Shown here piece after piece: positions 1 through 64,000 of a DNA stretch of 64,000 nt; position 1 is the first letter of the stretch, and the number at the start of each line of letters is the position of its first letter. The stretch comes from Nostoc sp. NMS2. Its GTDB lineage: Bacteria > Cyanobacteriota > Cyanobacteriia > Cyanobacteriales > Nostocaceae. Location: positions 1-64,000 of the forward strand of contig NZ_JABXKH010000049.1 of the NCBI RefSeq assembly GCF_017115105.1, read 5' to 3'. A program made the translations under genes and the position numbers. The notes under the pieces are model-generated. The model did not search any database. It was not told the origin of the DNA and worked only from the letters and a program-made list of their open reading frames with translations.

Positions 1-84
1 GCAAATCCTTATTCATTAGAGTTGAACTACAGGTTTCAAGATAGACGTGGTTTAAGACAAGATCAGCATGAAAGACCGAAGTAA
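1..84 (+). CDS. possible 3' end of a gene cut by the window edge
   Basis: The reading frame that starts at base 1 stays open for 27 codons and stops at TAA 82-84. The visible tail contains LELNYRF, then a charged stretch rich in Arg, Gln and Lys. The alternating aromatic pattern could be an outer-membrane strand, but this is too short to assign. It may be chance. Confidence 0.25.
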   Translation, partial: ANPYSLELNYRFQDRRGLRQDQHERPK

Positions 85-816
85 ATAGCAAAAAATAGCT
101 ACATACTTTATTAGTATTAATTCGTACTTATCAACTTCAACCTATCCCGATAAGTTTAAGAAACAGCTAGCAAAAGGTTAAAAATACAAATATTTGGTAT
201 GGAATTGCGCTCAGATATAGACTCAGTAGATTGAAAAGTCAACAGATGAGAGGTCAACAGAGGCAGGGGAGCGGGGGCAGGGAGCAAGGGGGAAAACTGG
301 AGACGGAGCTTGTACTCCGCCCGAGTAAGAGCGCCCTAGAAGGGTGGGGCTTCATACCCATGTTCCGCCCCGCTCCACGGCTCCTGGGCAGGGCTTGCTC
401 CCCCAGCTAAGAGCCCCCTGCCCCGGAGCTTCTTCGGTGAGCCAATACTTCTCGGATGAGTACTTTCCATCTCTGGTTTACATTGCCTTCTGCATTTATT
501 TGATTTTTGACTGGATGTAGAAAAATAAGACAGGTTAGCGGCAGCTATTTGCGGGTAAGACTGCTTACTCTTGACCCAAGGGCTTGGGCAATTTGCTCTA
601 AGGTTATCGCTCACTCTTGGACAAAATGCGATCGCATTGTTTTTGAGGTTTTCTGCAAAGCGTAGGCGTAACCCGCACTTCGACTTCGCTCAGTGACCGT
701 CGTAGACATCGCTCTGTTGGCCATCAAAGCTAGATACAGCGTTCAATTTGATGGACAAAATCTTGTCCGCTATATTTAAGGTGTACCATTTGCTTCCTCA
801 CTCCAAGTTAATCAGC
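85..816. other. intergenic region with repeats, no convincing gene
   Basis: I see no supported gene here. It holds a G-rich tract (about 255-295) and a C/G-rich inverted segment (about 340-440) of the type repeated at 12.0, 14.1 and 44.4 kb. At about 655-715 there is a copy of a palindromic repeat family (GCGTAGGCGTA...GTAGACATCGCTC) that recurs in the window. A minus-strand frame at 336-614 is low complexity and is judged spurious. Confidence 0.5.
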
Positions 817-1041
817 ATGGATATCACAGCTACTTTGAACGAAATCGCAACTCTCAGTATTGAAGATAGAATCCGTCTTGTACAGGCAATTTGGGATACC
901 ATCGCTGTGGAGCAAGTTTACCCTGATTTAACCGATGCACAAAAGCGAGAGCTTGATCGTCGAACTTCTGACTATAATTCAAATCCAGATAATGTGCTGA
1001 CTTGGGAGGAAATCAAAGCATCAATTAAGGGGCAGCAATGA
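817..1041 (+). CDS. putative type II antitoxin (addiction module component family)
   Basis: This 74-residue protein looks like the short antitoxins of the 'addiction module component' family. These are helical proteins with a conserved core of the type LSIEDRIRLVQAIWDTI and a C-terminal segment ending in a W-EE-K motif (TWEEIKASI here). In the family the antitoxin binds and neutralises the partner RelE/ParE toxin and represses the operon. I chose ATG 817 because the family begins close to this point (MDITATLNEIA); the frame is open upstream to 748 but that part has no family resemblance. The stop overlaps the toxin start (ATGA, 1038-1041), so the two are translationally coupled. Confidence 0.75.
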   Translation: MDITATLNEIATLSIEDRIRLVQAIWDTIAVEQVYPDLTDAQKRELDRRTSDYNSNPDNVLTWEEIKASIKGQQ

Positions 1042-1364
1042 ATTATGTCCTGGTGTTTCGTCCAGAGGTTCGAGAAGAACTCAATGATGCACACAGTTGG
1101 TACGAGAGTCAGAAACCTGGTCTGGGTGACGAGTTTTTAGACTGTGTAGACGAAACGGTGAATCGAATTTCTCAGATGCCAGAATCCTATGTAACTGTCT
1201 ACGGTGATATTCGACGAGCAGTAGTGCGACGATTTCCCTATGCTGTGTACTATCGGATTGTGTCGAGTCGAGTAATAGTGACGGCAATTTTCATGGTCGC
1301 AGAGATCCAAAATCGTGGCAGACGCGAACCTAACACTATAATTACAAGCGATCGCTTTTTTTGA
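1038..1364 (+). CDS. RelE/ParE-type toxin, C-terminus apparently frameshifted
   Basis: The N-terminal 84 residues fit the RelE/ParE fold: FRPEVREELNDAHSWYE, then GLGDEFLDCVDE, then RRAVVRRFPYAVYYRI. ParE-type toxins act on gyrase and RelE-type toxins cleave mRNA; the sequence does not say which. It overlaps the antitoxin stop by four bases. After TAIF the present frame gives an untypical tail (MVAEIQNRG...). Shifting frame by one base right after the T-run 1288-1291 gives HGRRDPKSWQTRT and a stop at 1331-1333, which is the normal family C-terminus. A single lost T would explain this. The toxin may be inactive, or the base may be a sequencing error. Confidence 0.75.
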   Translation: MNYVLVFRPEVREELNDAHSWYESQKPGLGDEFLDCVDETVNRISQMPESYVTVYGDIRRAVVRRFPYAVYYRIVSSRVIVTAIFMVAEIQNRGRREPNTIITSDRFF

Positions 1365-1484
1365 GGTTTTCTGTAAGGCGATATACCCAAAAATAAATTA
1401 TCCGATATTTTTAGGGTGCTTTTAGTTCACATATTACAGTGTGTTACCTCCTTTTATCTAATCCCTACAAATTGGATATTTATT

Positions 1485-1576
1485 CAGGACTTACGCAAAC
1501 AATAGCCGAAACCATGATTCTCAGGTAGGGGCAATTCATGAATTGCCCCTACAGCGTGTAGTTTTGCGTAAGTCTG
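1485..1576. repeat. MITE-like element with ACTTACGCA ends and central palindrome
   Basis: The ends are inverted copies (CAGGACTTACGCAAAC on the left; GTTTTGCGTAAGTCTG on the right). The centre is a 28-bp near-perfect palindrome at 1525-1552 (GTAGGGGCAATTCATGAATT and onward). The palindrome alone recurs at 17534-17561 and about 55083-55110. Confidence 0.7.
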
Positions 1577-1640
1577 ATTTTTTTAGTTGGAAGTCTTGAA
1601 AGCAACAAGAAAATTTTCAAATAGGATTTAAAAATAAAAC

Positions 1641-2408
1641 TTATTCCCGTAATTTTACATTAGCTCTCAGGCGTACCAGCAAATTATGCAAAGCCGCATT
1701 CGCTGAAGGTACTTCAGGTAATAGACTAGATTCGTATGCTTCCTGCAACTTATTACGCAGACGGTCATATTCTATTTGATGAAAATCTACATTCACATTT
1801 GACACAACAGATTTTTCTTTACCTGCTAGCTTTTGGGCAATTAAATCATGAATATATGGTAAATTGAAAACCTCATTTAATTTAATGAGATTAGCTTCAA
1901 CTATACCTGTTTGCATCAAATAAATTCCAGTCAATAAAACTCGATAAACATAAAGCAAGGGCTTTAATCGATATGTGTGTTCTTTTTCAAAAAGTTTCCA
2001 TTGTGTTGCCGCAAAACCAATATAATGGTAATAATGATGACGGGTAATACAACCTTTGGCAATAAATTTTAATTCCTCATGTTCGGGTGAAGTTATTAAT
2101 GCTAAAGGTGAGTATAGTTGTTCTAACACGTAGCCATTTTTTTTAAGCAGCATTAAAAAGAATTTTTTGACATCATGAGTTACTAAATCAATTTCTAAAG
2201 CTTCCCGAAATTCTGAAACTTCAATAGTTTCATTCCCAGTTTCTAATCCTACAACTTCTTCAACTGGTAAAATATGCACCCCACGCAAGTCATAATCAGA
2301 ATCAGGAGACGGAAAACCATATAAGTGGGAACCACTAATGATGGCGAATAAAAGCGGGTAAGGCTGTTGCCCAATAATTGTGTTAATAGAAGGTGGAATA
2401 TTCATCAT
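1641..2408 (-). CDS. predicted nucleotidyltransferase (RNA-repair-associated pol beta-like family)
   Basis: A 255-residue protein with the pol-beta/MNT nucleotidyltransferase signature near the N-terminus: ISGSHLYGFPSPDSDYDLRG at about residues 25-44. It contains the Gly-Ser and the D-x-D pair that bind metal and nucleotide. The layout matches the COG3541/PF10127 family, which is linked in some bacteria to RNA repair operons; the substrate is unknown. No RNA ligase or repair partner is adjacent. The gene is transcribed away from the amidotransferase gene. If the first of its two tandem ATG codons is used, the two start codons overlap by two bases. Confidence 0.7.
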   Translation of the reverse strand: MMNIPPSINTIIGQQPYPLLFAIISGSHLYGFPSPDSDYDLRGVHILPVEEVVGLETGNETIEVSEFREALEIDLVTHDVKKFFLMLLKKNGYVLEQLYSPLALITSPEHEELKFIAKGCITRHHYYHYIGFAATQWKLFEKEHTYRLKPLLYVYRVLLTGIYLMQTGIVEANLIKLNEVFNLPYIHDLIAQKLAGKEKSVVSNVNVDFHQIEYDRLRNKLQEAYESSLLPEVPSANAALHNLLVRLRANVKLRE

Positions 2409-3195
2409 GTGCCGTTTACTTGCTTACCTTGGTTCGCCTGTTTCTTTAGAGCATCTTTTGTATAAACCAGAACACTCACTCATAGTTCAGAGTTATAAAC
2501 CCCGCGAAATGACTTCTGGGGTAGTAAATGCAGATGGTTTTGGTGTGGGTTGGTATCATAGCCAAAAAGATATCGAACCATTTACCTACAAAAATACCCT
2601 ACCTATTTGGAATGACATAAACTTACCCAGTCTCAGCCGTTACGTTGAATCCAAGTGTGTACTTGCTTATGTCCGCAGTGCTACATCCGAACAAGCTGTA
2701 GATTTTGCTAATTGTCAGCCCTTTAAACATCAACAACAGCTATTTATTCACAATGGAAGAATTGAAAATTTCCGCAAAACATTACACAGAAAAATCCGCA
2801 GCACTTTAACTCAAGATTTTTACGAAAAAATTAATGGCAATACTGACTCTGAACATATTTTTGCATTGTTACTTTCACAAAGTCAAATTAACAAACATCG
2901 ACCTCCAGAGTATGCTTTACGTACTACATTGTTAACACTATTAGAGATGGCAAAGCGCTATCAAGTAGAAGCCTCAATCAATATAATCTTTAGTGACGGA
3001 CATCGCCTGATAGCTTCTCGATTTGCTACAACTTCTCCGGCTCCATCTCTTTATTGGATTCGAGACGATCCGACTTTTTCAAATTCTGTAATTATTGCGT
3101 CCGAACCTCTATTTATAGGTAACTGGAATGCTTTTCCAGAAAATAGCATCATTACTGTGGGAGCAGATTGTGAGATCCAAATTGAGAAAATTTAG
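2407..3195 (+). CDS. class II glutamine amidotransferase (EgtC/YafJ-like)
   Basis: The 262-residue protein begins Met-Cys (MCRLLAYLGSP), so Cys2 would be the N-terminal nucleophile of an Ntn-type glutamine amidotransferase after Met removal. Other family landmarks are GVVNADGFGVGWY (about 42-54), VRSAT (about 91-95), CQPFKH and FIHNGRIENF. The family includes YafJ and the EgtC gamma-glutamyl hydrolase of ergothioneine synthesis, but no egt genes are nearby, so the substrate is open. ATG 2407 is preferred over the upstream in-frame start at 2380 because the Cys must be residue 2. Confidence 0.85.
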   Translation: MCRLLAYLGSPVSLEHLLYKPEHSLIVQSYKPREMTSGVVNADGFGVGWYHSQKDIEPFTYKNTLPIWNDINLPSLSRYVESKCVLAYVRSATSEQAVDFANCQPFKHQQQLFIHNGRIENFRKTLHRKIRSTLTQDFYEKINGNTDSEHIFALLLSQSQINKHRPPEYALRTTLLTLLEMAKRYQVEASINIIFSDGHRLIASRFATTSPAPSLYWIRDDPTFSNSVIIASEPLFIGNWNAFPENSIITVGADCEIQIEKI

Positions 3196-4145
3196 TAAAA
3201 AAGAGGCTATTTTTCAAACCTTATCTAGGCTATCCCCTGTACTATCTACTGATTGATGTGTGTATAGGTATGTTGAAAAGTAGTGCGAATCACTAATACA
3301 GCAATAATTATTCTGAATCTTGCTTCTTCTAGGGAAGAGCATTCTCGAAGTAACGCTAATGGACTAGTACAGCGCGGCGGAAGTCAAAAGTCAAAAGAAT
3401 TGTATTCCAGGCTTTTGCGCCATTTGAAATGGTGAACCAGCGCTGCGGGAGGGTTTCCAACGCCAGTCGCTCATGGGGGAAACCACGCCACTTGCTCATG
3501 GGGGAAACCCCCAAGACCGCAGTGGCTCCCCAAGACCGCAGTGGCTCCCCAAGTGAAGCAAGTGGCGTGGATTTAGGGGGATCGAAATATGTGCAACTTC
3601 ACATTAAATTGGTATAGGAATCCGATTTGATTAATGAACATACTTGTGTAGGGAGGGAATAGGGAATAGGGAACAGGGAACAGAAAAGAAGGGAGTTAGA
3701 GGTGTACTGAGTTTTTTCAGAAATCAAATATGAGTCCTATATAACCTCTACTCTACTTGGCGAAACCCTGGTAGATCAAGTAACTAGGATGAAATTAGAA
3801 TCCCCTCAGCAATAGCTGCAGGGAGTGTCAAATCCGAAAGAGAATAAGAATTACCCGCAAATTAGACGCAAAGCGATTACTCATACTACAAATGTGATTT
3901 TTAAAATCATCCATATTTGGTATTTCCTATCAATGCGTAAGTATTATATTATTGTTGGATTTGCGCTAATCAATTCTTCAAAAGGCATCTCTCAAGCACA
4001 ACTTTTTTCAAATTATTTAAATTCTTCAATACCTGATGAGGTAAGGAAATCGGGGATTTGTATAGGATTTCAGTGATATTAACTAACGAGAGAATACTGC
4101 ATGACTTAAGATGAATATATACTCCCTTTGAAATGGATTCCCAGT
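3196..4145. other. intergenic region with repeat fragments
   Basis: No gene is supported in this 950-bp gap. It contains duplicated short units at about 3470-3550 (two copies each of a CTCATGGGGGAAACC-like and a GTGGCTCCCCAAGACC-like block). The second block recurs at 35185-35235 inside another repeat. About 3895-3940 carries a repeat ending in TATCAATGCGTAAGT that recurs near 45985-46027 and, inverted, near 55035-55075. Small open frames at 3429-3617 and 3825-4076 coincide with these repeats. Confidence 0.55.
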
Positions 4146-6248
4146 ATGCTCTGTTGTGTGAATCCCGATTGCCAAAAACCCCTAAATCCTGATAAAAACA
4201 ACTATTGCCACAGTTGTAGAGTAGAATTAATACCTCTGCTGGGAGGTCGCTATCGTCCCACTCAAGTGTTGTCAGATGAGGGCGGATTTGGTAGAACCTA
4301 TTTGGCAAAAGATGTACACAAGCTGAATGAATGCTGTGTTGTTAAGCAATTCGCACCAAAACTTCAGGGAACTGGGCCACTAACAAAGGCCATTGAGCTA
4401 TTTAAACAAGAAGCAAGCCGACTCCAAGAACTCGCCGAACATCCGCAAATTCCAACTTTATTGGCTTATTTTGAGCAAAATGGCTATCTATTTTTAGTGC
4501 AGCAATTTATCAATGGGCAAAACTTACTTAAAGAATGGGAGACGCACCGAAGCTATAGCGAAACAGAGATTCGTGAACTTTTGCTAGATTTACTGCCTGT
4601 GCTGAAGTTTATCCATGTGCGGGGAGTGATTCATCGGGATATCAAACCACAAAATATTATTCGTCGTCAAAGTGACGGGCGATTAGTGCTAATCGATTTT
4701 GGAGCCTCTAAGCAGCTGACGGTAACAGTGCAGACTAAAATGGGCACTGTTATTGGCTCACACGGTTATACTGCACTTGAACAGATGCAAGATGGCAAAG
4801 CTTACCCAGCCAGTGATTTATTCAGTTTAGGGGCGACTTGTTTTCATCTACTGACTGGGGTTCGCCCATCTCAACTGTGGGTACAACAAGGCTATAGTTG
4901 GGTTGCATCTTGGCGACAATATTTAATCAGTCCAGGTAAGGACGGGGTTTCTGTGTCTATAGAGTTGGGTAAAATTTTGGATAAGCTGTTACAACTAGAC
5001 ATCCAAAAGCGTTACCAATCGGCTGATGAAGTCGTCGCTGACTTGACACCTGGGCTATCACCATTGTCATCAGTGCCTATAACTCTACTTACACCAACAT
5101 TTACAGCTAGCCAAGCAAACAAAAGGCCAGTTTTATTAAAACTAAATAACACGTTAAAAAATCAACTGCTGTTAATTTCTAGCATTTTGGTATTGGGATT
5201 GGGGGGAGTTTGGTATTTCCAGACTCGTCCCCATGCAATGAGCGAATATTCTCCGCCTAATTCTCCTTCTCCGTCTAATTCTCCTTCTTTGCCTAATTCT
5301 CCTTCTCCGTCTATTCCTCCGTCTATTTCTTTGCCCCCAAGCGATTTTCTACCCAAAGCTCTGAAGGGGCATTCCAGCGATGTGAATTCCGTAGCTTTCA
5401 GTCCTGATGGTAAAACCCTTAGTAGTGCCAGTGATGATAAGACAATCAAGTTATGGAACCTGGCTAGTGGAGAGGAAATCCACACTTTAGAAGGACATTC
5501 CAATTGGATTTGGACTGTAGCTTTCAGTCCTAATAGTAAAATCCTTGCTAGTGGTAGTGCGGACAAGACAATCAAACTGTGGAATGTGGAGACAGGAAAG
5601 TTAGTCCGCACCTTAGAGGGAAATACCGACGGAGTTACTTCTGTAGCTTTCAGTCCTGATGGCAAAACTCTTGCTAGTGGTACTGCTAGTAAGGATATGA
5701 AAATCAAACTGTGGAATCTGGAGACAGGAAAGTTAATCCGTACTTTAGAGGGACATACTGATGGTGTTCCATCTGTGGCTTTTAGTCTTGATGGTAAAAC
5801 TCTGGCTAGTGGTAGCTGGGATAAGACAATTAAATTGTGGAATCTAAATACAGGAAAGGAAATCCGCACTTTAAAAGGAAATGCAGAGTCGATTCTTTCA
5901 GTTGCTTTTGCGCCTGATGGTGTCACCCTTGCTAGTGGAAGTAAAGACAAAACAATTAAATTGTGGAATCTAAATACAGGAAAGGAAATCCGCACTTTAA
6001 AGGGACATAAAGATAAGGTTAATTCTGTTGCCTTTTTGCCCAGTGGAACTCAAAATGGACTTACCCTTGTCAGTGGTAGTAGTGACAAGACAATTAAACT
6101 GTGGAATCCGTTAACAGGCAAGGAAATTCGCACTTTAGAGACGGGTTCTGGATATATTTATGCGATCGCTATTAGCCCCAATGGACAAACTATTGCGGGT
6201 GGTGGAAGTGGTGAAAACATTCTCAAGATTTGGCAGCCGATTCACTAA
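4146..6248 (+). CDS. serine/threonine protein kinase with C-terminal WD40 repeats
   Basis: About 700 residues in four parts. First comes an N-terminal zinc ribbon (CVNPDC ... YCHSC). Then a complete Hanks-type kinase domain with glycine loop GGFGRT, VIHRDIKPQN (His near 163) and IDFGASK (Asp near 184). Next are one transmembrane helix at about 340-360 and a Pro/Ser-rich linker of repeated NSPSPS-type units. Last is a C-terminal propeller of seven WD40 units (SVAFSPDGKTLASGS...DKTIKLWN). The layout is that of cyanobacterial membrane kinases with a periplasmic sensor propeller. I set the start at ATG 4146 because relatives begin right before the zinc ribbon; ATG 4128 is also possible. Ligand and targets are unknown. 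The repeats are very similar at DNA level, which suggests recent internal duplication. Confidence 0.93.
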   Translation: MLCCVNPDCQKPLNPDKNNYCHSCRVELIPLLGGRYRPTQVLSDEGGFGRTYLAKDVHKLNECCVVKQFAPKLQGTGPLTKAIELFKQEASRLQELAEHPQIPTLLAYFEQNGYLFLVQQFINGQNLLKEWETHRSYSETEIRELLLDLLPVLKFIHVRGVIHRDIKPQNIIRRQSDGRLVLIDFGASKQLTVTVQTKMGTVIGSHGYTALEQMQDGKAYPASDLFSLGATCFHLLTGVRPSQLWVQQGYSWVASWRQYLISPGKDGVSVSIELGKILDKLLQLDIQKRYQSADEVVADLTPGLSPLSSVPITLLTPTFTASQANKRPVLLKLNNTLKNQLLLISSILVLGLGGVWYFQTRPHAMSEYSPPNSPSPSNSPSLPNSPSPSIPPSISLPPSDFLPKALKGHSSDVNSVAFSPDGKTLSSASDDKTIKLWNLASGEEIHTLEGHSNWIWTVAFSPNSKILASGSADKTIKLWNVETGKLVRTLEGNTDGVTSVAFSPDGKTLASGTASKDMKIKLWNLETGKLIRTLEGHTDGVPSVAFSLDGKTLASGSWDKTIKLWNLNTGKEIRTLKGNAESILSVAFAPDGVTLASGSKDKTIKLWNLNTGKEIRTLKGHKDKVNSVAFLPSGTQNGLTLVSGSSDKTIKLWNPLTGKEIRTLETGSGYIYAIAISPNGQTIAGGGSGENILKIWQPIH

Positions 6249-6288
6249 AAAGTGCAAAAATTTTTGCAGCAAGTAAAAATAAATAAAA

Positions 6289-6480
6289 ATGGAAGATTCA
6301 GTATTTGTTATATTTCTTTCCTTTGGGTTTATTTGGGTTTTAATGGGAGTTGTCGGTTGGATTGCATTTCTAAAATCCGAGGGTGAGGAAATTAAGTTTG
6401 GTAAGTGGGGACTTATTGTAGCGATTCCAATCTTAATACCAATAATTCTTACTTTGATTATCGGTATATTTTATCATTAG
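6289..6480 (+). CDS. small membrane protein of unknown function
   Basis: A 63-residue frame made almost entirely of two hydrophobic helices (about 4-28 and 42-61). They are joined by a charged loop, KSEGEEIKFGKWG. It follows the kinase gene by 40 bp on the same strand, so it could be co-transcribed. I recognise no family. The clean two-helix pattern and the position argue that it is real. It is convergent with the ClC gene, whose stop lies two bases after its own. Confidence 0.5.
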   Translation: MEDSVFVIFLSFGFIWVLMGVVGWIAFLKSEGEEIKFGKWGLIVAIPILIPIILTLIIGIFYH

Positions 6481-6481
6481 T

Positions 6482-9091
6482 TTACTTATTAATTGCACCT
6501 CTGACTAAAATTACTGTACTTTCTACGCCAGATGCGATCGCTTCAGGAATATTACCTTGAATCGCCTGGTGCAACAATCCTTCGCCGGAAGCCCCCAAAA
6601 CTACAACATCGTAACCTTCGGTTTTAACTAGGTTAATCACACCTTCAGCGACTGAATCAGCTTGCACTGGGAGCGCAACTACAGTACTGGATAATTTTCG
6701 CCGCCGCATCAAATGGCCGATGGCTTGTTCTAAAACTGACATATCCGGCTTGTGTTCAGAAGGCGTAAACACCTGTGTTAAGCGAATTTGCGGATTGTTT
6801 CCCAATGTAATTAAAGCAGGTAACAATTTAATCGCTAGCGAGGAATTGGGGCCACCAGCCATTGGGACTAGCCAGCTGTTGAAGTGGGGAGGGGGGGATG
6901 CTCCCGATGAGTATTGAGTTTTGCCTAATTTTACTAAAACTACTTCGCAGGTGGCTTGGCGAATTATGGTGTCTACAACGCTGCCAAAAATCCTACCAGG
7001 GGTAGATGTGCTACCTTTCCATCCCATTAAAATTAGGTCGATGTGTTGCTCGTTGATTGTCTCTAAAATTGCCTGGGAGACATCGTGGGTAACTCGAATC
7101 TGCGTGTGCAAGGGAATTTTCCACTTTTTTGCTAAGACTTCTGCCTGTCTTAGCAAGCGGCGACTTTTTGCTGTTCTTACCTGTGTTTCTGATGGGGAAC
7201 TGTGGCGGGGTATCAGCATAACTTGTACGCAATCTATTTCATAATGGCGATCGCGGGCAATAGCTGCTGCCATAAGTAACAAAATACCTGCGGTTTCGGG
7301 ATTAGCTACTGGCACTAATAATCTACCACTGCCAGTGCTGGGCGATCGCGTTTGGTAAACTATGTATGAAGGTTCTGGTTGCAGCTTAGGAGTTCCATTT
7401 CCACAATTGAGATGATCTGCTTCCGCCCGAATAATATCTGCACGGGTAATAATCCCGATCAGTTTCCGTCCATTCACCACTGGTAAGCGACTGATTTGAT
7501 AACGGTCGAGTAAATACAACACATTGCCCAAAGTGTGAGTCGGTGTTACCGTTATCGGCACAGGTGTCATAATTTCTTTTAAGAAAATATCATTGGCTAA
7601 ATTGCGAGCGCGGATTTTTAGTAAATCTGATTGCGTCACAATCCCTACTAACTTGTTATCTTCTACCACAGGAAAACCGCGATGATGGGAACGAGCAAAG
7701 GACTGCATTGCTTCTTCCAAGCTCATCTCTGCATCCAGAGTTTCGACTCGTTCTTGCATCACATCTTTTGCAGTTAACTTAGTTAATGCTCCCTCCATCG
7801 GAACTTCTTTGGTGAGAGTAATACCTTTTAACTCCAAAAGTTTCTCATAAAGTGAACCAGGTACTACCTTATCTGCAACCAGATAAGCTGCTACAGAAAC
7901 AATCATCAAAGGTAGTACCAGATTGAAATCTGTAGTCATTTCAAACACAATCACAATTGCTGTGATTGGCACTTTGGAAACGGCGCTAAAAAATCCCCCC
8001 ATCCCCGCTAAGGCGTAAGTAGCAGGAGAACCAACTCCGGTGATATATAACTCAGTTACACCGATGATATGTCCTAAACAAGAACCCAAAATCAGACTGG
8101 GAGCGAATAATCCCCCCGGCGCTCCCGAACCGAATGCGATGAGCGTGAGGATGAATTGGGCGGTAAAAGCGATCGCTGCTACTGTAGGATGAGAACCTCC
8201 AGTAATTAAGGACTCCCGTAATCCCGTATTATCACGGAAGGATGGAGGGAGCATAGCCACGACCACACCAGAGATAAATCCAGCTAAAGCTACCCGCAGA
8301 GGTAAGCTGATATGTAATCTTCTATAAAATTTAATACTAAATATTATGCCGCGATTAAACAATGCGCCAAGCAACCCTGCCAAGATCCCTAACAGTATGA
8401 AAAAGGGAATTTCTGGGATAGAGAATTGGCTGGAAGATTGCGTTAATTGCAGGTTAAGGTCAAGAGAGCCACCACCTAAAAGTCGGGATATCACCCCACC
8501 AATAAAGGAGGCAATAATGGCAGTTCCCAGAGTCAATCCTGATAAATCTTGGAGTAACTCTTCAACGATAAATAATACACCTGCGATCGGGGCATTGAAA
8601 GCAGCAGCCAAACCCGCACCCGCACCTGCTGCAATCATTTGCCGTCGATGATCTGGGGAAGTGGGAACCCAACGACTCATCCCTGCTGCCAAACCTGCCC
8701 CCACTTGGACAGTAGGGCCTTGCCGTCCTAGAGTCATGCCCGAACCGATGGCGATGATGGCGCTGAGTAACTTCACACCCGCTACCCGCCAGGATAAATT
8801 CACAGGCACATTGGCAAGAGAAGCTTTGACTTGCGGAATACCGCTACCAGCAGCCTCTGGAGCCAATCTATCCACCATCCATCCAGCCAGAAATCCCAGG
8901 ACAAGACCAATTACAGGTAGTACCAGCCATGCCGGGAAAAAGTGCGTGGTATGGACTCGCCATGTCCCCAGCCATCCCGATCCTACTTTCAGGAACACCG
9001 CAGATAAAGCAGCAACCAAACCGATAACACAAGCTTCGGCGATCGCTAAACCTCTTCTAGGCTGCCACCAGGTGCGAAAACGCTGATTCAT
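6482..9091 (-). CDS. ClC-family chloride channel/transporter with CBS pair and two USP domains
   Basis: An 869-residue protein. The N-terminal half is a ClC membrane domain with GSGIP (82-86), GRQGP (122-126), VEELLQD and GGLFAPSL. Next come two CBS domains (DVMQERVETLDAEMS... and EIMTPVPITVTPTHT...), which usually bind adenine nucleotides, and then two universal-stress-protein-like domains that end in ILVRGAINK. The selectivity loops look intact. However, the position of the external gating glutamate (GREGP in most family members) is Gln124, encoded CAA. In the E. coli exchanger this Glu-to-Gln change uncouples proton exchange, so this protein may be a chloride-selective conductor. It is transcribed alone. 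Confidence 0.93.
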   Translation of the reverse strand: MNQRFRTWWQPRRGLAIAEACVIGLVAALSAVFLKVGSGWLGTWRVHTTHFFPAWLVLPVIGLVLGFLAGWMVDRLAPEAAGSGIPQVKASLANVPVNLSWRVAGVKLLSAIIAIGSGMTLGRQGPTVQVGAGLAAGMSRWVPTSPDHRRQMIAAGAGAGLAAAFNAPIAGVLFIVEELLQDLSGLTLGTAIIASFIGGVISRLLGGGSLDLNLQLTQSSSQFSIPEIPFFILLGILAGLLGALFNRGIIFSIKFYRRLHISLPLRVALAGFISGVVVAMLPPSFRDNTGLRESLITGGSHPTVAAIAFTAQFILTLIAFGSGAPGGLFAPSLILGSCLGHIIGVTELYITGVGSPATYALAGMGGFFSAVSKVPITAIVIVFEMTTDFNLVLPLMIVSVAAYLVADKVVPGSLYEKLLELKGITLTKEVPMEGALTKLTAKDVMQERVETLDAEMSLEEAMQSFARSHHRGFPVVEDNKLVGIVTQSDLLKIRARNLANDIFLKEIMTPVPITVTPTHTLGNVLYLLDRYQISRLPVVNGRKLIGIITRADIIRAEADHLNCGNGTPKLQPEPSYIVYQTRSPSTGSGRLLVPVANPETAGILLLMAAAIARDRHYEIDCVQVMLIPRHSSPSETQVRTAKSRRLLRQAEVLAKKWKIPLHTQIRVTHDVSQAILETINEQHIDLILMGWKGSTSTPGRIFGSVVDTIIRQATCEVVLVKLGKTQYSSGASPPPHFNSWLVPMAGGPNSSLAIKLLPALITLGNNPQIRLTQVFTPSEHKPDMSVLEQAIGHLMRRRKLSSTVVALPVQADSVAEGVINLVKTEGYDVVVLGASGEGLLHQAIQGNIPEAIASGVESTVILVRGAINK

Positions 9092-9194
9092 ACCAATTTT
9101 GGATTTTAGATTTTGGATTTTTGATTACAAATCTATACTAAAAAGCTGTTCGGTGGAATCTCAGAGGATGTTTTAAAAGTCTATTTCAAGGCTC

Positions 9195-9261
9195 ATCTCC
9201 CCGACTTCTTAAAGAATTCGGGGATCTTGTTATTCACAAATAATTTAAGATTGCTATACTA
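9195..9261. repeat. partial copy of the 'CCCCGACTTCTT' hairpin repeat
   Basis: It contains CTCCCCGACTTCTTAAAGAA and then TTCGGGGATC, followed by AATTTAAGATTGCTATA. This is the right half of the element that is complete at 50675-50779. It lies between the ClC and TldE genes and could also act as a terminator. Confidence 0.6.
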
Positions 9262-9274
9262 AAGCACTCTCCCC

Positions 9275-9306
9275 AATTACGAATTACGAATTACGAATTA
9301 CGAATT
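9275..9306. repeat. short tandem repeat, heptamer TACGAAT
   Basis: Four consecutive copies of a 7-bp unit (TACGAAT). This type of short tandemly repeated sequence is characteristic of heterocystous cyanobacteria. Related runs occur around 16190, 16450 and 54999-55027. Confidence 0.75.
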
Positions 9307-9308
9307 AT

Positions 9309-10622
9309 TTAATTGCTTCTCCCCGTGGTAGATAGCCCTTCTACTATCAGAGATGGAGTATAACAAGAACCATTCCAGTCACCATCATTGCCCAGTGCAA
9401 CCAATTGCTTCAGGGCTGTGTAAACATTACCTGCAACCATAGTATCCTTAACGCGCCCAATTACTTGACCATTTTGGACGCGGTAGCCTAAATCCACGTT
9501 GATCGAAAAATCTCCAGAAATACTGCCACCATCACCCAGCATTTGATCCACAATCAGGCCATCATCTAGTTGTTGAATCAAATCTGGTAGTGATGCCGAA
9601 CCTGGCTGGATGAGAAAATTAAATAAACCAGGGGTGGGATAGCTGCCCAAACCAGGGCGAAAACCATTTCCAGTAGTGTCAGTACCCAGTTGGCGGCCGG
9701 TGGTGCGATCGCCATAGAAATGCTGTAAAATCCCGTTTTGGATAAATACTAAAGATTGAGTCGGAGTACCTTCATCATCAAAAGGGCAACTGTAAGGGCC
9801 AGCTTCTGGATCTTGGTAGAGAGTGAGACTGGGGGCAACTACTGTCTTACCTAAACGTTCTGCCCAAGGTGAAGCTGCTTCTAAGACTTGCTTGCCATTC
9901 AAAGCGGCTTGCACAGTACCCCAAAGCATATCAGCAGCTTTAGATGTGAACAAAATTGGGACACGACCAGTAGGGGGTGAGATATTTTCACTAGCCCAAA
10001 TTAACCGTTGTAAAATTTGGTTAGCTAATCTTTCAGGGTAGAGTTCCCCCCGCTTGGTTTGACCATCACCAACACTTAAAAAATCATCGCCACGTACCCA
10101 TTCTGCTGATACATAGCAGCTAAGGGTTGTATCAGTATAGTGACAATCTAAACCTTTGGTGTTGACTATTCTGGTAGTTTCAATATCACATTCCCAGTCA
10201 CCATTGCACACAACATCAGGATAGGCATCACGGATCAGGGCGATCGCTTCTTTGCCCCAGTCTACCAAAACCTCTATCGGTACACTTTCGCCTAAATCTG
10301 GGTATGAGGGCTGAAAGTTAGAGCCTAATTCTATAGTTTCCGGTTCATTTAGGTGACTTAATGCCAGAGCTTTTTCCACCATCACTTCGGCTAAGACAGA
10401 ACCGTAAGCCACCGTCAGTCCTGGACAACCGTTTCGCCAAAGCCGTAGTGCTGTACCTTCAGATTGGTTGGTTTCTAGCTGTTTGAGCCGGTTTGCCTCA
10501 AAAAACACTGGACGAGAAAGCGATCGCGACTGATACACCTCAGCAGCTTCTGCTCCAGATTTTATAGCTAGTTCCAGCAACTGTTCGGCTAGTGTATCTT
10601 GTGACAAATTTTCAGAACCCAT
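9309..10622 (-). CDS. TldD/PmbA family protein (TldE-like)
   Basis: A protein of about 437 residues matching the PmbA/TldE branch: FFEANRLKQLETNQSEG near residue 40 and GFRPGLGSYPTPGLFNF. Towards the C-terminus it has LGDGGSISGDFSINVDLGYR and VKDTMVAGN. In E. coli TldD and TldE form a heterodimeric metalloprotease that processes the microcin B17 precursor and degrades unfolded peptides; the metal-binding HExxxH is in TldD. No HExxxH is visible here, as expected for a TldE-type subunit. I use ATG 10622 (MGSENLS); an in-frame start 33 bases upstream exists. No tldD partner is in the window. Confidence 0.85.
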   Translation of the reverse strand: MGSENLSQDTLAEQLLELAIKSGAEAAEVYQSRSLSRPVFFEANRLKQLETNQSEGTALRLWRNGCPGLTVAYGSVLAEVMVEKALALSHLNEPETIELGSNFQPSYPDLGESVPIEVLVDWGKEAIALIRDAYPDVVCNGDWECDIETTRIVNTKGLDCHYTDTTLSCYVSAEWVRGDDFLSVGDGQTKRGELYPERLANQILQRLIWASENISPPTGRVPILFTSKAADMLWGTVQAALNGKQVLEAASPWAERLGKTVVAPSLTLYQDPEAGPYSCPFDDEGTPTQSLVFIQNGILQHFYGDRTTGRQLGTDTTGNGFRPGLGSYPTPGLFNFLIQPGSASLPDLIQQLDDGLIVDQMLGDGGSISGDFSINVDLGYRVQNGQVIGRVKDTMVAGNVYTALKQLVALGNDGDWNGSCYTPSLIVEGLSTTGRSN

Positions 10623-10655
10623 GACTCTTAGTGAATTGTGGATTTTGAACCGCAT

Positions 10656-11018
10656 ATCAACGCACCTTAGAGAAAGTGCGATCGTTAAAAACCAACGATC
10701 GGGCTTTCTGCTGATGGACGCAGATAACTATCCAAAAATCATCAGCGTTTCCTTACAGTTACGATTTGGAACCGCAGCTCAACACTGATGGACGCAGTTA
10801 ATTATCCCAAATCATTGTCATGTCTCAACGGATCTAGTCATTTGTCATTTGTCATTTGTCATTTGTCATTGGATATGGTTATTCTCCCTTATCTCCCTTA
10901 TCTCCCCAATGCCCAATACTTCGGCTTACCTCTACTTCGCCCTTCGGCTACGCTCAGGACAGGCTCGGCACAAGTCGCTCAGTACAAGTGCCCAATTCCC
11001 AATTCCCAATTCCCATTT
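10656..11018. other. intergenic region with tandem and dispersed repeats
   Basis: It holds a tandem heptamer run (TCATTTG units, about 10838-10870), a CTTATCTCC duplication, and a dispersed block of about 70 bp at 10917-10990. That block recurs almost identically at 27368-27440. It starts TACTTCGGCTTACCTC and ends CGCTCAGTACAAGTG. Two overlapping plus-strand frames here are repeat-derived and not genes. Confidence 0.6.
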
Positions 11019-11879
11019 TCAAAGATTAACCTCTTGCAACAGCCAAAAACCAGCAAAAGATTGTGCTTTGGGATCGGACTGTACACCGATAAAATGCACT
11101 CCGTTAGCTTTTTGCTTGGCTTCTTCAAAACCTTTAGCCTCTGCTAAGACTTGAGGTTTTTTGATATTTGCCACAATCCAGCTTTCATTAACACCAGTTT
11201 CTAAAAGCAATCTCGCCTCTTCACTGGTGTCAAATCTTAAGAAAGCCAACTCCAAACCAGACATCCAGCCAGACAAAGGCAAGGCTCTCGGTGAGAAAAT
11301 CAAAATACCAGGAATACGAGCTTCGGGTGAAACTTTCGCCAATTCTAAAGGAAAAGCTTCACCAAAACCAATTTCCCACTCTGGCATCTCTGCCAAATCC
11401 GCAGCATCTAAGGTAACAAATACCCACTGTTGCCCTTCTAAAGCATCTGGTAAACGTTGCGGCAAAGGTTTCTCCAAGCGGACTGAGGGATTAGTCCCCC
11501 CTTGATACCCTGCCTCTTGAGGATACACTTCCTTCATCCGCTCTTCTAGCCATTGGTTAAGAACCAAAGTGCGGCGACTAGGCTGGGCGGGAATGCCTAT
11601 ATCTTGGCAGGCTTTAGTAATCATGTTGTTCATTTGGCGACGGAAAAAGCGGATTTTGATTGGTGCTTTTCCAGCTTGGTTAATAGCCTCTTGCAATGCT
11701 GTCCGCAACCAGCCCGAGTTTACCTGGGTACTGGGACAATATTGAGCATAGCGAAACAAAGAATCTGGTTTTGTTCCTATATCCAAAGGGCTTTCGCAGA
11801 CTAAGACTTCCCAAATTTTTTTCTGATTATCGTCCAGAATCGGACGAGAGTAAAAATCGATTTCCCAAATACTGCCCAT
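11019..11879 (-). CDS. Tab2/Atab2 family RNA-binding protein
   Basis: A 286-residue protein that starts MGSIWEIDFYSRPILD, the conserved opening of the Tab2 family. It also has KIRFFRRQMNNMI and the C-terminal FAGFWLLQEVNL. In Chlamydomonas Tab2 is needed for translation of psaB mRNA, and Arabidopsis ATAB2 supports synthesis of both photosystems. The cyanobacterial homologues are presumed to act in photosystem biogenesis, but their role is less well defined. Full family length, no sign of damage, and transcribed as a single gene. Confidence 0.88.
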   Translation of the reverse strand: MGSIWEIDFYSRPILDDNQKKIWEVLVCESPLDIGTKPDSLFRYAQYCPSTQVNSGWLRTALQEAINQAGKAPIKIRFFRRQMNNMITKACQDIGIPAQPSRRTLVLNQWLEERMKEVYPQEAGYQGGTNPSVRLEKPLPQRLPDALEGQQWVFVTLDAADLAEMPEWEIGFGEAFPLELAKVSPEARIPGILIFSPRALPLSGWMSGLELAFLRFDTSEEARLLLETGVNESWIVANIKKPQVLAEAKGFEEAKQKANGVHFIGVQSDPKAQSFAGFWLLQEVNL

Positions 11880-12071
11880 GTTTTACGGTAAAAATCTGGC
11901 TGTTATATTTTCCTGATATGTTGATCATACGAGTGTTGGGGCAGCATTGGGAATTGGGAATTGGGCATAAGAGGCAGGGGGGCAGGGGGAAGGGGGCAGG
12001 GGGGCAGGGGGAAAACTCTTCTCCCTTGCTCCCTGCTCCATGCTCCCTGCTCCCCATCTTCCTCATCCCCC
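11880..12071. repeat. G-rich / C-rich inverted repeat
   Basis: A purine-rich tract of AGGCAGGGGGGCAGGGGG-type units (about 11970-12012) is followed by a pyrimidine-rich tract (CTCCCTGCTCC units, about 12018-12070). The two could fold on each other. Similar paired tracts occur at about 14070-14150 and 44345-44520. Confidence 0.6.
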
Positions 12072-13214
12072 TCATCTCCCAAACAGAGGTGTCATGGGCT
12101 TGACTCCTTTAGCTGTATCGCCCGCCAAATTCAGGTATTCGTAGATTCCAAAAGCATCCTCAGTGGTTCGCAATAGGGAGTAGTGATTATAGGGTGTTTT
12201 ATCGACTACACTCCGTGAACCGTGGTTAGTAATTACAATGGTTGCAATGTGCCCACCACCAAAGTTAGCATTACTTTTGGGATCAAAACTGCAACAACCT
12301 TGTGTGTCTTTTTTGTCGCGTGGATTATTGTCTTCATCCCAAGTAATGACGATCGCATTATTCCCTGAGGCAGCCCAAAGCTTTGAGGTGGTGATTTGTT
12401 TGACAACATTACCAATCATCGTGTCACCAGTTTTAATTAGTTTTTGCAGATTAGGACACTCTTGTAAACCGTGCATTTCATGGCATTGGTTAAATATAAT
12501 GTGGCTATAATTGGGAACATTGCCGCTTTTTAGGTCAGTTGCAAGCTGGTCAAAACCCACAATCTTACTTGACAAATTAGGATCGTCTTGTACTTTTTTG
12601 AAGTTGATAAAACCGTTATGCTTTGAGGCATACAGCGCCCGGTTTAGACTAGGTGCAACAACAGCCTTAGAACCTGGGGTGGGAATATCTTCAAAGTATC
12701 CCTTCCAAGTTAGACCTTTCTGTTCTAGTTGGTCGATTAAACTTTTAGAGGTGACAGTGTGACTAACATAGTCAGATTTTTGAGAATTCTGACAAAACTT
12801 GTCGGCACTACCAACCTGACAATAAAAAGCATCATCGTCATGGATACCAAAAGTACTACCGCCTAACATAGCGACGTAGTTTGCCTCACTGGGATGAACT
12901 TCAGCATAGAAGTTGCTAGCAAAGCCGTAAGTTTTTGCCAGTTGATTGATTATTGGTGCATTGGAGTTGCCAATAATCTGATTGGAGGATTTATTTTCCT
13001 CAATAATCACAAAAATGCGATCGTATTTAGGGATTGCTTTATCTTCTTTTGTTGGAACAGAGGCTAGTGCGGTATTTTCATTTATGATGGTTTTTTTGCT
13101 GGGTTCCGCCTTTGTGAGTACTTGAGAATTTGATGAGCAAGCGATCGCACTCAGGCTTAAACTAAGTAAACAAAGCGCAAAAATAACCTTTTGAGGCGTT
13201 TGGTGTGCTGACAT
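12072..13214 (-). CDS. phosphoesterase/acid phosphatase family lipoprotein (PF04185)
   Basis: A 380-residue protein with a lipoprotein signal: a hydrophobic stretch ending LSAIAC, so Cys26 would be lipidated. The mature part carries the phosphoesterase hallmarks IFVIIEENKSSNQIIG and FYAEVHPSEANYVAMLGG. It also has VITWDEDNN and a C-terminal GGGHIATIVITNHG metal-site segment. The family includes acid phosphatases and phospholipase C-like enzymes (AcpA type). A periplasmic or outer-membrane role in scavenging phosphate from esters is plausible; the substrate cannot be read from sequence. I see no Pho box with confidence. Confidence 0.82.
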   Translation of the reverse strand: MSAHQTPQKVIFALCLLSLSLSAIACSSNSQVLTKAEPSKKTIINENTALASVPTKEDKAIPKYDRIFVIIEENKSSNQIIGNSNAPIINQLAKTYGFASNFYAEVHPSEANYVAMLGGSTFGIHDDDAFYCQVGSADKFCQNSQKSDYVSHTVTSKSLIDQLEQKGLTWKGYFEDIPTPGSKAVVAPSLNRALYASKHNGFINFKKVQDDPNLSSKIVGFDQLATDLKSGNVPNYSHIIFNQCHEMHGLQECPNLQKLIKTGDTMIGNVVKQITTSKLWAASGNNAIVITWDEDNNPRDKKDTQGCCSFDPKSNANFGGGHIATIVITNHGSRSVVDKTPYNHYSLLRTTEDAFGIYEYLNLAGDTAKGVKPMTPLFGR

Positions 13215-13300
13215 AACTAATATTTAGTATTATCAGCTGTTGAGTATATGCTGTGTTGTGTTTAGATTCGAGAAAAAATAGCGATCGCTAAAATATCCCC

Positions 13301-13948
13301 TCAATTCCCCCGGTTGATCCAAACGCCTCTGAGTCCAGCCGCTTTAGCTGCATAATAGTCTTCTACAATGCTATCGCCAATATGCCATGCTGCCTCTGGG
13401 GAACATTTATGTTTATCTAAAGCAATAGCAAAAATTTGAGGATCGGGTTTAGCTGCACGTACCTGGGTAGAAATGGTGACGGAGGTAAAAAACTCTCTCA
13501 ATCCCAAACTTTGCAATACTGAATAAATTCGGGAATCAAAATTCGACAGTACCCCCAAAGTAACCCCCAACCGCCGCCAGTTGATTAAAGCTGGTAGAAC
13601 ATCAGGATAGACAAACCACGGTTCGCCAGTGCCAAAGTGGATGTAAAGTTCGCTAAAAAAAGCCGAAAAGTCAGAAAATTCCTTGAGAACACCTGCACTT
13701 TCAAAAGTGTTCAGGGCAATTATCCGCCACCAATCAAACTCGCGTTGGGGAATATCTTGGAGTTCTGCATCTGGAAATATCGGCGGCGGCGCTGCTTTAA
13801 AGCTTTTGATGAAGGCTGTATTCAATGTTTCGGCTGGAACCGTCACACCAAATTCCTCGGCTATCTGACTATAAACTTTACCCACACTGCCTTTAACATC
13901 GAAGAGTGTGCCCACAGCATCTAAAAAAATAACTTTCGGTTGTTCCAT
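13301..13948 (-). CDS. HAD-superfamily hydrolase
   Basis: About 215 residues from MEQPKVIFLDAVGTLFD. Motif I is D-A-V-G-T, where the second Asp of the usual DxD is Val, as in several HAD-IA families. Motif II is VLSNFD, the Lys motif is AAKPDPQIF, and the C-terminal Asp motif is WHIGDSIVEDYYAAKAAG. This fits the REG-2-like/HDHD3 subgroup of phosphatases or dehalogenases of unknown substrate. The open frame runs back to 14146, but that extension translates the C-rich repeat and a non-coding stretch, so I start at ATG 13948. Confidence 0.88.
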   Translation of the reverse strand: MEQPKVIFLDAVGTLFDVKGSVGKVYSQIAEEFGVTVPAETLNTAFIKSFKAAPPPIFPDAELQDIPQREFDWWRIIALNTFESAGVLKEFSDFSAFFSELYIHFGTGEPWFVYPDVLPALINWRRLGVTLGVLSNFDSRIYSVLQSLGLREFFTSVTISTQVRAAKPDPQIFAIALDKHKCSPEAAWHIGDSIVEDYYAAKAAGLRGVWINRGN

Positions 13949-14171
13949 CAAATTTTGAATATTTTGAATGTAGAATTTTAGATTTTGGCTTGTCAAAAGC
14001 TTCTGTGGGTAGAGTCTAGCATCTGCTAAGTAGGTTGGCGAAAATAAAGCAAAGCATTTTAAGGCGGCAGGGAGCAGGGAGCAGAGGGGAAAAAGAATAA
14101 TTATTTTATTCTCCCCCTTGCCCCCTGCCCCTCTGCCTCTTTCCAATGCCGATTCCCCATTCCCAATTAAG

Positions 14172-15365
14172 TTACCGAGATAGGGTTTCTATAATTGGAC
14201 GGACTAGCCAATTAAAACCAACTTTGAGTTGATGGTCTAAAGTTGGCAATCTATATAAATAGGCAATCCGTCGGGCGACTGATGCCAATGGGCCATCTAG
14301 TTTAATTCCCAAACCAGTAAGGGTGGCGTTGTCTTTACCCAATGTCATCATTTCTCCTAACTGTTGGTAGTGGAAGGGAAGGAGGGGACGATTAGTGATA
14401 CTTGCCCAGATATTCCAAGCAGTATAATCAGCTTGTTGAAAAGCCGCCTGTGCTGTGGCGGGAACTTGCTGTCCTTCAACATCATGACAGTCTGCTAAAT
14501 CTCCCAAGGCAAAGATTTCTGGATGTTCGATAACTTGTAGATTGGATGTGGTGCTGATTTGACCACGCTGATTTTGCTTGAGGGGAAGAGATTTCACTAC
14601 GGGCGCAACTCTATTTCCCACAGTCCAAATTACCAAATCTACGGGAATTGTGTCTAACTGGTTTTTGTACTCTAGGGTGATGCTATTTTGCTCTATTAAT
14701 TCGACTTTTGTTTCTAAATCCAGAAACACGCCACGGGCTTCTAAAGCTTTTTTTGCTGCTTCCCGGTTAAACTCTGGAGAAGTTCGCAAAATTTGCTCGG
14801 CAATTTCAACGATCCGAAAGCGTCCTCTTTCACCGAGTCTGTCGGCTAACTTACAGGCTAACTCTACACCACTGTAGCCAGCCCCAATAATTGCCACCCG
14901 AATTTTATCAGCATCGGATTCTTCTAAAAATCGCAGGCGTTCTTCCAAACGATAGGCATCAGAGATGGTACGGAATGGGTAGCCGTACTCAGTTGCACCG
15001 GGGACTAAATCTAGTGGTGTCTCGCCTCCTAGCGCCAGCACTAAGCGGTCGTAAGGGATTTGCGACCCTTCATGTATATTTACCTGTTGCTGGTCGATGT
15101 CAATTCCAGACACGATCCCTTGATAAAAACGCACCCCAGTGCCTTGTAAAAGTTCTTCAAAGGGTGGGGCAATTTCCCAGGTTTGTAGTTCGCCAGTGAG
15201 TAATTCGTAAAGTAAAGGGGAGAATAGGAAGCGATCGCTTTGATCTACCAAAACAATTTCGGGTTTTTGCGTAGATTCCCAAGGTAACTGGCTTAAGCGT
15301 AAGGCTGTGTAAAGACCACCAAAGCCTCCACCAAGGATACAAATTCTAGAAGTTTGTTGAGTCAT
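14172..15365 (-). CDS. type II NAD(P)H dehydrogenase, NdbB-like
   Basis: A 397-residue two-dinucleotide-fold flavoprotein. ICILGGGFGGLYTALRL (about 8-24) binds FAD and VAIIGAGYSGVELACKLA (about 157-174) binds NAD(P)H. EIFALGDLADC near 290 is the FAD-closing motif. It belongs to the NDH-2 family, which passes electrons from NAD(P)H to quinones without proton pumping. Its length and overall look suit the cyanobacterial NdbB type, described in Synechocystis as a demethylphylloquinone reductase acting in vitamin K1 synthesis. The assignment within the family is an inference. Confidence 0.85.
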   Translation of the reverse strand: MTQQTSRICILGGGFGGLYTALRLSQLPWESTQKPEIVLVDQSDRFLFSPLLYELLTGELQTWEIAPPFEELLQGTGVRFYQGIVSGIDIDQQQVNIHEGSQIPYDRLVLALGGETPLDLVPGATEYGYPFRTISDAYRLEERLRFLEESDADKIRVAIIGAGYSGVELACKLADRLGERGRFRIVEIAEQILRTSPEFNREAAKKALEARGVFLDLETKVELIEQNSITLEYKNQLDTIPVDLVIWTVGNRVAPVVKSLPLKQNQRGQISTTSNLQVIEHPEIFALGDLADCHDVEGQQVPATAQAAFQQADYTAWNIWASITNRPLLPFHYQQLGEMMTLGKDNATLTGLGIKLDGPLASVARRIAYLYRLPTLDHQLKVGFNWLVRPIIETLSR

Positions 15366-15559
15366 CGATTTTATCTATAAAAGGATCAATAGGATCAATA
15401 CAAGCTGGGCAACTAACTTCAGTCTAGTCAGTTAAAGCGGACTTTTCAAAATCCCATCAAGTTTTTGAGAAATTAGTCATTAGTCATTTGTGACAGTTAT
15501 CTAACGGTCGATTCGCTATAGTTAACGGTTACAGGCAATAGCTAAAAGGAGTTAAAGGG

Positions 15560-16186
15560 ATGGAAATTAAGCCAACTGACCCATCGCTAGCACTCACGGA
15601 TATTCCCCCCGGCTATCTCAACATTATGGGTTATGTCGATCAGTCAGAAGTTAATGGCCCTGGTTGTCGTGCAGTTGTTTGGGTACAAGGTTGTCTTCGT
15701 GAGTGTCCTGGTTGCTTTAATACTAACTCCTGGTCATTTGAAGCTAACCAATTGATTGCTGTTGATACCCTTGCGGAAAATATTCTCAGTAATCCCCGCA
15801 ATATGGGTGTAACATTCTCTGGTGGAGAACCGTTTTGGCAAGCAACTGCATTGGCATCTTTAGCCCGTAAAGTAAAAGCTGCTGGGTTAAATGTAATGTC
15901 TTTTACTGGGTTTACTCTCAAGCAACTACAGTCTCAATCTGCACCGCCAGGTTCTCAAGAATTGTTAGAACAACTTGATATCCTGATTGACGGGCCTTTT
16001 GTCCAATCTCTGGCAATTAATTCTCCCAACTCTCCAGTCTCTTCTAGCAATCAACGGGTTCGGGTGTTAAACCCGGCTTTCCAAGACCAGATTACTTGGG
16101 CTAGCGATCAGATAGAAGTCCACATCCTCAAAGATGGTGGCCGCATTGTCACTGGCTATCAAGGTGGATTGGAATTGACGGAATAA
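15560..16186 (+). CDS. radical SAM activase, NrdG-like (4Fe-4S single-cluster protein)
   Basis: A 208-residue radical SAM protein. WVQGCLRECPGCFN at about 42-55 holds the CxxxCxxC cluster motif, and VTFSGGEPFWQ near 90 is the SAM-binding GGE motif. The size and the lack of extra cluster domains match the activase of anaerobic ribonucleotide reductase. No nrdD or pyruvate-formate-lyase gene is adjacent, so the partner protein is unknown. An A-rich, G-containing stretch (AAAAGGAGTTAAAGGG) ends just before the ATG and supplies a ribosome site. Confidence 0.82.
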   Translation: MEIKPTDPSLALTDIPPGYLNIMGYVDQSEVNGPGCRAVVWVQGCLRECPGCFNTNSWSFEANQLIAVDTLAENILSNPRNMGVTFSGGEPFWQATALASLARKVKAAGLNVMSFTGFTLKQLQSQSAPPGSQELLEQLDILIDGPFVQSLAINSPNSPVSSSNQRVRVLNPAFQDQITWASDQIEVHILKDGGRIVTGYQGGLELTE

Positions 16187-16198
16187 TTCGTAATTCGT

Positions 16199-16490
16199 AA
16201 TAGAGCCTCCGGCACGCTACGCGAACGTAATTCGTAAGGGACTTCCAAGAAATAAATTATCCAATTTTGTGGGGTGGACATCCTGTCCGCCCTTGGCTAT
16301 GAGCGGACAAGATGTCCACCCCACAAGAAGTAGTTGAGTATTTTTATTATTTGTCAGTCCCTAACGAAAGTTATAGTGCCTCAATTTATTGATGGAGATA
16401 AAAAGCATGGTTCCTTTTTCTGAGCAAGCGACTTCAGTTTTAGGGTAATAATTACGAATTACGTTCGCGTAGCGTGCCGGAGGCTCTATT
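16199..16490. repeat. 39-bp perfect inverted repeats flanking a MITE-like hairpin
   Basis: 16199-16237 and 16452-16490 are exact reverse complements over 39 bp. Each begins or ends with the AATAGAGCCTCCGGCACGC block. Between them, at 16238-16362, sits a separate 125-bp element with AGTCCC-type ends and a long internal stem (GTGGGGTGGACATCC / GGATGTCCACCCCAC-like). The flanks also carry ATTCGTA heptamers. Confidence 0.75.
16238..16362. repeat. MITE-like element, family A, copy 1
   Basis: It starts GGGACTTCCAAGAAATAAAT and ends TTATTTGTCAGTCCC, with an internal hairpin of TGTGGGGTGGACATCC and its complement. Relatives are at 27608-27751, 29341-29464 and 34931-35075. Confidence 0.75.
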
Positions 16491-16504
16491 ATTAATTACG
16501 AATT

Positions 16505-17524
16505 ATGTTGACTAAACCATTTCAGACAATTTTTACTGAACACCGCGTACTTTGGGCTGTTTTACTCCTTAGTGCAGCACTGCTAGTAACGCTAGCGCTA
16601 TCGCTTTCTCAAGGAGCAGTACCTTTAAGTATGTCGGAATTTTGGCAAGCCATACTCCACAAAGGCGATCCGGTTAAACAGACAATTCTCTGGGATTTAC
16701 GTCTTCCGCGTATTACGGCTGCTCTCATTGTCGGCGCGGCTTTGGGAATGTCAGGAGCATTACTACAAGGAATGTTACGCAATAGCCTTGCCGATCCATT
16801 TATTTTGGGCATTTCTGCGGGTGCTGGATTAGTTGTGATTGTGATGATTGTGTGGCAAATATTCCCAATCGCAATTCCTCTAGCAGCGTGGATGGGAGCA
16901 ATTTTGACTTCTGCGATCGTTATTTTACTCGGTCGTGCGGGGTCGGGAATTTCGGTTGAGCGGTTAATTTTAGGCGGTGTGGCGGTAAGTTCTTTATTTG
17001 GTGCTGTACAAAGTACATTGCTACTTTTAGCTGAAGACGGTCAAATTCAAATTGCACTCAGTTGGCTAGTTGGTAGTCTTAATGGACGGGGTTGGCAAGA
17101 AATTGCGACGGCTGGCCCCTACATTATTGTTGCATTGATCGGCGGATGTTTGCTGGCGCGATCAGTAAATGTGCTGGCTTTGGGAGATGATTTGGCTGTG
17201 GGTTTGGGGGTTTCGTTGACGCGATCGCGCCTGTTAATTGGTGGTGTCGCCACTCTCTTAGCCGCAGGTGCAGTCAGTATCAGTGGTTTGATTGGATTTG
17301 TTGGTCTGGTTGTCCCCCACGGTGTCCGCCTCATTGTTGGTACAGATCATCGCTTTGTTCTACCACTTTCCGCCCTTGCAGGTGCATGGTTACTGACTTT
17401 TGCAGATTTACTCTCTAGATTAGGAGCAGTAGAACTACCAGTAGGTTCTGTCACCGCTTTGCTGGGTTCACCGCTATTTATCTGGTTACTTTATCGTCGT
17501 TCTGCTGGGTTTAATAAATTTTGA
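16505..17524 (+). CDS. FecCD/BtuC-family iron-siderophore ABC transporter permease
   Basis: A 339-residue integral membrane protein with about nine or ten hydrophobic helices. Family motifs are LRLPRITAALIVGAALGMSG, GMLRNSLADPFILGISAGAG and GFVGLVVPHGVRL (the EAA-like coupling loop). It would form the inner-membrane channel of an ATP-binding-cassette importer for ferric siderophore, haem or cobalamin. Unusually, no binding protein or ATPase gene lies next to it, so it must work with subunits encoded elsewhere or be an orphan. The upstream region is full of repeats. Confidence 0.88.
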   Translation: MLTKPFQTIFTEHRVLWAVLLLSAALLVTLALSLSQGAVPLSMSEFWQAILHKGDPVKQTILWDLRLPRITAALIVGAALGMSGALLQGMLRNSLADPFILGISAGAGLVVIVMIVWQIFPIAIPLAAWMGAILTSAIVILLGRAGSGISVERLILGGVAVSSLFGAVQSTLLLLAEDGQIQIALSWLVGSLNGRGWQEIATAGPYIIVALIGGCLLARSVNVLALGDDLAVGLGVSLTRSRLLIGGVATLLAAGAVSISGLIGFVGLVVPHGVRLIVGTDHRFVLPLSALAGAWLLTFADLLSRLGAVELPVGSVTALLGSPLFIWLLYRRSAGFNKF

Positions 17525-17875
17525 GACTACGGGGTAGGGGCAATTCATGAATTGCCCCTACGATAGATGTAGTTTAAATACATGAAAACGTCTATAAGAT
17601 AAAATAATATTTTTTACGCCTCAGTGTATAAAAAACCTGCCAATTTGGCTGTATGAGCTTGGTTGTCTCTGCTAAAGTATTAAAAGTAAATGACTTGTGG
17701 GCTATATTTACCGAGGTTTACTATACTTTTAAAAGCATTTAGCTAAGTCTGCTCATTTTGCTTTGCTAACGGAACAATAAAAATGCTGGTGTATTCACTA
17801 CAACAGCAACAAGCAAAATGATCGGTTTTGGTTTATTTACTTCGTCTATTTTAAAATAGACGAGGTATTTTTCAT
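17525..17875. other. intergenic region with palindrome and terminator-like hairpin
   Basis: A 28-bp palindrome at 17534-17561 is the third copy of the GTAGGGGCAATTCATGAATT family. At 17842-17863 there is a perfect stem (TCGTCTATTTTAAAATAGACGA) followed on the plus strand by GGTATTTTT, which looks like a terminator. With no plus-strand gene directly before it, a small transcript between 17650 and 17870 is possible but not shown. Confidence 0.45.
17842..17872 (+). terminator. possible intrinsic terminator
   Basis: A perfect 10-bp inverted repeat (CGTCTATTTT/AAAATAGACG) is followed by GAGGTATTTTTC. The T-run is on the plus strand. It lies just past the stop of the convergent SMR gene, so it may also stop transcription from that side. 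Confidence 0.45.
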
Positions 17876-18196
17876 TTATTCACTTGCATTTATACCAATT
17901 ACACCCATAATTATTAGGGCGATTGACAAAAGTTTGATAGATGTAGCAGATTCACGAAACCAAATAATACCAATGATTGCAATTAGGACAGTTCCCAACC
18001 CAGCCCAGACAGAATAAGCCACGCTTACTTCCAGTCTCTTGAGAGCAAGAGTTAAAAAACTAAAACAAAGTCCATAAAAAACAAATATTAATACTGAAGG
18101 AACTAATTTAGTAAATCCTTCTGATAACTTCATGCAAGTTGTGCCTGAAACCTCAAAAAGTATTGCTGCGATGAGATAAATCCAACTTGTTGACAT
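17876..18196 (-). CDS. small multidrug resistance (SMR) family efflux protein
   Basis: A 106-residue protein with four transmembrane helices. Helix 1 holds the essential acidic residue (AILFEVSGTTCMKLSEGF, Glu14), and AYSVWAGLGTVLIAIIG carries the conserved Trp-Ala-Gly. SMR proteins work as antiparallel dimers that exchange protons for cationic compounds (EmrE) or guanidinium (Gdx). The sequence looks closer to the EmrE/EbrA type, but I cannot separate the subtypes reliably. It is transcribed as a single gene. Confidence 0.88.
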   Translation of the reverse strand: MSTSWIYLIAAILFEVSGTTCMKLSEGFTKLVPSVLIFVFYGLCFSFLTLALKRLEVSVAYSVWAGLGTVLIAIIGIIWFRESATSIKLLSIALIIMGVIGINASE

Positions 18197-18647
18197 ATCT
18201 TTTGTGAGCGGTTTGTTAGCAGTCTTTTATTATCTCTATGAAAACAAGAAAATACAACACTTTTAATTGATATTATTGATTGAACAAATACCCTAATGCC
18301 AACGTCACAGCAAATCATAAAGATGGTATTTGAAACCTGACGCTACCCAAAGCTGAAGAATAAAAGAACAAAGTCGTCAAAGTTAATCTAGCATCATCTA
18401 GCTAATTTTCTCTTTATATTCTGCTAGCTATTTATTAAATAACATAAAAAGCGCTCCCCTTTTGGAGAGCGCTTTTTAGTGTGAATGACTTAGGCTATAC
18501 AGATTTGTTAGGAAAGTGCAAAATTCTAAATCCTGTAGAGTGTATTATCGCCGAGAGTACGGCATCACCTCAGATTTTAGGTGCGCTAGGACGAATGTTC
18601 TAACGCACCCTACAATATTTGCTCTTTATTAAATCTACATTTCTTAG
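18197..18647. other. intergenic region with terminator and hairpin repeat
   Basis: No gene is seen. It contains a strong hairpin terminator at 18446-18477. A second hairpin at about 18580-18612 (GGTGCGCTAGGA / TTCTAACGCACC) resembles a dispersed cyanobacterial repeat. Confidence 0.55.
18446..18477. terminator. bidirectional intrinsic terminator
   Basis: AAAAAGCGCTCCCC, a short loop and GGAGAGCGCTTTTT form a GC-rich stem with an A-run before and a T-run after. It works in both directions. It most likely ends the ferredoxin transcript, which runs on the minus strand about 170 bp away. Confidence 0.8.
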
Positions 18648-18947
18648 TTAACCGTTAAGCGCTTCTTCTTGATGAGTTTGGATTACACAGTCAGAAGTAG
18701 GCTTGGCAACGCAGGTAAGAACCCATCCCTCATCAATTTGATCATTGTCTAAGAAATTCTGATCCGATTGATCAACAGTACCTGAAATCAGCTTTCCGGT
18801 ACAGGTTGAGCAAGAACCAGCGTTACAGGAATAGGGCAAGTCCAGATTATATTCTTCGTTAGCGATCTCTAGGATGTACTCATCATCAGGAACTTCAATT
18901 GTTTGTTCACCGTCTGGGGTCTTTAATGTGACCTTATAAGTTGCCAT
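18648..18947 (-). CDS. plant-type [2Fe-2S] ferredoxin
   Basis: A 99-residue soluble electron carrier. Cluster ligands are in [12 protein letters not shown] (Cys-x4-Cys-x2-Cys, about 41-49) and WVLTCVAKP (Cys near 79). It ends with the family's IQTHQEEAL. Vegetative PetF donates electrons from photosystem I to FNR and other enzymes. This one differs from standard PetF: the residue after the first cluster Cys is Asn where PetF has Arg (and heterocyst FdxH has His), and there is an extra Cys in TSDCVIQ, as in FdxH. It may be a specialised isoform. A terminator follows. Confidence 0.93.
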
Positions 18948-19049
18948 GTAACAATCCCTAGCTCATATAAACTCCATATTCGATACTACGGGTTTATGTG
19001 CTGCTAGTCTAGAGTTTAATGTGGTTGATTGCTCTACATCCTGAAGTGC

Positions 19050-19904
19050 TTAGTGGGAATTGGAAGTGAGAGTAAAAAATTCTGCGATCGCTTCAGCAAA
19101 TCCCTGAAATGAACTATAATCCCTAGACACGATGGAGACATTCATGCCTAACTTTCGCGCATTGGCAGTTGTATAAGGGCCAAAACATGCGATAATGCAG
19201 CCTTCATAGTCGCTTTGCGAGTTGACCATTATCAAAAAGCTTTCTACTTCCGCCGTGCTACTAAAGGCAATGACATCGATCATTCCTTGATGTATCAGGT
19301 TTAATTCAATACTGTAGATACTTGTGTCTAAGCCCTGTGTAATATATGTGGGTACGCGAGTTACTTCTATGCCCAATTGTTGCAAATCCGTAATCAAATT
19401 GGGTACAACATCAGGTTCAGGCAAACCAACAACTTCTGGGGCAGGTATCAACACTTTTTTGTCATGAATTTGCGGAATTTTCGCTAATTCCGCCACAATT
19501 CCGGCTGGGCTAGATTCTGTTGGGATTAAATCTACCTTGCCACAAAAAGACAATAAGCTTTCGGCATCTTTTCCTAAAGCACATAATTGACATTTCTTTA
19601 CCACAGATATAGGAATATTTAAATCATTCATGCGGTGAAAAAATGCAGTAATGCCATTTCTACTTGTAAAGATAATCCAATCAAATTCGGCTATGTGGTT
19701 GAGAGCAGCATCTAACTTAGTGTAGTTTAATAAATAGCAGGTTTCGATTGTAGGCATGAAAACAGGTAAACCACCTTGTTTGATAATTTGTTCAGATAAC
19801 CTATAAGCATAATTTCTCGGTGCTGTTACTAAAATTCTCTTGCCATATAGAGGTAAATCTCTAGATGGAGTGAGCATATTAATTTGTAGTGATTGGGTGT
19901 ACAT
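19050..19904 (-). CDS. hemD: uroporphyrinogen-III synthase
   Basis: A 284-residue protein of the HemD family. It begins with LYGKRILVTAPRNYAYRLSE, followed by WIIFTSRNGITAFF, CALGKDAESLL and VIAFSSTAEVESFL, and ends with IACFGPYTTANARKLG. The enzyme closes hydroxymethylbilane to uroporphyrinogen III, the branch point for haem, chlorophyll, bilin and cobalamin synthesis, and acts in the cytosol. Another in-frame ATG nine codons in (MLTPSRD) is equally possible. Not in an operon with other tetrapyrrole genes here. Confidence 0.9.
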   Translation of the reverse strand: MYTQSLQINMLTPSRDLPLYGKRILVTAPRNYAYRLSEQIIKQGGLPVFMPTIETCYLLNYTKLDAALNHIAEFDWIIFTSRNGITAFFHRMNDLNIPISVVKKCQLCALGKDAESLLSFCGKVDLIPTESSPAGIVAELAKIPQIHDKKVLIPAPEVVGLPEPDVVPNLITDLQQLGIEVTRVPTYITQGLDTSIYSIELNLIHQGMIDVIAFSSTAEVESFLIMVNSQSDYEGCIIACFGPYTTANARKLGMNVSIVSRDYSSFQGFAEAIAEFFTLTSNSH

Positions 19905-19919
19905 TTATTTATCATAAGC

Positions 19920-19952
19920 AGATCCCTGACTTCTTAAAGAAGTCGGGGATCT
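19920..19952. repeat. 'CCCCGACTTCTT' hairpin repeat
   Basis: AGATCCCTGACTTCTTAAAGAAGTCGGGGATCT is an almost perfect palindrome. It is the core of the repeat that is complete at 50675-50779. It abuts the 3' end of the pseudogene at 19951-20290. Confidence 0.7.
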
Positions 19953-20290
19953 AAATCATCAATTTAGCGATCGCTGGCAATTTTCTGAAGATATTACCAC
20001 TTTGCTTGCAGTCTTCAGGATACACCCCCAAAACATCCTAAATCTTCGTCCAGTAAGTCCGCACTGCTCGTTCCGATTTATACATTCTGTCGGCGATCGC
20101 CTTATCTGTCAAACTCTCTTCAAAAGCCAAACGCAACACATCCAACCATTCCGGCTTGAGTTCGATTGCTGTTTTGATGTCTTTTGTGTGAGTTGCACCC
20201 TGAAGTGCTAAATTAACTCGCATGAGCATTTCATCTTCGGGTAATCCTTTATCTGCGATCGCAAACCCAGAACAACCTTTACCATTATTG
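19951..20290 (-). pseudogene. remnant of a helix-turn-helix protein with a nonsense codon
   Basis: The minus strand encodes a helix-turn-helix-like segment: ELKPEWLDVLRLAFEESLTD, then KAIADRMYKSERAVRTYWTK. An in-frame TAG (20038-20040) interrupts it. Reading on gives DVLGVYPEDCKQSGN, the expected continuation in related proteins, in which Gln usually fills the TAG position. The frame then ends at a stop next to the hairpin repeat at 19920-19952. The region upstream of 20290 is replaced by an opposing gene fragment. I infer a decayed C-terminal fragment of a cyanobacterial HTH-domain protein. Confidence 0.6.
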
Positions 20291-20719
20291 CTTCTCTTTG
20301 TACCAATTCTCAAAGGCGGGGAGAATGAATCCATAATCCGGGAAGCATTGCAAATTTTGCGTAGAGATGAACAATTAAACCAACTAGAAACAGTTTTAGC
20401 TTTTTTTGCTACTTTTGTACTAGAGAGTGCCTTAGTTCAGGAAATCATGAGGTGGGATATGGCTGTATTGCGCGAATCACCTTGGTATCAAGAAATTTTA
20501 CGCGAAGGAGAAGCCCGTGGAGAAGCCCGTGGAGAAGCACGCGGAGAAATCCGTGGAATTCAGACGTGTCTTGAGACGTTATTAGAGATAAAATTTGGCA
20601 ATCCTGGCTTAGAGTTAATACCAATCATCTATCAAATTACAGATTTACAGCAATTGAAAGCAATTCAACAAGCCATCAAAACCGTAAATTCAGTTGAGGA
20701 ATTGAGGCAGCTTTTATAG
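20280..20719 (+). pseudogene. C-terminal remnant of an Rpn-family nuclease/transposase
   Basis: The frame encodes VPILKGGENESIIREALQIL, LETVLAFFATFVLESALVQE and IMRWDMAVLRESPWYQEIL. Then come a (GEAR)n repeat and a short helical tail ending SVEELRQLL. This is the C-terminal half of cyanobacterial Rpn (recombination-promoting nuclease) proteins. The N-terminal PD-(D/E)xK catalytic half is missing; the bases before 20280 are antisense to the neighbouring HTH remnant. The gene is therefore a 5'-truncated fragment. Confidence 0.65.
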
Positions 20720-21116
20720 TACAATTATTTAGCTCAAAGATAGCAAGTTGCAGTGTCTTCCTCAGCAAGATGAAAGGTGGACGCAAGCAAAACTATCGAG
20801 CGTCTAGCTCGTTCTATAAACTGGACGGGCTAGAGAGCTACTCCAGCCAAGATTGAAAGTTATGGTTGTAGTTCCTTCACTAATTCGACGGGGCAATTTC
20901 CCGTTCTAAGTTCTGTACACCTGTGAATCTGGAGTATTCCCGAACGATATTTTAGATCGGTGCGATGGCGTACCCACCCTTTCCGGTGGCGATCGCATTT
21001 TCCCAATTCCCAATCCCTAATTAAATTTTTCTAATAATCATTCTCTATTTTGTGGCATAAATTTAGTGAATGCGGATGATATATACATAGCAGCATTGAT
21101 CACTAAAGATTGATTT
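20720..21116. other. intergenic region
   Basis: No gene is supported in about 400 bp. A GCTAGAGAGC-type imperfect inverted repeat is seen at about 20796-20845. The AT-rich stretch before 21117 probably holds the promoter of the DUF1822/CHAT cluster. No motif is clear enough to name. Confidence 0.4.
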
Positions 21117-22085
21117 ATGAATAACTCCACCTACCAGCTAGACGATTTCGCTTTAACATTACCGATTCCTCAATTAGCTCGCATCACTGCTCATAAATTT
21201 GCTAACCAACAGCCAAATTTTGAAAAAGCAGAGCAAGTTCGGCTGAATACGCTAGCTGTGTGGGTGGTGAATGACTACTTAGAAATGATGGATATTCCTA
21301 CCAACCTCCAAGCTAGCGACAGCTGGAACCCCATCATGCGCCTCTGTGGAAATGTCGCTGACTTAGAAGTGCCCTCAGTTGGCCGTCTAGAGTGTCGCCC
21401 TGTCCATCAGCATCAACAGATATGTTCCATTCCCCCAGAAACCTGGGAAGAACGGGTGGGTTATTTAGTAGTTCAATTTGATGAATCACTCCAAGAAGCG
21501 AGGCTGCTTGGTTTTATTCCTAGTGTCACAACTGAAACACTGCCTTTAGAACAACTGCAACCATTGGAAGCGTTTATCGACCACTTGGGAGAACTGCGCC
21601 AATCTCCAGTTACTTCACTCGTGAATTTAAGTCAGTGGTTTACTGGTATATTTGAGACAGGTTGGCAAACTATTGAATCTTTGTGGAACTTGCCGGAACT
21701 CAGACCAGATTATGCCTTTCGTAGTACCGAAACTTTAGAACTTAATGCCCTAAATCAACCAGAATCAATTACTAAACGGGCAAAACTAATTGATTTAGGT
21801 ATTCAAATTCTTAACCAACCCGTCATGTTGATTGTGGAAATCAGCCCAGAAAAAGATCAACAAACCAGTATCCATCTACAATTGCACGCCACTGGGAATC
21901 AAATCTACTTACCACCCGGAGTTCATCTCACCGTTCTAGATAGTTCGGGAGCAGTATTTCTAGACGCTCAATCGAGAAAATCAGATAACTACATTCAGTT
22001 ACAGTTTCGCGGTGAAGCTACAGAACAATTTAGCGTTAGGGTAGCTATTAATGATACTAGCATTACTGAACATTTTCGGATTTAA
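21117..22085 (+). CDS. DUF1822 family protein
   Basis: A 322-residue soluble protein of the cyanobacterial DUF1822 family, recognised from FALTLPIPQLARITAHKFA and VWVVNDYLEMMDIPT near the start and WEERVGYLVVQFDESLQEARLLGF in the middle. It also has a C-terminal beta-rich part of the type VELTVLDSSG. Its function is unknown. From memory, DUF1822 genes often sit directly before CHASE2/CHAT and DUF928 genes in cyanobacteria, exactly as here. No membrane segment or signal peptide is visible, so it probably acts in the cytosol, perhaps as a partner of the next protein. Confidence 0.85.
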   Translation: MNNSTYQLDDFALTLPIPQLARITAHKFANQQPNFEKAEQVRLNTLAVWVVNDYLEMMDIPTNLQASDSWNPIMRLCGNVADLEVPSVGRLECRPVHQHQQICSIPPETWEERVGYLVVQFDESLQEARLLGFIPSVTTETLPLEQLQPLEAFIDHLGELRQSPVTSLVNLSQWFTGIFETGWQTIESLWNLPELRPDYAFRSTETLELNALNQPESITKRAKLIDLGIQILNQPVMLIVEISPEKDQQTSIHLQLHATGNQIYLPPGVHLTVLDSSGAVFLDAQSRKSDNYIQLQFRGEATEQFSVRVAINDTSITEHFRI

Positions 22086-22268
22086 AACATCTAGTTATTT
22101 TCCCTCTTTGTCGGTAATTTATTAAGTGGTAATTGGTTAATTAAAAATTAAAAATTAAAAATTCAAGCCGATTTTTGGGGATTTTGAAAAAAGTCTGCAA
22201 AAGCTTGTGGAGCTTGTTATGAGACATTAGAACAGGGGATGATTCTGCACAGAGGGATAGTGACGGTC

Positions 22269-24605
22269 ATGGGTAAGTTAGTGGTTCTGAAATTCGGAGA
22301 GGGTAGTTTTGAGCAGGGGTTTGCTGTCACCCTCCAAATTGGTGAAGAACACGAGCGGGCGGCAACAGAAATCACGGGTAAACTACCTTCATTTCCCGAA
22401 ATGCCGCTTTATTATAGTCATTGGCAGTCTAGTTATCGGCAGATAGGCAATCGTTATCGTCTCCATGCTGATAAAATGCAGGTGACGAATGTATCGATGA
22501 TTCAAGACTGCGAAAACACTTCCCATATCTTGCGGGCCCGCTTTAATACCTGGTTGCGAGCAGAAGAGTTTCGCCCTCTGAGAGAAAAATGGTTAGAAAG
22601 ATTGTCGTCCGAAGAAGAAGTACGAGTAATTTTGCAAACAGAAAATAGCCAATTGCAGCTATTGCCTTGGCATCTGTGGGAGTTATTAGAACGCTACCCC
22701 AAGGCTGAAATCGCTCTTTCTTCACCATCTTACGATCGCATTCACAAGCCACGCACCAAAAATCCATTAGTCAATATTTTGGCAATTGTGGGCAATAGTC
22801 AGGGGATTGATACTGAGGCCGATAAAGCTTTACTCCAACAGTGTGGTAACGCAGAAGTCAGCTTTTTGGTAGAACCACAACGGAAAGAATTAACCGAGCA
22901 TCTTTGGGGAAAAAACTGGGATATTCTCTTCTTTGCTGGGCACAGTTCCAGTAACAAAAATGGAGAAAGTGGACGAATTTACCTGAATAAAACTGATAGT
23001 CTGACCATTGGCGAATTAAAGTATGCTCTGAAAAAAGCCATTGAGAACGGCTTGCAACTAGCTATATTCAACTCCTGTGATGGATTAGGATTAGCGCGAG
23101 AATTGGCTGATTTGCAAATTCCTCAAATAATCGTCATGCGTGAACCAGTCCCAGACAAGGTTGCAAAGGAATTCTTAAAGTATTTTCTCCAAGGTTTTGC
23201 TGGTGGCGAGTCTTTATATCAAGCGGTACGCCAAGCACGGGAACGATTGCAAGGACTTGAGGATCGATTTCCCTGTGCAACTTGGCTACCAATGATTTGC
23301 CAAAATCCAGCGCAGACACCACCCACTTGGGATGAATTAAGGTATACAAAAAAACCTGAAGAGAGACAGAATTTAGTTTTGTCTACCAAACGCAGATTAG
23401 CAACAACTTTGTTATCCAGCTTGGCGATTACAGGCTTGGTTTTTGGGGTGAGATGGATAGGATGGCTGGAAAGTCTAGAAATTCCCGCTTTTGACCAGAT
23501 AATGCGATCGCGCCCTGCACAGGCATTAGATTCGCGCCTGCTGGTAATTACAATTGATGATGACGATCTGGCAATTCAAAGACAGAATAATGAATCCTTG
23601 ATTGGAGCTTCCATTTCCGAAAAATCTCTCAACAAATTACTGGCAAAACTGAATCAATACAAACCTCGCGCCATTGGCTTGGATATCTACCGTGATTTTC
23701 CAGCCAAACAACCAGATTTAATTACTCGTCTCCAACAAACTCAGAATTTAGTTGGCGTATGCAAAGGAAGTGATAGCACAGCAAACATCACAGGTATTAA
23801 GCCGCCACCAGAAATCCCCAAAACAAATCTCGGATTCAGTGACTTTATTCACGATCCTGATGGAGTTATCCGTCGCCATTTGCTGTTCATGAACCAGGAA
23901 CCGACATCGTTGTGTCCTGCTACCTTTGCATTCAGTCTACAACTGGCCTTTCTCTATTTGCAACCTTCAGGAATTCAACCAAAGTTCACCCCTGAAGGGA
24001 ATTTGCAACTCGGTAAAACTATTTTTCCGAATCTGAAGTCTCGCACTGGCGGCTATCACGATATTGATGCTAATGGCGGTCAAATCTTACTTAACTACCG
24101 TTCTCCAAAACAGATAGCCCAACAGGTGAAGCTGACCCAATTTTTAACCAGTCCAATTAACTCCAGTGCTATCAAAGACAAGATTGTTTTAATTGGTGTG
24201 ACAGCAAAGGGGGATTCTCAAGATACCTGGGCTACACCTTATGGCGTTCCTTTTCAGGAGCAAATGCCCGGAGTGTTAGTCCAAGCCCACATGATCAGCC
24301 AGATTCTCAGTGCTGTGCAGGATGGGCGGCCATTGCTGCGGGTTTGGTCGCTGTGGGCTGAGGCAGTCTGGATTTGGGGCTGGTCTTTGGTAGGGGGAGT
24401 TTTGGCTTGGCGAAAGCTTTCCTTACCTTGGTTGGCATTGGCAGTTAGTATTAGCTCTGGTGTGCTGTATATAGTTTGCTTTGGTCTGTTAATTTCGGGT
24501 GCTTGGGTGCCATTTATCCCGTCGATTTTGTCGCTGGTAGCCACGGTTAGCATGATGTCAATTTATAATTCAGCAACTAAAGTGCGGGTGGCGAGTAGGA
24601 AATAG
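22269..24605 (+). CDS. CHAT (caspase-like) protease domain fused to CHASE2 sensor domain
   Basis: About 778 residues. After an N-terminal region (MGKLVVLKFGEGSFEQGF) comes a CHAT domain with the caspase-type dyad. The His is in LFFAGHSSS (near 225) and the Cys in LAIFNSCDGLGLA (near 270). A transmembrane helix at about 376-395 leads to an extracytoplasmic CHASE2 domain (FDQIMRSRPAQALDSRLLVI, then KPRAIGLDIYRDFP, then GYHDIDANGGQILLNYR). Three helices at about 690-770 end the protein. CHASE2 normally senses external signals for kinases and cyclases; here the output is a predicted protease. I use ATG 22269 because the family starts MGKLVVL; ATG 22239 is in frame. Confidence 0.9.
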   Translation: MGKLVVLKFGEGSFEQGFAVTLQIGEEHERAATEITGKLPSFPEMPLYYSHWQSSYRQIGNRYRLHADKMQVTNVSMIQDCENTSHILRARFNTWLRAEEFRPLREKWLERLSSEEEVRVILQTENSQLQLLPWHLWELLERYPKAEIALSSPSYDRIHKPRTKNPLVNILAIVGNSQGIDTEADKALLQQCGNAEVSFLVEPQRKELTEHLWGKNWDILFFAGHSSSNKNGESGRIYLNKTDSLTIGELKYALKKAIENGLQLAIFNSCDGLGLARELADLQIPQIIVMREPVPDKVAKEFLKYFLQGFAGGESLYQAVRQARERLQGLEDRFPCATWLPMICQNPAQTPPTWDELRYTKKPEERQNLVLSTKRRLATTLLSSLAITGLVFGVRWIGWLESLEIPAFDQIMRSRPAQALDSRLLVITIDDDDLAIQRQNNESLIGASISEKSLNKLLAKLNQYKPRAIGLDIYRDFPAKQPDLITRLQQTQNLVGVCKGSDSTANITGIKPPPEIPKTNLGFSDFIHDPDGVIRRHLLFMNQEPTSLCPATFAFSLQLAFLYLQPSGIQPKFTPEGNLQLGKTIFPNLKSRTGGYHDIDANGGQILLNYRSPKQIAQQVKLTQFLTSPINSSAIKDKIVLIGVTAKGDSQDTWATPYGVPFQEQMPGVLVQAHMISQILSAVQDGRPLLRVWSLWAEAVWIWGWSLVGGVLAWRKLSLPWLALAVSISSGVLYIVCFGLLISGAWVPFIPSILSLVATVSMMSIYNSATKVRVASRK

Positions 24606-24660
24606 GAAAAGATTTTTTTGATTAAATCGACAAGGCTAATATAGTTCAGGAAGGGTTTTT

Positions 24661-25494
24661 ATGAAGTCAAATTCACAAGCGATAAAACTGTTTTTAGTAG
24701 TAGCTTTTAGCTATACCAATTTATTAGTTAGCCTGACACCAGTACTGGCGAAACCAAACCTTGGTTCTTCACCTAGCGATGCCTACGGCGGGCTACGCCT
24801 ACGTTCGGAAGCTAAAACAAGCCCTACTAAAGCCACATTTAATCAACCTCCAATTCCACCTGGCCCTCCTCCTGGAGGTCGCGTTCGTGGTGGAGCGAAG
24901 CGCAGCATACCAGGATGTCCAATTACTAAACATGACCTGACTGCTTTAGTTTCCTTTACTCAAGAAGCTAACTCAGTAATCAATGTCTGGGGAAAGACAA
25001 CCCTAGAACACCCAAGTTGGTTTTTCTATGTGCCATATACCAAAAATTCTCCTTATGCAGTTGAATTTGTGCTGCAAGATCAAGACTCTAACGAGATTTA
25101 CAAAAAAGCGATCGTTCTACCAGAGAAACCAGGAGTCATCAGCGTATCTCTGCCTACCACTTCTCCTAGCTTGGCACTAAACAAACAATATCGCTGGTTT
25201 TTCACCATTAACTGCGACCAGGAAAAGAATGCTCCCCCGACTTTTGTCGAAGGGGTAATACAAAGAGTTGAACTGAATTCTGCCACAGTCAAAGAGCTAG
25301 AAACGACAGAACTTTTAAAGCGCTATGCTATCTATGCCCAAAATGGGATATGGTACGACGCACTTACAACACTGGCTCAACTGCGCCAGAAAAATCCTAA
25401 AGATGCAAAATTACAAGCTGAGTGGCAGAATTTGTTAGGCGGCATCCATTTAAATGATATTGCAGCAGAACCAATTTTATCGGAGCAACCTTAG
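24661..25494 (+). CDS. secreted DUF928 family protein
   Basis: A 277-residue protein with a Sec signal peptide (hydrophobic helix, cleavage after PVLAKP) and a Pro/Gly-rich linker (about 65-80). The DUF928 core includes WGKTTLEHPSWFFYVPYT, VISVSLP, YRWFFTINCD and VEGVIQRVEL, followed by helical repeats. It is presumably periplasmic or surface-exposed; function unknown. It follows the CHAT-CHASE2 gene by 55 bp, so it is likely co-transcribed. Two oddities: the linker contains two blocks of dispersed-repeat DNA (about 24776-24812 and 24875-24914), and the TAG stop lies inside the terminal repeat of an adjacent MITE. Confidence 0.85.
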   Translation: MKSNSQAIKLFLVVAFSYTNLLVSLTPVLAKPNLGSSPSDAYGGLRLRSEAKTSPTKATFNQPPIPPGPPPGGRVRGGAKRSIPGCPITKHDLTALVSFTQEANSVINVWGKTTLEHPSWFFYVPYTKNSPYAVEFVLQDQDSNEIYKKAIVLPEKPGVISVSLPTTSPSLALNKQYRWFFTINCDQEKNAPPTFVEGVIQRVELNSATVKELETTELLKRYAIYAQNGIWYDALTTLAQLRQKNPKDAKLQAEWQNLLGGIHLNDIAAEPILSEQP

Positions 25495-25593
25495 AGGTTG
25501 TTTGAAAAGTCTAATTTCTTACTAGCCGGGCGACTAGAAGTCGCGGCTACACGAGACTTTACCTGCCTTCGCAGGTTAACTATTACACCGTAA

Positions 25594-27151
25594 GTCCCCC
25601 ACTGAATTTTGTACTCAAAATCAGTGGTGGGATATAAGGTGGGCAATGAGGAAGTGACTTTTCTGTCGTCATTGAACGCAGTTCAATCAGCAATGTTGGT
25701 CGGTGACGAATTGCCAATCTTTATGTCCGGCAGGGAGTCAATCCAATCATCAATCAAGGACGTTATAGTTTTGTCCTGTTGAACCGCATATTGCATTAAT
25801 TTATGTTTCCGTTTGTCTGATAGTCGTATTTGCAATGAGTTGTTTTTCATAATGCAGTGACAGCGTGTTTGCATTTATGTTACCATACATTAAAGGAGGT
25901 AAAACAAATGAGAACTTCGTACCATTACAAACTACGCCCAACAAAACAGCAAATAGTTCAATTTAATAAATGGCTAGACTTGCTTCGCTGTCAATATAAT
26001 TATTTGCTGGCTGATAGATTTCGCTGGTACGAAGAAAATCGATGCTCAATTAATTCTTGCTCTCTAGTTGTTTGTCATCTACCAGAGTTACGAAACAACC
26101 CTAATTACAATAGTCAGCAAGATTCATTGCCTCAACTAAAAAAAGACCGTCCTTGGTACAAAGAGTTACATTCCCAGGTGTTGCAAAATGCAGCTAAACG
26201 AGTAGAGTTAGCGATGAACAGATTTCTTAGTGGTGACTGGAATGGGAAAAGGAGCGGAAAGCCAAGGTTCAAGGCAGCTAATCAGTACAAAACTTTTACC
26301 TATCCAACTATCAAAAGTGACTGTATTGATAACGGTTTTATAACTCTACCTAAATTTGGAAAGGTAAAGCTAGTACAGCATCGGGTTATACCAGATGGAT
26401 TCAAGATAAAGACTTGCTCCATTACCAAAAAGGCAGATGGATACTACGCAACCTTGAGTTTAGAAGATAAGACTGTGCCTTCAATTAAACCAGATTTCAA
26501 CCCAGGTTCTATAACTGGGATTGATGTTGGTTTGAAGGAGTTTTTGACAACCTCCGATAACGAAGTGGTCAAAATTCCTCAGTATTATCGGAAATCTCAA
26601 AAACGTTTGCGAGTTATTCAAAAGCGAGTATCTCGTAGAAAAAAAGGTAGTATTGGTAGACATAAAGCTATCAAACAATTGAGCAAGCAACATAAGAAAG
26701 TTGCTGATAAAAGAAAAGATTTTCACTTCCAAACCGCGAACAATCTGTTGAAAAAATATGATGTTATTGCGGTTGAAGATTTGAACGTCAAAGGACTTGC
26801 GCGAACACGATTAGCTAAATCTATAACGGACGCTGGATGGTCAAGCTTTCTGTCGATACTAGCAAACAAAGCCGAAAATGCTGGTTTGTTAGTTATTCCA
26901 GTCAAAGCCTCTGGCACTAGTCAAGACTGCTCTAGTTGCGGTGTGAAAGTTTCTAAAAAACTAGATGTGAGATGGCATGATTGCCCTAATTGCGGGTGTA
27001 GTTTAGACCGTGACCACAATGCCGCTATAAATATAAAAAACAGAGCGGAGGGTCATCCCGCTCTTAAAGCCAAGAGCCTCCTAAGCAATAGCCGGATTGT
27101 CTTGGAAGCCCCCACTGAAACGGTACTCCGTTCAGTGGTGGGAGATGTCAC
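25594..27151 (+). mobile_element. IS200/IS605-group element, tnpB only (IS1341-like), copy 1
   Basis: Both ends have subterminal hairpins: CCCCCACTGA...TCAGTGGTGGG at 25595-25632 and CCCCCACTGAAACGG...TTCAGTGGTGGG at about 27108-27142. The right end is followed by GATGTCAC. Copy 2 has equivalent hairpins. It carries tnpB and a divergent ribbon-helix-helix gene but no tnpA. End positions are estimates. Confidence 0.75.
25683..25850 (-). CDS. ribbon-helix-helix (CopG-like) protein linked to tnpB
   Basis: A 55-residue protein, [20 protein letters not shown] and onward. A short beta strand (SLQIRLS) and two helices ([26 protein letters not shown]) give a ribbon-helix-helix fold, the DNA-binding fold of CopG/Arc repressors. 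It is divergent from tnpB with 57 bp between the starts. The second tnpB element has the same gene in the same place (48731-48901), with the shared tail IKIGNSS-TN. I infer a repressor of its own element. I start at ATG 25850; a longer frame to 25874 reads into the tnpB leader. Confidence 0.75.
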
Positions 27152-27161
27152 AAACTCTTGA
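25908..27161 (+). CDS. tnpB: RNA-guided endonuclease TnpB (IS200/IS605-type), copy 1
   Basis: A 417-residue TnpB. It has an N-terminal helix-turn-helix ([20 protein letters not shown]). The RuvC motifs are [11 protein letters not shown] (Asp206), [11 protein letters not shown] (Glu290) and [14 protein letters not shown] zinc ribbon (CSSCGVKV...CPNCGC) lies between the second and third. All three catalytic acids are present, so nuclease activity is plausible. TnpB proteins are guided by an RNA made from the element's right end. The start is ATG 25908, with AAAGGAGGT eight bases before it. The CDS runs through the right-end hairpin and its stop lies just outside the element. No tnpA is present, so mobility would need help in trans. 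Confidence 0.92.
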
Positions 27162-27293
27162 TTTCCTCTTAGTCCACGGAGGTGGACTTTGTTTGTGTAG
27201 TAGCGTTGGCCCTTGGCGTGCCGGAGGCATCATTCTACTCGCCTAATCTTTTCAAACATCCTCTTAGACTAAGAAACACATTCCCAGAACAAC

Positions 27294-27490
27294 TAAGTAA
27301 GTTGGCGCGAAAAAAACCAAGTATGTTACGAAACGTAAATAGATTTAAAGCCCTTACTAATGACAAATACTTCGGCTTACCTCGACTTCGCCCTTCGGCT
27401 ACGCTCAGGACAGGCTCGGCACAAGTCGCTCAGTACAAGTGACCAATAACAGCATCCGCCAGTTAGCTTTAATTGCGCCGACCTACTTAA
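27294..27490. repeat. MITE-like element, family C, copy 1
   Basis: The left end TAAGTAAGTTGGCGCGAAAA and the right end TTGCGCCGACCTACTTAA are imperfect inverted repeats. A conserved left block continues with GTATGTTACGAAACGTAAAT and TTAAAGCCCTTACTAATGAC. Copy 2 is at 40074-40222; a left half is at 46103-46172. Confidence 0.7.
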
Positions 27491-27607
27491 ATAGTTAGCC
27501 ATAATTCAACATAAAATAAAATCCTAGTTGGTAGTGAGCGATAAACCGCTCACTACCAACTAGGATTATTAGGACTAAAGTCCTTACTACAAACTTTAAT
27601 TTATTTA

Positions 27608-27751
27608 GGCACTGACAGATAAAAAAACATCCCAAATTTTCTTGTGGGATGGGGTCTGCACTACGTGCCGCTACGCGAACATCCGTCCCAGATTCAGGGT
27701 GGGCATCCTGCCCACCCCACAAGATCGATAATTTATTTCTTGCCGGTCTCT
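27608..27751. repeat. MITE-like element, family A, copy 2
   Basis: It begins GCACTGACAGATAAAAAAAC and ends TTTATTTCTTGCCGGTCTC. The inner stem is TGTGGGATGGGGT / GGTGGGCATCCTGCCCACCC-like, with an inserted GCCGCTACGCGAAC block. Confidence 0.6.
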
Positions 27752-27791
27752 TACGCCTAGCTACTTACCTTTATCCAAAATCCAAAATTGA

Positions 27792-28943
27792 TTAATCTTC
27801 TTTTTGCAAAATATCATCATCAATTCGTTTCTCCCGATTAACATCGGGAATATCTGCTGTCCAATAGTCCTCTACTTCAGGAGATTCAGAAACCATCACA
27901 AACTCAGTCTCTTTTTTATGGTTATTTCCCCATTCATCTAAAACATCTTTAATTAACACTTCTTGCAACCAAATCTTAGCGACAACAGTCAGGGGTAGTG
28001 CTAAAAATAATCCTAAAAAGCCAAAGAAAGTGACGAAAAATAGTTGGGCAATTAAGGTGATGGCGGGTAGTAATGAGACTTGACGCGCCATCACCACAGG
28101 CGTGATGAAATTGCTCTCAACCTGTTGAATGATAAAGTAGAGAATAAAAACAGCGATCGCTTTCCAAGGTTCATCTAAGAAAGCGATCGCCATTGCTGGG
28201 ATTACACTCATCGTTGGGCCCAGGTTGGGAATCAAGTTAAAAAATCCCGCTAAAATCGCCAAAGCGAGTGCTGCCTTTACACCCAAAACTGATAAACCAA
28301 CCAGACTCATTACCCCTACTACACAGATGGCAATGAAAGCACCTGTAATCCATCCCTCCAAAGAGACTTCGCACTTATTTAAAATTCCTTCCACCCGCCG
28401 CCGATAAAATGAGGGGAAAAGCCGCACAAATACTTTCCGGTAGGCTAATGGATCGGCTAACATCATTCCTGTTAAAACTAACACTAGCAAAATCTTGAGA
28501 ACGACTTCCAAAGATCCAGATACAAAGGCAAAGGAATTTCCCAGTACCCGATTGACGAATGGTTGTGCTTGTTGGATGAGGCTGTTGATATCTGGGATGT
28601 AAGGAACCAACTGGTTAGGAATGTGAGTTCTCAGGGCATCAAGCCAACTATTAAAGCGCCCAAACCCTTTAGGAACCTGATAGGTTAGTTCTTGAAACTG
28701 CTGTGCAAATGGTGGGACAATAAGCCAGAAAAAACCCACAATGCCTGCGAAAAAGATAGCTACTGCCAGGAGAACGGCGAATCCACGCTTCATCCCAAAG
28801 CGTTGGAAGCGTTTTGCTAGCCGATTTAAGGTAGTGGCTAAGACAACTGCGGCAAACATGAGCAAAAGCACTTCCCGAATTTGCCACAGGATGTATAAAG
28901 AAAGAACTATGGCGATTAAGCCGATCCATTGACCGAGGTTCAC
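27792..28943 (-). CDS. AI-2E family transporter (PerM-like permease)
   Basis: A 383-residue membrane protein of the UPF0118/AI-2E family with about seven or eight helices. It starts with IGLIAIVLSLYILWQIREVL and contains WLIVPPFAQQFQEL, the long soluble loop after it, and the C-terminal signature PVVMARQVSLLPAITLIAQL then FFGFLGLFLALPLTVV. Members include the E. coli AI-2 exporter TqsA and Na+/H+ antiporter-like proteins, so the substrate is uncertain. The gene is transcribed towards the tnpB element, and its promoter region abuts the small membrane protein gene on the same strand. Confidence 0.88.
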   Translation of the reverse strand: MNLGQWIGLIAIVLSLYILWQIREVLLLMFAAVVLATTLNRLAKRFQRFGMKRGFAVLLAVAIFFAGIVGFFWLIVPPFAQQFQELTYQVPKGFGRFNSWLDALRTHIPNQLVPYIPDINSLIQQAQPFVNRVLGNSFAFVSGSLEVVLKILLVLVLTGMMLADPLAYRKVFVRLFPSFYRRRVEGILNKCEVSLEGWITGAFIAICVVGVMSLVGLSVLGVKAALALAILAGFFNLIPNLGPTMSVIPAMAIAFLDEPWKAIAVFILYFIIQQVESNFITPVVMARQVSLLPAITLIAQLFFVTFFGFLGLFLALPLTVVAKIWLQEVLIKDVLDEWGNNHKKETEFVMVSESPEVEDYWTADIPDVNREKRIDDDILQKED

Positions 28944-29033
28944 AGGCTAACTCCCAACGGGTGGCGAGATGCAATTTTGTTGTAATTCAGCTAGGTTAGC
29001 TGATTTCAGTCACTTGTGCGTACATAGTTTGAG

Positions 29034-29225
29034 TTAATTTTGTTTCTGTGCCTGGAATCGCCACAGTAGCGCGATCGCTATAATCACAATCGGCAACAAT
29101 ACTATAATTAGCGCGTTGGTTCCTGTCGCCGGAATTGATAGATTTGGCCCCGCATACTTAATTAATAGAGATAACAAAGCCGAGAGTAAAAGCAGTTTCA
29201 GAACAAATCCTAATTGATTTCCCAT
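29034..29225 (-). CDS. small conserved membrane protein
   Basis: A 63-residue protein with two hydrophobic segments, LGFVLKLLLLSALLSLLI (about 5-22) and ALIIVLLPIVIIAIALLW (about 38-55). A loop (PNLSIPATGTN) separates them and the tail is polar. I think close relatives exist in other filamentous cyanobacteria, but I know of no assigned function. It lies 90 bp upstream of the AI-2E gene on the same strand and may be co-transcribed with it. Confidence 0.6.
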   Translation of the reverse strand: MGNQLGFVLKLLLLSALLSLLIKYAGPNLSIPATGTNALIIVLLPIVIIAIALLWRFQAQKQN

Positions 29226-30139
29226 AAAAGTACGGCATAAAAATTTTTGTGGTACACACGAGTTGGCGTTGCACCGTCCAGTTTCTACAATAAACCCACA
29301 GATACAATCTTTTTAAACTTTTATAAAGAGTTTCTACCTAGTGACTTCCAAATAAAAAAATACTCAATCATTCTTTGTGGGGTAGGCATCTTGCCCGCCT
29401 TGGCCTATGGGCGGGCAAGATGCCCACCCCACAAGATTGGATAATTTATTTGTTGGAAGTCCCCTATTGTCTCCTGCTTCCAAACCCATAGCTTTACTTT
29501 ATGCCAAAGAAAACTGCTGTATGTGCATTAGCGATCGCTTAGAGTCTTAATTCACTAAATCTTAACTTTACCATTATTGAGCAAAAGCAGTATTTACTCT
29601 GAGGATACCTGTAAAAAATACAGCCATTATAAATAGTACTACGTCACTCGTTACACCAAAGTATCGGGGATGAACTGAATGTAAAGAAGAAAAATTCAGA
29701 AGTCAGAATGGGCTAAACGCCCCGCTATCGCTAACAGGAGCGAAGCCGGAGACGTTGGGAGCATCCACAAATGGCAAGAAACACCGGGCGATTGGAAATC
29801 GCTCGCGGCTACACAAACGAAGTCTGCCTTCGCGGACTCTCTGAAACCCGCGTTCGCGTATTCCGAAGAAAAGGCGGGTTTAGTTTGTATAGCCCCAGAC
29901 TTCTAGTCTGAGGACGATCCGCCAAAACGTGATGCTCCCGAGACGTTTCTGTTGCTTTGGTCAAAATCGAGACCACTAAATCTGCCTATTTAGCGTGGGT
30001 CTTAAACTTCTCTATTCGGAGGTTAGCGGACTTGCTACTGCTTCTTTGGTCAGAATAACCAACTGAAATTATGACCAAAAAAGACATCCGGCTCCCCTTC
30101 TGACTCCTGAATTCTTATTTAGTAAATTTAAGGAGAAGG
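29226..30139. other. long intergenic region with repeats before the secretion genes
   Basis: A family A element lies at 29341-29464. Palindromic repeat DNA lies at about 29785-29930 (GGGCGATTGGAAATCGCTCG and CTTCTAGTCTGAGGAC-type blocks related to 25520-25590). No gene is seen. The last 100 bp before 30140 probably hold the promoter of the two-partner secretion operon. Confidence 0.5.
29341..29464. repeat. MITE-like element, family A, copy 3
   Basis: Ends are GTGACTTCCAAATAAAAAAA and TTATTTGTTGGAAGTCCC. The internal stem is TGTGGGGTAGGCATCTTGCC with the complement GGCAAGATGCCCACCCCACA. Confidence 0.75.
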
Positions 30140-31948
30140 GTGTCGGTGAAGCAAGTCGTTATTAAAAACTCTAGTATTAAACCAGTATTTTCTACGCTAC
30201 AAAGATTAAACAAGCCTGTAAGTATTATCTCTGAACTGCGACCTCTGGCATTTGGGTTTGTTTTAGTAGCAGTGTTATGTAATTATCAGCAGGTCATTGC
30301 CCAAACTCCTAATCCTGAGACCTTACCACCTGGTCGGTTAGAAGAAGTTCCTGTCACTCCCTTACCTGCTAATGTGTTGCCAATGCCAACAGATAACAAT
30401 CAATTGGTTCCTTTGCCAACAATACCAGATGAGTCAATTCCGAGTCAGGATGATTCTAATGCTAAATTTCGGGTAGATCGGATTGAAATTGTTGGTAGTA
30501 CAGTTTTCAAACCAGAGCAGTTTGCCGCTATTATCAATCCCTTTGTGGGAAAAGAAGTGACATTTGCAGAATTATTGCAAATCAAAGATGCGATCGCCAA
30601 GCTTTACACTGATAACGGTTATGTGACTACAGGGGCATTGATTACACCACAGACACTAGAAGCTGGAACAGTGAAGATTCAGGTGATCGAGGGCAGTCTG
30701 CAAGAAATCAAAATCATTGGTAACAGACGATTAGGTAGTAAATACATTCGCGATCGCATCCAACTTGGTGCTGGCAAACCCCTAAATGTACCACGCCTAC
30801 TAGAAAAGCTACAACTACTCCGCCTCGATCCACGGATTCAAAACCTGTCAGCCGAATTGCAGACAGGCGTGCATCCGGGAAACAATGTGTTGCAAGTTGA
30901 GGTTGAAGAAGCGGACACTTTTAAGCTGACGGCAAGCTTGGATAATGGGCGATCGCCTAGTGTGGGCAGTTTTCGCCGAGGAATAGATTTACAAGAAGCC
31001 AATTTATTGGGCTTGGGCGATACTCTGAGTGTAGGATATGCAAATACTGATGGCAGTAATAGCATTAATGCCAATTACACACTACCGATTAATGCCCACA
31101 ATGGCACTATATCCTTTGGCTTTAGCCAGGGATGGAACCGCGTTATTGAAGAACCATTCAGCGTCCTTGATATCCAGTCAAATTCCCAGTCTTACGAATT
31201 GGGCTATCGCCAACCACTGGTGCAAAAACCAACCCAAGAGTTGGCAGTTGGGCTGTCATTCTCGCGTCAGTCAAGCCAAACTGAGTTGGGTATTGATAAT
31301 ATTGGGCCGTTTCGCCTCTCACCAGGTGCAGATGCAAACGGAAAAACTAATATTTCGGCTCTACGCTTTTTTCAAGAATATACCCAGCGAAGTAATAAAT
31401 ATGTATTTGCAGCGCGATCGCAATTGAGCTTTGGTGTAGATTGGTTCGATGCAAATGTCAGTGATAATGAACCAGATAGCCGCTTTTTTGCATGGCGGGG
31501 ACAGGCGCAGTGGGTACGACAATTAGCACCAGACACATTATTTTTAGCTAGGGGCGATTTCCAATTAGCAACAGATTCCTTAGTGCCTTTAGAGCAATTT
31601 GGTCTTGGTGGACAACTAAGTGTCCGGGGCTATCGCCAAGACGCATTACTTACAGATAATGGTCTGTTGTTTTCGGCAGAATTTCGAGTCCCCATTGTCC
31701 GCGCTAAAAAGATTGACGGCATGCTGCAACTTACACCCTTCATTGATGTGGGTAAAGGCTGGAATGTTAAGGGCGAAAATCCATCACAAAGTACGCTGCT
31801 TAGTACTGGGTTGGGGCTGCTGTGGAAACAGGGTGATGACTTCTTGGCCCGCCTAGATTGGGGCATTCCCCTAATCTCAGTGGATGGTGAAAGGCGATCG
31901 CTCCAAGAAAATGGGCTGTATTTCTCAGTAAAGTATTCGCCGTTTTGA
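30140..31948 (+). CDS. ShlB/FhaC/HecB-type two-partner secretion transporter
   Basis: A 602-residue outer-membrane TpsB protein. A signal-like helix (LAFGFVLVAVLCNY, about 35-48) is followed by a Pro-rich linker and POTRA domains (FRVDRIEIVGSTVFKPEQF from about 110, then VKIQVIEGSLQEIKIIGN). A 16-strand-type barrel carries the L6 motif SVRGY (near 495) and ends in VKYSPF, a terminal aromatic typical of Omp85-family sorting. TpsB proteins bind the TPS domain of their partner in the periplasm and thread it out. The partner is the next gene. The start is GTG 30140 with AGGAG before it; GTG 30146 is also possible. Confidence 0.92.
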   Translation: MSVKQVVIKNSSIKPVFSTLQRLNKPVSIISELRPLAFGFVLVAVLCNYQQVIAQTPNPETLPPGRLEEVPVTPLPANVLPMPTDNNQLVPLPTIPDESIPSQDDSNAKFRVDRIEIVGSTVFKPEQFAAIINPFVGKEVTFAELLQIKDAIAKLYTDNGYVTTGALITPQTLEAGTVKIQVIEGSLQEIKIIGNRRLGSKYIRDRIQLGAGKPLNVPRLLEKLQLLRLDPRIQNLSAELQTGVHPGNNVLQVEVEEADTFKLTASLDNGRSPSVGSFRRGIDLQEANLLGLGDTLSVGYANTDGSNSINANYTLPINAHNGTISFGFSQGWNRVIEEPFSVLDIQSNSQSYELGYRQPLVQKPTQELAVGLSFSRQSSQTELGIDNIGPFRLSPGADANGKTNISALRFFQEYTQRSNKYVFAARSQLSFGVDWFDANVSDNEPDSRFFAWRGQAQWVRQLAPDTLFLARGDFQLATDSLVPLEQFGLGGQLSVRGYRQDALLTDNGLLFSAEFRVPIVRAKKIDGMLQLTPFIDVGKGWNVKGENPSQSTLLSTGLGLLWKQGDDFLARLDWGIPLISVDGERRSLQENGLYFSVKYSPF

Positions 31949-32089
31949 TCTCTAGTACTTAATCAAAATTCTGTCTTGAGAGTGCTGAGTCCAGTAAAAA
32001 ATACTCGGCACTTTTGATTTTTTAAGGTGTTTCAGTACCATGCCATTTTGGGAATCATAATAGCATCTGGTAAAGAGAGGATTGACAGT

Positions 32090-34807
32090 ATGAGAGCAAT
32101 TCGCAAAGCAACAAGCCTCTGGCTTAATACATTTCTATCTATACTTACAACCGGGTTCTTAACTTCCGTGGTACTACCTGCGATCGCTCAGGTTACATCT
32201 GATGGTACTACCAATACGATTGTCAACCTAAATAGTAATAATTTTACAATTCTGAATGGGATAAATCAAGGTAGCAATTTATTTCACAGTTTTAGTAATT
32301 TCTCTGTCCCAACTGGTGGCTCTGCAACCTTTAATTTAGTTAACACACCAAATATTACAACTATATTTAGTCGGGTTACAGGTGGGAATGTTTCTAATAT
32401 TGATGGGTTAATTCGTACAGTAAATAGTAGTAATCTGGTAAGTTTGTTTTTAATGAATCCTAACGGCATTATATTTGGGCAAAATGCCAAGTTGGATATT
32501 AGTGGATCGTTTGTCGGCACTACAGCAAATAGCATCAAATTTGCAGATGGATCTGAGTTTATGGCCACAAATTCCAGTGCAATGCCATTATTAACGATCG
32601 CAGTGCCCATTGGCTTACAATTTGGGCAAAATCCGGGAACCATTACCCATCAAGCCAGTACCACAGGATTGATCCTTAAAACAGGCAAAACTATTGGTTT
32701 ACTGGGTGGCGAAGTCACTATAGATAGGGGGAAAATCACCGCCCCTACTGGTCAGATAGAAGTAGCTGGTTTAGCCAGTAACACAACAGTCAACCTGGCT
32801 CAAACAGCATCAGGCTGGCAATTTAGCTATCCTACTTATTCAAAGTTTCAAAATGTTCGGATTACCAACGGCGCGCAAATCAATGCCGATGGTGTCGGTG
32901 GGGGACGGATTCAAATCAACGGACAGCAAGTGACAATTGACGGACTCTCCTCCATCACCGCCAACACCAGTGGAGGCAGTAATGGTCAGGGTATTCTGAT
33001 TCAAGGTTCTGATAGTATAGCGATCGCCGGATCAGCCCCTACCTCTAGTACCGTCACCAACATCGCTGCCGATGTTAGACCGAAGGCAACAGGTAACGGC
33101 GGTGAAATTCGCTTGATTACACCCACCCTCAAAGTCCAAGATGGGGCCCGCATCCGCACACGTGTTTTTGGTGCTGGTAAGGGTGGTAGTGCGATCGTCC
33201 AAGCCGACCGGGTAGAACTGCTGCGGGATACCACCGACGGTAATAATAACCGATTTGCCAGCACCCTGGCAGCGAATACCGAAGAAGGATCGCAAGGTCA
33301 TGGGGGTAACGTCGAAATCACGGCAAAAACGGTTTTGATTCAAGATGGGGCAGAACTGCGGGCTTCCGCCCGTGGTTCGGGTGATGGCGGCAATATCATC
33401 GTCAAAGCTAGTGATTTACTCAGCGTTACTGGCGAGTCTAGCACCAACGATCCAGGTTATCTCACAGGTATGAGTACTAGCATTCGTGAAAATGCCACAG
33501 GACAAGGTGGCAGCATTTTTTTAGAAGCGGGCAAGATTGAAGTATTAAATGGCCCCTCAATTCGCACAGGTACTTATGGTCAAGGCAATGCTGGAAACAT
33601 TTATGTCAAGGCAAATGAAGTCACCATCGCTGGTTATGCCAACAGTGGTATAGTCAGTCGGTTTTTTGCGTCTGCCTATGTGCTGGAAGAAAATGGCAAG
33701 CCGCGTCTAGATAGATCCACTGGGAAAGGAGGCAATATTACCTTTGATGTGGGACATCTCAAACTACTTGAAGGTGGCAAGATTTCTTCATCCTCCGAAG
33801 CCCAAGGCAATGCTGGCTGGATTTTAATTAATGCAGATAGAGTTGAACTGGCGGGGAAATCCCGCTCTCCAGTGCAACTCAATTTCACCTATGCCTTGGA
33901 TGCAGGTGGCAAGAGTGGTCTCTATGCTTTTTCGGATAACACATCGACCAAAGATTTACCAGTTTCTCAGGGGCTTCGGTATGGCGATGCTGGCTCTATT
34001 CGCATCAATGCAAACAGCCTGACTGTACGGGATGAAGCCGAAATTGTGGTCAGCAGCAACAACAACAGTAATGCTGGCAACTTAGTGGTTCAGTCTGACA
34101 CCATCAGACTGAGTGAACAGGGAAAGCTGCGTGCTGAAGTAGCCTCTGGTAGTCAAGGAAATATCAATTTGACTAGTTCACTTTTGCTGATGCGGGATGG
34201 TAGTCAAATTAGCTCGAATGCTGGTAGTACGGCTAGTGGTGGCAACATTTCAATTAACAGTAAGGTCATCGTTCAAACCAATAATAGTGATATCACTGCC
34301 AATGCGATCAAAGGTCAGGGTGGTAATATTAACCTCACCACTCAATCATTGATTGGCGGTGCTTTTCGCCCTCAACTTACACCCCAGAGCGACATTACAG
34401 CAAGTTCCGAATTTGGTATTAATGGTTCTGTCCAAATCATGACACCGAATGTGAATCCAAACTCTGGTTTAGTGGAACTACCAGCGAATGTTACCGATCC
34501 ATCGCAGCAAATAGCCAATGGTTGTTCTGCAAGTCAAGGCAGCCGTTTTGTAGCAACAGGACGGGGTGGTGTACCGCAAAATCCCAGTCAAGATGTGACA
34601 AGCGATCGCACCTGGTCAGATATCCGCGATATCTCGGCATATCGCCAAACAGATAACGTTACAGCCCAAATACCTATAACAGGACAAACACTAATCCAAG
34701 CTACGTCTTGGCATCGTAACGCACTAGGAAAAATTGAGCTATTAGCAGATAAACACCCTGCTCAGGTGCAACAATTATTAACTTGTGCTGCTATATCCAA
34801 AAATTAA
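32090..34807 (+). CDS. filamentous haemagglutinin-type TpsA exoprotein
   Basis: About 905 residues. A signal peptide ends VVLPAIAQ. The TPS domain follows, with FNLVNTPNITTIFSRVTGG and the diagnostic MNPNGIIFGQNAKLDISGSF (NPNG near 123). The rest is a long beta-helical stretch rich in Gly, Ser, Asn and Thr with repeated GNGGEI, GQGGSI, GNAGN-type turns. The C-terminal part has a single Cys (NGCSASQGS) and the conserved TWSDIRDISAYR-type segment. It is secreted by the preceding TpsB and probably sits on the surface as an adhesin or contact factor. No toxin domain is visible. The start is ATG 32090 at the signal peptide. Confidence 0.9.
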   Translation: MRAIRKATSLWLNTFLSILTTGFLTSVVLPAIAQVTSDGTTNTIVNLNSNNFTILNGINQGSNLFHSFSNFSVPTGGSATFNLVNTPNITTIFSRVTGGNVSNIDGLIRTVNSSNLVSLFLMNPNGIIFGQNAKLDISGSFVGTTANSIKFADGSEFMATNSSAMPLLTIAVPIGLQFGQNPGTITHQASTTGLILKTGKTIGLLGGEVTIDRGKITAPTGQIEVAGLASNTTVNLAQTASGWQFSYPTYSKFQNVRITNGAQINADGVGGGRIQINGQQVTIDGLSSITANTSGGSNGQGILIQGSDSIAIAGSAPTSSTVTNIAADVRPKATGNGGEIRLITPTLKVQDGARIRTRVFGAGKGGSAIVQADRVELLRDTTDGNNNRFASTLAANTEEGSQGHGGNVEITAKTVLIQDGAELRASARGSGDGGNIIVKASDLLSVTGESSTNDPGYLTGMSTSIRENATGQGGSIFLEAGKIEVLNGPSIRTGTYGQGNAGNIYVKANEVTIAGYANSGIVSRFFASAYVLEENGKPRLDRSTGKGGNITFDVGHLKLLEGGKISSSSEAQGNAGWILINADRVELAGKSRSPVQLNFTYALDAGGKSGLYAFSDNTSTKDLPVSQGLRYGDAGSIRINANSLTVRDEAEIVVSSNNNSNAGNLVVQSDTIRLSEQGKLRAEVASGSQGNINLTSSLLLMRDGSQISSNAGSTASGGNISINSKVIVQTNNSDITANAIKGQGGNINLTTQSLIGGAFRPQLTPQSDITASSEFGINGSVQIMTPNVNPNSGLVELPANVTDPSQQIANGCSASQGSRFVATGRGGVPQNPSQDVTSDRTWSDIRDISAYRQTDNVTAQIPITGQTLIQATSWHRNALGKIELLADKHPAQVQQLLTCAAISKN

Positions 34808-34847
34808 TTATAGCCGTCCCCAGTCCAGTTATGACGTAGACTAGAAA

Positions 34848-34926
34848 CGCACTTGGGATGATATCCGCGACATATCTGCATACCGTAATACTGTTGCAGT
34901 TACAGTACAAATACTTAACTATCCCA
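34848..34926 (+). pseudogene. fragment of a second haemagglutinin-type gene
   Basis: This short stretch translates as RTWDDIRDISAYRNTVAVTV. It mirrors the C-terminal segment RTWSDIRDISAYRQTDNVTA of the gene just upstream, but with many silent differences at DNA level. It is therefore a diverged leftover of a former tandem TpsA gene, cut off by the family A element that starts at 34931. Confidence 0.7.
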
Positions 34927-34930
34927 AAAT

Positions 34931-35075
34931 AGGACTGACAAGAAATAAATTATCCATCTTGTGGGGTGGGCATCCTGCCCGCCCTGAATATTAGACGGGT
35001 GTTAGCGTAGCGGCACGTAGTACGAACACCCATCCCACAAGAAAATTTAGGATGTTTTTTTATTTGTCAGTCCCT
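34931..35075. repeat. MITE-like element, family A, copy 4
   Basis: Ends are AGGACTGACAAGAAATAAAT and TTTTATTTGTCAGTCCCT. The middle has GTGGGGTGGGCATCCTGCCC and an imperfect partner interrupted by GTAGCGGCACGTAG. It ends exactly where the next element starts. Confidence 0.75.
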
Positions 35076-35287
35076 TAGAGGTTGTTTGAAAAGTGGTTGG
35101 CTGTATCTTTGCACTAACTGATCCCCCCTAGCCCCCCTTAAAAAGGGGGGAACCGGAATCCAAGTCCCCCTTTTTAAGGGGAGCCACTGCGGTCTTGGGG
35201 TCTCCCCAAATGAAGCAAGTGGCGTGGATTTAGGGGGATCTACAACGTTTTGTTACCGAGAAGAAAACTTTTCAAACATCCTCTTAG
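35075..35287. repeat. MITE-like element, family B, intact copy
   Basis: The terminal inverted repeats are TTAGAGGTTGTTTGAAAAGT and ACTTTTCAAACATCCTCTTAG. The interior holds CCCCCCTTAAAAAGGGGGG and a GAGCCACTGCGGTCTTGGGG block that is shared with about 3500-3545. Confidence 0.75.
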
Positions 35288-35589
35288 ACTGCACATCACT
35301 TACAATGATGATTCAAGTGAGTATCGCATTCTAATCACCGATCTGAAGAATCCGAAGAGTGCCATCTGACTCGATGGGGTTGGCTACGCACCCCGCAAAC
35401 AGAGAAAATTTTAGTTGAAATCTAGATGGATGGACAGGTGAACCGAAAAGTTCTACAATCTGACTGATTGTGGTAAGTTTACCTATTGCCCAATCCACAT
35501 AACCATAGTAAAGATTTTCTAGCGATCCGGTTTGATTGCGGAAGCACTAAATTAATATAAGAAAGTCTTGAGTAAGGGGCAGCAAACAA

Positions 35590-35712
35590 ATGGATGTAAA
35601 GCTGATTCTAGCTGGATTAACAGTTATCTTCACGCTTTCGTGCTTATTCTTTGGCACGAAAAACGGATTCTATGATTCAGATAACTATCACGGCAATGGT
35701 TCTGCACATTGA
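35590..35712 (+). CDS. ndhP: probable NDH-1 subunit NdhP (40 residues)
   Basis: The 40-residue frame has one N-terminal transmembrane helix (LILAGLTVIFTLSCLFFG) and a conserved-looking tail, GTKNGFYDSDNYHGNGSAH. This matches my memory of NdhP, the small single-helix subunit of the cyanobacterial photosynthetic NDH-1 complex. NdhP stabilises the complex and supports cyclic electron flow around photosystem I. Length and tail agree with the Synechocystis protein, but I could not align them. A good ribosome site (AAGGGG) lies about ten bases before the ATG. The gene stands alone between repeat DNA and the metallo-hydrolase gene. Confidence 0.65.
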   Translation: MDVKLILAGLTVIFTLSCLFFGTKNGFYDSDNYHGNGSAH

Positions 35713-36014
35713 GATAAATCTGTAGAGGCTTGGGCGACTTCCCGCAGGGTGAGTTTGCTAAGATAGCTCTGAAGTTGCAAAGGGAAAACACACAAGAGGC
35801 AAACTCTTTTAGCTCCTAGTTTGATGGCTTCTCGTTAGCCCACCTTTCCGAACCAGTGCGGGTTCGGAGGAGGCGTCCTCCCCAATCAAAAATCTGTATT
35901 CTCAGGGTGTAGGGGCGCACGCTAAAACTTACCCCTAAGTCACAAAACCAAAACTTGTGTAACTTTTGGCTTTTGGGATATGTCCATGATGATGAGGTTG
36001 GAGGGGAGGACAGC
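35713..36014. other. intergenic region
   Basis: No gene is seen. It has a GTTCGGAGGAGGCG-like inverted segment (about 35850-35880) and the strong ribosome site GGAGGGGAGGA just before 36015. An open frame on the minus strand here lacks coding character. Confidence 0.4.
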
Positions 36015-37685
36015 ATGAGGGATAATCTGTCGGCATCTTCTAGCGTAGATGCTGCGGAAGTGGGTACTGAATTAGAATGTTTGCCCTATAGTGTCCAGCA
36101 TCACGATGAGGGTGTGTGTTTATTGGTAAAGATGGGGCCACACCGCATCCTGTTAGACTGTGGTATGGAAGATATTTCATCGCTGGCTAAGGGGCTTACT
36201 AAGTCGGAACGTGGATCTAGTTCTCCCCTACCAGCAGATTTAGTTTTGATTAGTCACGCCCACCCAGATCACTCCAGAGGCTTACTGGCACTGCATAAAG
36301 CTTTTCCCAAGTTACCTATCTATGGTAGCGAAGTAACCAGCAAGTTACTGCCACTGAATTGGCTAGACCAAGATGCTGAGGAAATTTCCAAATTTTGTCA
36401 TGCTTTGCCGTTGCGATCGCCTGTGGAATTTCAAGATGGTTTAGTAGCAGAATTATTTCCCGCCGGGCATCTACCAGGGGCAGTGGCTATTCTCCTTACC
36501 TACACCACCAAGCAGCGGACTTACAAGCTATTATATACAGGGGATTTTTTCTTATCAAATTCCCGGTTGGTAGAAGGTTTGCGTTTAGAAGAACTACGGG
36601 GCTTAGACTTGGATGTGCTGATCATTGAAGGCAGTTATGGCACATCCCGTCATCCTCACCGCCGCAACCAGGAAAATCAACTAGCAGAGCGAATTAATCG
36701 GGCGATCGCTGACCATTGTTCTGTAATTCTTCCCACTCCTGCTTTAGGATTGGGTCAAGAGATGCTAATGCTGTTACGCTCTCATCACCATTTCACCGGA
36801 AGAGATTTAGATATCTGGGTGGATGGTGCTGTCGCTACTGGCTGCGATGCTTACCTCGAACTGCTACCCCACCTCCCCCCATCTGTGCAAAACTTCGCCC
36901 GGCATCAACCCTTATTTTGGGATGAACGGGTACGTCCCCGCGTGCGTCGTTTACAAGCAGAACATCGTCCCACAGTAGGCAAGTCACCTTGTATAGTCCT
37001 CACCGACTCTACAGATGATTTGGGCAAGCACTGCCAACTAGACACCGGCCCTTGGCTGATCCTTCTCCCAGAAAAAATTGATATAAAAGTTAATAAAGAA
37101 TATTTAGCGCCTACCACTGTTGAAAGCTATCTCTTAGCGCAACATAGTGATGGCCCTGGTACTACGCAGCTAATTCATAATTTGCGACCCCAGCACGTCA
37201 TTTTTGTCCACGGTTCTCCTGCTTATTTAGCAGACCTGACTAGCTTAGAAGAGTTGCAAAACCGCTACCATGTACATTCTCCGGCGGCTAACACTTTAGT
37301 AGAACTGCCTATCGGCGACACATTTTTACAACCGGCAGCACCAGAGACTAACTACGAAGGCGAACTGACAGAGTTGGGAACAGTAATCACAATTACCCTA
37401 CCCAATATGATTACTACCGATCCGCGTTGGCGACAATTTGCCGATACTGGTTTAATCGAAGCTCGTTGGCAAGGGGAAGAACTAGTCTTAAGGGGATTGT
37501 CTCAACGAGAACTTCTGAGTCAAAATAGCGATCGCTATACATGGACAGATGTCGATTGTTGTGGTACTTGCCGACATCAAAGGGGGCAGAGGTGTTGGAA
37601 CCCAGCTTCGCCGTTGTATAACTTTAAGGTAACTCTCGAAGGTTACTGTCCTGCTTTTGAAGGTTTATCTAGTGCTGAGTCCTGA
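36015..37685 (+). CDS. beta-CASP-like metallo-beta-lactamase-fold hydrolase
   Basis: About 556 residues. The MBL fold is marked by ILLDCGMED, then SHAHPDHSRG (HxHxDH metal site, about 84-93), AGHLPGAVAILL and YTGDFFLSNSRLV. A beta-CASP-like half follows (IIEGSYGTSRHPHR, IFVHGSP), as in RNase J/CPSF-type nucleases that act on RNA or DNA 5' ends. The C-terminal part carries a Cys cluster (DCCGTCRHQRGQRC...GYCPAF) that may bind metal. It is not the standard RNase J, so the substrate is unknown. The start at ATG 36015 is fixed by the Shine-Dalgarno GGAGGGGAGGA; an upstream frame to 35955 is rejected. Confidence 0.82.
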   Translation: MRDNLSASSSVDAAEVGTELECLPYSVQHHDEGVCLLVKMGPHRILLDCGMEDISSLAKGLTKSERGSSSPLPADLVLISHAHPDHSRGLLALHKAFPKLPIYGSEVTSKLLPLNWLDQDAEEISKFCHALPLRSPVEFQDGLVAELFPAGHLPGAVAILLTYTTKQRTYKLLYTGDFFLSNSRLVEGLRLEELRGLDLDVLIIEGSYGTSRHPHRRNQENQLAERINRAIADHCSVILPTPALGLGQEMLMLLRSHHHFTGRDLDIWVDGAVATGCDAYLELLPHLPPSVQNFARHQPLFWDERVRPRVRRLQAEHRPTVGKSPCIVLTDSTDDLGKHCQLDTGPWLILLPEKIDIKVNKEYLAPTTVESYLLAQHSDGPGTTQLIHNLRPQHVIFVHGSPAYLADLTSLEELQNRYHVHSPAANTLVELPIGDTFLQPAAPETNYEGELTELGTVITITLPNMITTDPRWRQFADTGLIEARWQGEELVLRGLSQRELLSQNSDRYTWTDVDCCGTCRHQRGQRCWNPASPLYNFKVTLEGYCPAFEGLSSAES

Positions 37686-37746
37686 GTTAGGATTTATGAC
37701 TTAGAACTCGGCACTAGGCAAAGCCAGTCGCTTTTCTCTTGACGCT

Positions 37747-37777
37747 AGCCTCTCCTTTTGGGGTAAGGGGAGAGGCT
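37747..37777 (+). terminator. hairpin after the metallo-hydrolase gene
   Basis: AGCCTCTCC and GGAGAGGCT form a nine-base stem around a GGGGTAA-type loop, 60 bp after the stop codon. No long T-run follows, so its role as a terminator is uncertain. Confidence 0.4.
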
Positions 37778-37873
37778 GCACGAATTAAGCTGGCAGAATC
37801 AGAAACCAGTCACCTCAGAAACCAGTCACCTCCAACGGAAAAACTGTTTTCAGTGCTGGCTCCTCAACACTGA

Positions 37874-38185
37874 TTATTCTGGATTCGAGTCAGTGTAACG
37901 GTTGTGGATGCGTTCAGCTTCGGGACAGTCTTCAGTCATCAGAGGTTCCACATTTCCGCGTGGCACTGAAGCCAGTTTTTGCGTTACAGCACCAATGCTC
38001 TCGAGGCGAACCATTTCTTCCCAAGAACAAACTTCGTCCTCTTCTTCTGTTTCATAGCGTAGGGTCACTAAATCTCCCTCTATGTCGATGATGCGGGCGC
38101 GTTCAATCCAGCGTTGCTGGTCCCGCAAGAAAACACATACCTCGCGCCCATCGCAACAGAGTTGATAAATCTTGCGGTGTAGCAT
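37874..38185 (-). CDS. small conserved cyanobacterial protein (DUF6679-like)
   Basis: A 103-residue acidic protein starting MLHRKIYQLCCDGREVCVFL. It has a beta-rich middle (ARIIDIEGDLVTLRYETEEE) and ends with a charged, less ordered tail. It looks like a widespread cyanobacterial protein with an SH3-like small barrel; I believe this is the DUF6679 family but cannot confirm it. No catalytic residues stand out. It is convergent with the metallo-hydrolase gene and transcribed alone. Confidence 0.7.
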   Translation of the reverse strand: MLHRKIYQLCCDGREVCVFLRDQQRWIERARIIDIEGDLVTLRYETEEEDEVCSWEEMVRLESIGAVTQKLASVPRGNVEPLMTEDCPEAERIHNRYTDSNPE

Positions 38186-38404
38186 GTACTGTTTCTGCCT
38201 TTTTAAACAACGTAGTTAAACCTGTCAAAATCTGGGTTCTACCCCATTACATTACACCTTTGGGAGGCTAATTTCACCGTTGAGAACAAGTACGCTTTAT
38301 CACCCAATCCCAAAATTTGCTTGTAGTTGTCAAAATATTGGGAAATGTTGAGTCATAAATCATGGGTTGCTCTGGCAATGAATTCAATCTCCTTCCAGCT
38401 TATT

Positions 38405-38602
38405 CTAAGGAACGTCTGCTTCATAGAAGTCAAACAATTCGGAATCTGTCCTAACCAGGTTCATATTTCTTGGTGAGTCATTCTTACCATTATGTAATAA
38501 ATAATACTCCAAAACAATCGTTGATTGCGGTTGTTTAATTTGCCTACTTTTACTCATTGGCATTACTGGGAAGTCCGGGGACTCGGCTTTACTTTTACCC
38601 AC
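38405..38602 (-). CDS. hypothetical small protein
   Basis: A 65-residue frame with a basic N-terminus and the segment TIVLEYYLLHNGKNDSPRNM then LFDFYEADVP. I recognise no family. It has no membrane segment. Its position in a run of small minus-strand genes is the only support, so it may be chance. Confidence 0.3.
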   Translation of the reverse strand: MGKSKAESPDFPVMPMSKSRQIKQPQSTIVLEYYLLHNGKNDSPRNMNLVRTDSELFDFYEADVP

Positions 38603-38778
38603 TTGTATCTGATCTTAACTCATTCTCTTGCTGACCTTGATGGTTTTCAGCAACAACACCCAAAGAGTTTTGAGTTTTTAAGGTTTTTTGCCTGATGATG
38701 GGTAAGAGAATGGAATGGCGAGTGAGCATAAATACTTGCAACCAGCTTAACTCGGTTCCTCTAGTTCTTTTGGAGGAT

Positions 38779-38997
38779 TCAGCAAGATTTATGTGGTGGG
38801 GGAAATTCTATAAACACATTTGATGATGATGCTTCTCGTTTAATTTTGCCTGCACGAACTGCGTCATATAGGGCTGCAAGGTCTGGCAAATCCTCTGACT
38901 GATAGCATTTAGTAGCTAGCACTTGCTGGAGTAAACCCTCAGATTCAACACTAAGATATCCAGTTTGGAAAGCAGATTCAACGATTGTGCGAATCAT
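38779..38997 (-). CDS. small conserved protein of unknown function
   Basis: A 72-residue protein, MIRTIVESAFQTGYLSVESE and onward, with helix-forming segments (GLLQQVLATKCY; DLAALYDAVRAGKI) and a short Pro-rich tail. The pattern looks like the small cyanobacterial proteins often found in single copy. I know no function. The codon use looks normal for the window. Confidence 0.55.
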   Translation of the reverse strand: MIRTIVESAFQTGYLSVESEGLLQQVLATKCYQSEDLPDLAALYDAVRAGKIKREASSSNVFIEFPPPHKSC

Positions 38998-39255
38998 CTT
39001 GGTTAGGACAGAGTAAACAATTTGTTACATCAAGTGTGGAACATTTTTTTCTGCGACTAGTTGATATGGAACATGAATACAATGTGATTATAGTTACACG
39101 TAATCAGTGATCGATATCACAGAAATGGTAGTAAATATGAGCTTTAGATGGGATCAATAGGGGTATACGGTGAGATTTTAATACAAATATATTCAGCATT
39201 AATCTTGGTAAGCTAAATAGTTTGACAATACCAAAATATAGTGAAACATAAGCAA

Positions 39256-40044
39256 TCAAGCAAAAAACTGGCGGAAATCTTCATCCTTTTGACTTAATTG
39301 CACCCAGTCTAAGTTTAAGGACTGGAATTTTTGCACCAAGCGATCGCAAGCCGGACGTTCGGTAGCGTAATGTCCGGCATCGATTAAAATGAGATTGAGA
39401 TCGCGGCTTTCTTGAAACTGATGAAATTTACAGTCAGAAGTCAGATAAGCCTGGGCACCAATTTTGGCGACGGCTGAAATGTAACCAGCCCCCGAACCAC
39501 CTAAAACAGCAACTCGTGAAATTGTTTGCTGTAAGTCAGCACTTGGGGAAAAAATCAAATTAGGGGGAGCAAGTCGGGTTTGAATAGCTGCGAGTAATTC
39601 CTGTAGTGTCAAAAATGGCTCCAGCAAACCAACACGACCATATCCTAATCCTGCTTGTGTTGGTACTATGGGAGTAATTTCCTTGAGTTCTAAAATTTGA
39701 GCTAATACGTCAGCAGTACCATCCTGCACTTGGTCGAAATTGGTGTGAGCGCTGTAAATACCAATATTGTGGGTAAAAGCTAACCGTACCATTTCTGCGA
39801 TCGCTTCACCAGTGCGTAAAGATTTCAGAGGATTAAAAATTAAGGGATGATGGGCGAATATCAGATTAGCATTTTCTGCGATCGCTTCTTGCATTACTGC
39901 CAAAGTCGGTGTCAAACAAACCAAAACCCGTACTTTTTCCTGCAACACTCCTGGTTCAATCTGCCAGCCGCAGTTATCCCAGCCTTCACACCAAGCGGGA
40001 TTTGCCCATGCTTCAAACCAAGTAATTAAATCGGCAATTTTCAT
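39256..40044 (-). CDS. Nif3-like dinuclear metal centre protein
   Basis: About 262 residues. Metal-site motifs are LIFAHHPLIFNPLKSL (about 62-77), IGIYSAHTNFDQVQDGTADV near 100, and the C-terminal LILIDAGHYATERPACDRL. These are the conserved His/Asp/Glu ligands of the NIF3/YbgI family. The proteins form toroidal hexamers with two metals per subunit. They are annotated as GTP cyclohydrolase 1 type 2 homologues, but their cellular role is unclear. I begin at ATG 40044 (MKIADLITWFEAW), where the family begins; the frame is open six codons further. Confidence 0.88.
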   Translation of the reverse strand: MKIADLITWFEAWANPAWCEGWDNCGWQIEPGVLQEKVRVLVCLTPTLAVMQEAIAENANLIFAHHPLIFNPLKSLRTGEAIAEMVRLAFTHNIGIYSAHTNFDQVQDGTADVLAQILELKEITPIVPTQAGLGYGRVGLLEPFLTLQELLAAIQTRLAPPNLIFSPSADLQQTISRVAVLGGSGAGYISAVAKIGAQAYLTSDCKFHQFQESRDLNLILIDAGHYATERPACDRLVQKFQSLNLDWVQLSQKDEDFRQFFA

Positions 40045-40073
40045 AATTATTTTCTTCAGCAATTTTTAATTTC

Positions 40074-40222
40074 TAAGTAAGTTAACGTGAAAAAACCCAA
40101 ATATGTTACGAAACGTAAATAGGTTTAAAGCCCTTACTAATGACCAATGACAAATGACAGCCTTCTCCTGTCGGTGACGCTACGCGAACATCAGTTAGCT
40201 TTAATTTCGCCGACCTACTTAA
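40074..40222. repeat. MITE-like element, family C, copy 2
   Basis: It runs from TAAGTAAGTTAACGTGAAAA to TTTCGCCGACCTACTTAA and includes the block TATGTTACGAAACGTAAATA. It ends right at the stop codon of the next gene (40223). Confidence 0.65.
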
Positions 40223-40972
40223 TCAGTGTTTTTGTGGTTGAATATTTAATTTTAATGCTAATTGCTGACGCATTTCTTGGAAAGGTTTGTTCCATACAGG
40301 GCTAGCATTCCAGTTCCACACTGCTACTGGAATAAGTTGCTCCTCAGCTAGATAAGTTAGTAGACGATATTCGTCTTCTGGTTCACGAGAAAAAGTGAAG
40401 GGATTCCGGTAGCCTGTATCACATAGTTTATAAGATACGACCTGACCGTGATTAATCCGTTGTACAAGTTCTTTACCTTTGGCGAGTAAATAATCCAAAA
40501 AAACCAGACTAAAAGGCTCTATATATGCGCGTTTTTGTGGTTCTTTTTGTACCCACCTTGCCCACTCAAAACCATACATAAAATCGTGAACGTAACGAAA
40601 ACGAATTTCTGTTTTAGTTCCGAACATTTCTATCAGAGAAACCATCTTTTCACCAAAAATTTTTAGAAAAGGAATAGCACCCTCATTTGCTACTAAAGCT
40701 TGCCTAAGCATACTACTGACTAGAAAATCAAAATCCCAAAATATGTTTTCTGGAAAGTTTTGTAACTGAGTACAGACTATGATTTCGAGAGTTTCCTGAA
40801 GATTTGTAATAAGTTCAATATCGATGTTTTGCTCAGTAATTAAGTTTTCTAACTCTGCAAAACTCGTAATTAATGTCTTTTGTGGATTAAGTGATAACAA
40901 ATTAATAGACTGTTGGGCAAGGATTTGATCAATATATTGAAAAGTATGAATTGGTGTCAGTTCTTGCTTCAT
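40223..40972 (-). CDS. conserved hypothetical protein
   Basis: A 249-residue soluble protein without a family I recognise. It is mainly alpha-helical (IDQILAQQSINLLSL; FAELENLITEQNIDIELITN). The second half is richer in aromatics (FMYGFEWARWVQKEPQKRAY; IPVAVWNWNASPVWNKPF). No signal peptide or membrane helix is present. A family C repeat touches its stop codon, but the C-terminus (LALKLNIQPQKH) looks natural. It is transcribed alone and upstream of the Nif3 gene on the same strand. Confidence 0.65.
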   Translation of the reverse strand: MKQELTPIHTFQYIDQILAQQSINLLSLNPQKTLITSFAELENLITEQNIDIELITNLQETLEIIVCTQLQNFPENIFWDFDFLVSSMLRQALVANEGAIPFLKIFGEKMVSLIEMFGTKTEIRFRYVHDFMYGFEWARWVQKEPQKRAYIEPFSLVFLDYLLAKGKELVQRINHGQVVSYKLCDTGYRNPFTFSREPEDEYRLLTYLAEEQLIPVAVWNWNASPVWNKPFQEMRQQLALKLNIQPQKH

Positions 40973-41263
40973 AGTAATTGAAATAACCCAAACAGCTTAC
41001 ACTCAATATTAGTGTATATCGAAACTAGTAAATTATTAAATAATCAAAAATAAACTTAACTTTTAAACTTACAAATTTACACGAATTATTTAATGTGTGT
41101 CTAATTATTTTTGCACCAGTAATTTTTATTGCAAAAATATCACGGCGAAATTTGTTTAATGCATCTCACCGTGAGTTTATGAGATTATATCTAAAGAGTG
41201 GACAGGATAACCAGAGTATTTAAACTCTACAAAACTAAACCTTAAATCAAGCTTGAGCATCAA

Positions 41264-41677
41264 CTATCCAGAAATGTGGATAACCAATTCTCTTAGATGA
41301 CTATGCTGGCGATGTTCCCAAATATAAATTCCCTGCCAAGTTCCCAGTACTAGATGACCTCGATTAATGGGGATATGTTCAGATGTGTGGGTGAGTGCGG
41401 TACGAATATGTGCTGGCATATCATCGGGGCCTTCTGCATTGTGGATGTATTTGCCTGATTCTGGGACGAGTTTTGCCATAAAATTGGCTAAATCCACAAG
41501 AACATCAGGATCGGCATTTTCTTGAATAACTAAACTAGCTGAAGTGTGGCGCAAAAATAAAGTACAAAGACCAGTTTCAACCCCCGATTCTGCGACTGTG
41601 GCTTCAATTTTAGCGGTAATGTTGTAAAAAGATTTGGCAGTGGTGGAAATTTTTAGTAACTTTTGGTAGTGAGTCAT
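41264..41677 (-). CDS. YjbQ (UPF0047) family protein
   Basis: A 137-residue single-domain protein of the UPF0047/YjbQ family. Signature segments are LFLRHTSASLVIQENADPDV (about 41-60), MPAHIRTALTHTSEHIPI and LGTWQGIYIWEHR. The conserved His residues line a metal or phosphate site in structures of the family. Some members complement thiamin-phosphate synthase mutants (a secondary activity), but the physiological role is unknown. Confidence 0.9.
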   Translation of the reverse strand: MTHYQKLLKISTTAKSFYNITAKIEATVAESGVETGLCTLFLRHTSASLVIQENADPDVLVDLANFMAKLVPESGKYIHNAEGPDDMPAHIRTALTHTSEHIPINRGHLVLGTWQGIYIWEHRQHSHLRELVIHISG

Positions 41678-42710
41678 TTAAAACAGTAATTGTTGATGAC
41701 GGTAAAAGCTAATTAGCAGTTAAGTCTGCTTGATTTGGTCGTTGTTCTATTTAGTTATAATATAGCAATCCTAAATGAGTTGTGAAAATGCGCGATGTCC
41801 AGGATACAGCTGGCGAATAGGGGGTATTACCCCACAAGGAGCAACTGGGGTTGGTTTTGAACAATCAACAAGTCCTCTCCAAAAGATGCGCTTCAAATCA
41901 GTGCATCTTTCTTTTTGAGCATGAAAATTTGTGACAATTCGGCAGTTTGAAGTGTCCCTGGAGAACAAATGCTCATGAATTTAGGACTTGTTAGTCAAGC
42001 ACAATGAACACGCAATTTAGCAAAAGAACTAGTATGAGTGTGAGCCGGAGTAGCATGATTAGACCAGTCAAAAAACTGACTTAAATTGATTGCAAAAGCA
42101 GTGGCGATATGTTGTAAATGTGTTTTGGCTAGTCCAAAATATCGTGTTCGTCGCAAATCAAATCTGCCGACACCTTGGGAAATAGTACCCTCAACACCAT
42201 CTCGACGTGCATCGTTTTGTTAAAACTGTGGAGTTTGTTGTTAATGACGACGTTCTACAAGTGCCTGATATTCGTTACGTGATCCCAACTTCATCTTACG
42301 GGCGGCAGTAGCAGAACTTGTACAAACTAATTTCTTTAAATGTTCAGCACGTCATTAAAACACTGTAACAAATGTTCCGTATATTTCTGAATTTAGTCAG
42401 ATAAAAACTAAGTAGATAAAAATTAAACTAAGCGTTCTGTTCAAAACAAAATAAATACAAGTTAATTTACGGATTAAGCAACAGGTGATAAATAATTTAT
42501 TGACTGTATTATTTTTATCATCTCTCAGTTTATATGTCCTTTCACTAACTAAGATAAATTTTTCAAAAAGTAGCGCTAATTAGATAAAGTTGAGTTAATC
42601 TTGGAAACTAGCAATTGTTAAGAATATACGTTGCTACTGGGTGGCAACATTGGAGATTTGTTTTGGTCTCTATGTAATCAAACCAGCAAGTAAAATGATT
42701 AACATAGAAT
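41678..42710. other. gene-poor region with mobile-element remnants
   Basis: Left half of the TATAGCAATC...GATGTCCAG repeat at about 41759-41806. A hairpin of GATGCGCTT...AGTGCATCTTT type at about 41885-41912. A degraded transposase on the minus strand at 42004-42352. The final 350 bp are AT-rich with no gene, and hold the promoter of the glycosyltransferase gene. Confidence 0.55.
42004..42352 (-). pseudogene. remnant of an IS1182-type transposase (C-terminal part)
   Basis: On the minus strand I read KMKLGSRNEYQALVERR, then stop codons, then RRDGVEGTISQGVGRFDLRR, TRYFGLAKTHLQHIATAFAI and NLSQFF before a stop. This is the C-terminal DDE region of IS1182-family transposases (RAGVEGTISQGVR..GLRRARYRGL). 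The N-terminal two-thirds is absent and at least two stops break the frame. Confidence 0.75.
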
Positions 42711-44330
42711 ATGCAAGAAGGAAGCTTTATTTGGAGTCATCTAGAAAAACAGCATCGCACGGTTGGCAGATGGATTGATTGGGTATGGCTAATAGTATTG
42801 CTGTTGGCAGCAGTGTTACTGTTTAGCATCAATCTGGGAGGATTGCCCCTGCGAGATTGGGATGAAGGGACTGTGGCACAGGTTGCTCGTGAAATTTGGC
42901 ACGCCCCAGCAGGTTCAATGCGTTGGCTTTACCCAACGCTAGGAGGCGAACCATATCATAACAAGCCGCCTTTAATGCATTTGCTCATTGCTTGGGCTTA
43001 TTCTCTAGGAGGCGAAAATGAGTTGACAACGCGCCTACCTGGAGCAATTTTAACAGCGACATCTGTACCTTTACTGTATTGCATTGCTCGAGAGATATTT
43101 CGCCAACGTTGGGCTGCTATTTATAGCGCCTTGATTTATCTAACAATGCTACCTGTGGTGCGTCATGGGCGGTTGGCAATGTTGGATGGGGCAATGGTAA
43201 GTTTTTTGATGGTGATGATGTTGTGCGTGTTGCGATCGCGCCGAGATTTACGTTATTGTCTTGGTGTTGGTGTCAGTTTTGGGTTGATTTGCCTAACTCA
43301 AGGACTGCTAGGTGTGTTGCTAGGTGCGATCGCAATCGTATTTTTGTTTTGGGATACGCCACGGCTGCTCACCTGTTACTATCTGTGGATAGCAATCTTC
43401 ATTGGCATTGTGCCTGTAGCTGCTTGGTATAGTGCCCAACTAATTCATTATGGTTACACTTTCGCCCAAATTGGCGTTGTAAATCCATCACTCGGTCGAA
43501 TTGGCTCATTCGTAGAAAGCAATCCTGAACCACCTTGGTACTATGTTGTTGAACTTCTCAAATACACATGGCCGTGGTTATTATTCTTACCGCAAACTGT
43601 CCGCTTAACCTGGGAAAATCGCAACCTTAGTTGGGCAAAACTAGTAATGGCGTGGAGTGGTGTTTATTTATTGGTAATTTCTTTCATGATTACCAAAGTC
43701 CCCTGGTATTTATTCCCGATTTACCCTAGTTTGGCTTTAGCTTTTGGTATCCAATTATCAGAGACAGAAAATTCGCCTTTACTTTCATCCTATCCCCGTG
43801 CTTGGGTTGCTGGTTTGGCAATACTTGCAGTAGTCGCTTCTGCTGGTAGCATTTATTTCAGTTGGGGTACAACATCACAAACAGATTTACAACTGATTTT
43901 TGCCGCAGTAGCTTTAACAATGACCTTAGCAGCTATTTTGGCAGAACGAGGCGACGGGCAATTTCTGAAGATTTTGTTTTGGGGAAGTTATCTTTCGCTG
44001 CTGCTGTTAATGAAATCTAACTACTGGGTTTGGGAATTATCTGAAGCCTATCCAGTCAAACCAGTCGCCGCCATGATTGTGCGGGCAAATCCAGCTACGA
44101 GGAAGATTTACACATCTTTTCCCTACCATCGTCCCTCGTTGGATTATTATAGCGATCGCACCATCATTCCCGCTTCTGTTGGCGAACTGGAATATTATTG
44201 GCACTACAACGAGCAACCTTACTTCCTGCTTCATGCATCTGCTTTCAACAATCTCCAGCTAGATTCGATGAAGCTAATTGACCAAGCTGAAGGCTGGAAA
44301 TTAGTTACGAAAGACATTAATCGTCTTTAA
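42711..44330 (+). CDS. ArnT/PMT-like glycosyltransferase (GT83/GT39 type)
   Basis: A 539-residue membrane protein with about 11-13 helices. The N-terminal periplasmic loop has the catalytic-type motif LPLRDWDEGTVAQVAREI (about 45-62), then GEPYHNKPPLMHLLIAWAY and TRLPGAILTA. This is the lipid-linked sugar transferase fold (ArnT, protein mannosyltransferases), which moves sugars from polyprenyl phosphate to lipid, glycan or protein outside the inner membrane. A C-terminal soluble domain includes TSFPYHRPSLDYYSDR. The acceptor is unknown and no glycan operon flanks it. Confidence 0.88.
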   Translation: MQEGSFIWSHLEKQHRTVGRWIDWVWLIVLLLAAVLLFSINLGGLPLRDWDEGTVAQVAREIWHAPAGSMRWLYPTLGGEPYHNKPPLMHLLIAWAYSLGGENELTTRLPGAILTATSVPLLYCIAREIFRQRWAAIYSALIYLTMLPVVRHGRLAMLDGAMVSFLMVMMLCVLRSRRDLRYCLGVGVSFGLICLTQGLLGVLLGAIAIVFLFWDTPRLLTCYYLWIAIFIGIVPVAAWYSAQLIHYGYTFAQIGVVNPSLGRIGSFVESNPEPPWYYVVELLKYTWPWLLFLPQTVRLTWENRNLSWAKLVMAWSGVYLLVISFMITKVPWYLFPIYPSLALAFGIQLSETENSPLLSSYPRAWVAGLAILAVVASAGSIYFSWGTTSQTDLQLIFAAVALTMTLAAILAERGDGQFLKILFWGSYLSLLLLMKSNYWVWELSEAYPVKPVAAMIVRANPATRKIYTSFPYHRPSLDYYSDRTIIPASVGELEYYWHYNEQPYFLLHASAFNNLQLDSMKLIDQAEGWKLVTKDINRL

Positions 44331-44829
44331 GTTTAGGGCATTGGGCATGGAAAAGAGGCAGAGGGGCGGGGGGCAGGGGGCAGGGGAAAAACTCTTCTCC
44401 CTTGCTCCCTGCTCCGCATCTCCCTCATCCCCCCATTCCCCCTGCTCCCCTGCTCCGCATCTTCCTCGTCTCCCTCATCTCCCTGCTCCTCTGCCCCCTG
44501 CTCCCTCATCCCTATTCCCTCCCAAGAAAGTAATTTCTCACAAATTTTGTCTTATCACAGTTAATACTTCATATACTTAAGTACTGAAATCCCTATTTGT
44601 TAAATTATTCGATATCTTTGTATAAATTTTTACTGTGATAAATAAACTCATCGCTTAAAAGCTAATAATCATCTGGCGATCGCCTTTTCCTAACAAGTAT
44701 AAAAAATCTATAATTTAGTTTGAAGAAATGATAAACTCCGTAATCTTGCGGTTCTAACAGCGAGATTGATTTTTTTATACTCTAAATATTAGAAAATATT
44801 TCATTCATTAAATTTAGAACTAGGTGTTT
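44331..44829. other. intergenic region with G/C-rich repeat tracts
   Basis: About 44345-44395 is a G-rich tract and about 44396-44525 an imperfect CTCCCTGCTCC-type C-rich tract; together they could form a long hairpin. The rest is AT-rich, without a gene. Confidence 0.5.
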
Positions 44830-45840
44830 ATGGAGTTACAAAATCTTTCATTCTTACCACAAGAAATAGGAGGGCTTGAGACAGCAGCAAACCAGCCATT
44901 TTCAGAAGTATGGGCGAAGAAGTATTTGCGAAAGCTAGCTCAACAAGATGATCGCGTCGAAGTTCTCAAGCGGAGTGAAATCGCAAGTGAGGTTGCAACA
45001 ACGTTAATGCAGGAACTCCGAACTACAAGTCTTCAAGCGTGGGGAAGAACAGAAGCACTTTTGTCTCAAGAGGTGATTCGGCATCAAATTGATCCTGAAT
45101 TAATTAATCCGTGGGAAGTCGCAAAGGATACCCACCAGATTTATAAAACTGCCCTCTCAGCTTATGCTGAACAGATTCCTCCGTCGAAGTTTTCTACTCG
45201 GATTGCAAAGGATTTGGGAAACATTCGGCAGAAGTATATAGTAAATGATCCACGAGTGATTGGGTTCATTAGTATACAGTTCCACTATAGCGGACAAATG
45301 CTCCTCAACTTGGCACCGCCAGCGCAGCAACCATTGCTGAGTGCTTATTTTAAAGTGATTGATGACCATTTCTATATGCCGCTTCAGCGTGCTTACAAGG
45401 CAGCAGCAGAATATGCTTGCGACGCACCACAGTTAAAAGCAGTCCAGCAACTCTTGCCGTTATGCACTGAGATTGCGACCAAGATTGTAGAACGGGTGAT
45501 GGAGTTGTATCCCACCTATTACTCCTACACAGGTCGTTTAAGTGATACTAACATTAGGATTTCAAGTATCCGTGATACGGAGATGTTTCAGGTCTATCTC
45601 TGGGTATGTATTTTGGAAAACAACATTAGTGCTGTTCAACAAGAGCTATTTCCACTATGTGTGATGCTGTATCCCAAATTGAAGGTAAGCTGGGAATTGG
45701 TGCGGCAATTAATTCACTTACTTGGTATCGAAATCCGCTCTCGTTTAGAACCGGAACAGGCTGCTTACTTTCAACCTTACTATGAGTCGTTGTGGGGAAT
45801 GTTTTCACCGCAAGTATTCCCGGACATTGTTACTTCTTAG
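44830..45840 (+). CDS. conserved hypothetical protein, all-helical
   Basis: About 336 residues. I do not recognise a family. It is predicted to be helical throughout and soluble: EVWAKKYLRKLAQQDDRVEV at the start, IGFISIQFHYSGQMLLNLAP, then FKVIDDHFYMPLQRAYKAAA in the middle. The C-terminus is FQPYYESLWGMFSPQVFPDI. The conserved-looking aromatic and acidic pairs (DDHFYMPLQRAY) suggest a defined fold. ATG 44830 is chosen; a GTG two codons upstream is in frame. It is transcribed alone. Confidence 0.65.
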   Translation: MELQNLSFLPQEIGGLETAANQPFSEVWAKKYLRKLAQQDDRVEVLKRSEIASEVATTLMQELRTTSLQAWGRTEALLSQEVIRHQIDPELINPWEVAKDTHQIYKTALSAYAEQIPPSKFSTRIAKDLGNIRQKYIVNDPRVIGFISIQFHYSGQMLLNLAPPAQQPLLSAYFKVIDDHFYMPLQRAYKAAAEYACDAPQLKAVQQLLPLCTEIATKIVERVMELYPTYYSYTGRLSDTNIRISSIRDTEMFQVYLWVCILENNISAVQQELFPLCVMLYPKLKVSWELVRQLIHLLGIEIRSRLEPEQAAYFQPYYESLWGMFSPQVFPDIVTS

Positions 45841-46176
45841 ACCTAATTTCGTCATGTCTAACTTAGGATTTAGGCACTGTACAAAATAATCATGTTGTGT
45901 AGCAAGGTAAATACGTCGTTTCAGGTTTTTATTAATCATTGTTTGATGGGAAAATCGACCAGCGCTGTAGATGGATCTGGTTTTTCAAATCATCTATACT
46001 TGGTTTTTCCTGTCAATGCGTAAGTCCTAGCAGAGTATTTTTAGAGCTAATTCGCTAAGATTAATGCAAAGCTGTACTAAGTTGTAAATATTTTTGTCCA
46101 CCTAAGTACAGTTGGCGCGAAAAAAACTAAGTATATTACGAAACGTAAATAGGCTTAAAGCCCTTACAAATGACAT
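45841..46176. other. intergenic region with repeat fragments
   Basis: Repeat ending TGTCAATGCGTAAGTCC at about 45983-46028 (also near 3895-3940 and, inverted, 55035-55075). A left half of family C at 46103-46172. No gene is seen. Confidence 0.5.
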
Positions 46177-47199
46177 CTAAGGAATCATCGCTACCTTAAT
46201 TACCTGTCGCGCCTTCATCTCACAAAACACCTGTTCTAAATCTTTTAATGGCCGTTGTTCGCTAATAAGTAACTCAAAGGGAATTTTGCGACTAGCGATT
46301 AGTGCCAACGCCTCCCGCACATACTCTGGTGTATTGTGAAACACGCCTTTTATAGTCAGTTCGCTGTAGTGTAGCTGTTCTGTATTAACGGTAATAGTGG
46401 TATGCCGTGGACATCCACCGAATAAGTTAACTGTTGCACCAGGACGGGCGCAAGCGATCGCAGTTTCCCAAACACTTGGTACACCTGTGGCTTCAATCAC
46501 CACATCTGCGCCCCATCCTTGAGTAAGTTCTTTCACCACACTGGGAATATCCGGGATTTGATGATAATTAAAGGTCTGGGTTGCACCCAATTTCTGACCA
46601 ATTTCTAGCCGATGGTGATTACCTCCCCATAGCAACACCTCAGCTTTTTTGCTCAACGCCGCCACAAACATCAGCCCAATCGCCCCATCTCCTAAGACGA
46701 CTACTCGATCTTTGGGCTTGATATTAGAACGGGCTACACCATGCAACACACAAGCTAAGGGTTCCGTCATGGCTGCCAATTCCCACGGCAACTCATCGGG
46801 AATCTGCAACAAATTATGCTCTACTATCGGTGCGGGAATTTTCAAGTATTCCGCAAAGGTACCATTATTCCATGTTAGATTCGGACATAATGAATACTCT
46901 TGGCGTTGACAAAAAAAGCAATTCATGCATGGGGCAGAATTATTAGCGACAATGCGATCGCCCACTTGCCAATTTGTAACACCTGCTCCCAAGGCAACAA
47001 TTCGCCCAGCAGCTTCGTGACCGAAAAGTGTCGGCGGTTTCAACATCTTGGCATGACCACCACGCCGCCAGACTTTCAAGTCTGTACCACAAGTTGTTGC
47101 AGCCCCCACTTGAATAACAACTTCACCAGCCGCCGGAGTGGGATCAGTAACTTTTTCTAAGCGTAAATCTTCCCTACCATAAAGTAACGCTGCTAACAA
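46177..47199 (-). CDS. zinc-dependent medium-chain alcohol dehydrogenase
   Basis: A 340-residue MDR-type dehydrogenase. The catalytic zinc motif is TLFGHEAAGRIVALGAGV (His-Glu near 60). A structural-zinc-type Cys cluster follows (CMNCFFCQRQEYSLC), then a Rossmann fold (VVVLGDGAIGLMFVAALSKK near 170). It resembles threonine dehydrogenase, sorbitol dehydrogenase and galactitol-type enzymes that oxidise a secondary alcohol with NAD+. The substrate is not readable from sequence. No operon partner is visible. It starts at ATG 47199. Confidence 0.88.
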   Translation of the reverse strand: MLAALLYGREDLRLEKVTDPTPAAGEVVIQVGAATTCGTDLKVWRRGGHAKMLKPPTLFGHEAAGRIVALGAGVTNWQVGDRIVANNSAPCMNCFFCQRQEYSLCPNLTWNNGTFAEYLKIPAPIVEHNLLQIPDELPWELAAMTEPLACVLHGVARSNIKPKDRVVVLGDGAIGLMFVAALSKKAEVLLWGGNHHRLEIGQKLGATQTFNYHQIPDIPSVVKELTQGWGADVVIEATGVPSVWETAIACARPGATVNLFGGCPRHTTITVNTEQLHYSELTIKGVFHNTPEYVREALALIASRKIPFELLISEQRPLKDLEQVFCEMKARQVIKVAMIP

Positions 47200-47444
47200 A
47201 GCTTTAAACCTATTTAATTAGCTCCATCCGATTTTATCAGGTGGAGCTAATTGATAGGTATAAACTTATATCTTGCACCTAGCCCTGGCGAATATAATCA
47301 TGCCTCCGGCAGGCTGACGGGAAAGCGGCTATACAAACGAAGTCCGCCTGGTATTGTGAAGACAAACACAATATCAGGAATCAGACCGGAAGTCCGCACA
47401 GACAATTAAGCAAATCGGATTCTTATATAATTAGTGACATACTC

Positions 47445-48674
47445 CTACACTGATTGAGTACAATACAGTGTAGGCTTCTCACCAAATCCAGCTATTGCTT
47501 CGGATACTCGATGAGCTTTAAGAACGGAATGCCCTACCGCCCTATTCTTTATATTTATAGCTCCATTATGGTCACGGTCAAGACTGCACCCACAGTTAGG
47601 GCAATCGTGCCATCTTTCATGCAGCTTTTTAGGAACTTTCACGTTACAACCAGAACAATCTTGACTTGTGCCAGATGCAATAACTGTGATAACCAACAAA
47701 CCAGCATTTTCGGCTTTGTTTTTTAGTATCGACAGAAAGCTTGACCATCCAGCATCAAGTACAGACTTCGCCAATCGAGTACGTGCAAGTCCTTTAACGT
47801 TTAAATCTTCAACTGCAATAACATCATATTTTTTCAATAAATTGTTAGCAGTTTTGAAATGAAAATCTTTGCGTTTATCCGCAACTTTCTTGTGCTGCCT
47901 CCCCAATTGTTTTACTGCTTTCTTTCTTCGATTACTGCCAATATGCCGACGTGAAACACGTTTTTGAATGACTCGTAAACGTTTCTGAGATGAGCGGTAA
48001 TGTTGAGGGATTGCAACAGTTTCACCCACGGATGTGGTTAAGAATTCCTTTAAGCCAACATCAATTCCAGTTATAGAATCTGGGTTGAAGTCCGGTTTAG
48101 TAGTTGGAACTGTCGCATCTTCCAGGCTGAGGGTTATGTAATACCCATCCGCTTTTTTGGTTATAGATGCAGTCTTGATTTTGAATCCGGCGGGGGTAGA
48201 ACGATGCAAAACAACCTTAACCTTGCCAAACATTGGGAGATTAATTAGATTGCCTTGTATGCAAGTCTCTTTCATACTCGGATAAGTGAAAGTCCGATAA
48301 CGGTCACGAGCCTTAAATCTCGGTCTACCGCTACGTTTCCCGTTACTATCACCACCTAGAAAAAGGTCAAAAGTTTTCTTAACTCGTTTTACTACATCTT
48401 GGAGAACTTGCGAATAAATCTCACCGTAATGAGGATGAGTTTTCTTTAGTTCGGGAAGAGTTCTCTTTTGACTGTAGTAGTCAGGATTATCACGCAGGCG
48501 GGGAAGATGACAAACAAGAGGACAAGCGTTGACGGGACAACGATTTTGCTCATACCAGTTAAATCTGTCTGCCAGCAAATAGTTGTATTGAGCGCAAAGC
48601 ATAGATAACCATCTATCTATCTCTACGGCTTGTTGTTTTGTTGGGCGAAGTTTGTACTGGTATGCTGTTCTCAT
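47445..48674 (-). CDS. tnpB: RNA-guided endonuclease TnpB (IS200/IS605-type), copy 2
   Basis: A 409-residue TnpB with the same plan as copy 1: N-terminal [20 protein letters not shown], RuvC motifs [22 protein letters not shown] and [13 protein letters not shown]. The zinc ribbon is CSGCNVKV...CPNCGC. All catalytic acids are kept. The two proteins are clearly homologous over their full length but differ at many positions. The stop lies within the right-end hairpin. A TTGTTTTCCTCC stretch just after the start on the plus strand is the complement of a strong ribosome site (GGAGGAAAACAA). Confidence 0.92.
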
Positions 48675-48730
48675 TTGTTTTCCTCCTTACAAATATGAGA
48701 ACATAAATATGTTCGCGTTGTGTACCAATA

Positions 48731-48901
48731 ATGAAAAAAGATTTACATGTAAGGTTGAGTGAACGCAGAATCAACAAGTTACGCTTATTGGCTATTGAAA
48801 AGGATAAGACTATTACTCAAATTATTGAAGAATTAATTGACACCTTGGGAGAGCCAACAATAAAGATTGGCAATTCGTCAGCGACCAACGTTTCTAATTG
48901 A
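48731..48901 (+). CDS. ribbon-helix-helix (CopG-like) protein linked to tnpB, copy 2
   Basis: A 56-residue protein, MKKDLHVRLSERRINKLRLL and onward. It has the beta strand DLHVRLS and two helices (INKLRLLAIEKD; TITQIIEELIDTL), the ribbon-helix-helix pattern. It is homologous to the protein at 25683-25850 over its whole length and shares the tail IKIGNSSATN. It is divergent from tnpB with 56 bp between starts, almost the same spacing as in copy 1. I infer an element-encoded DNA-binding regulator. The role is unproven. Confidence 0.75.
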   Translation: MKKDLHVRLSERRINKLRLLAIEKDKTITQIIEELIDTLGEPTIKIGNSSATNVSN

Positions 48902-49015
48902 ACTACGTTAAATATCGTTTGTTGGTCACTTCCTCATTGCCCATAATTCATCCCACACTGACTGAGTACAGTACAGGTGTGGGGCTTCTTCTGCTTCAAG
49001 CTAACGCCCAGTAGT

Positions 49016-49783
49016 TTAAGCTTTAACTTTAGCTTTTGACCAAACGCCGTTTTGATCTTCATCATATTGCTGATGAACAGACTCCCAGGCGGCTTGTTCG
49101 GCTGTGAACTCGTCATTTTTCTCATTGAAAACAGTGTTATAGCGCTCAATAAATGTGCGTTGAGCTTCATCAGAAAGATGAGCGCGAACTTCGGGAGACA
49201 AGTCTTGTGGGCTGTTGCATTGTCCAGGACAAGGGCGAGCAAAGGTTTTTTCGATCGTGTTAATTTCTTCGCCACCAGCACTTTCGAGTAGCAATTGAAA
49301 TTCACCAGTGCGATCGCTCGGAACTTCTGCCATCACTAAGAACTCGCCAGCTTGTAAGCGGGTTTGATAGATAGCTGCTTTCTCTTCTGGCATCCCCAAA
49401 GTGGTTAGAACCGATACTAGACCTGCACCTGCACTACCTGCGATCGCTCCACTTGCAGCCCCCAGCAGTACTGCACCAATAGGCCCTGCTGCTACAATTG
49501 GGCCGACAAATGGAATAAACAGTACGCCTACACCCGTGAGTAAGCTGAGAAAAGAACCAAACAATGAACCAAAAACCGCCCCTGTTCTCAAACCTCCCAG
49601 AATCACATCTTTTTTACTAATAAAGCCAGCGATTCTAGTTTCTGACTGGAAGTTTCTACCCATGACCGAAATATGATCTCTAGGTACACCCCTGTCTAGT
49701 AAACGTCGAATTACATCATCAATTTGCTTCTGTTCTTTAAATACAGCAGATATAGTACGTTCTGCTTTGTATACTTCTGTCAC
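49016..49783 (-). CDS. stress-type glycine-rich membrane protein with ChaB domain
   Basis: A 255-residue protein. The N-terminal part resembles cyanobacterial general-stress proteins: [20 protein letters not shown], then a glycine-rich hydrophobic segment ([20 protein letters not shown]... [14 protein letters not shown]). The C-terminal part resembles Cha[30 protein letters not shown] and [13 protein letters not shown]. ChaB was linked to cation transport control in E. coli, but its function is unclear. It is a fusion of two stress-linked modules. Dps is the next gene upstream on the same strand, which supports a stress role. Confidence 0.78.
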
Positions 49784-49937
49784 TTAAATACGCTCCCTGT
49801 ATTATTTTGTTTTTGCCATTGATATCGTGAAGAGGTAGATGCAGGCAGATTAATTCTTTTACAACAGTTAGAAGGAAGATTGATTCCTCCTTCTAATTGG
49901 TTTCGCAAACACCCATTATTAACTCAGACGTTATGAG

Positions 49938-50477
49938 CTACACACCAACAGGAGTCTTAGCCCCTTCTGCTGGCTGTCTACCATCTGGGCCCAGTGCTTC
50001 GCCTTCAATAAATGAACGCAGCATCCAAGCCATTTCTTCATGTTGTTCCATAAGTCCAGTCAGAAAGTCAGCAGTTCCCTGATCGTGGAACTCATCACCA
50101 GACTGATCTACATGATCTCTTAAGTTACGAATAACCTGCTCGTGGTCTTCCACTAGATTAGCTACCATTCCCGTTGCTGTGGGAACACTACCAGCATGTT
50201 CCTTAAGAGTAGCAATCTTCAGAAATCCTTCCATTGTTCCAACTGGATAACCACCCAAAGCACGAACCCGCTCTGCCAAAGCATCAATATTTAGAGTCAG
50301 CTTTTGGTAGTGTTCTTCCCAAAGCTGATGCAAAGAGCGGAACTGAGGGCCAACGACATCCCAGTGATACTTTTTGGTTTTCACCAACAGTAGATAGGCA
50401 TCTGCCAAATCTTTATTTAACAGATTAATTACACCTTGACGCTGTTCTTCTGTCAACCCAATGTTTATCGCACGCAT
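49938..50477 (-). CDS. Dps-family ferritin-like DNA-protection protein
   Basis: About 179 residues of the Dps family. It has LLVKTKKYHWDVVGPQFRSL, HQLWEEHYQKLTLNIDALAE (ferroxidase His/Asp/Glu ligands at the dimer interface) and LVEDHEQVIRNLRDH. Dps forms a 12-subunit shell that oxidises iron with peroxide and shields DNA. The C-terminus (EGEALGPDGRQPAEGAKTP) is a flexible tail. Start at ATG 50477 (MRAINIGLTEEQ); seven more codons are open upstream. In cyanobacteria there are several Dps isoforms; I do not assign which. Confidence 0.88.
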   Translation of the reverse strand: MRAINIGLTEEQRQGVINLLNKDLADAYLLLVKTKKYHWDVVGPQFRSLHQLWEEHYQKLTLNIDALAERVRALGGYPVGTMEGFLKIATLKEHAGSVPTATGMVANLVEDHEQVIRNLRDHVDQSGDEFHDQGTADFLTGLMEQHEEMAWMLRSFIEGEALGPDGRQPAEGAKTPVGV

Positions 50478-50498
50478 TGTTTTTCCATCCCTAAGCAA

Positions 50499-50952
50499 AC
50501 TTATCTACTAACTTCTCAGATTTTATATACATTCCACATCAACCCAAGGAAACATTATCAGCTTAAATTAATTACCCATTTCTAATTATGCCTACGTCTT
50601 AATAGGTAGTATTAAGCCAATAGTCTAGTAATTAGCAACTTTAAACTCAAAGCATAATAATATTAAATGTGTAATATAGCAATCTTAAATGAGTTGTGAA
50701 AATGCGCGATGTCCAGATCCCCGACTTCTTCGAGAAGTCGGGGATCTAATTTTTCACGAATGATTTAAGATTGCTATAGTTAATTCAGAATTACGTAGAG
50801 CCTGCGGCATAGCTTCGCTTAACGCGGATGCCGGAGGCTCTATTACGAATTATTTAATTTGTCAGCCAGCTTAACATCAATAATTAGTAATGGGTCCTGC
50901 TTTTACACAATCACCCATTACTACCCAAAAATTGCCAGGACTATTAATTTAG
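50499..50952. other. intergenic region with family E repeat
   Basis: It has a complete MITE-like element at 50675-50779 and a TAGAGCCT...AGGCTCTA inverted repeat at about 50798-50842 related to the 16.2-kb repeats. No gene is seen. Confidence 0.55.
50675..50779. repeat. MITE-like element, family E (complete copy)
   Basis: Ends TATAGCAATCTTAAAT and ATTTAAGATTGCTATA are inverted repeats. The centre is a long perfect palindrome, GATCCCCGACTTCTTCGAGA and onward (50717-50748). Partial copies are at 9195-9261 and 41759-41806; the palindrome alone is at 19920-19952 and 62561-62595. Confidence 0.78.
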
Positions 50953-51309
50953 TTACTTACCTGTAACTTTTTCCAAGACATTCTTTATATTTTCTTCCAC
51001 AGAGGTTGCACCCTGTGAATTTTCAGGACGCTTCTGCTTATCAATATCAGCATCTCCCTGAACCTCATTGAGTCCTTTGTTTGACTCCTTTTGAACCTTT
51101 TCCAATCCTGCTGGTGGTTGTTGAGCAGCTTCGTCAGTTTTGCGTTGAATATCAAGCAGTTGTGTAGTACCTTCGGTAGGGTCACTTTGGTAGCTATTGA
51201 TCGCAAAAGCAGGAAAAGCACTAGATAACAATAGTAAGGCGCAAGTAAAAGCCACAACTAGAAAACGTACTGGACTTAAGACAGATAAAACAGAAGCAAT
51301 AATCTTCAT
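50953..51309 (-). CDS. small exported protein, low-temperature-induced-like
   Basis: A 118-residue protein with a clear signal peptide (VVAFTCALLLLSSAFPAFA). The mature part is short, polar and rich in Lys, Glu, Gln and Asp, with the ending SVEENIKNVLEKVTGK. It resembles exported, intrinsically disordered stress proteins of Nostoc that are described as low-temperature-induced; this is a resemblance only. It is next to Dps and the ChaB fusion, which supports a stress role. Confidence 0.65.
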   Translation of the reverse strand: MKIIASVLSVLSPVRFLVVAFTCALLLLSSAFPAFAINSYQSDPTEGTTQLLDIQRKTDEAAQQPPAGLEKVQKESNKGLNEVQGDADIDKQKRPENSQGATSVEENIKNVLEKVTGK

Positions 51310-51832
51310 TGGAAATCCTCGATAACAGCTTTAACAACGCAGAAGTTTCACTGAAAGAGCGGAAGCTTATAACTTTATTTGGCAAATTTAAGCAATAATA
51401 AAACTAGCAAGCAACGCTTCAATCTGGAAGCTCTTGTAAAACGAACCTGACCAAGAATTGTCTTTAGATTTCTGCATAGAATCAATAAGGGATAATAAGC
51501 AAATACCACCTTAATTCTGTAGCAAAATTCTTACATTTAATATTGACATTCTTTTCTCAAGGTTGCCTGTTTCTACTTGTACTTGGAAAATACTAAAGCC
51601 TGCATCAATCTCTAGAATGAACTTTCCTATATCTGTGGTTGCAATAAAAATCAGTCTCTAGATATATCGACTTAATATAGTTGTCGCAGCTTAATGAGTC
51701 TGGGATTTATGTTCAGTTAGCTCGAATTTATCCAATCAAAGCACTTTCACACGTATGCACCTTATAGGATATTTGTAAAGTATAAATTTATATAAATTTT
51801 CCCCTTAAAAAAGAGGGAAAATAAATCTTTTT
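51310..51832. other. intergenic region, AT-rich
   Basis: No gene, repeat or clear hairpin stands out in about 520 bp. It probably holds the promoter of the small exported protein gene and the 3' end of the ligase transcript. Confidence 0.4.
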
Positions 51833-52933
51833 TTAAACTTGATAAGTCTGCCTTATTACCTCTTCTATTGAACTTACATGATTGAACATTTGTATTAATT
51901 CATGGGATCTTGTTTGTCGCTTCGCCAGCAGTACTTTTAAGCGCATTAAATAATGAACATCTGGGTCATTTCCCAAGGCAACTTCGGCTGCTTGCAAGAC
52001 TTTTGTCGCATTCTCAAAAATATCCTCGTTGTCAAAACCTTCTTTTGCAGAAATTTGATGTAATGCTGCATCGGGTATAGTTGCTCTACCGAGCAAGGTT
52101 TTATCTAACACCAAACCTTTCAGTAATGTCAGTAAAGACGCATAGATCAAAAAATCATCACAACTATCACAAGCCTTAAATTCAATGCGTCCCACTTCAG
52201 CCGGGATGCGGGCGATTTTTGTTAGCGAAGGTATACTATTAATCAGTTGTTCTTCTTTCTGAACAAAAACTAAGGCTGCGGGTCTTTTTCCGGTTCTGAT
52301 AAACGTTCGTACCGATAACCCATCCCATAAACCTCCGTTATAAAAAGGAGAACTATAACTAAAAGGGACGATATAGGGACTGTAATAAGTTAGCTTTTTG
52401 CCAATATCAATCACACTTTCAGTAGACAAATCTGCCACTGAAATATTTAAATCTGGCCCATAAGACACCATGTGAATATTAGCAGTTTGTTCATCAGGAT
52501 AAGCCTCTAGCTGTTTGATTTCATAATCATTTAATGGAGGCTGAGGCTCAAAAGCCGGATTGTAAGGATTAAAACTGACCAAAACAGGTGATAAGCCAAA
52601 GTTAGCAGCAACTTCACGTAGTAAGTGAAAACTTTCTGATAATTCTGTAATAGCGCCTTGAATATCAGAATGGATAGTTGTTCTAATTTCAATACCTTTA
52701 ACATGACAGTCTATCACTTCATCGGAATCTGCAAATCTTTCAAATCCTTCAATGTACCATCTCTTCATTTTAATACCCGCATCACCTACGCGCAGTTGAG
52801 GATAGTCGCTGGGATATGTGGGTAGCTTTTCAATAATTTGATTAAAATCAGCAAATTTTGTGTGGGAAAAATCAGCAAATTTTCCTTCTTTGTTTAGGAA
52901 AGCGACTTCATGCTCAATGCCAAAGAAAAACAT
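51833..52933 (-). CDS. glutamate-cysteine ligase-like enzyme (GCS2-type)
   Basis: A 366-residue protein starting MFFFGIEHEVAFLNKEGKFA; the FGIEHE motif is the opening of the GCS2 fold. It continues with GIEIRTTIHSDIQGAITELS and VSFNPYNPAF. The C-terminus has GRIEFKACDSCDDFLIYASL. Members join glutamate to amines or amino acids using ATP; some make gamma-glutamylcysteine. It differs from the main cyanobacterial GshA, as I remember it, in the N-terminal signature, so it may be a paralogue with another acceptor. Confidence 0.7.
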   Translation of the reverse strand: MFFFGIEHEVAFLNKEGKFADFSHTKFADFNQIIEKLPTYPSDYPQLRVGDAGIKMKRWYIEGFERFADSDEVIDCHVKGIEIRTTIHSDIQGAITELSESFHLLREVAANFGLSPVLVSFNPYNPAFEPQPPLNDYEIKQLEAYPDEQTANIHMVSYGPDLNISVADLSTESVIDIGKKLTYYSPYIVPFSYSSPFYNGGLWDGLSVRTFIRTGKRPAALVFVQKEEQLINSIPSLTKIARIPAEVGRIEFKACDSCDDFLIYASLLTLLKGLVLDKTLLGRATIPDAALHQISAKEGFDNEDIFENATKVLQAAEVALGNDPDVHYLMRLKVLLAKRQTRSHELIQMFNHVSSIEEVIRQTYQV

Positions 52934-53201
52934 TATCTATACCTTTATTGCTTAGAATTAACCTAATCTAACTAATAAATATTTCCAAAAATTAAATATG
53001 CTTTATCCAGAACCCTTGTATAGAGGTATCACGAATATTTGAGATACTCCAATCGAATTCACTTTAACTATAAAAATTCTCAATAATCGGATAAATGAAT
53101 TTTACCCTAAGATTGGCTTTGTGCGATTTGAAAACCTTTCTGATTTATTTTTCTGTGTTGCCGTCACTATCTTCCTAGTCGCTGGGTAGGGTAGCTTAGT
53201 A
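52934..53201. other. divergent promoter region
   Basis: The 268 bp between two divergent genes are AT-rich and likely hold promoters for both. No named motif is clear. Confidence 0.35.
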
Positions 53202-53900
53202 ATGACTGAGGAAAGCTTGAGACGTGAGTTTATGACAAGTACCGTTCAATCCCCCTACAGCAGCGAACAGATTGCCGCTTGGTTGCGTGGGCTGCTCACC
53301 ATTGCTTGGGCAGATGGTAATTTTGATGCCCAAGAACAGGAATTAATAGCCAGCATCACCAAAGATGAATTGGCTCCTAAGATGAAATGGGACTCACTAG
53401 AGGTAATTACGCCAGAAGAATTAGCCGCAGTGTTGGGTAAAGGTACACCAGCCGCAGAAAATTTCTTAAGGACAGCGATAATGGTAGCGATCGCAGATGG
53501 CACTTATTCTCCCAGCGAAGATGAGGTTCTACAAGAGTTCTGCCAAGCCTTAGAACAGCCAGAGAATTTACTAGAAGCCCTTCGCCACACCCTAGAGAAC
53601 CCACAACAAGTGATCCCTGCTATTGCACTTACAAAGCGTCAAATTAATGCACTACACCCCCTGCGCGACTGGCTCGATGGGCTAGATATCCAAGACCCAA
53701 GAGTAGCCCGCTTTTTGTGTAAAATGATTCCCTCCCAGTGTCCCTTTGAGCGGGATGTCACCTTATTTGGACGTAAGATTGTCCATATCCCGCCAATGTG
53801 TAAAATTAACCCCTTGTATGAGCAACTGGTAGGCTTACGTTTCCGCGCCCTTTCTTATCTAGCTGATAAATGTGGTGAAGATGTTTCACCATATATTTAG
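53202..53900 (+). CDS. TerB-like domain fused to Mo-dependent nitrogenase C-terminal domain
   Basis: A 232-residue protein in two parts. The first (about 15-120) is TerB-like: LLTIAWADGNFDAQEQELIA and VAIADGTYSPSEDEVLQEFC, two helical acidic repeats like those in tellurite-resistance proteins. The second (about 160-232) matches the Mo-nitro_C domain of cyanobacteria, with RVARFLCKMIPSQCPFERDV, VHIPPMCKINPLYEQLVGLR and FRALSYLADKCGEDVSPYI. Despite the domain name, this is not a nitrogenase. The Cys residues suggest metal binding. A start at ATG 53232 is also possible. Function is unknown. Confidence 0.8.
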   Translation: MTEESLRREFMTSTVQSPYSSEQIAAWLRGLLTIAWADGNFDAQEQELIASITKDELAPKMKWDSLEVITPEELAAVLGKGTPAAENFLRTAIMVAIADGTYSPSEDEVLQEFCQALEQPENLLEALRHTLENPQQVIPAIALTKRQINALHPLRDWLDGLDIQDPRVARFLCKMIPSQCPFERDVTLFGRKIVHIPPMCKINPLYEQLVGLRFRALSYLADKCGEDVSPYI

Positions 53901-53910
53901 TTAGAGTTAG

Positions 53911-53950
53911 GAGTGAGGAGTAAAGAGTTATAATTTGTAACTCCTCACTC
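53911..53950. terminator. hairpin between the TerB fusion and obg
   Basis: GAGTGAGGAGT (53911-53921) and ACTCCTCACTC (53940-53950) form a perfect 11-base stem with an AT-rich loop, just after the stop of the TerB fusion gene. No T-run follows, so it may be a repeat hairpin that also slows transcription. Confidence 0.5.
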
Positions 53951-53967
53951 TTCACTATCATTTAAGT

Positions 53968-54996
53968 ATGCAATTTATCGATCAAGCAAAAATTGAAGTT
54001 GAAGCTGGTAAGGGCGGCGATGGTATTGTCGCCTTCCGGCGAGAGAAATACGTGCCGACTGGTGGCCCCTCTGGTGGTAATGGAGGACGAGGCGGTTCGG
54101 TATTTTTCGTAGCCGACGAAAACCTACAAACCTTGCTGGACTTCAGATACAATCATCGCTTTCAGGCAGAAAAAGGGACTCGTGGTGGGCCAAATAACTG
54201 CACTGGGGCAGGAGGAAAAGATTTAATCATTGAAGTTCCTTGTGGTACAACCATTTATGATGCTGAAACTGGCGAATTGCTGGGGGATTTAATTGAGCCT
54301 AAGCAGACTTTGCGGATTGCTCAAGGTGGTAAAGGCGGATTAGGAAATCAGCATTTCTTGAGTAACCGTAACCGCGCCCCAGAATACGCCCTCCCCGGAT
54401 TACCAGGGGAAATCAAGCAGTTGCGTCTAGAGTTAAAACTTTTGGCAGAAGTGGGGATTATTGGCTTACCAAATGCTGGTAAATCCACTTTAATTTCATC
54501 TTTATCAGCTGCACGTCCGAAAATTGCCGACTATCCTTTTACTACCCTGATCCCAAATTTGGGTGTAGTGCGAAAACCAACTGGCGATGGTACTGTTTTC
54601 GCCGACATTCCCGGACTAATTGAAGGAGCAGCTCACGGGGCTGGATTAGGGCATGATTTCTTGCGCCATATCGAGCGCACGCGAGTGCTACTTCACTTGA
54701 TTGATGCCACTAGTGATGATGTGGTTAGAGATTACAACACAATTAAGGAAGAATTACAAGCCTATGGACGGGGTTTAGCAGAACGCCCGCAAATTTTGGC
54801 GCTGAACAAAATTGATGCAGTAGATCGGGAAACTGTCGATTTGGAGGCGTTAGCTACCCAACTTAATCATCTCTCTTACGCCCCGGTTTTTGTAATTTCA
54901 GCAGTTACTCGCACCGGGTTAGAGCCGATGTTACAAGAAATCTGGGGAATTCTCGACCAAATGAAGGTTCCTCAAGAAGTGGAGGCATTGAGATAA
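53968..54996 (+). CDS. obgE: GTPase Obg
   Basis: A 342-residue protein with the Obg glycine-rich N-domain ([31 protein letters not shown]) and a G domain. G-domain motifs are [13 protein letters not shown] (G1, near 166), [13 protein letters not shown] (G3) and [10 protein letters not shown] (G4). Obg binds the 50S subunit and works in ribosome assembly and stress response. It lacks the longer C-terminal extension found in some bacteria, which is normal in cyanobacteria. Separated from the TerB fusion gene by a hairpin. Confidence 0.95.
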
Positions 54997-55327
54997 TTTG
55001 TAATTCGTAATTCGTAATTCGTAATTACTACTTCATTGACAGGAAAGACCAAATATAGATGATTTGAAAAACTGTATCTGTCGTAGGGGCAATTCGTGAA
55101 TTGTCCCTACAGCGAGGTCTATTTTCCATCAAAGAATGATTAATAAAGGCAAGCTTTGGTTCAATACTTCTGCATAGGTTTTTTGTAGGAAGTAGTAATT
55201 TATGACAGCAATACAACAAGAAATCATGGTAAGCTTTGATTTTTACTCACCTTTATATCTACTTTATAAATAGCATCTAAATATTAAAATATCTTAATAT
55301 ATTAAGTGTTACTTTTTTAGCACCCTA
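54997..55327. other. intergenic region with repeats
   Basis: Heptamer run GTAATTC (about 55003-55028). A repeat with ATTGACAGGAAAGACC (about 55032-55075), an inverted form of the element near 3895 and 45985. A copy of the GTAGGGGCAATTC palindrome (55083-55110). No gene is seen. Confidence 0.55.
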
Positions 55328-56704
55328 ATGGAGTTAACTTTAAAAGAATTTAAGTCAAAACTGATATTAGAAATCCAAGCCTGTCTACAATTGGCAGTTC
55401 CTCTAGTAATTACTCAAATATTAGAAGCGGGTATTCCTTTATTGGATGGGGTGATGATGGGCTTACTTAACAGCCAAGCTTTAGCTGCGGGTGCTTTAGG
55501 TGCTGTTACCTTTTCGACTCTAGCTTCCGTTTGTCGTTCTATTCTTTCAGCCGCAGGTGTGAGTGTCGCAAATGCCTTTGGTGCAGGGAAAATAGACCAA
55601 GTTAGCCGTGCTACTGGTCAAGGAATTTGGTTAGCTGTGACGATGTGCTTACCTGTGATGTTTATTATTTGGCACTTTGACTATATCTTGCTGCTTACTG
55701 GTCAAGAAGAAAGCAATGTGTTGTTGGCTCAAACATATTTACGGTCTATTGTTTGGGGGTTTCCTGCTGCTCTTGGTTTTTGTATCTTAAAAGAAGTTAG
55801 CTCTGCCCTCAATCGCAGCCAATTCTTAACAGTAATTACGGTGTCTGGACTATTATTAAATGCGGGTGCTAATTACGTATTAATGTTTGGCAAATTTTGT
55901 TTGCCAACTCTGGGTTTAGCTGGTATAGGTTGGGCAAGCGCACTCATTTTTTGGCTGAATTTTATCGCCACCGCCAGTTGGATTTGCTTCGATAACTACT
56001 TTAAAAACTACCAACTTGATTCGGCTCTGCATCACTTCGATAAAGATATGTTTATGGATATCTTCCAAACTGGATGCTTCTTGGGGTTGCAGTATGGAGC
56101 AGAAATTGGAGTATTCACTGCCACTGCTTTAATGATGGGGTGGTTTGGGACAGAGACTTTAGTAGCCCATGAAATTACTATTGAGACAGAAAGTTTTGTC
56201 GAAACGGTGTCTATAGGTCTTTCCTATGCCGTCACCATGAGAGTAGCACAGTTGAAGGGACAAAATGATCTCAAGGGTGCAAGCAGAGCGGGATTTGTCT
56301 GCATTGCGTTTGTTACTCCCTTTGTAAGCATTGTGGCACTAGTTTTTTGGCTGTTTCCCAACTATATTGTGGCAATGTTTTTAGACACCAGTAATCTAGA
56401 TAATATCGAGATAGTTAAAACTGCAATTTCTTTCCTCGCTGTGGGGGCACTAGTCCAGATATTTTATTCTATTCAGACTATTGCTGCTGGTGCTTTGATC
56501 GGATTGAAGGATACCAAAGTGCCAGTGTTAATCACTATGTTCGCTTACTGGGGAGTGGGTCTAGGTGGGGGCTATTTGATGGCATTCCCTTTCGGCTGGG
56601 GTGCTATAGGTTTATGGTTGGGTTTAGTAGTAGGGCTACTCATGGGTGCAGTGCTTTTAACTTGGCGTTTTTATCTTTTGACTTCTGAAATTGATTCTCT
56701 GTAA
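55328..56704 (+). CDS. MATE-family efflux transporter
   Basis: A 458-residue membrane protein with twelve hydrophobic helices in two related halves, the MATE fold: LAVPLVITQILEAGIPLLDG in helix 1, AAGALGAVTFSTLASVC, and the second-half counterpart MGWFGTETLVAHEITIETES. MATE transporters export cationic compounds or metabolites in exchange for Na+ or H+. The substrate cannot be predicted. It stands alone, with a MITE-like element after its stop. Confidence 0.88.
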   Translation: MELTLKEFKSKLILEIQACLQLAVPLVITQILEAGIPLLDGVMMGLLNSQALAAGALGAVTFSTLASVCRSILSAAGVSVANAFGAGKIDQVSRATGQGIWLAVTMCLPVMFIIWHFDYILLLTGQEESNVLLAQTYLRSIVWGFPAALGFCILKEVSSALNRSQFLTVITVSGLLLNAGANYVLMFGKFCLPTLGLAGIGWASALIFWLNFIATASWICFDNYFKNYQLDSALHHFDKDMFMDIFQTGCFLGLQYGAEIGVFTATALMMGWFGTETLVAHEITIETESFVETVSIGLSYAVTMRVAQLKGQNDLKGASRAGFVCIAFVTPFVSIVALVFWLFPNYIVAMFLDTSNLDNIEIVKTAISFLAVGALVQIFYSIQTIAAGALIGLKDTKVPVLITMFAYWGVGLGGGYLMAFPFGWGAIGLWLGLVVGLLMGAVLLTWRFYLLTSEIDSL

Positions 56705-57010
56705 ACTTGCACTTAATAATTACTCTTTTACCGCTATTAGATAACTCATCTCTCAATACTGTTCGGTTAAGGCAAGAGATACAATGAATCGCCGTCTCTA
56801 CAATAATCTTCTTTCGTCTTGACAGCGATTTATCGCATCTTTGTGATCTAAAATTTTCATCAAAAAATCTTAACCGAACCGTATTGACTCATCTCTTACT
56901 TTGCATACTTTGCATACTTTGCGTACTTTGCGGTTCGTTTAATTAAAATCAAGTGCATTTTCATGGAGAATTGGGATGAGATTGAGTTTGCTTGAACTGC
57001 CCTAAAAACT
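56705..57010. other. intergenic region with MITE-like element and tandem repeat
   Basis: A MITE-like element at 56754-56886, then four tandem copies of a 9-bp unit (ACTTTGCAT / ACTTTGCGT) at about 56896-56933. No gene is seen. Confidence 0.55.
56754..56886. repeat. MITE-like element, family F
   Basis: Terminal inverted repeats are CAATACTGTTCGGTTAAG and CTTAACCGAACCGTATTG. The interior has no coding capacity. One copy is seen in the window. Confidence 0.65.
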
Positions 57011-58051
57011 TCAACCTTTGTACCTTTGCCATGCAGAATTGACTATTTTAGCAATGATTTCTGTGTATGTCACACCACCCAAACGTCCCATAATTGGCAA
57101 GTCTGAGCGGATATGATGTAGCCCTGGTAATGGGTTAACCTCCATAAACTGCAACACACCGCTAGCATCGCAGCGCAAATCTACGCGGGCAGCATCTTGG
57201 CAACCAAGAGTATGGTAAGCATCTAGCCCTAGCTGCCTTGCCTGTGCTGCCAGTGGTTCGGGATCTATGAGCAAACGATAAGATACCCGTTCTAGATACT
57301 CATCCTTGTTGAGGGTGGTATAGGCGGAGGTTTCTGCTTGATCTGTAAAAATTACTTCCATCACACCTACTACCCGTGAGTTGCTTCCGTTGCCAACAAT
57401 ACCCACTGTCATTTCTCTACCGGGAAGAAAGGTTTCTACCAGTATGGGTTGCTGAAAAAATTCGCGTAATACTTGATAAGTATTTACTAGCTCTTCGCGT
57501 TCTTTGACAAGAGAACACCCTGTTACCCCTTTAGAACTGCCTTCCGCCACAGGTTTGAGGAAAAGTGGCATTGGCAGCGATACGGCTGCGGCTTCGGCGG
57601 TGGTACTCACTACTTCAAAGGGGGCTGTAGGCAAACCGCGATCGCGCAGTACTCTTTTAGCAAGGGCTTTGTCTAGCGTTAGAGCGCAGGTGAGCGGATC
57701 GGAAAAGGTGTAAGGTTGAGCGAATAATTCACAAACTGCCGGGACTTGGGCTTCACGAGAGCGACCCTTCAAACCCTCAGCAATATTGAAAACCAGATCC
57801 CAGCGATCGCCTTTGGCCAAGCGCAGAGCAAGTTCTCTACCATTGCCCACACGTTCAACCTGATGACCTAACTGAAATAGTGCATTTTCCAGCCCGATGA
57901 TAGTTTCTTCGTCGTCGAACTCCATCACCTCAGAGGCACTGAAACCAGCCTGAAGGTAGTCTGCCTTCAGGTCATAACATAGACCAATGAATAACCCCAT
58001 AGCCCGATAATTCCCAGTGAGAAAGCTTTCTCTGTCAGCTTTAATATACAA
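57011..58051 (-). CDS. D-alanine-D-alanine ligase-like ATP-grasp enzyme
   Basis: A 346-residue ATP-grasp protein. It has LVFNIAEGLKGRSREAQVPA (about 78-97), TLDKALAKRVLRDRGLPTAP and the ATP-binding FLKPVAEGSSKGV. The metal-binding motif FMEVNPLPGLH comes near the end. It resembles Ddl but belongs to a diverged branch with the N-terminal GLCYDLKADYLQAGF. Ligases of this fold join two amino acids or other carboxylate and amine substrates using ATP. A start at 58000 (MGLFIGLCYDL) is equally possible. It is the last gene of a three-gene minus-strand cluster after the SET and KamA genes, so the product may be a modified amino acid or dipeptide. Confidence 0.85.
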   Translation of the reverse strand: MYIKADRESFLTGNYRAMGLFIGLCYDLKADYLQAGFSASEVMEFDDEETIIGLENALFQLGHQVERVGNGRELALRLAKGDRWDLVFNIAEGLKGRSREAQVPAVCELFAQPYTFSDPLTCALTLDKALAKRVLRDRGLPTAPFEVVSTTAEAAAVSLPMPLFLKPVAEGSSKGVTGCSLVKEREELVNTYQVLREFFQQPILVETFLPGREMTVGIVGNGSNSRVVGVMEVIFTDQAETSAYTTLNKDEYLERVSYRLLIDPEPLAAQARQLGLDAYHTLGCQDAARVDLRCDASGVLQFMEVNPLPGLHHIRSDLPIMGRLGGVTYTEIIAKIVNSAWQRYKG

Positions 58052-58102
58052 CTCAGATTAATTGCAGAAATTTTGATTACTAAGTCCTCAATCAAGTCGG
58101 AG

Positions 58103-58474
58103 CTATTCATCAACAACATCGAACCAGATAGGAGATTGATCGTTAGGTGAACCGTTAAAGTTGGCAGTAATTTCTTCTCCCACTTCTATATCTCGGTAGG
58201 CAATATACTCCACCTCCCGTTCGGCGAATTTTTTCACATAGTAAGTATTAGGACGGTAAGAATGGTTGAACAGGGACACTAAACCAAGTGCGATCGCCGC
58301 AGCTTTATCTTCCCAATCGTAGTAATAGTTGCTCAAAATTGTTTGATCGAGCAATTCAACCTGTTCTGCAGGTATAACAACAACTGCTGCTCTATCAACG
58401 ATCTCTCCTTTTAAAAAGCGCTTCTGTGCGAAGACACCTCGACCCTTTAGGTTTGTATTACCAACAATCAACAT
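58103..58474 (-). CDS. SET-domain protein
   Basis: A compact 123-residue SET-domain protein. It has the opening MLIVGNTNLKGRGVFAQKRF, the central SLFNHSYRPNTYYV (the NHS-x3-N substrate/SAM motif) and the closing YRDIEVGEEITANFNG. SET domains are mainly lysine methyltransferases that use SAM. The usual catalytic Tyr near the C-terminus (as in E-ITYDY) is replaced by ANF here, so activity or specificity may differ. It has no pre- or post-SET parts. It lies between the ATP-grasp and KamA genes with gaps of 51 and 105 bp. The target is unknown. Confidence 0.82.
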   Translation of the reverse strand: MLIVGNTNLKGRGVFAQKRFLKGEIVDRAAVVVIPAEQVELLDQTILSNYYYDWEDKAAAIALGLVSLFNHSYRPNTYYVKKFAEREVEYIAYRDIEVGEEITANFNGSPNDQSPIWFDVVDE

Positions 58475-58579
58475 TCCAACTAATCTCCTACAATTACTTA
58501 GTTTTTTGGTTTGCCATCATCTAAAAGAATCATTCCAACTGGCTCTTTTAGATAATGGCGATCAACTATCTATATAGTG

Positions 58580-59740
58580 TTAGTCCTGCTCCACAGGATC
58601 TACATAAGTGTATGTCTTACCTGCCCAATTTTGCACTGTAGCTGTGCCCTTCTCATAAGCAAGTAGAGTCTCAGCTTGAATTGGGACTTTACCACCACCG
58701 CCAGGAGCATCAATCACATAAGTTGGTACAGCGTAGCCAGTGGTATGACCACGCAATTGAGAAATTAAATTAAGGCCAGTTTGAACACTCGTTCGTAGAT
58801 GTGCGGTACCAACAACTGGGTCGCATTGGTAAAGATAATAGGGACGCACCCGCAGCTTGAGAAGACCGTGAAACAGATTCTTCAGGGCTTTTTCCGAATC
58901 ATTTACATTTTTTAATAGCACGGTTTGACTGCCTAGAGGAATGCCGCCATCGGCTAGGCGATCGCAAGCTTGTGCCACTTCTGGGGTAAGTTCCCGCAGA
59001 TGACAAAAGTGCAAAGACAGCCACACCCGATGTTTACGCAGCAATGCAACTAGTTGCGGTGTAATTCGCTGCGGTAAAAAACTCGGCACGCGAGAACCAA
59101 TTCGGATAAATTCAATATGCTTAATGGCACGCAGCCGTCTAAGCAAGTTATCTAAAGGTTCATCAGCCATCAACAGAGGATCGCCACCGGAAATTAGCAC
59201 ATCACGGATCTCGGTGTGTTCCTCCAGGTAAGCAGCGATCGCATCCAAGCGCCGCGTTACTGGGTGCATCTCACCTTGGCTCACTAAACGAGAGCGGGTG
59301 CAGTAACGACAATAAGCAGCGCAAGTATCTAGGGCAAGGAGCAACACGCGATCGGGGTAGCGGTGTACGAGTCCTGGTACTGGAGTGTCGCTATCTTCAC
59401 CGCATGGATCTACCATGTCTGCTGCACTAACTATTAGTTCTTCTTCCCGTGGAATCACTTGTAACCGCAGTGGGCAAAGGGGATCTTCTGGATCGAGTAG
59501 TGATGCAAAGTATGGGGTTACGGCTACAGCAAACTTCTCTGGGGCGATTAAAAGTCCCTGTTCTTCGGTAGCACTCAGCCTTAATAACTTCTGAAAATGC
59601 TCTAGCTTAGTCAAGCGATGCCGCATTTGCCAGCGCCAATCGTTCCAGCGTTCTTGATTATAAGTCTCTCCCAAAATCTGACAAATTTCTTCACACCGAA
59701 CATCGGTTACTAAAGGATCTAAAGTAGTGTTTTTGAGCAT
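58580..59740 (-). CDS. KamA-family radical SAM protein (lysine-2,3-aminomutase-like)
   Basis: About 386 residues. The radical SAM motif CAAYCRYCTRSRLV (CxxxCxxC) is near 145. It has LISGGDPLLMADEPLDNLLR and SLHFCHLRELTPEVAQACDR. The PLP lysine is in IDAPGGGGKVPIQ. These are all hallmarks of the aminomutase family, which moves an amino group from C2 to C3 of lysine or glutamate using PLP and SAM. Whether it makes beta-lysine, beta-glutamate or acts as EpmB cannot be read; no efp or epmA gene is adjacent. Start at ATG 59740 (MLKNTTLDPLVTDV); the frame continues 12 codons upstream. Confidence 0.9.
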   Translation of the reverse strand: MLKNTTLDPLVTDVRCEEICQILGETYNQERWNDWRWQMRHRLTKLEHFQKLLRLSATEEQGLLIAPEKFAVAVTPYFASLLDPEDPLCPLRLQVIPREEELIVSAADMVDPCGEDSDTPVPGLVHRYPDRVLLLALDTCAAYCRYCTRSRLVSQGEMHPVTRRLDAIAAYLEEHTEIRDVLISGGDPLLMADEPLDNLLRRLRAIKHIEFIRIGSRVPSFLPQRITPQLVALLRKHRVWLSLHFCHLRELTPEVAQACDRLADGGIPLGSQTVLLKNVNDSEKALKNLFHGLLKLRVRPYYLYQCDPVVGTAHLRTSVQTGLNLISQLRGHTTGYAVPTYVIDAPGGGGKVPIQAETLLAYEKGTATVQNWAGKTYTYVDPVEQD

Positions 59741-59748
59741 GATTAGAA

Positions 59749-59961
59749 CTAAATTAAGCTGAGAATGATAAACCAATCACCACAGCCTAGCTTGCATTTC
59801 TCATAAGTCCCGCGATCGCGCTCGTCACAATCTATACCCAGAATATATTTCGGGCATTTTTGACAGGTTATTTTTTGATGAAGTGTGATTAGGAGGAGAT
59901 GATATAAAGCGATCGCAGACCATAAACTCGCTTCACCTATATCTGATACGAGATACGCCAT
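59749..59961 (-). CDS. possible small Cys-rich protein upstream of KamA
   Basis: A 70-residue frame that ends eight bases before the KamA start on the same strand. It contains a Cys pattern of zinc-ribbon look (CQKC...DC...KCKLGC), but its N-terminal half is ordinary and it includes a HIP1 octamer. It may be a leader gene or chance. Confidence 0.25.
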   Translation of the reverse strand: MAYLVSDIGEASLWSAIALYHLLLITLHQKITCQKCPKYILGIDCDERDRGTYEKCKLGCGDWFIILSLI

Positions 59962-59966
59962 TTCTT

Positions 59967-60022
59967 GGTGAAGTAGGAAACCTACACTGGACTTTGTAAT
60001 CCAAGTCAGTGTGGCTACTTCA
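59967..60022. repeat. long hairpin before the VWA operon
   Basis: GTGAAGTAG...CCTACACTGGACTT and AAGTCAGTGTGGCTACTTCAC are inverted partners, with a few mismatches. It lies between the KamA cluster and the VWA operon and may be a repeat or a regulatory structure. Confidence 0.5.
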
Positions 60023-60114
60023 CGTAGGAATTAATACAAAAGCTTAAAGGCTTTGCTTACTGGTAAAAAAACGGAGTTAGACTAGAATTGCAGGGTAACA
60101 ATCAGAGGAAAATT

Positions 60115-60720
60115 ATGATGAGCGATCGCGACTATACATTAATCATTGACAAAAGCGGCAGTATGTCCACACCCGACCAAGTGGGTGGTAGAAGTAGATG
60201 GGAGATCGCCCAAGAGTCTACACTCGCTTTGGCAAGAAAGGCTGAACAGTTTGACCCCGATGGCATCACCGTTTACTTATTTTCTGGTAGATTTAAACGC
60301 TACGATGATGTCACTTCGGCCAAAGTCGCACAGATATTTCTCGAAAATGACCCTGCTGGGACAACAAACTTAGCTGGTGTGCTTCAAGACGCACTCAATA
60401 ATTATTTTCAACGTAAAGCAGCTGGTAAAACCAAGTCAAACGGAGAGACAATTTTAGTCATCACCGATGGTGAACCAGACGATCGCAAAGCTGTATTTGA
60501 AGTCATTATTCATGCTACTCGCCAGATGGAGCGTGATGAAGAATTAGCAATTTCGATCATTCAAGTAGGTTCAGATGCCCAAGCAACTAAGTTTCTCAAA
60601 GCTTTAGATGACCAGTTGCAAAGTGTGGGTGCTAAATTTGATATTTGCGATACGGTCACTTTAGACGACTTAGAAGAAATGAGTCTTGCAGATGTATTGA
60701 GCAACGCCATAACTGACTGA
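60115..60720 (+). CDS. VWA-domain protein, paralogue 1
   Basis: A 201-residue single von Willebrand A domain. The MIDAS metal site is complete: DKSGSMS near 13 (DxSxS), PAGTTNLAGVLQDAL (Thr) and LVITDGEPDDRKA (Asp). Family resemblance is to TerY-like VWA proteins, which act as scaffolds or switches through a metal-mediated contact. It has no signal peptide, so it is cytosolic. AGAGGA precedes the ATG at 60115; ATG 60118 is also possible. The next two genes are paralogues of about 60 percent similarity as judged by eye, and they share the ending DTVTLDDLEEMSLADVL-type tail. Confidence 0.88.
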   Translation: MMSDRDYTLIIDKSGSMSTPDQVGGRSRWEIAQESTLALARKAEQFDPDGITVYLFSGRFKRYDDVTSAKVAQIFLENDPAGTTNLAGVLQDALNNYFQRKAAGKTKSNGETILVITDGEPDDRKAVFEVIIHATRQMERDEELAISIIQVGSDAQATKFLKALDDQLQSVGAKFDICDTVTLDDLEEMSLADVLSNAITD

Positions 60721-60770
60721 TTGATAATTTAATTTAGCAGTTTGGACTAAATGTTTAGAGAAGTTATTAA

Positions 60771-61376
60771 ATGCTAGAAAATCGTGATTACACCTTGATT
60801 ATTGACAAAAGCGCCAGCATGTCAACCCCAGATAAAAAGAATGGCAAAAGCAGATGGTTAGCATTACAAGAATCGACATTTGCATTAGCTACTAAATGTG
60901 AAGAGTTTGATCCAGATGGAATCACGATTTATCTGTTCGCTAAAGAATTTCAACGTTATGACCATGTAACTTCAGCTAAAGTCAAGCAGATTTTCACAGA
61001 AAATATACCTGGAGATACAACTAATTTAGCAGGCGTACTGCAAGACGCAATTAATAACTACTTTCAACGTAAAGCTAATAGTCAAACCAAGCCAGCAGGA
61101 GAAGTAATTTTAGTTGTTACCGATGGTACACAAGGCGATCGCCAAGCCGTCTATGAGATAATTATCAATGCTACTCAGCGTTTGGAAAATCCTCAAGAAT
61201 TAAGAATTTCTCTCATTCAAGTAGGTGCTGATACAAAAGCAACAAAGTTTCTTAATGCTTTAGATGTTGGCTTACAAAGTGTTGGCGCTAAATTTGATAT
61301 TTGTGACACCATCACTTTAGAAGAATTAGAAGAAATGAGTCTTACTGATGTCTTAATTAAGGCAATAACTGACTGA
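60771..61376 (+). CDS. VWA-domain protein, paralogue 2 with altered MIDAS loop
   Basis: Also 201 residues, starting MLENRDYTLIIDKSASMSTP. The first MIDAS motif is DKSAS (Ala where the others have Gly), Thr is kept (GDTTNLAGVLQDAI), and the third motif is VVTDGTQGDRQA in place of TDGEPDDRKA. The Asp that contacts metal remains, but the loop after it lacks the EPDD acidic cluster of the neighbours. This copy may bind its metal or partner differently. It lies 50 bp after paralogue 1 in the same orientation. Confidence 0.88.
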   Translation: MLENRDYTLIIDKSASMSTPDKKNGKSRWLALQESTFALATKCEEFDPDGITIYLFAKEFQRYDHVTSAKVKQIFTENIPGDTTNLAGVLQDAINNYFQRKANSQTKPAGEVILVVTDGTQGDRQAVYEIIINATQRLENPQELRISLIQVGADTKATKFLNALDVGLQSVGAKFDICDTITLEELEEMSLTDVLIKAITD

Positions 61377-61416
61377 ATAGGTTAGAATTTTTTATTAAAC
61401 ACTTTGGGAAATATAA

Positions 61417-62022
61417 ATGCTAGAAAATCGTGATTACACATTAATTATTGACAAAAGCGGCAGCATGGCAACCCAAGATCAAAAGGGTGGCAGAAGTAGA
61501 TGGTTTGCAGCACAGGAATCTACTTTAGCTTTAGCTAGCAAGTGTGAGCAATTTGACCCAGATGGGATCACTATTTATGTATTTTCTGGTAAATTCAAGC
61601 GATACGAAAATGTGACATCGAGCATAGTATCGCAAATCTTTCGAGAAAATGATCCCTCTGGTACAACTGACTTGGCAGGTGTGTTGAAACACGCAACTGA
61701 TGATTACTTACAACGCAAAGCAGCCGGTCAAACGAAGCCAAATGGTGAAACAATTTTAGTGGTTACTGATGGTGAACCGGACGATCGCAAAGCAGTGATG
61801 AAGGTAATTATTGAAGCTTCTCGCCGCATCGATCGAGATGAAGAATTAGCCATTTCCTTCATTCAAGTCGGCACAGATCCACAAGCTACTCGCTTTCTGA
61901 AAGTCTTAGATGATGAACTACAAAGTGCTGGTGCCAAGTTTGATATCTGTGACACCGTTACTATGGAAGATATGGAAGATATGAGTCTATCAGAAGTACT
62001 GCTCAATGCCATTAATGACTAG
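61417..62022 (+). CDS. VWA-domain protein, paralogue 3
   Basis: 201 residues, MLENRDYTLIIDKSGSMATQ at the start. MIDAS is complete (DKSGS; SGTTDLAGVLKHA; VVTDGEPDDRKAV). It differs from paralogue 1 in the middle (TDDYLQRKAAGQTKPNGET) and ends VTMEDMEDMSLSEVLLNAIN. The spacing to paralogue 2 is 40 bp. The three genes surely arose by tandem duplication. Their equal lengths and kept motifs suggest that all are expressed, perhaps as a hetero-oligomer. Confidence 0.88.
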   Translation: MLENRDYTLIIDKSGSMATQDQKGGRSRWFAAQESTLALASKCEQFDPDGITIYVFSGKFKRYENVTSSIVSQIFRENDPSGTTDLAGVLKHATDDYLQRKAAGQTKPNGETILVVTDGEPDDRKAVMKVIIEASRRIDRDEELAISFIQVGTDPQATRFLKVLDDELQSAGAKFDICDTVTMEDMEDMSLSEVLLNAIND

Positions 62023-62048
62023 CTATACCATTTAGAGGAATTGCAAAA

Positions 62049-62444
62049 ATGGATTCCATTGATAAGCTGTTAGCTGAACTGCAAACTGAATATAAAGAAG
62101 TCCAACCACAACAGCAACAGTCAAAATCAGCCACAGCCAAATCCTTTATTCCATCATCGCCAAAGTCGGCATCTTTTATGGATAACCTTTTGGCAGAGGT
62201 TAAGGCTGATTTTGCAGAAGAGGATGCTGCTATTGAGTTAAAAAAACAACAAGCACTAGAACAGGAAAGAATTCGCCAAGAACAACTAAAAGCCAAACAA
62301 TTAGAGGCTTTGAAAGTGCAAGCAAAAGAATGGTTAGCCAAAGTAGATCCACTTTCGTCTGAAGGACTTTGGTTTGAAAGGTTTGCTGAAAGTTACCCCT
62401 CAAAATTAGAGGCAGCAATTGAATATTTAAGAAGCAATGAATGA
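62049..62444 (+). CDS. coiled-coil protein at the end of the VWA operon
   Basis: A 131-residue protein of unknown family. The N-terminal part repeats a short motif twice, SIDKLLAELQTEYKEV and FMDNLLAEVKADFAEE. A long charged helix follows (IELKKQQALEQERIRQEQLK), then a C-terminal globular piece (GLWFERFAESYPSKLEAAIE). It is only 26 bp after the third VWA gene, with AGAGGAA as ribosome site, so it belongs to that operon. The doubled D-LLAE motif could be the part that docks on the VWA proteins; this is an inference. Confidence 0.7.
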   Translation: MDSIDKLLAELQTEYKEVQPQQQQSKSATAKSFIPSSPKSASFMDNLLAEVKADFAEEDAAIELKKQQALEQERIRQEQLKAKQLEALKVQAKEWLAKVDPLSSEGLWFERFAESYPSKLEAAIEYLRSNE

Positions 62445-62560
62445 AAGGGAACAGGGAATAGGGAAATAAGCCAGTGAGGCTTCTGCTTATCTAGCTAAAA
62501 TTATAAGTTAGCAATTATTGTTTATTACCTGTAGCAATTGGTGTAGGAGTTACAAACAAA

Positions 62561-62595
62561 AAGATCCCCGACTTCTTCAAGAAGTCGGGGATCTG
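62561..62595. repeat. 'CCCCGACTTCTT' hairpin between convergent genes
   Basis: A perfect palindrome of GATCCCCGACTTCTT and AAGAAGTCGGGGATC around CA. It sits between convergent genes, where it could stop transcription from both sides. It is the core of family E. Confidence 0.7.
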
Positions 62596-62615
62596 AGCCT
62601 CTCCATGTTTGTAAA

Positions 62616-62963
62616 TTAATATTGATGGTGATTTGTTCGATTTGAGTGTTGAACAGCCCATTCATGCATAGCATAGAGAATTGGTTGCAAAGTTTCTCCT
62701 AAATGCGTTAGAGAATATTCTACCTTTGGTGGAATTTGGGGATAAACTTCTCGATGGATAATGCCGTCTTGCTCCATTTCTCTAAGTTGCTGAGTCAACA
62801 TCTTTTGCGTAACTCCAGGTAAAGCCCGTTGTAACTCACCAAATCTTTTTACGCCAGTCATTAATTCTCTAATAATCAAAACTTTCCAGCGTCCACCAAT
62901 CACCTTTAGGGTAGTTTCTACTTCACAAGTCAGCCTGATATTGTTTTCTGCTTCAGCTTTCAT
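62616..62963 (-). CDS. HxlR-family winged-helix transcriptional regulator
   Basis: A 115-residue HxlR-type regulator. It has [20 protein letters not shown] (about 18-37), [20 protein letters not shown] (recognition helix) and [20 protein letters not shown] (wing). It also ends with [16 protein letters not shown]. These proteins often respond to aldehydes, thiols or reactive species and repress a nearby detoxification gene. A Cys at residue 13 (TCEVE) could be a redox switch. The divergent partner is not in view; the methyltransferase gene upstream is on the same strand. Confidence 0.9.
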
Positions 62964-63072
62964 AGTCAGTTTTTAGGAAGTACCTTACTTAGGTTTGCTG
63001 GGTAGTACCGCTAGTTAAAAGTATGGGTACATCTATAACACTCCACAAAATTTAACTGCTCTCTTTGATGGA

Positions 63073-63897
63073 CTAAACTTTTTTGGCAACGTGAAAAGCG
63101 GAGATATATGAGAGATGAAGACTGCCTCCAAAGTCATCTTCTATACTGTGTCTCAATCCTGCAAATAATGCTTCTTTGGTGTGTGGAGCTAACTTTAGGT
63201 ACGGCGAGTAAGTGTTTAAAAGCATTAAATATTCATCAACATTATATGTCACTTCCGATGCAAATCGCCCGGATATCAAATCTTTAAATTGACCCGAATC
63301 GATGGCCATATTGCCTAATCCTCTCAATATCTCTTCTTGGGTTTCTATGTCTTCATATCGATCAAGAGATGGAGCATATAGTTGATAGATTTGGGATAAC
63401 CGTTGATATACTTGATAGCAAGGTTGAAGTTCCTTGTTCCATAGTAAAATCAGGTAGCCACCTTGTTGTAGAGTACTTGCTGCTTTTGGATATCCTACTT
63501 CTTGTGATATCCAATGAAAAGAACTCGCTGCTAAGACGGCATCAAATTTAGAAGTCTGTAGCGCCCACTCTTCAAAAGATGTATTCTCAATCTCTACATT
63601 GGGATACGGTTGACAATTCTGTTGAGCTAACCGAAAAAAATCTGGGTTGGGTTCTAAGCAAACCATTGAGCAACCCAATTGAGCGAATGCTATCGTTGCA
63701 GTTGCAGGGCCACATCCTACTTCTAGAATTTTTGAGTTAGTGGAGAGTTGAGCAATTTCCACAACTTGGTGAATTAAATCCTCTGGATAGCGGGGTCGTG
63801 CCTTGTTGTAAGCCTCTGCTGCTGGAGAATACCAATTTTTTCGCTGTTCGAGGTCTTTACTGGAGTAGCTGATTATTGCTTGTTTTAAGTCTTCCAT
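63073..63897 (-). CDS. class I SAM-dependent methyltransferase
   Basis: A 274-residue methyltransferase. The start is EDLKQAIISYSSKDLEQRKN. The SAM-binding motif I is ILEVGCGPATATIAFAQLG (about 58-76), then CLEPNPDFF (acidic loop end of strand 2) and AVLAASSFHWISQEVGYPKA (motif IV region). It resembles the UbiE/Methyltransf_11 group of small-molecule methyltransferases. The substrate is unknown. It is upstream of the HxlR gene on the same strand with a 109-bp gap. Confidence 0.88.
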   Translation of the reverse strand: MEDLKQAIISYSSKDLEQRKNWYSPAAEAYNKARPRYPEDLIHQVVEIAQLSTNSKILEVGCGPATATIAFAQLGCSMVCLEPNPDFFRLAQQNCQPYPNVEIENTSFEEWALQTSKFDAVLAASSFHWISQEVGYPKAASTLQQGGYLILLWNKELQPCYQVYQRLSQIYQLYAPSLDRYEDIETQEEILRGLGNMAIDSGQFKDLISGRFASEVTYNVDEYLMLLNTYSPYLKLAPHTKEALFAGLRHSIEDDFGGSLHLSYISAFHVAKKV

Positions 63898-64000
63898 AAT
63901 CTACTTGGGGATAGCGCTTCAAATAAAGCAATGTGGAATTAATTTGAAGAAGGCAAAAGGCAAAGTTTTTACCTTTCAAGCTAGATGTTGAAGGGAGCAT

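Follow-up and report, generated by a model that had tools for sequence, protein, structure and literature searches.

Organization of the locus

The locus, from a filamentous cyanobacterium, raises the question of whether five genes, encoding a DUF1822 protein, a CHAT-CHASE2 membrane protein, a DUF928 protein and a two-partner secretion (TPS) transporter and exoprotein, form one surface module in which an outside signal controls a protease. Domain scans of the window (the whole stretch of DNA analyzed, 64 kb) bore out the genes and domains that a preliminary description had placed there:

21053..21085, plus strand: promoter-like element TGGCATAAATTTA-N11-GATATATA, 5' of DUF1822
21117..22085, plus strand: DUF1822 protein, 322 aa (PF08852, E 1.2e-88)
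22239..24605, plus strand: CHAT-CHASE2 membrane protein, 788 aa (PF12770 and PF05226)
Residues 136-342 of CHAT-CHASE2: CHAT domain (PF12770, E 4.5e-18)
Residues 398-721 of CHAT-CHASE2: CHASE2 domain (PF05226, E 7.7e-67)
24661..25494, plus strand: DUF928 protein, 277 aa (PF06051, E 9.4e-63)
25857..27161, plus strand: TnpB/IS605 OrfB (PF01385, PF07282, PF12323)
27792..28943, minus strand: AI-2E family transporter (PF01594), between the triad and the TPS pair
30140..31948, plus strand: TpsB transporter (ShlB, POTRA_2, Omp85)
32027..34807, plus strand: TpsA exoprotein (TPS domain, E 1.8e-60; TIGR01901 adhes_NPXG)

The DUF1822 gene sits 157 bp upstream of CHAT-CHASE2. TpsB, with its POTRA domain and ShlB barrel, and TpsA, with its N-terminal TPS domain, are encoded 79 bp apart and are ordinary members of a type Vb (two-partner) secretion system; the unusual point is the company that their genes keep. 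The AI-2E-type transporter on the minus strand was absent from the preliminary gene list.

The TnpB gene looks like an inserted mobile gene outside the system, because the collinear relative L033 lacks the stretch at ~25.5-27.5 kb. It had been suggested that a mobile element parted two halves that were once closer. The data support an insertion, yet the halves are kept apart by the AI-2E gene even where TnpB is missing: in L033 the distance from DUF928 to TpsB is still ~2.75 kb, with the AI-2E gene between them. That gene adjoins the triad in 9 of 20 same-genus regions and lies within 10 kb in none of the 52 loci outside the window clade (from the best 80 of at least 558 confirmed loci), and is probably a syntenic neighbor and not a member of the system.

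A conserved gene triad

The proposed neighborhood is kept beyond the window genome: the triad recurs, and the CHAT-CHASE2 gene was present in 35 of 35 same-genus genomes. Neighbor statistics were compiled from ten genomes and took in 108 of 117 CHASE2 matches (nine weak or partial ones were dropped), 77 of 79 DUF928, 138 of 139 TPS and 42 of 43 DUF1822 matches; as eight of the ten genomes belong to one genus, the P values overstate independence. Among the 25 CHAT-CHASE2 genes in the matches listed, 22 had a DUF1822 gene within 1.5 kb (0.09 expected) and 21 had a DUF928 gene within that distance (0.14 expected).

The locus set comprised 79 loci from the best 80 of at least 558 confirmed, 76 of which yielded a full-length protein; the scan used two peptide patterns, one including the catalytic Cys motif, and domains in the fetched loci were labeled with self-built profiles of one seed each. 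Of the 42 CHAT-CHASE2 loci with sufficient flanking sequence that remained at 70% identity, 30 had DUF1822 on the same strand no more than 1.2 kb upstream, 38 had DUF928 within 1.5 kb downstream, and 26 had both so placed; a sigma-like gene lay upstream in 27. DUF1822, CHAT-CHASE2 and DUF928 are a real, ordered and selected triad, with dN/dS of 0.07-0.13 for DUF1822 (against 10 relatives) and 0.24-0.45 for DUF928.

An alignment of 23 distinct window-clade upstream sequences shows that the element 5' of DUF1822 is conserved; it may function as a promoter. A looser exact pattern has a single match in the window genome, at DUF1822, and 19 of the 20 same-genus genomes searched carry it at the DUF1822 promoter. 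In other same-genus genomes there were a few additional matches, among them a 25-base form seen in 7 of 20. Across related operons the element is no general feature (8 of 50 above the 95% mark of the control; Mann-Whitney p 0.28). It was absent upstream of the window TpsB and TpsA genes, and its use as a mark of a TPS regulon was rejected, the exact pattern being found only once in the window genome.

Linkage to two-partner secretion and TPR-CHAT genes

The tie between TPS genes and CHAT-CHASE2/DUF928 is strong at the family level, but at the window locus, for which it was first claimed, the pair lies outside the conserved synteny. Homology with L035, L037 and L038 stops at the AI-2E gene. Of the relatives compared, only L033 (genome G006) shares TpsB at this position (92% identical), beside a TpsA-like ORF of just 164 aa. 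Within the window clade, a TPS or TpsB gene was within 10 kb in only 7 of 26 loci (from the best 80 of at least 558), three of them beside a second triad. The pair was therefore rejected as an ancestral, conserved part of the window triad, TpsB being shared here only with L033 and its orthologues lying elsewhere.

Whether the window pair is an accidental or recently moved neighbor that does not work with the triad is evenly balanced. That G006 alone shares it at this place, with a TpsA-like ORF of 164 aa, favors such a reading, as do orthologues of the window TpsB (80-87%) placed elsewhere in eight other genomes and the lack of a promoter element common to triad and pair. Against it, the orthologous TpsB of G001 comes first in an array whose last genes are TPR-CHAT, DUF928 and a CHASE2-kinase (L174), and that of G014 abuts another sigma-DUF1822-CHAT-CHASE2-DUF928 cluster (L175). 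Going by these two loci, this TpsB lineage accompanies CHASE2-DUF928 modules, perhaps having shifted from one to another.

A broader alternative is that TPS and TPR-CHAT genes accompany CHASE2-DUF928 only as co-moving surface islands, with no regulatory connection to the protease. The TPS label is scattered on the tree, no more clustered than in shuffles (21 of 41 rows, 13 changes; 194 of 500 shuffles as low), and the window-clade promoter element does not occur at TPS genes, both of which agree with co-movement. We nevertheless consider it somewhat unlikely. A TPS gene lay within 10 kb of 13 of the 25 CHAT-CHASE2 genes listed (0.86 expected, ~15-fold) and of 22 of 83 non-CHAT CHASE2 genes (2.53 expected), an enrichment absent for DUF1822 without CHAT-CHASE2: the internal control of 18 DUF1822 genes more than 3 kb from a listed CHAT-CHASE2 gene contained two with a TPS gene within 10 kb (0.65 expected) and one with DUF928 within 10 kb (0.49 expected), where both the 83 and the 18 include at least one apparent CHAT-CHASE2 locus (G054:C6). 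Collinear blocks also argue against co-movement alone, namely TpsB-TpsA-TpsA-TPR-CHAT-DUF928-CHASE2 in L174 and sigma-like-DUF1822-CHASE2-DUF928-TpsA-TpsB-TPR-CHAT in L083. TPS linkage is real at the family level and weak at the window locus, and the TPS genes may be targets of the signaling system. The TPR-CHAT proteins are no more than candidates for secretion, a hydrophobic run near the N-terminus being present in only 29 of 48.

DUF928 as a proposed partner of CHASE2

DUF928 genes were within 1.5 kb of CHASE2 in 54 of 77 cases (0.51 expected) and within 10 kb of TPS genes in 36 of 77 (2.36 expected) in the ten genomes. The CHASE2 proteins scanned beside DUF928 carried a cyclase output (L170, L171, L173), a hybrid histidine kinase (L174, L065) or, in L172, no recognised output. 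The window DUF928 protein has a hydrophobic N-terminal segment (residues 7-25) and was modeled as a beta-sandwich with C-terminal helices (pLDDT 86.8). We propose that it is a periplasmic partner of CHASE2 and that the two may make contact. Fold searches with DUF1822 and DUF928 returned only common Ig-like or beta-sandwich matches.

A CHASE2-DUF928-WD40 cluster has been noted in Nostoc punctiforme (PMC5587647), and no paper connecting CHASE2, DUF928 and TPS was found in the open-access literature searched. What seems to be new is the modularity: the CHASE2-DUF928-TPS-TPR-CHAT combination recurs irrespective of the output that CHASE2 carries, and sigma-DUF1822-CHAT is also found with other sensors.

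A sigma-like factor as a further member

The five genes had been taken as one module; the triad stands as a conserved unit, but the set was incomplete, as it lacked a sigma-like factor and a TPR-CHAT protein, both of them usual members. An orthologue (86-91%) of the L044-type sigma-like factor was found in 20 of 20 same-genus genomes searched, in five of which it adjoins the triad. The orthologue of the window genome (87%) is at G000:C105:56182-56826, on a contig other than that of the triad. Local profiles detected no sigma-like ORF in the 64-kb window, and tblastn searches (E 1e-3) of the window and four relatives with two sigma and two TPR-CHAT proteins gave no matches; remnants of either gene in the window were accordingly rejected. 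The sigma-like factor is a more consistent partner of the triad than is the window TPS pair.

Among the long sigma class, L158 scored above the cut-off for TIGR02937 (sigma70-ECF), and Sigma70_r4 was matched in L121, L158 and L077. The short class had no Pfam or NCBIfam match and gave weak PDB profile matches to ECF sigmas (E 0.015 and 0.044). In L130 and L131, NACHT and HEAT domains precede a fused sigma-like C-terminus.

The CHAT-CHASE2 protein

EACC2-caspase systems combine a constant N-terminal alpha+beta module, a caspase-superfamily domain and a variable C-terminus that can be CHASE2; DUF1822 neighbors the majority of the TRADD-N-independent loci and an ECF sigma factor is likewise present in the majority, so that a system of caspase, variable sensor, ECF sigma and DUF1822 has already been predicted (Kaur et al. 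2021, PMC8195603). The core of the triad matches that prediction: a dyad-bearing caspase-superfamily domain follows an N-terminal module and precedes a CHASE2 C-terminus, with DUF1822 adjacent. Pfam and NCBIfam scans reported no EACC2 model in the window protein. Some 130 conserved residues precede its CHAT domain, and this N-terminus is common to proteins with FHA (L059) or periplasmic-binding (L087, beside sigma and DUF1822) C-termini, as described for EACC2. The protein is probably an EACC2-CHAT N-terminus joined to a CHASE2 sensor. It differs from the published systems in that the sigma gene is displaced to contig C105 and in that DUF1822 models as two domains and not as TPR. The EACC2 section of Kaur et al. 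carries no mention of DUF928, TPS or TPR-CHAT, and DUF928 and ShlB have no occurrences in the main text (PMC8195603).

Kaur et al. proposed a role in conflict or cell death for the EACC2 class, with a sensor triggering CHAT autoprocessing and then defense or suicide; surface genes would here be effectors or targets. Their core parts equal those of the triad (PMC8195603), the NACHT-HEAT-sigma-like fusions have an immunity-type architecture, and some copies are plasmid-borne. We regard this explanation as unlikely. PADLOC models matched none of the five window proteins, and there is a tight tie to DUF928 and to CHASE2 proteins that carry ordinary signaling outputs. Defense loci are usually patchy in their spread, whereas the orthologue is near-universal and slowly evolving across the genus. 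The CHAT-CHASE2 protein had no match in a phage collection.

The His-Cys dyad to which the preliminary description had pointed is H235 and C280; both residues are intact in 126 of 126 homologues, a set that contains near-copies and one genome fetched twice, was partly fetched with a pattern containing the Cys motif, and excludes by length and profile filter interrupted copies such as L089, L111, L136 and L159. With this conservation, partly favored by the fetching pattern, and a dN/dS of 0.14-0.20, it is improbable that CHAT is a scaffold without protease activity and that the triad signals otherwise. C508 and C559 are likewise kept in 126 of 126. The protein is predicted to be a membrane-anchored protease. 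A CHASE2 receptor would have transmembrane helices on either side of the domain; simple hydropathy scanning picked out a single helix (734-752). Orthologues begin at an ATG 30 bases downstream of the start of the window gene.

Proposed mechanism

The gene company suggests a route from an outside signal through a protease to genes that are switched on. The reading that we favor, tentatively and at slightly less than an even chance, is an envelope signaling cassette of two separable modules with the triad as its sensor-protease core, the signal passing from CHAT to DUF1822 and on to sigma. The cytoplasmic module would comprise the sigma-like factor, DUF1822 and the N-terminal EACC2-CHAT protease, and the envelope module CHASE2 outside the inner membrane and secreted DUF928, often with TPS and TPR-CHAT genes; CHAT-CHASE2 would bridge the two. 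DUF928 together with CHASE2 would read some change in the cell surface, possibly one affecting the wall or the export of exoproteins, and this would turn CHAT on. Active CHAT would then cut DUF1822 in its flexible linker, freeing a sigma-like factor that DUF1822 had held and so altering transcription of surface genes. In the window strain the sigma gene would have been relocated to a different contig, and the triad would have gained the TPS pair as a neighbor only recently.

The DUF1822 model is consistent with such a substrate: a confident alpha/beta N-domain and a confident Ig-like C-domain are joined by a linker (residues 200-211) with pLDDT below 50. Kaur et al. describe DUF1822 as a TPR protein, but no TPR array was seen in this model. 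DUF1822 is proposed to be both inhibitor and substrate, that is, it would bind the sigma factor and be cleaved by CHAT. For DUF1822 and DUF928, whose functions have been obscure, the cassette would provide specific, testable roles: a cleavable inhibitor of sigma for the former and, for the latter, an extracytoplasmic partner of CHASE2 sensors with several output types. It would link the caspase-like proteases found in multicellular cyanobacteria with envelope sensing and transcription, beyond cell death alone, and would supply a second, independent case of the CHAT-protease/inhibitor/sigma logic known from Craspase.

Comparison with known systems

In RseA/DegS-type regulation, an envelope signal acts through a protease on an anti-sigma factor and thereby on sigma. 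The same logic is proposed here, with a CHAT fold and with protease and sensor on one polypeptide. Anti-sigma proteolysis of this type is also mentioned in work on Craspase, where the TPR-CHAT protease Csx29 has as its cleavage substrate Csx30, which inhibits an ECF-like sigma factor (PMC10028731). Craspase (Cas7-11/gRAMP, Csx29, Csx30 and the ECF-like sigma) likewise holds a CHAT protease, a cleavable inhibitor-like protein and a sigma factor in one locus, and cleaves at a non-conserved, linker-type site, as may happen here (PMC10028731, PMC11106740). It is triggered by RNA, whereas a CHASE2 envelope sensor would be the trigger here, and no gRAMP (Cas7-11) was found among the window proteins domain-scanned. 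Similarity between Csx30 and DUF1822 was not detectable: a PDB search with the DUF1822 profile gave no match, and the lists from Foldseek and a second look held only Ig-like folds for the C-domain. As the Ig-like C-domain filled the lists, the N-domain was hardly probed, and the absence of Csx30 from them excludes nothing.

A fuller analogy, which we hold to be doubtful, would make the system a membrane-gated counterpart of Craspase, in which DUF928 and CHASE2 would sense the condition of the envelope or of surface proteins exported by TPS, CHAT would cut DUF1822 and a dedicated, divergent ECF-type sigma would run a surface program; CHASE2-DUF928 would be an interchangeable input also feeding cyclases and histidine kinases, and TPS genes would move between inputs.

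HetF (NF045509) is another cyanobacterial CHAT protein with a dyad; this putative protease interacts with FtsI and may be able to degrade PatU3 (PMC8406250, PMC12288457). CHAT-CHASE2 is not a HetF orthologue; its residues 202-287 match NF045509 weakly, at 29.6 bits against a cut-off of 1200.

Conservation of the triad

The triad of DUF1822, CHAT-CHASE2 and DUF928 genes is real. A CHAT-CHASE2 orthologue (80-100% identity) was present in 35/35 same-genus genomes, the window's own included; that of genome G019 is broken into two frames, and the match in G029 contains one stop. DUF1822 lay upstream in 20/20 same-genus regions and DUF928 downstream in 19/20, locus L050 being without it. Against ten relatives, dN/dS was 0.07-0.13 for DUF1822, 0.14-0.20 for CHAT-CHASE2 and 0.24-0.45 for DUF928. 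The catalytic pair H235/C280 was retained in 126/126 full-length CHAT-CHASE2 homologues, a figure somewhat biased because the Cys motif belonged to the peptide pattern used to fetch part of the set. The CHASE2 cysteines C508 and C559 were also invariant (126/126) and possibly form a disulfide, which could make sensing by CHASE2 redox-sensitive.

In an alignment of 51 DUF928 proteins, two cysteines (C86 and C185) showed at least 90% conservation. The cluster of G019 (L188) is coming apart: TPR-CHAT lies in three frames, the CHAT and CHASE2 halves are ~2.2 kb apart, and the DUF928 ORF is down to 149 aa. Five loci (L038, L039, L040, L041 and L043) carry two triads back to back, the second being a divergent sigma-DUF1822-CHAT-CHASE2-DUF928 cluster beside the window-type triad.

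Loci were annotated by local profiles and thinned at 70% identity to 32 long-flank loci. Within 10 kb, these held DUF928 (31), DUF1822 (26), a sigma-like gene (24), TPR-CHAT (19), a two-partner secretion (TPS) domain gene (17) and TpsB (6). Among the best 80 of at least 558 matches, 62 of the 76 named loci were from Nostocales, with at least five other orders represented.

The TPS pair as a neighbour

The preliminary description had tentatively joined the triad to the downstream TpsB and TpsA as one surface module, in which an outside signal would control an inner-face protease and whose halves may have been closer before a mobile element inserted. ORFs and Pfam matches bear out all five genes as well as the TnpB insertion; the interpretation is supported in part, for the triad and, at family level, for TPS genes as neighbours. 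A transporter gene missing from that description also separates the two halves:

25857-27161, plus strand: TnpB/IS605 OrfB-like ORF, one of two in the window
27792-28943, minus strand: AI-2E-type transporter, between the triad half and the TPS half
47448-48674, minus strand: the other TnpB/IS605 OrfB-like ORF

The window sits in contig C181, which is 137,882 bases long; the genome measures 7.57 Mb, and its named relatives are Nostoc. A 165-aa ORF at 20222-20719 (plus strand) carries GEARGEARGE repeats and had no match in a Pfam scan; it resembles Rpn-type transposases/nucleases in their C-terminal portion.

All five families occurred within 10 kb at 8/126 loci: the window, L033, L035, L071, L073, L076, L079 and L083. 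The last, carried by a Nostoc sp. UHCC 0302 plasmid, has its genes collinear in the order sigma-like ORF ("hypothetical" in the annotation, matched by local profile), DUF1822, CHASE2, DUF928, TpsA, TpsB, CHAT. The 31 TPS-linked rows comprised 28 Nostocales, 2 Oscillatoriales and 1 Chroococcales.

Linkage was measured in ten whole genomes, the expected counts being derived from the share of each genome near the second family. TPS genes lay within 10 kb of CHAT-CHASE2 in 13/25 cases (0.86 expected, P 2e-13), P values here being optimistic because 8/10 genomes belong to one genus. They were also found near other CHASE2 genes (22/83; 2.53 expected) and within 10 kb of DUF928 (36/77; 2.36 expected). 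Where no listed CHAT-CHASE2 gene lay within 3 kb, DUF1822 genes had TPS within 10 kb in 2/18 cases (0.65 expected) and DUF928 in 1/18 (0.49 expected). In the same ten genomes, 0/25 CHAT-CHASE2 genes had TPS within 1.5 kb, and TPS is therefore a neighbour, usually not the adjoining gene.

Homology of the window to L035, L037 and L038 stops past the AI-2E gene; L033 (genome G006) alone stays homologous through TpsB, with a TpsA-like ORF of 164 aa. Orthologues of the window TpsB (80-87%) occupy other sites in G001, G002, G003, G005 (partial), G009, G010, G014 and G015. That of G001 starts array L174, which ends in DUF928 and a CHASE2-kinase, and that of G014 adjoins another sigma-DUF1822-CHAT-CHASE2-DUF928 cluster (L175). 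The window's genome has, on contig C108 (L065), a trio of CHASE2-kinase, DUF928 and TPR-CHAT, where the 19 kb inspected held no TPS gene and C108 as a whole gave no TPS match. One reading is that the window TPS pair moved between CHASE2-DUF928 modules. When TPS linkage (21 rows) was mapped on a 41-protein CHAT-CHASE2 tree, it required 13 changes, at least 8 of them forced by well-supported branches, and showed no clustering (194/500 shuffles as low).

A promoter-like element, TGGCATAAATTTA...GATATRTA, lies upstream of DUF1822 (21053-21085) and is conserved across the window clade. The window's genome has a single match to a looser exact pattern, which was found at the DUF1822 promoter in 19/20 same-genus genomes. 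Scores upstream of the window TpsB and TpsA were low, and the element lends TPS co-regulation no support. It was not generally shared by other-clade operons (8/50 exceeded the 95% mark of the controls; p 0.28); the Picosynechococcus locus L090 scored 19.0, above the top of 422 controls (16.8). A second recurring pattern match, GCATAAATTATYTCASATTTGATAT, was seen in 7/20 same-genus genomes (G004, G007, G008, G011, G012, G017 and G018) and was absent from the window's genome.

Two proposed modules joined by CHAT-CHASE2

CHASE2 lay within 1.5 kb of DUF928 in 54/77 cases (0.51 expected). The outputs of DUF928-adjacent CHASE2 proteins included adenylate/guanylate cyclase (L170, L171, L173) and hybrid histidine kinase (L174, L065); in L172 the domain scan recognised no output domain. 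L174 runs on a single strand as TpsB, TpsA, TpsA, TPR-CHAT (two frames), DUF928, CHASE2-kinase. CHAT beside sigma and DUF1822 has a periplasmic-binding domain as its sensor in L087 and no recognised sensor in L088. Because CHASE2-DUF928 has other outputs, and CHAT-sigma-DUF1822 other or no recognised sensors, this linkage suggests that CHAT-CHASE2 connects two modules, one of the envelope and one of the cytoplasm.

The core amounts to a variant of a prediction already in print. The available text of Kaur et al. 2021 (PMC8195603) predicts EACC2-caspase proteins with variable C-termini, CHASE2 among them, most of which have an ECF sigma gene and a DUF1822 gene alongside; the triad core was therefore already known as a prediction. 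Within the literature searched, four features appear to be new: the envelope module, DUF928 paired with CHASE2 whatever the output, linkage to TPS and TPR-CHAT genes, and a sigma gene that is displaced yet retained.

Protein models and proposed mechanism

In the proposed mechanism, an envelope signal would lead CHAT to cut DUF1822 and so free the sigma-like factor; Craspase, as described in the accessible parts of PMC10028731 and PMC11106740, offers a mechanistic precedent. A cyanobacterial CHAT protein, HetF, has been studied by experiment (PMC8406250, PMC12288457, available in part). The DUF1822 model (mean pLDDT 88.2, pTM 0.60) has an alpha/beta N-domain, low-confidence residues 200-211 and an Ig-like C-domain. 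Over 45 homologues, region 165-218 varied from 40 to 82 residues and the C-domain stayed at 97-113, a pattern that fits a candidate cleavable linker. DUF1822 is a TPR protein in the available text of Kaur et al. (PMC8195603), whereas no TPR array was seen in this model. The DUF928 model is a beta-sandwich with C-terminal helices and a disordered start; a fold search returned common-fold matches only. The topology assumed for CHAT-CHASE2 rests on a metacaspase-CHASE2 fusion in the accessible portion of PMC3501461, because the hydropathy scan of CHAT-CHASE2 itself called one helix only.

The sigma-like factor

The upstream sigma-like genes fall into a long class (~400-550 aa) and a short class (~216-250 aa). 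The long-class member of L158 scored 95.5 bits against TIGR02937 (cut-off 42.9). The short class had no Pfam or NCBIfam match; some members are labelled sigma-70 in plasmid records, and the two best matches of its profile in the PDB were ECF sigmas (E 0.015 and 0.044). A further 522-aa upstream gene (L082, L089) is annotated sigma-70, and Pfam and NCBIfam gave no sigma match for it.

In part of the genus (L044, L045, L047, L048 and L049), sigma, TPR-CHAT, DUF1822, CHAT-CHASE2 and DUF928 follow one another on one strand. The same sigma (86-91% identity) was found in 20/20 same-genus genomes searched, adjoining the triad in 5/20 and lying elsewhere or on another contig in 15/20, the window's genome included. 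That the sigma gene persists once separated is the strongest indication that it still cooperates with the triad.

The displaced gene of the window's genome (L180:9177-9827, minus strand) lies amid housekeeping-like ORFs, and the region upstream of it, GTTGTTATACGCAATACTAAGATATTCTTG, is near-identical in the compared copies regardless of gene location. At L130:130-2703 and L131:6409-8982, upstream of DUF1822 and CHAT-CHASE2, the gene product combines NACHT and HEAT domains with a sigma-like part fused at its C-terminus (domains seen in L130; L131 by profile); this is a STAND-type regulator merged with a sigma-like part.
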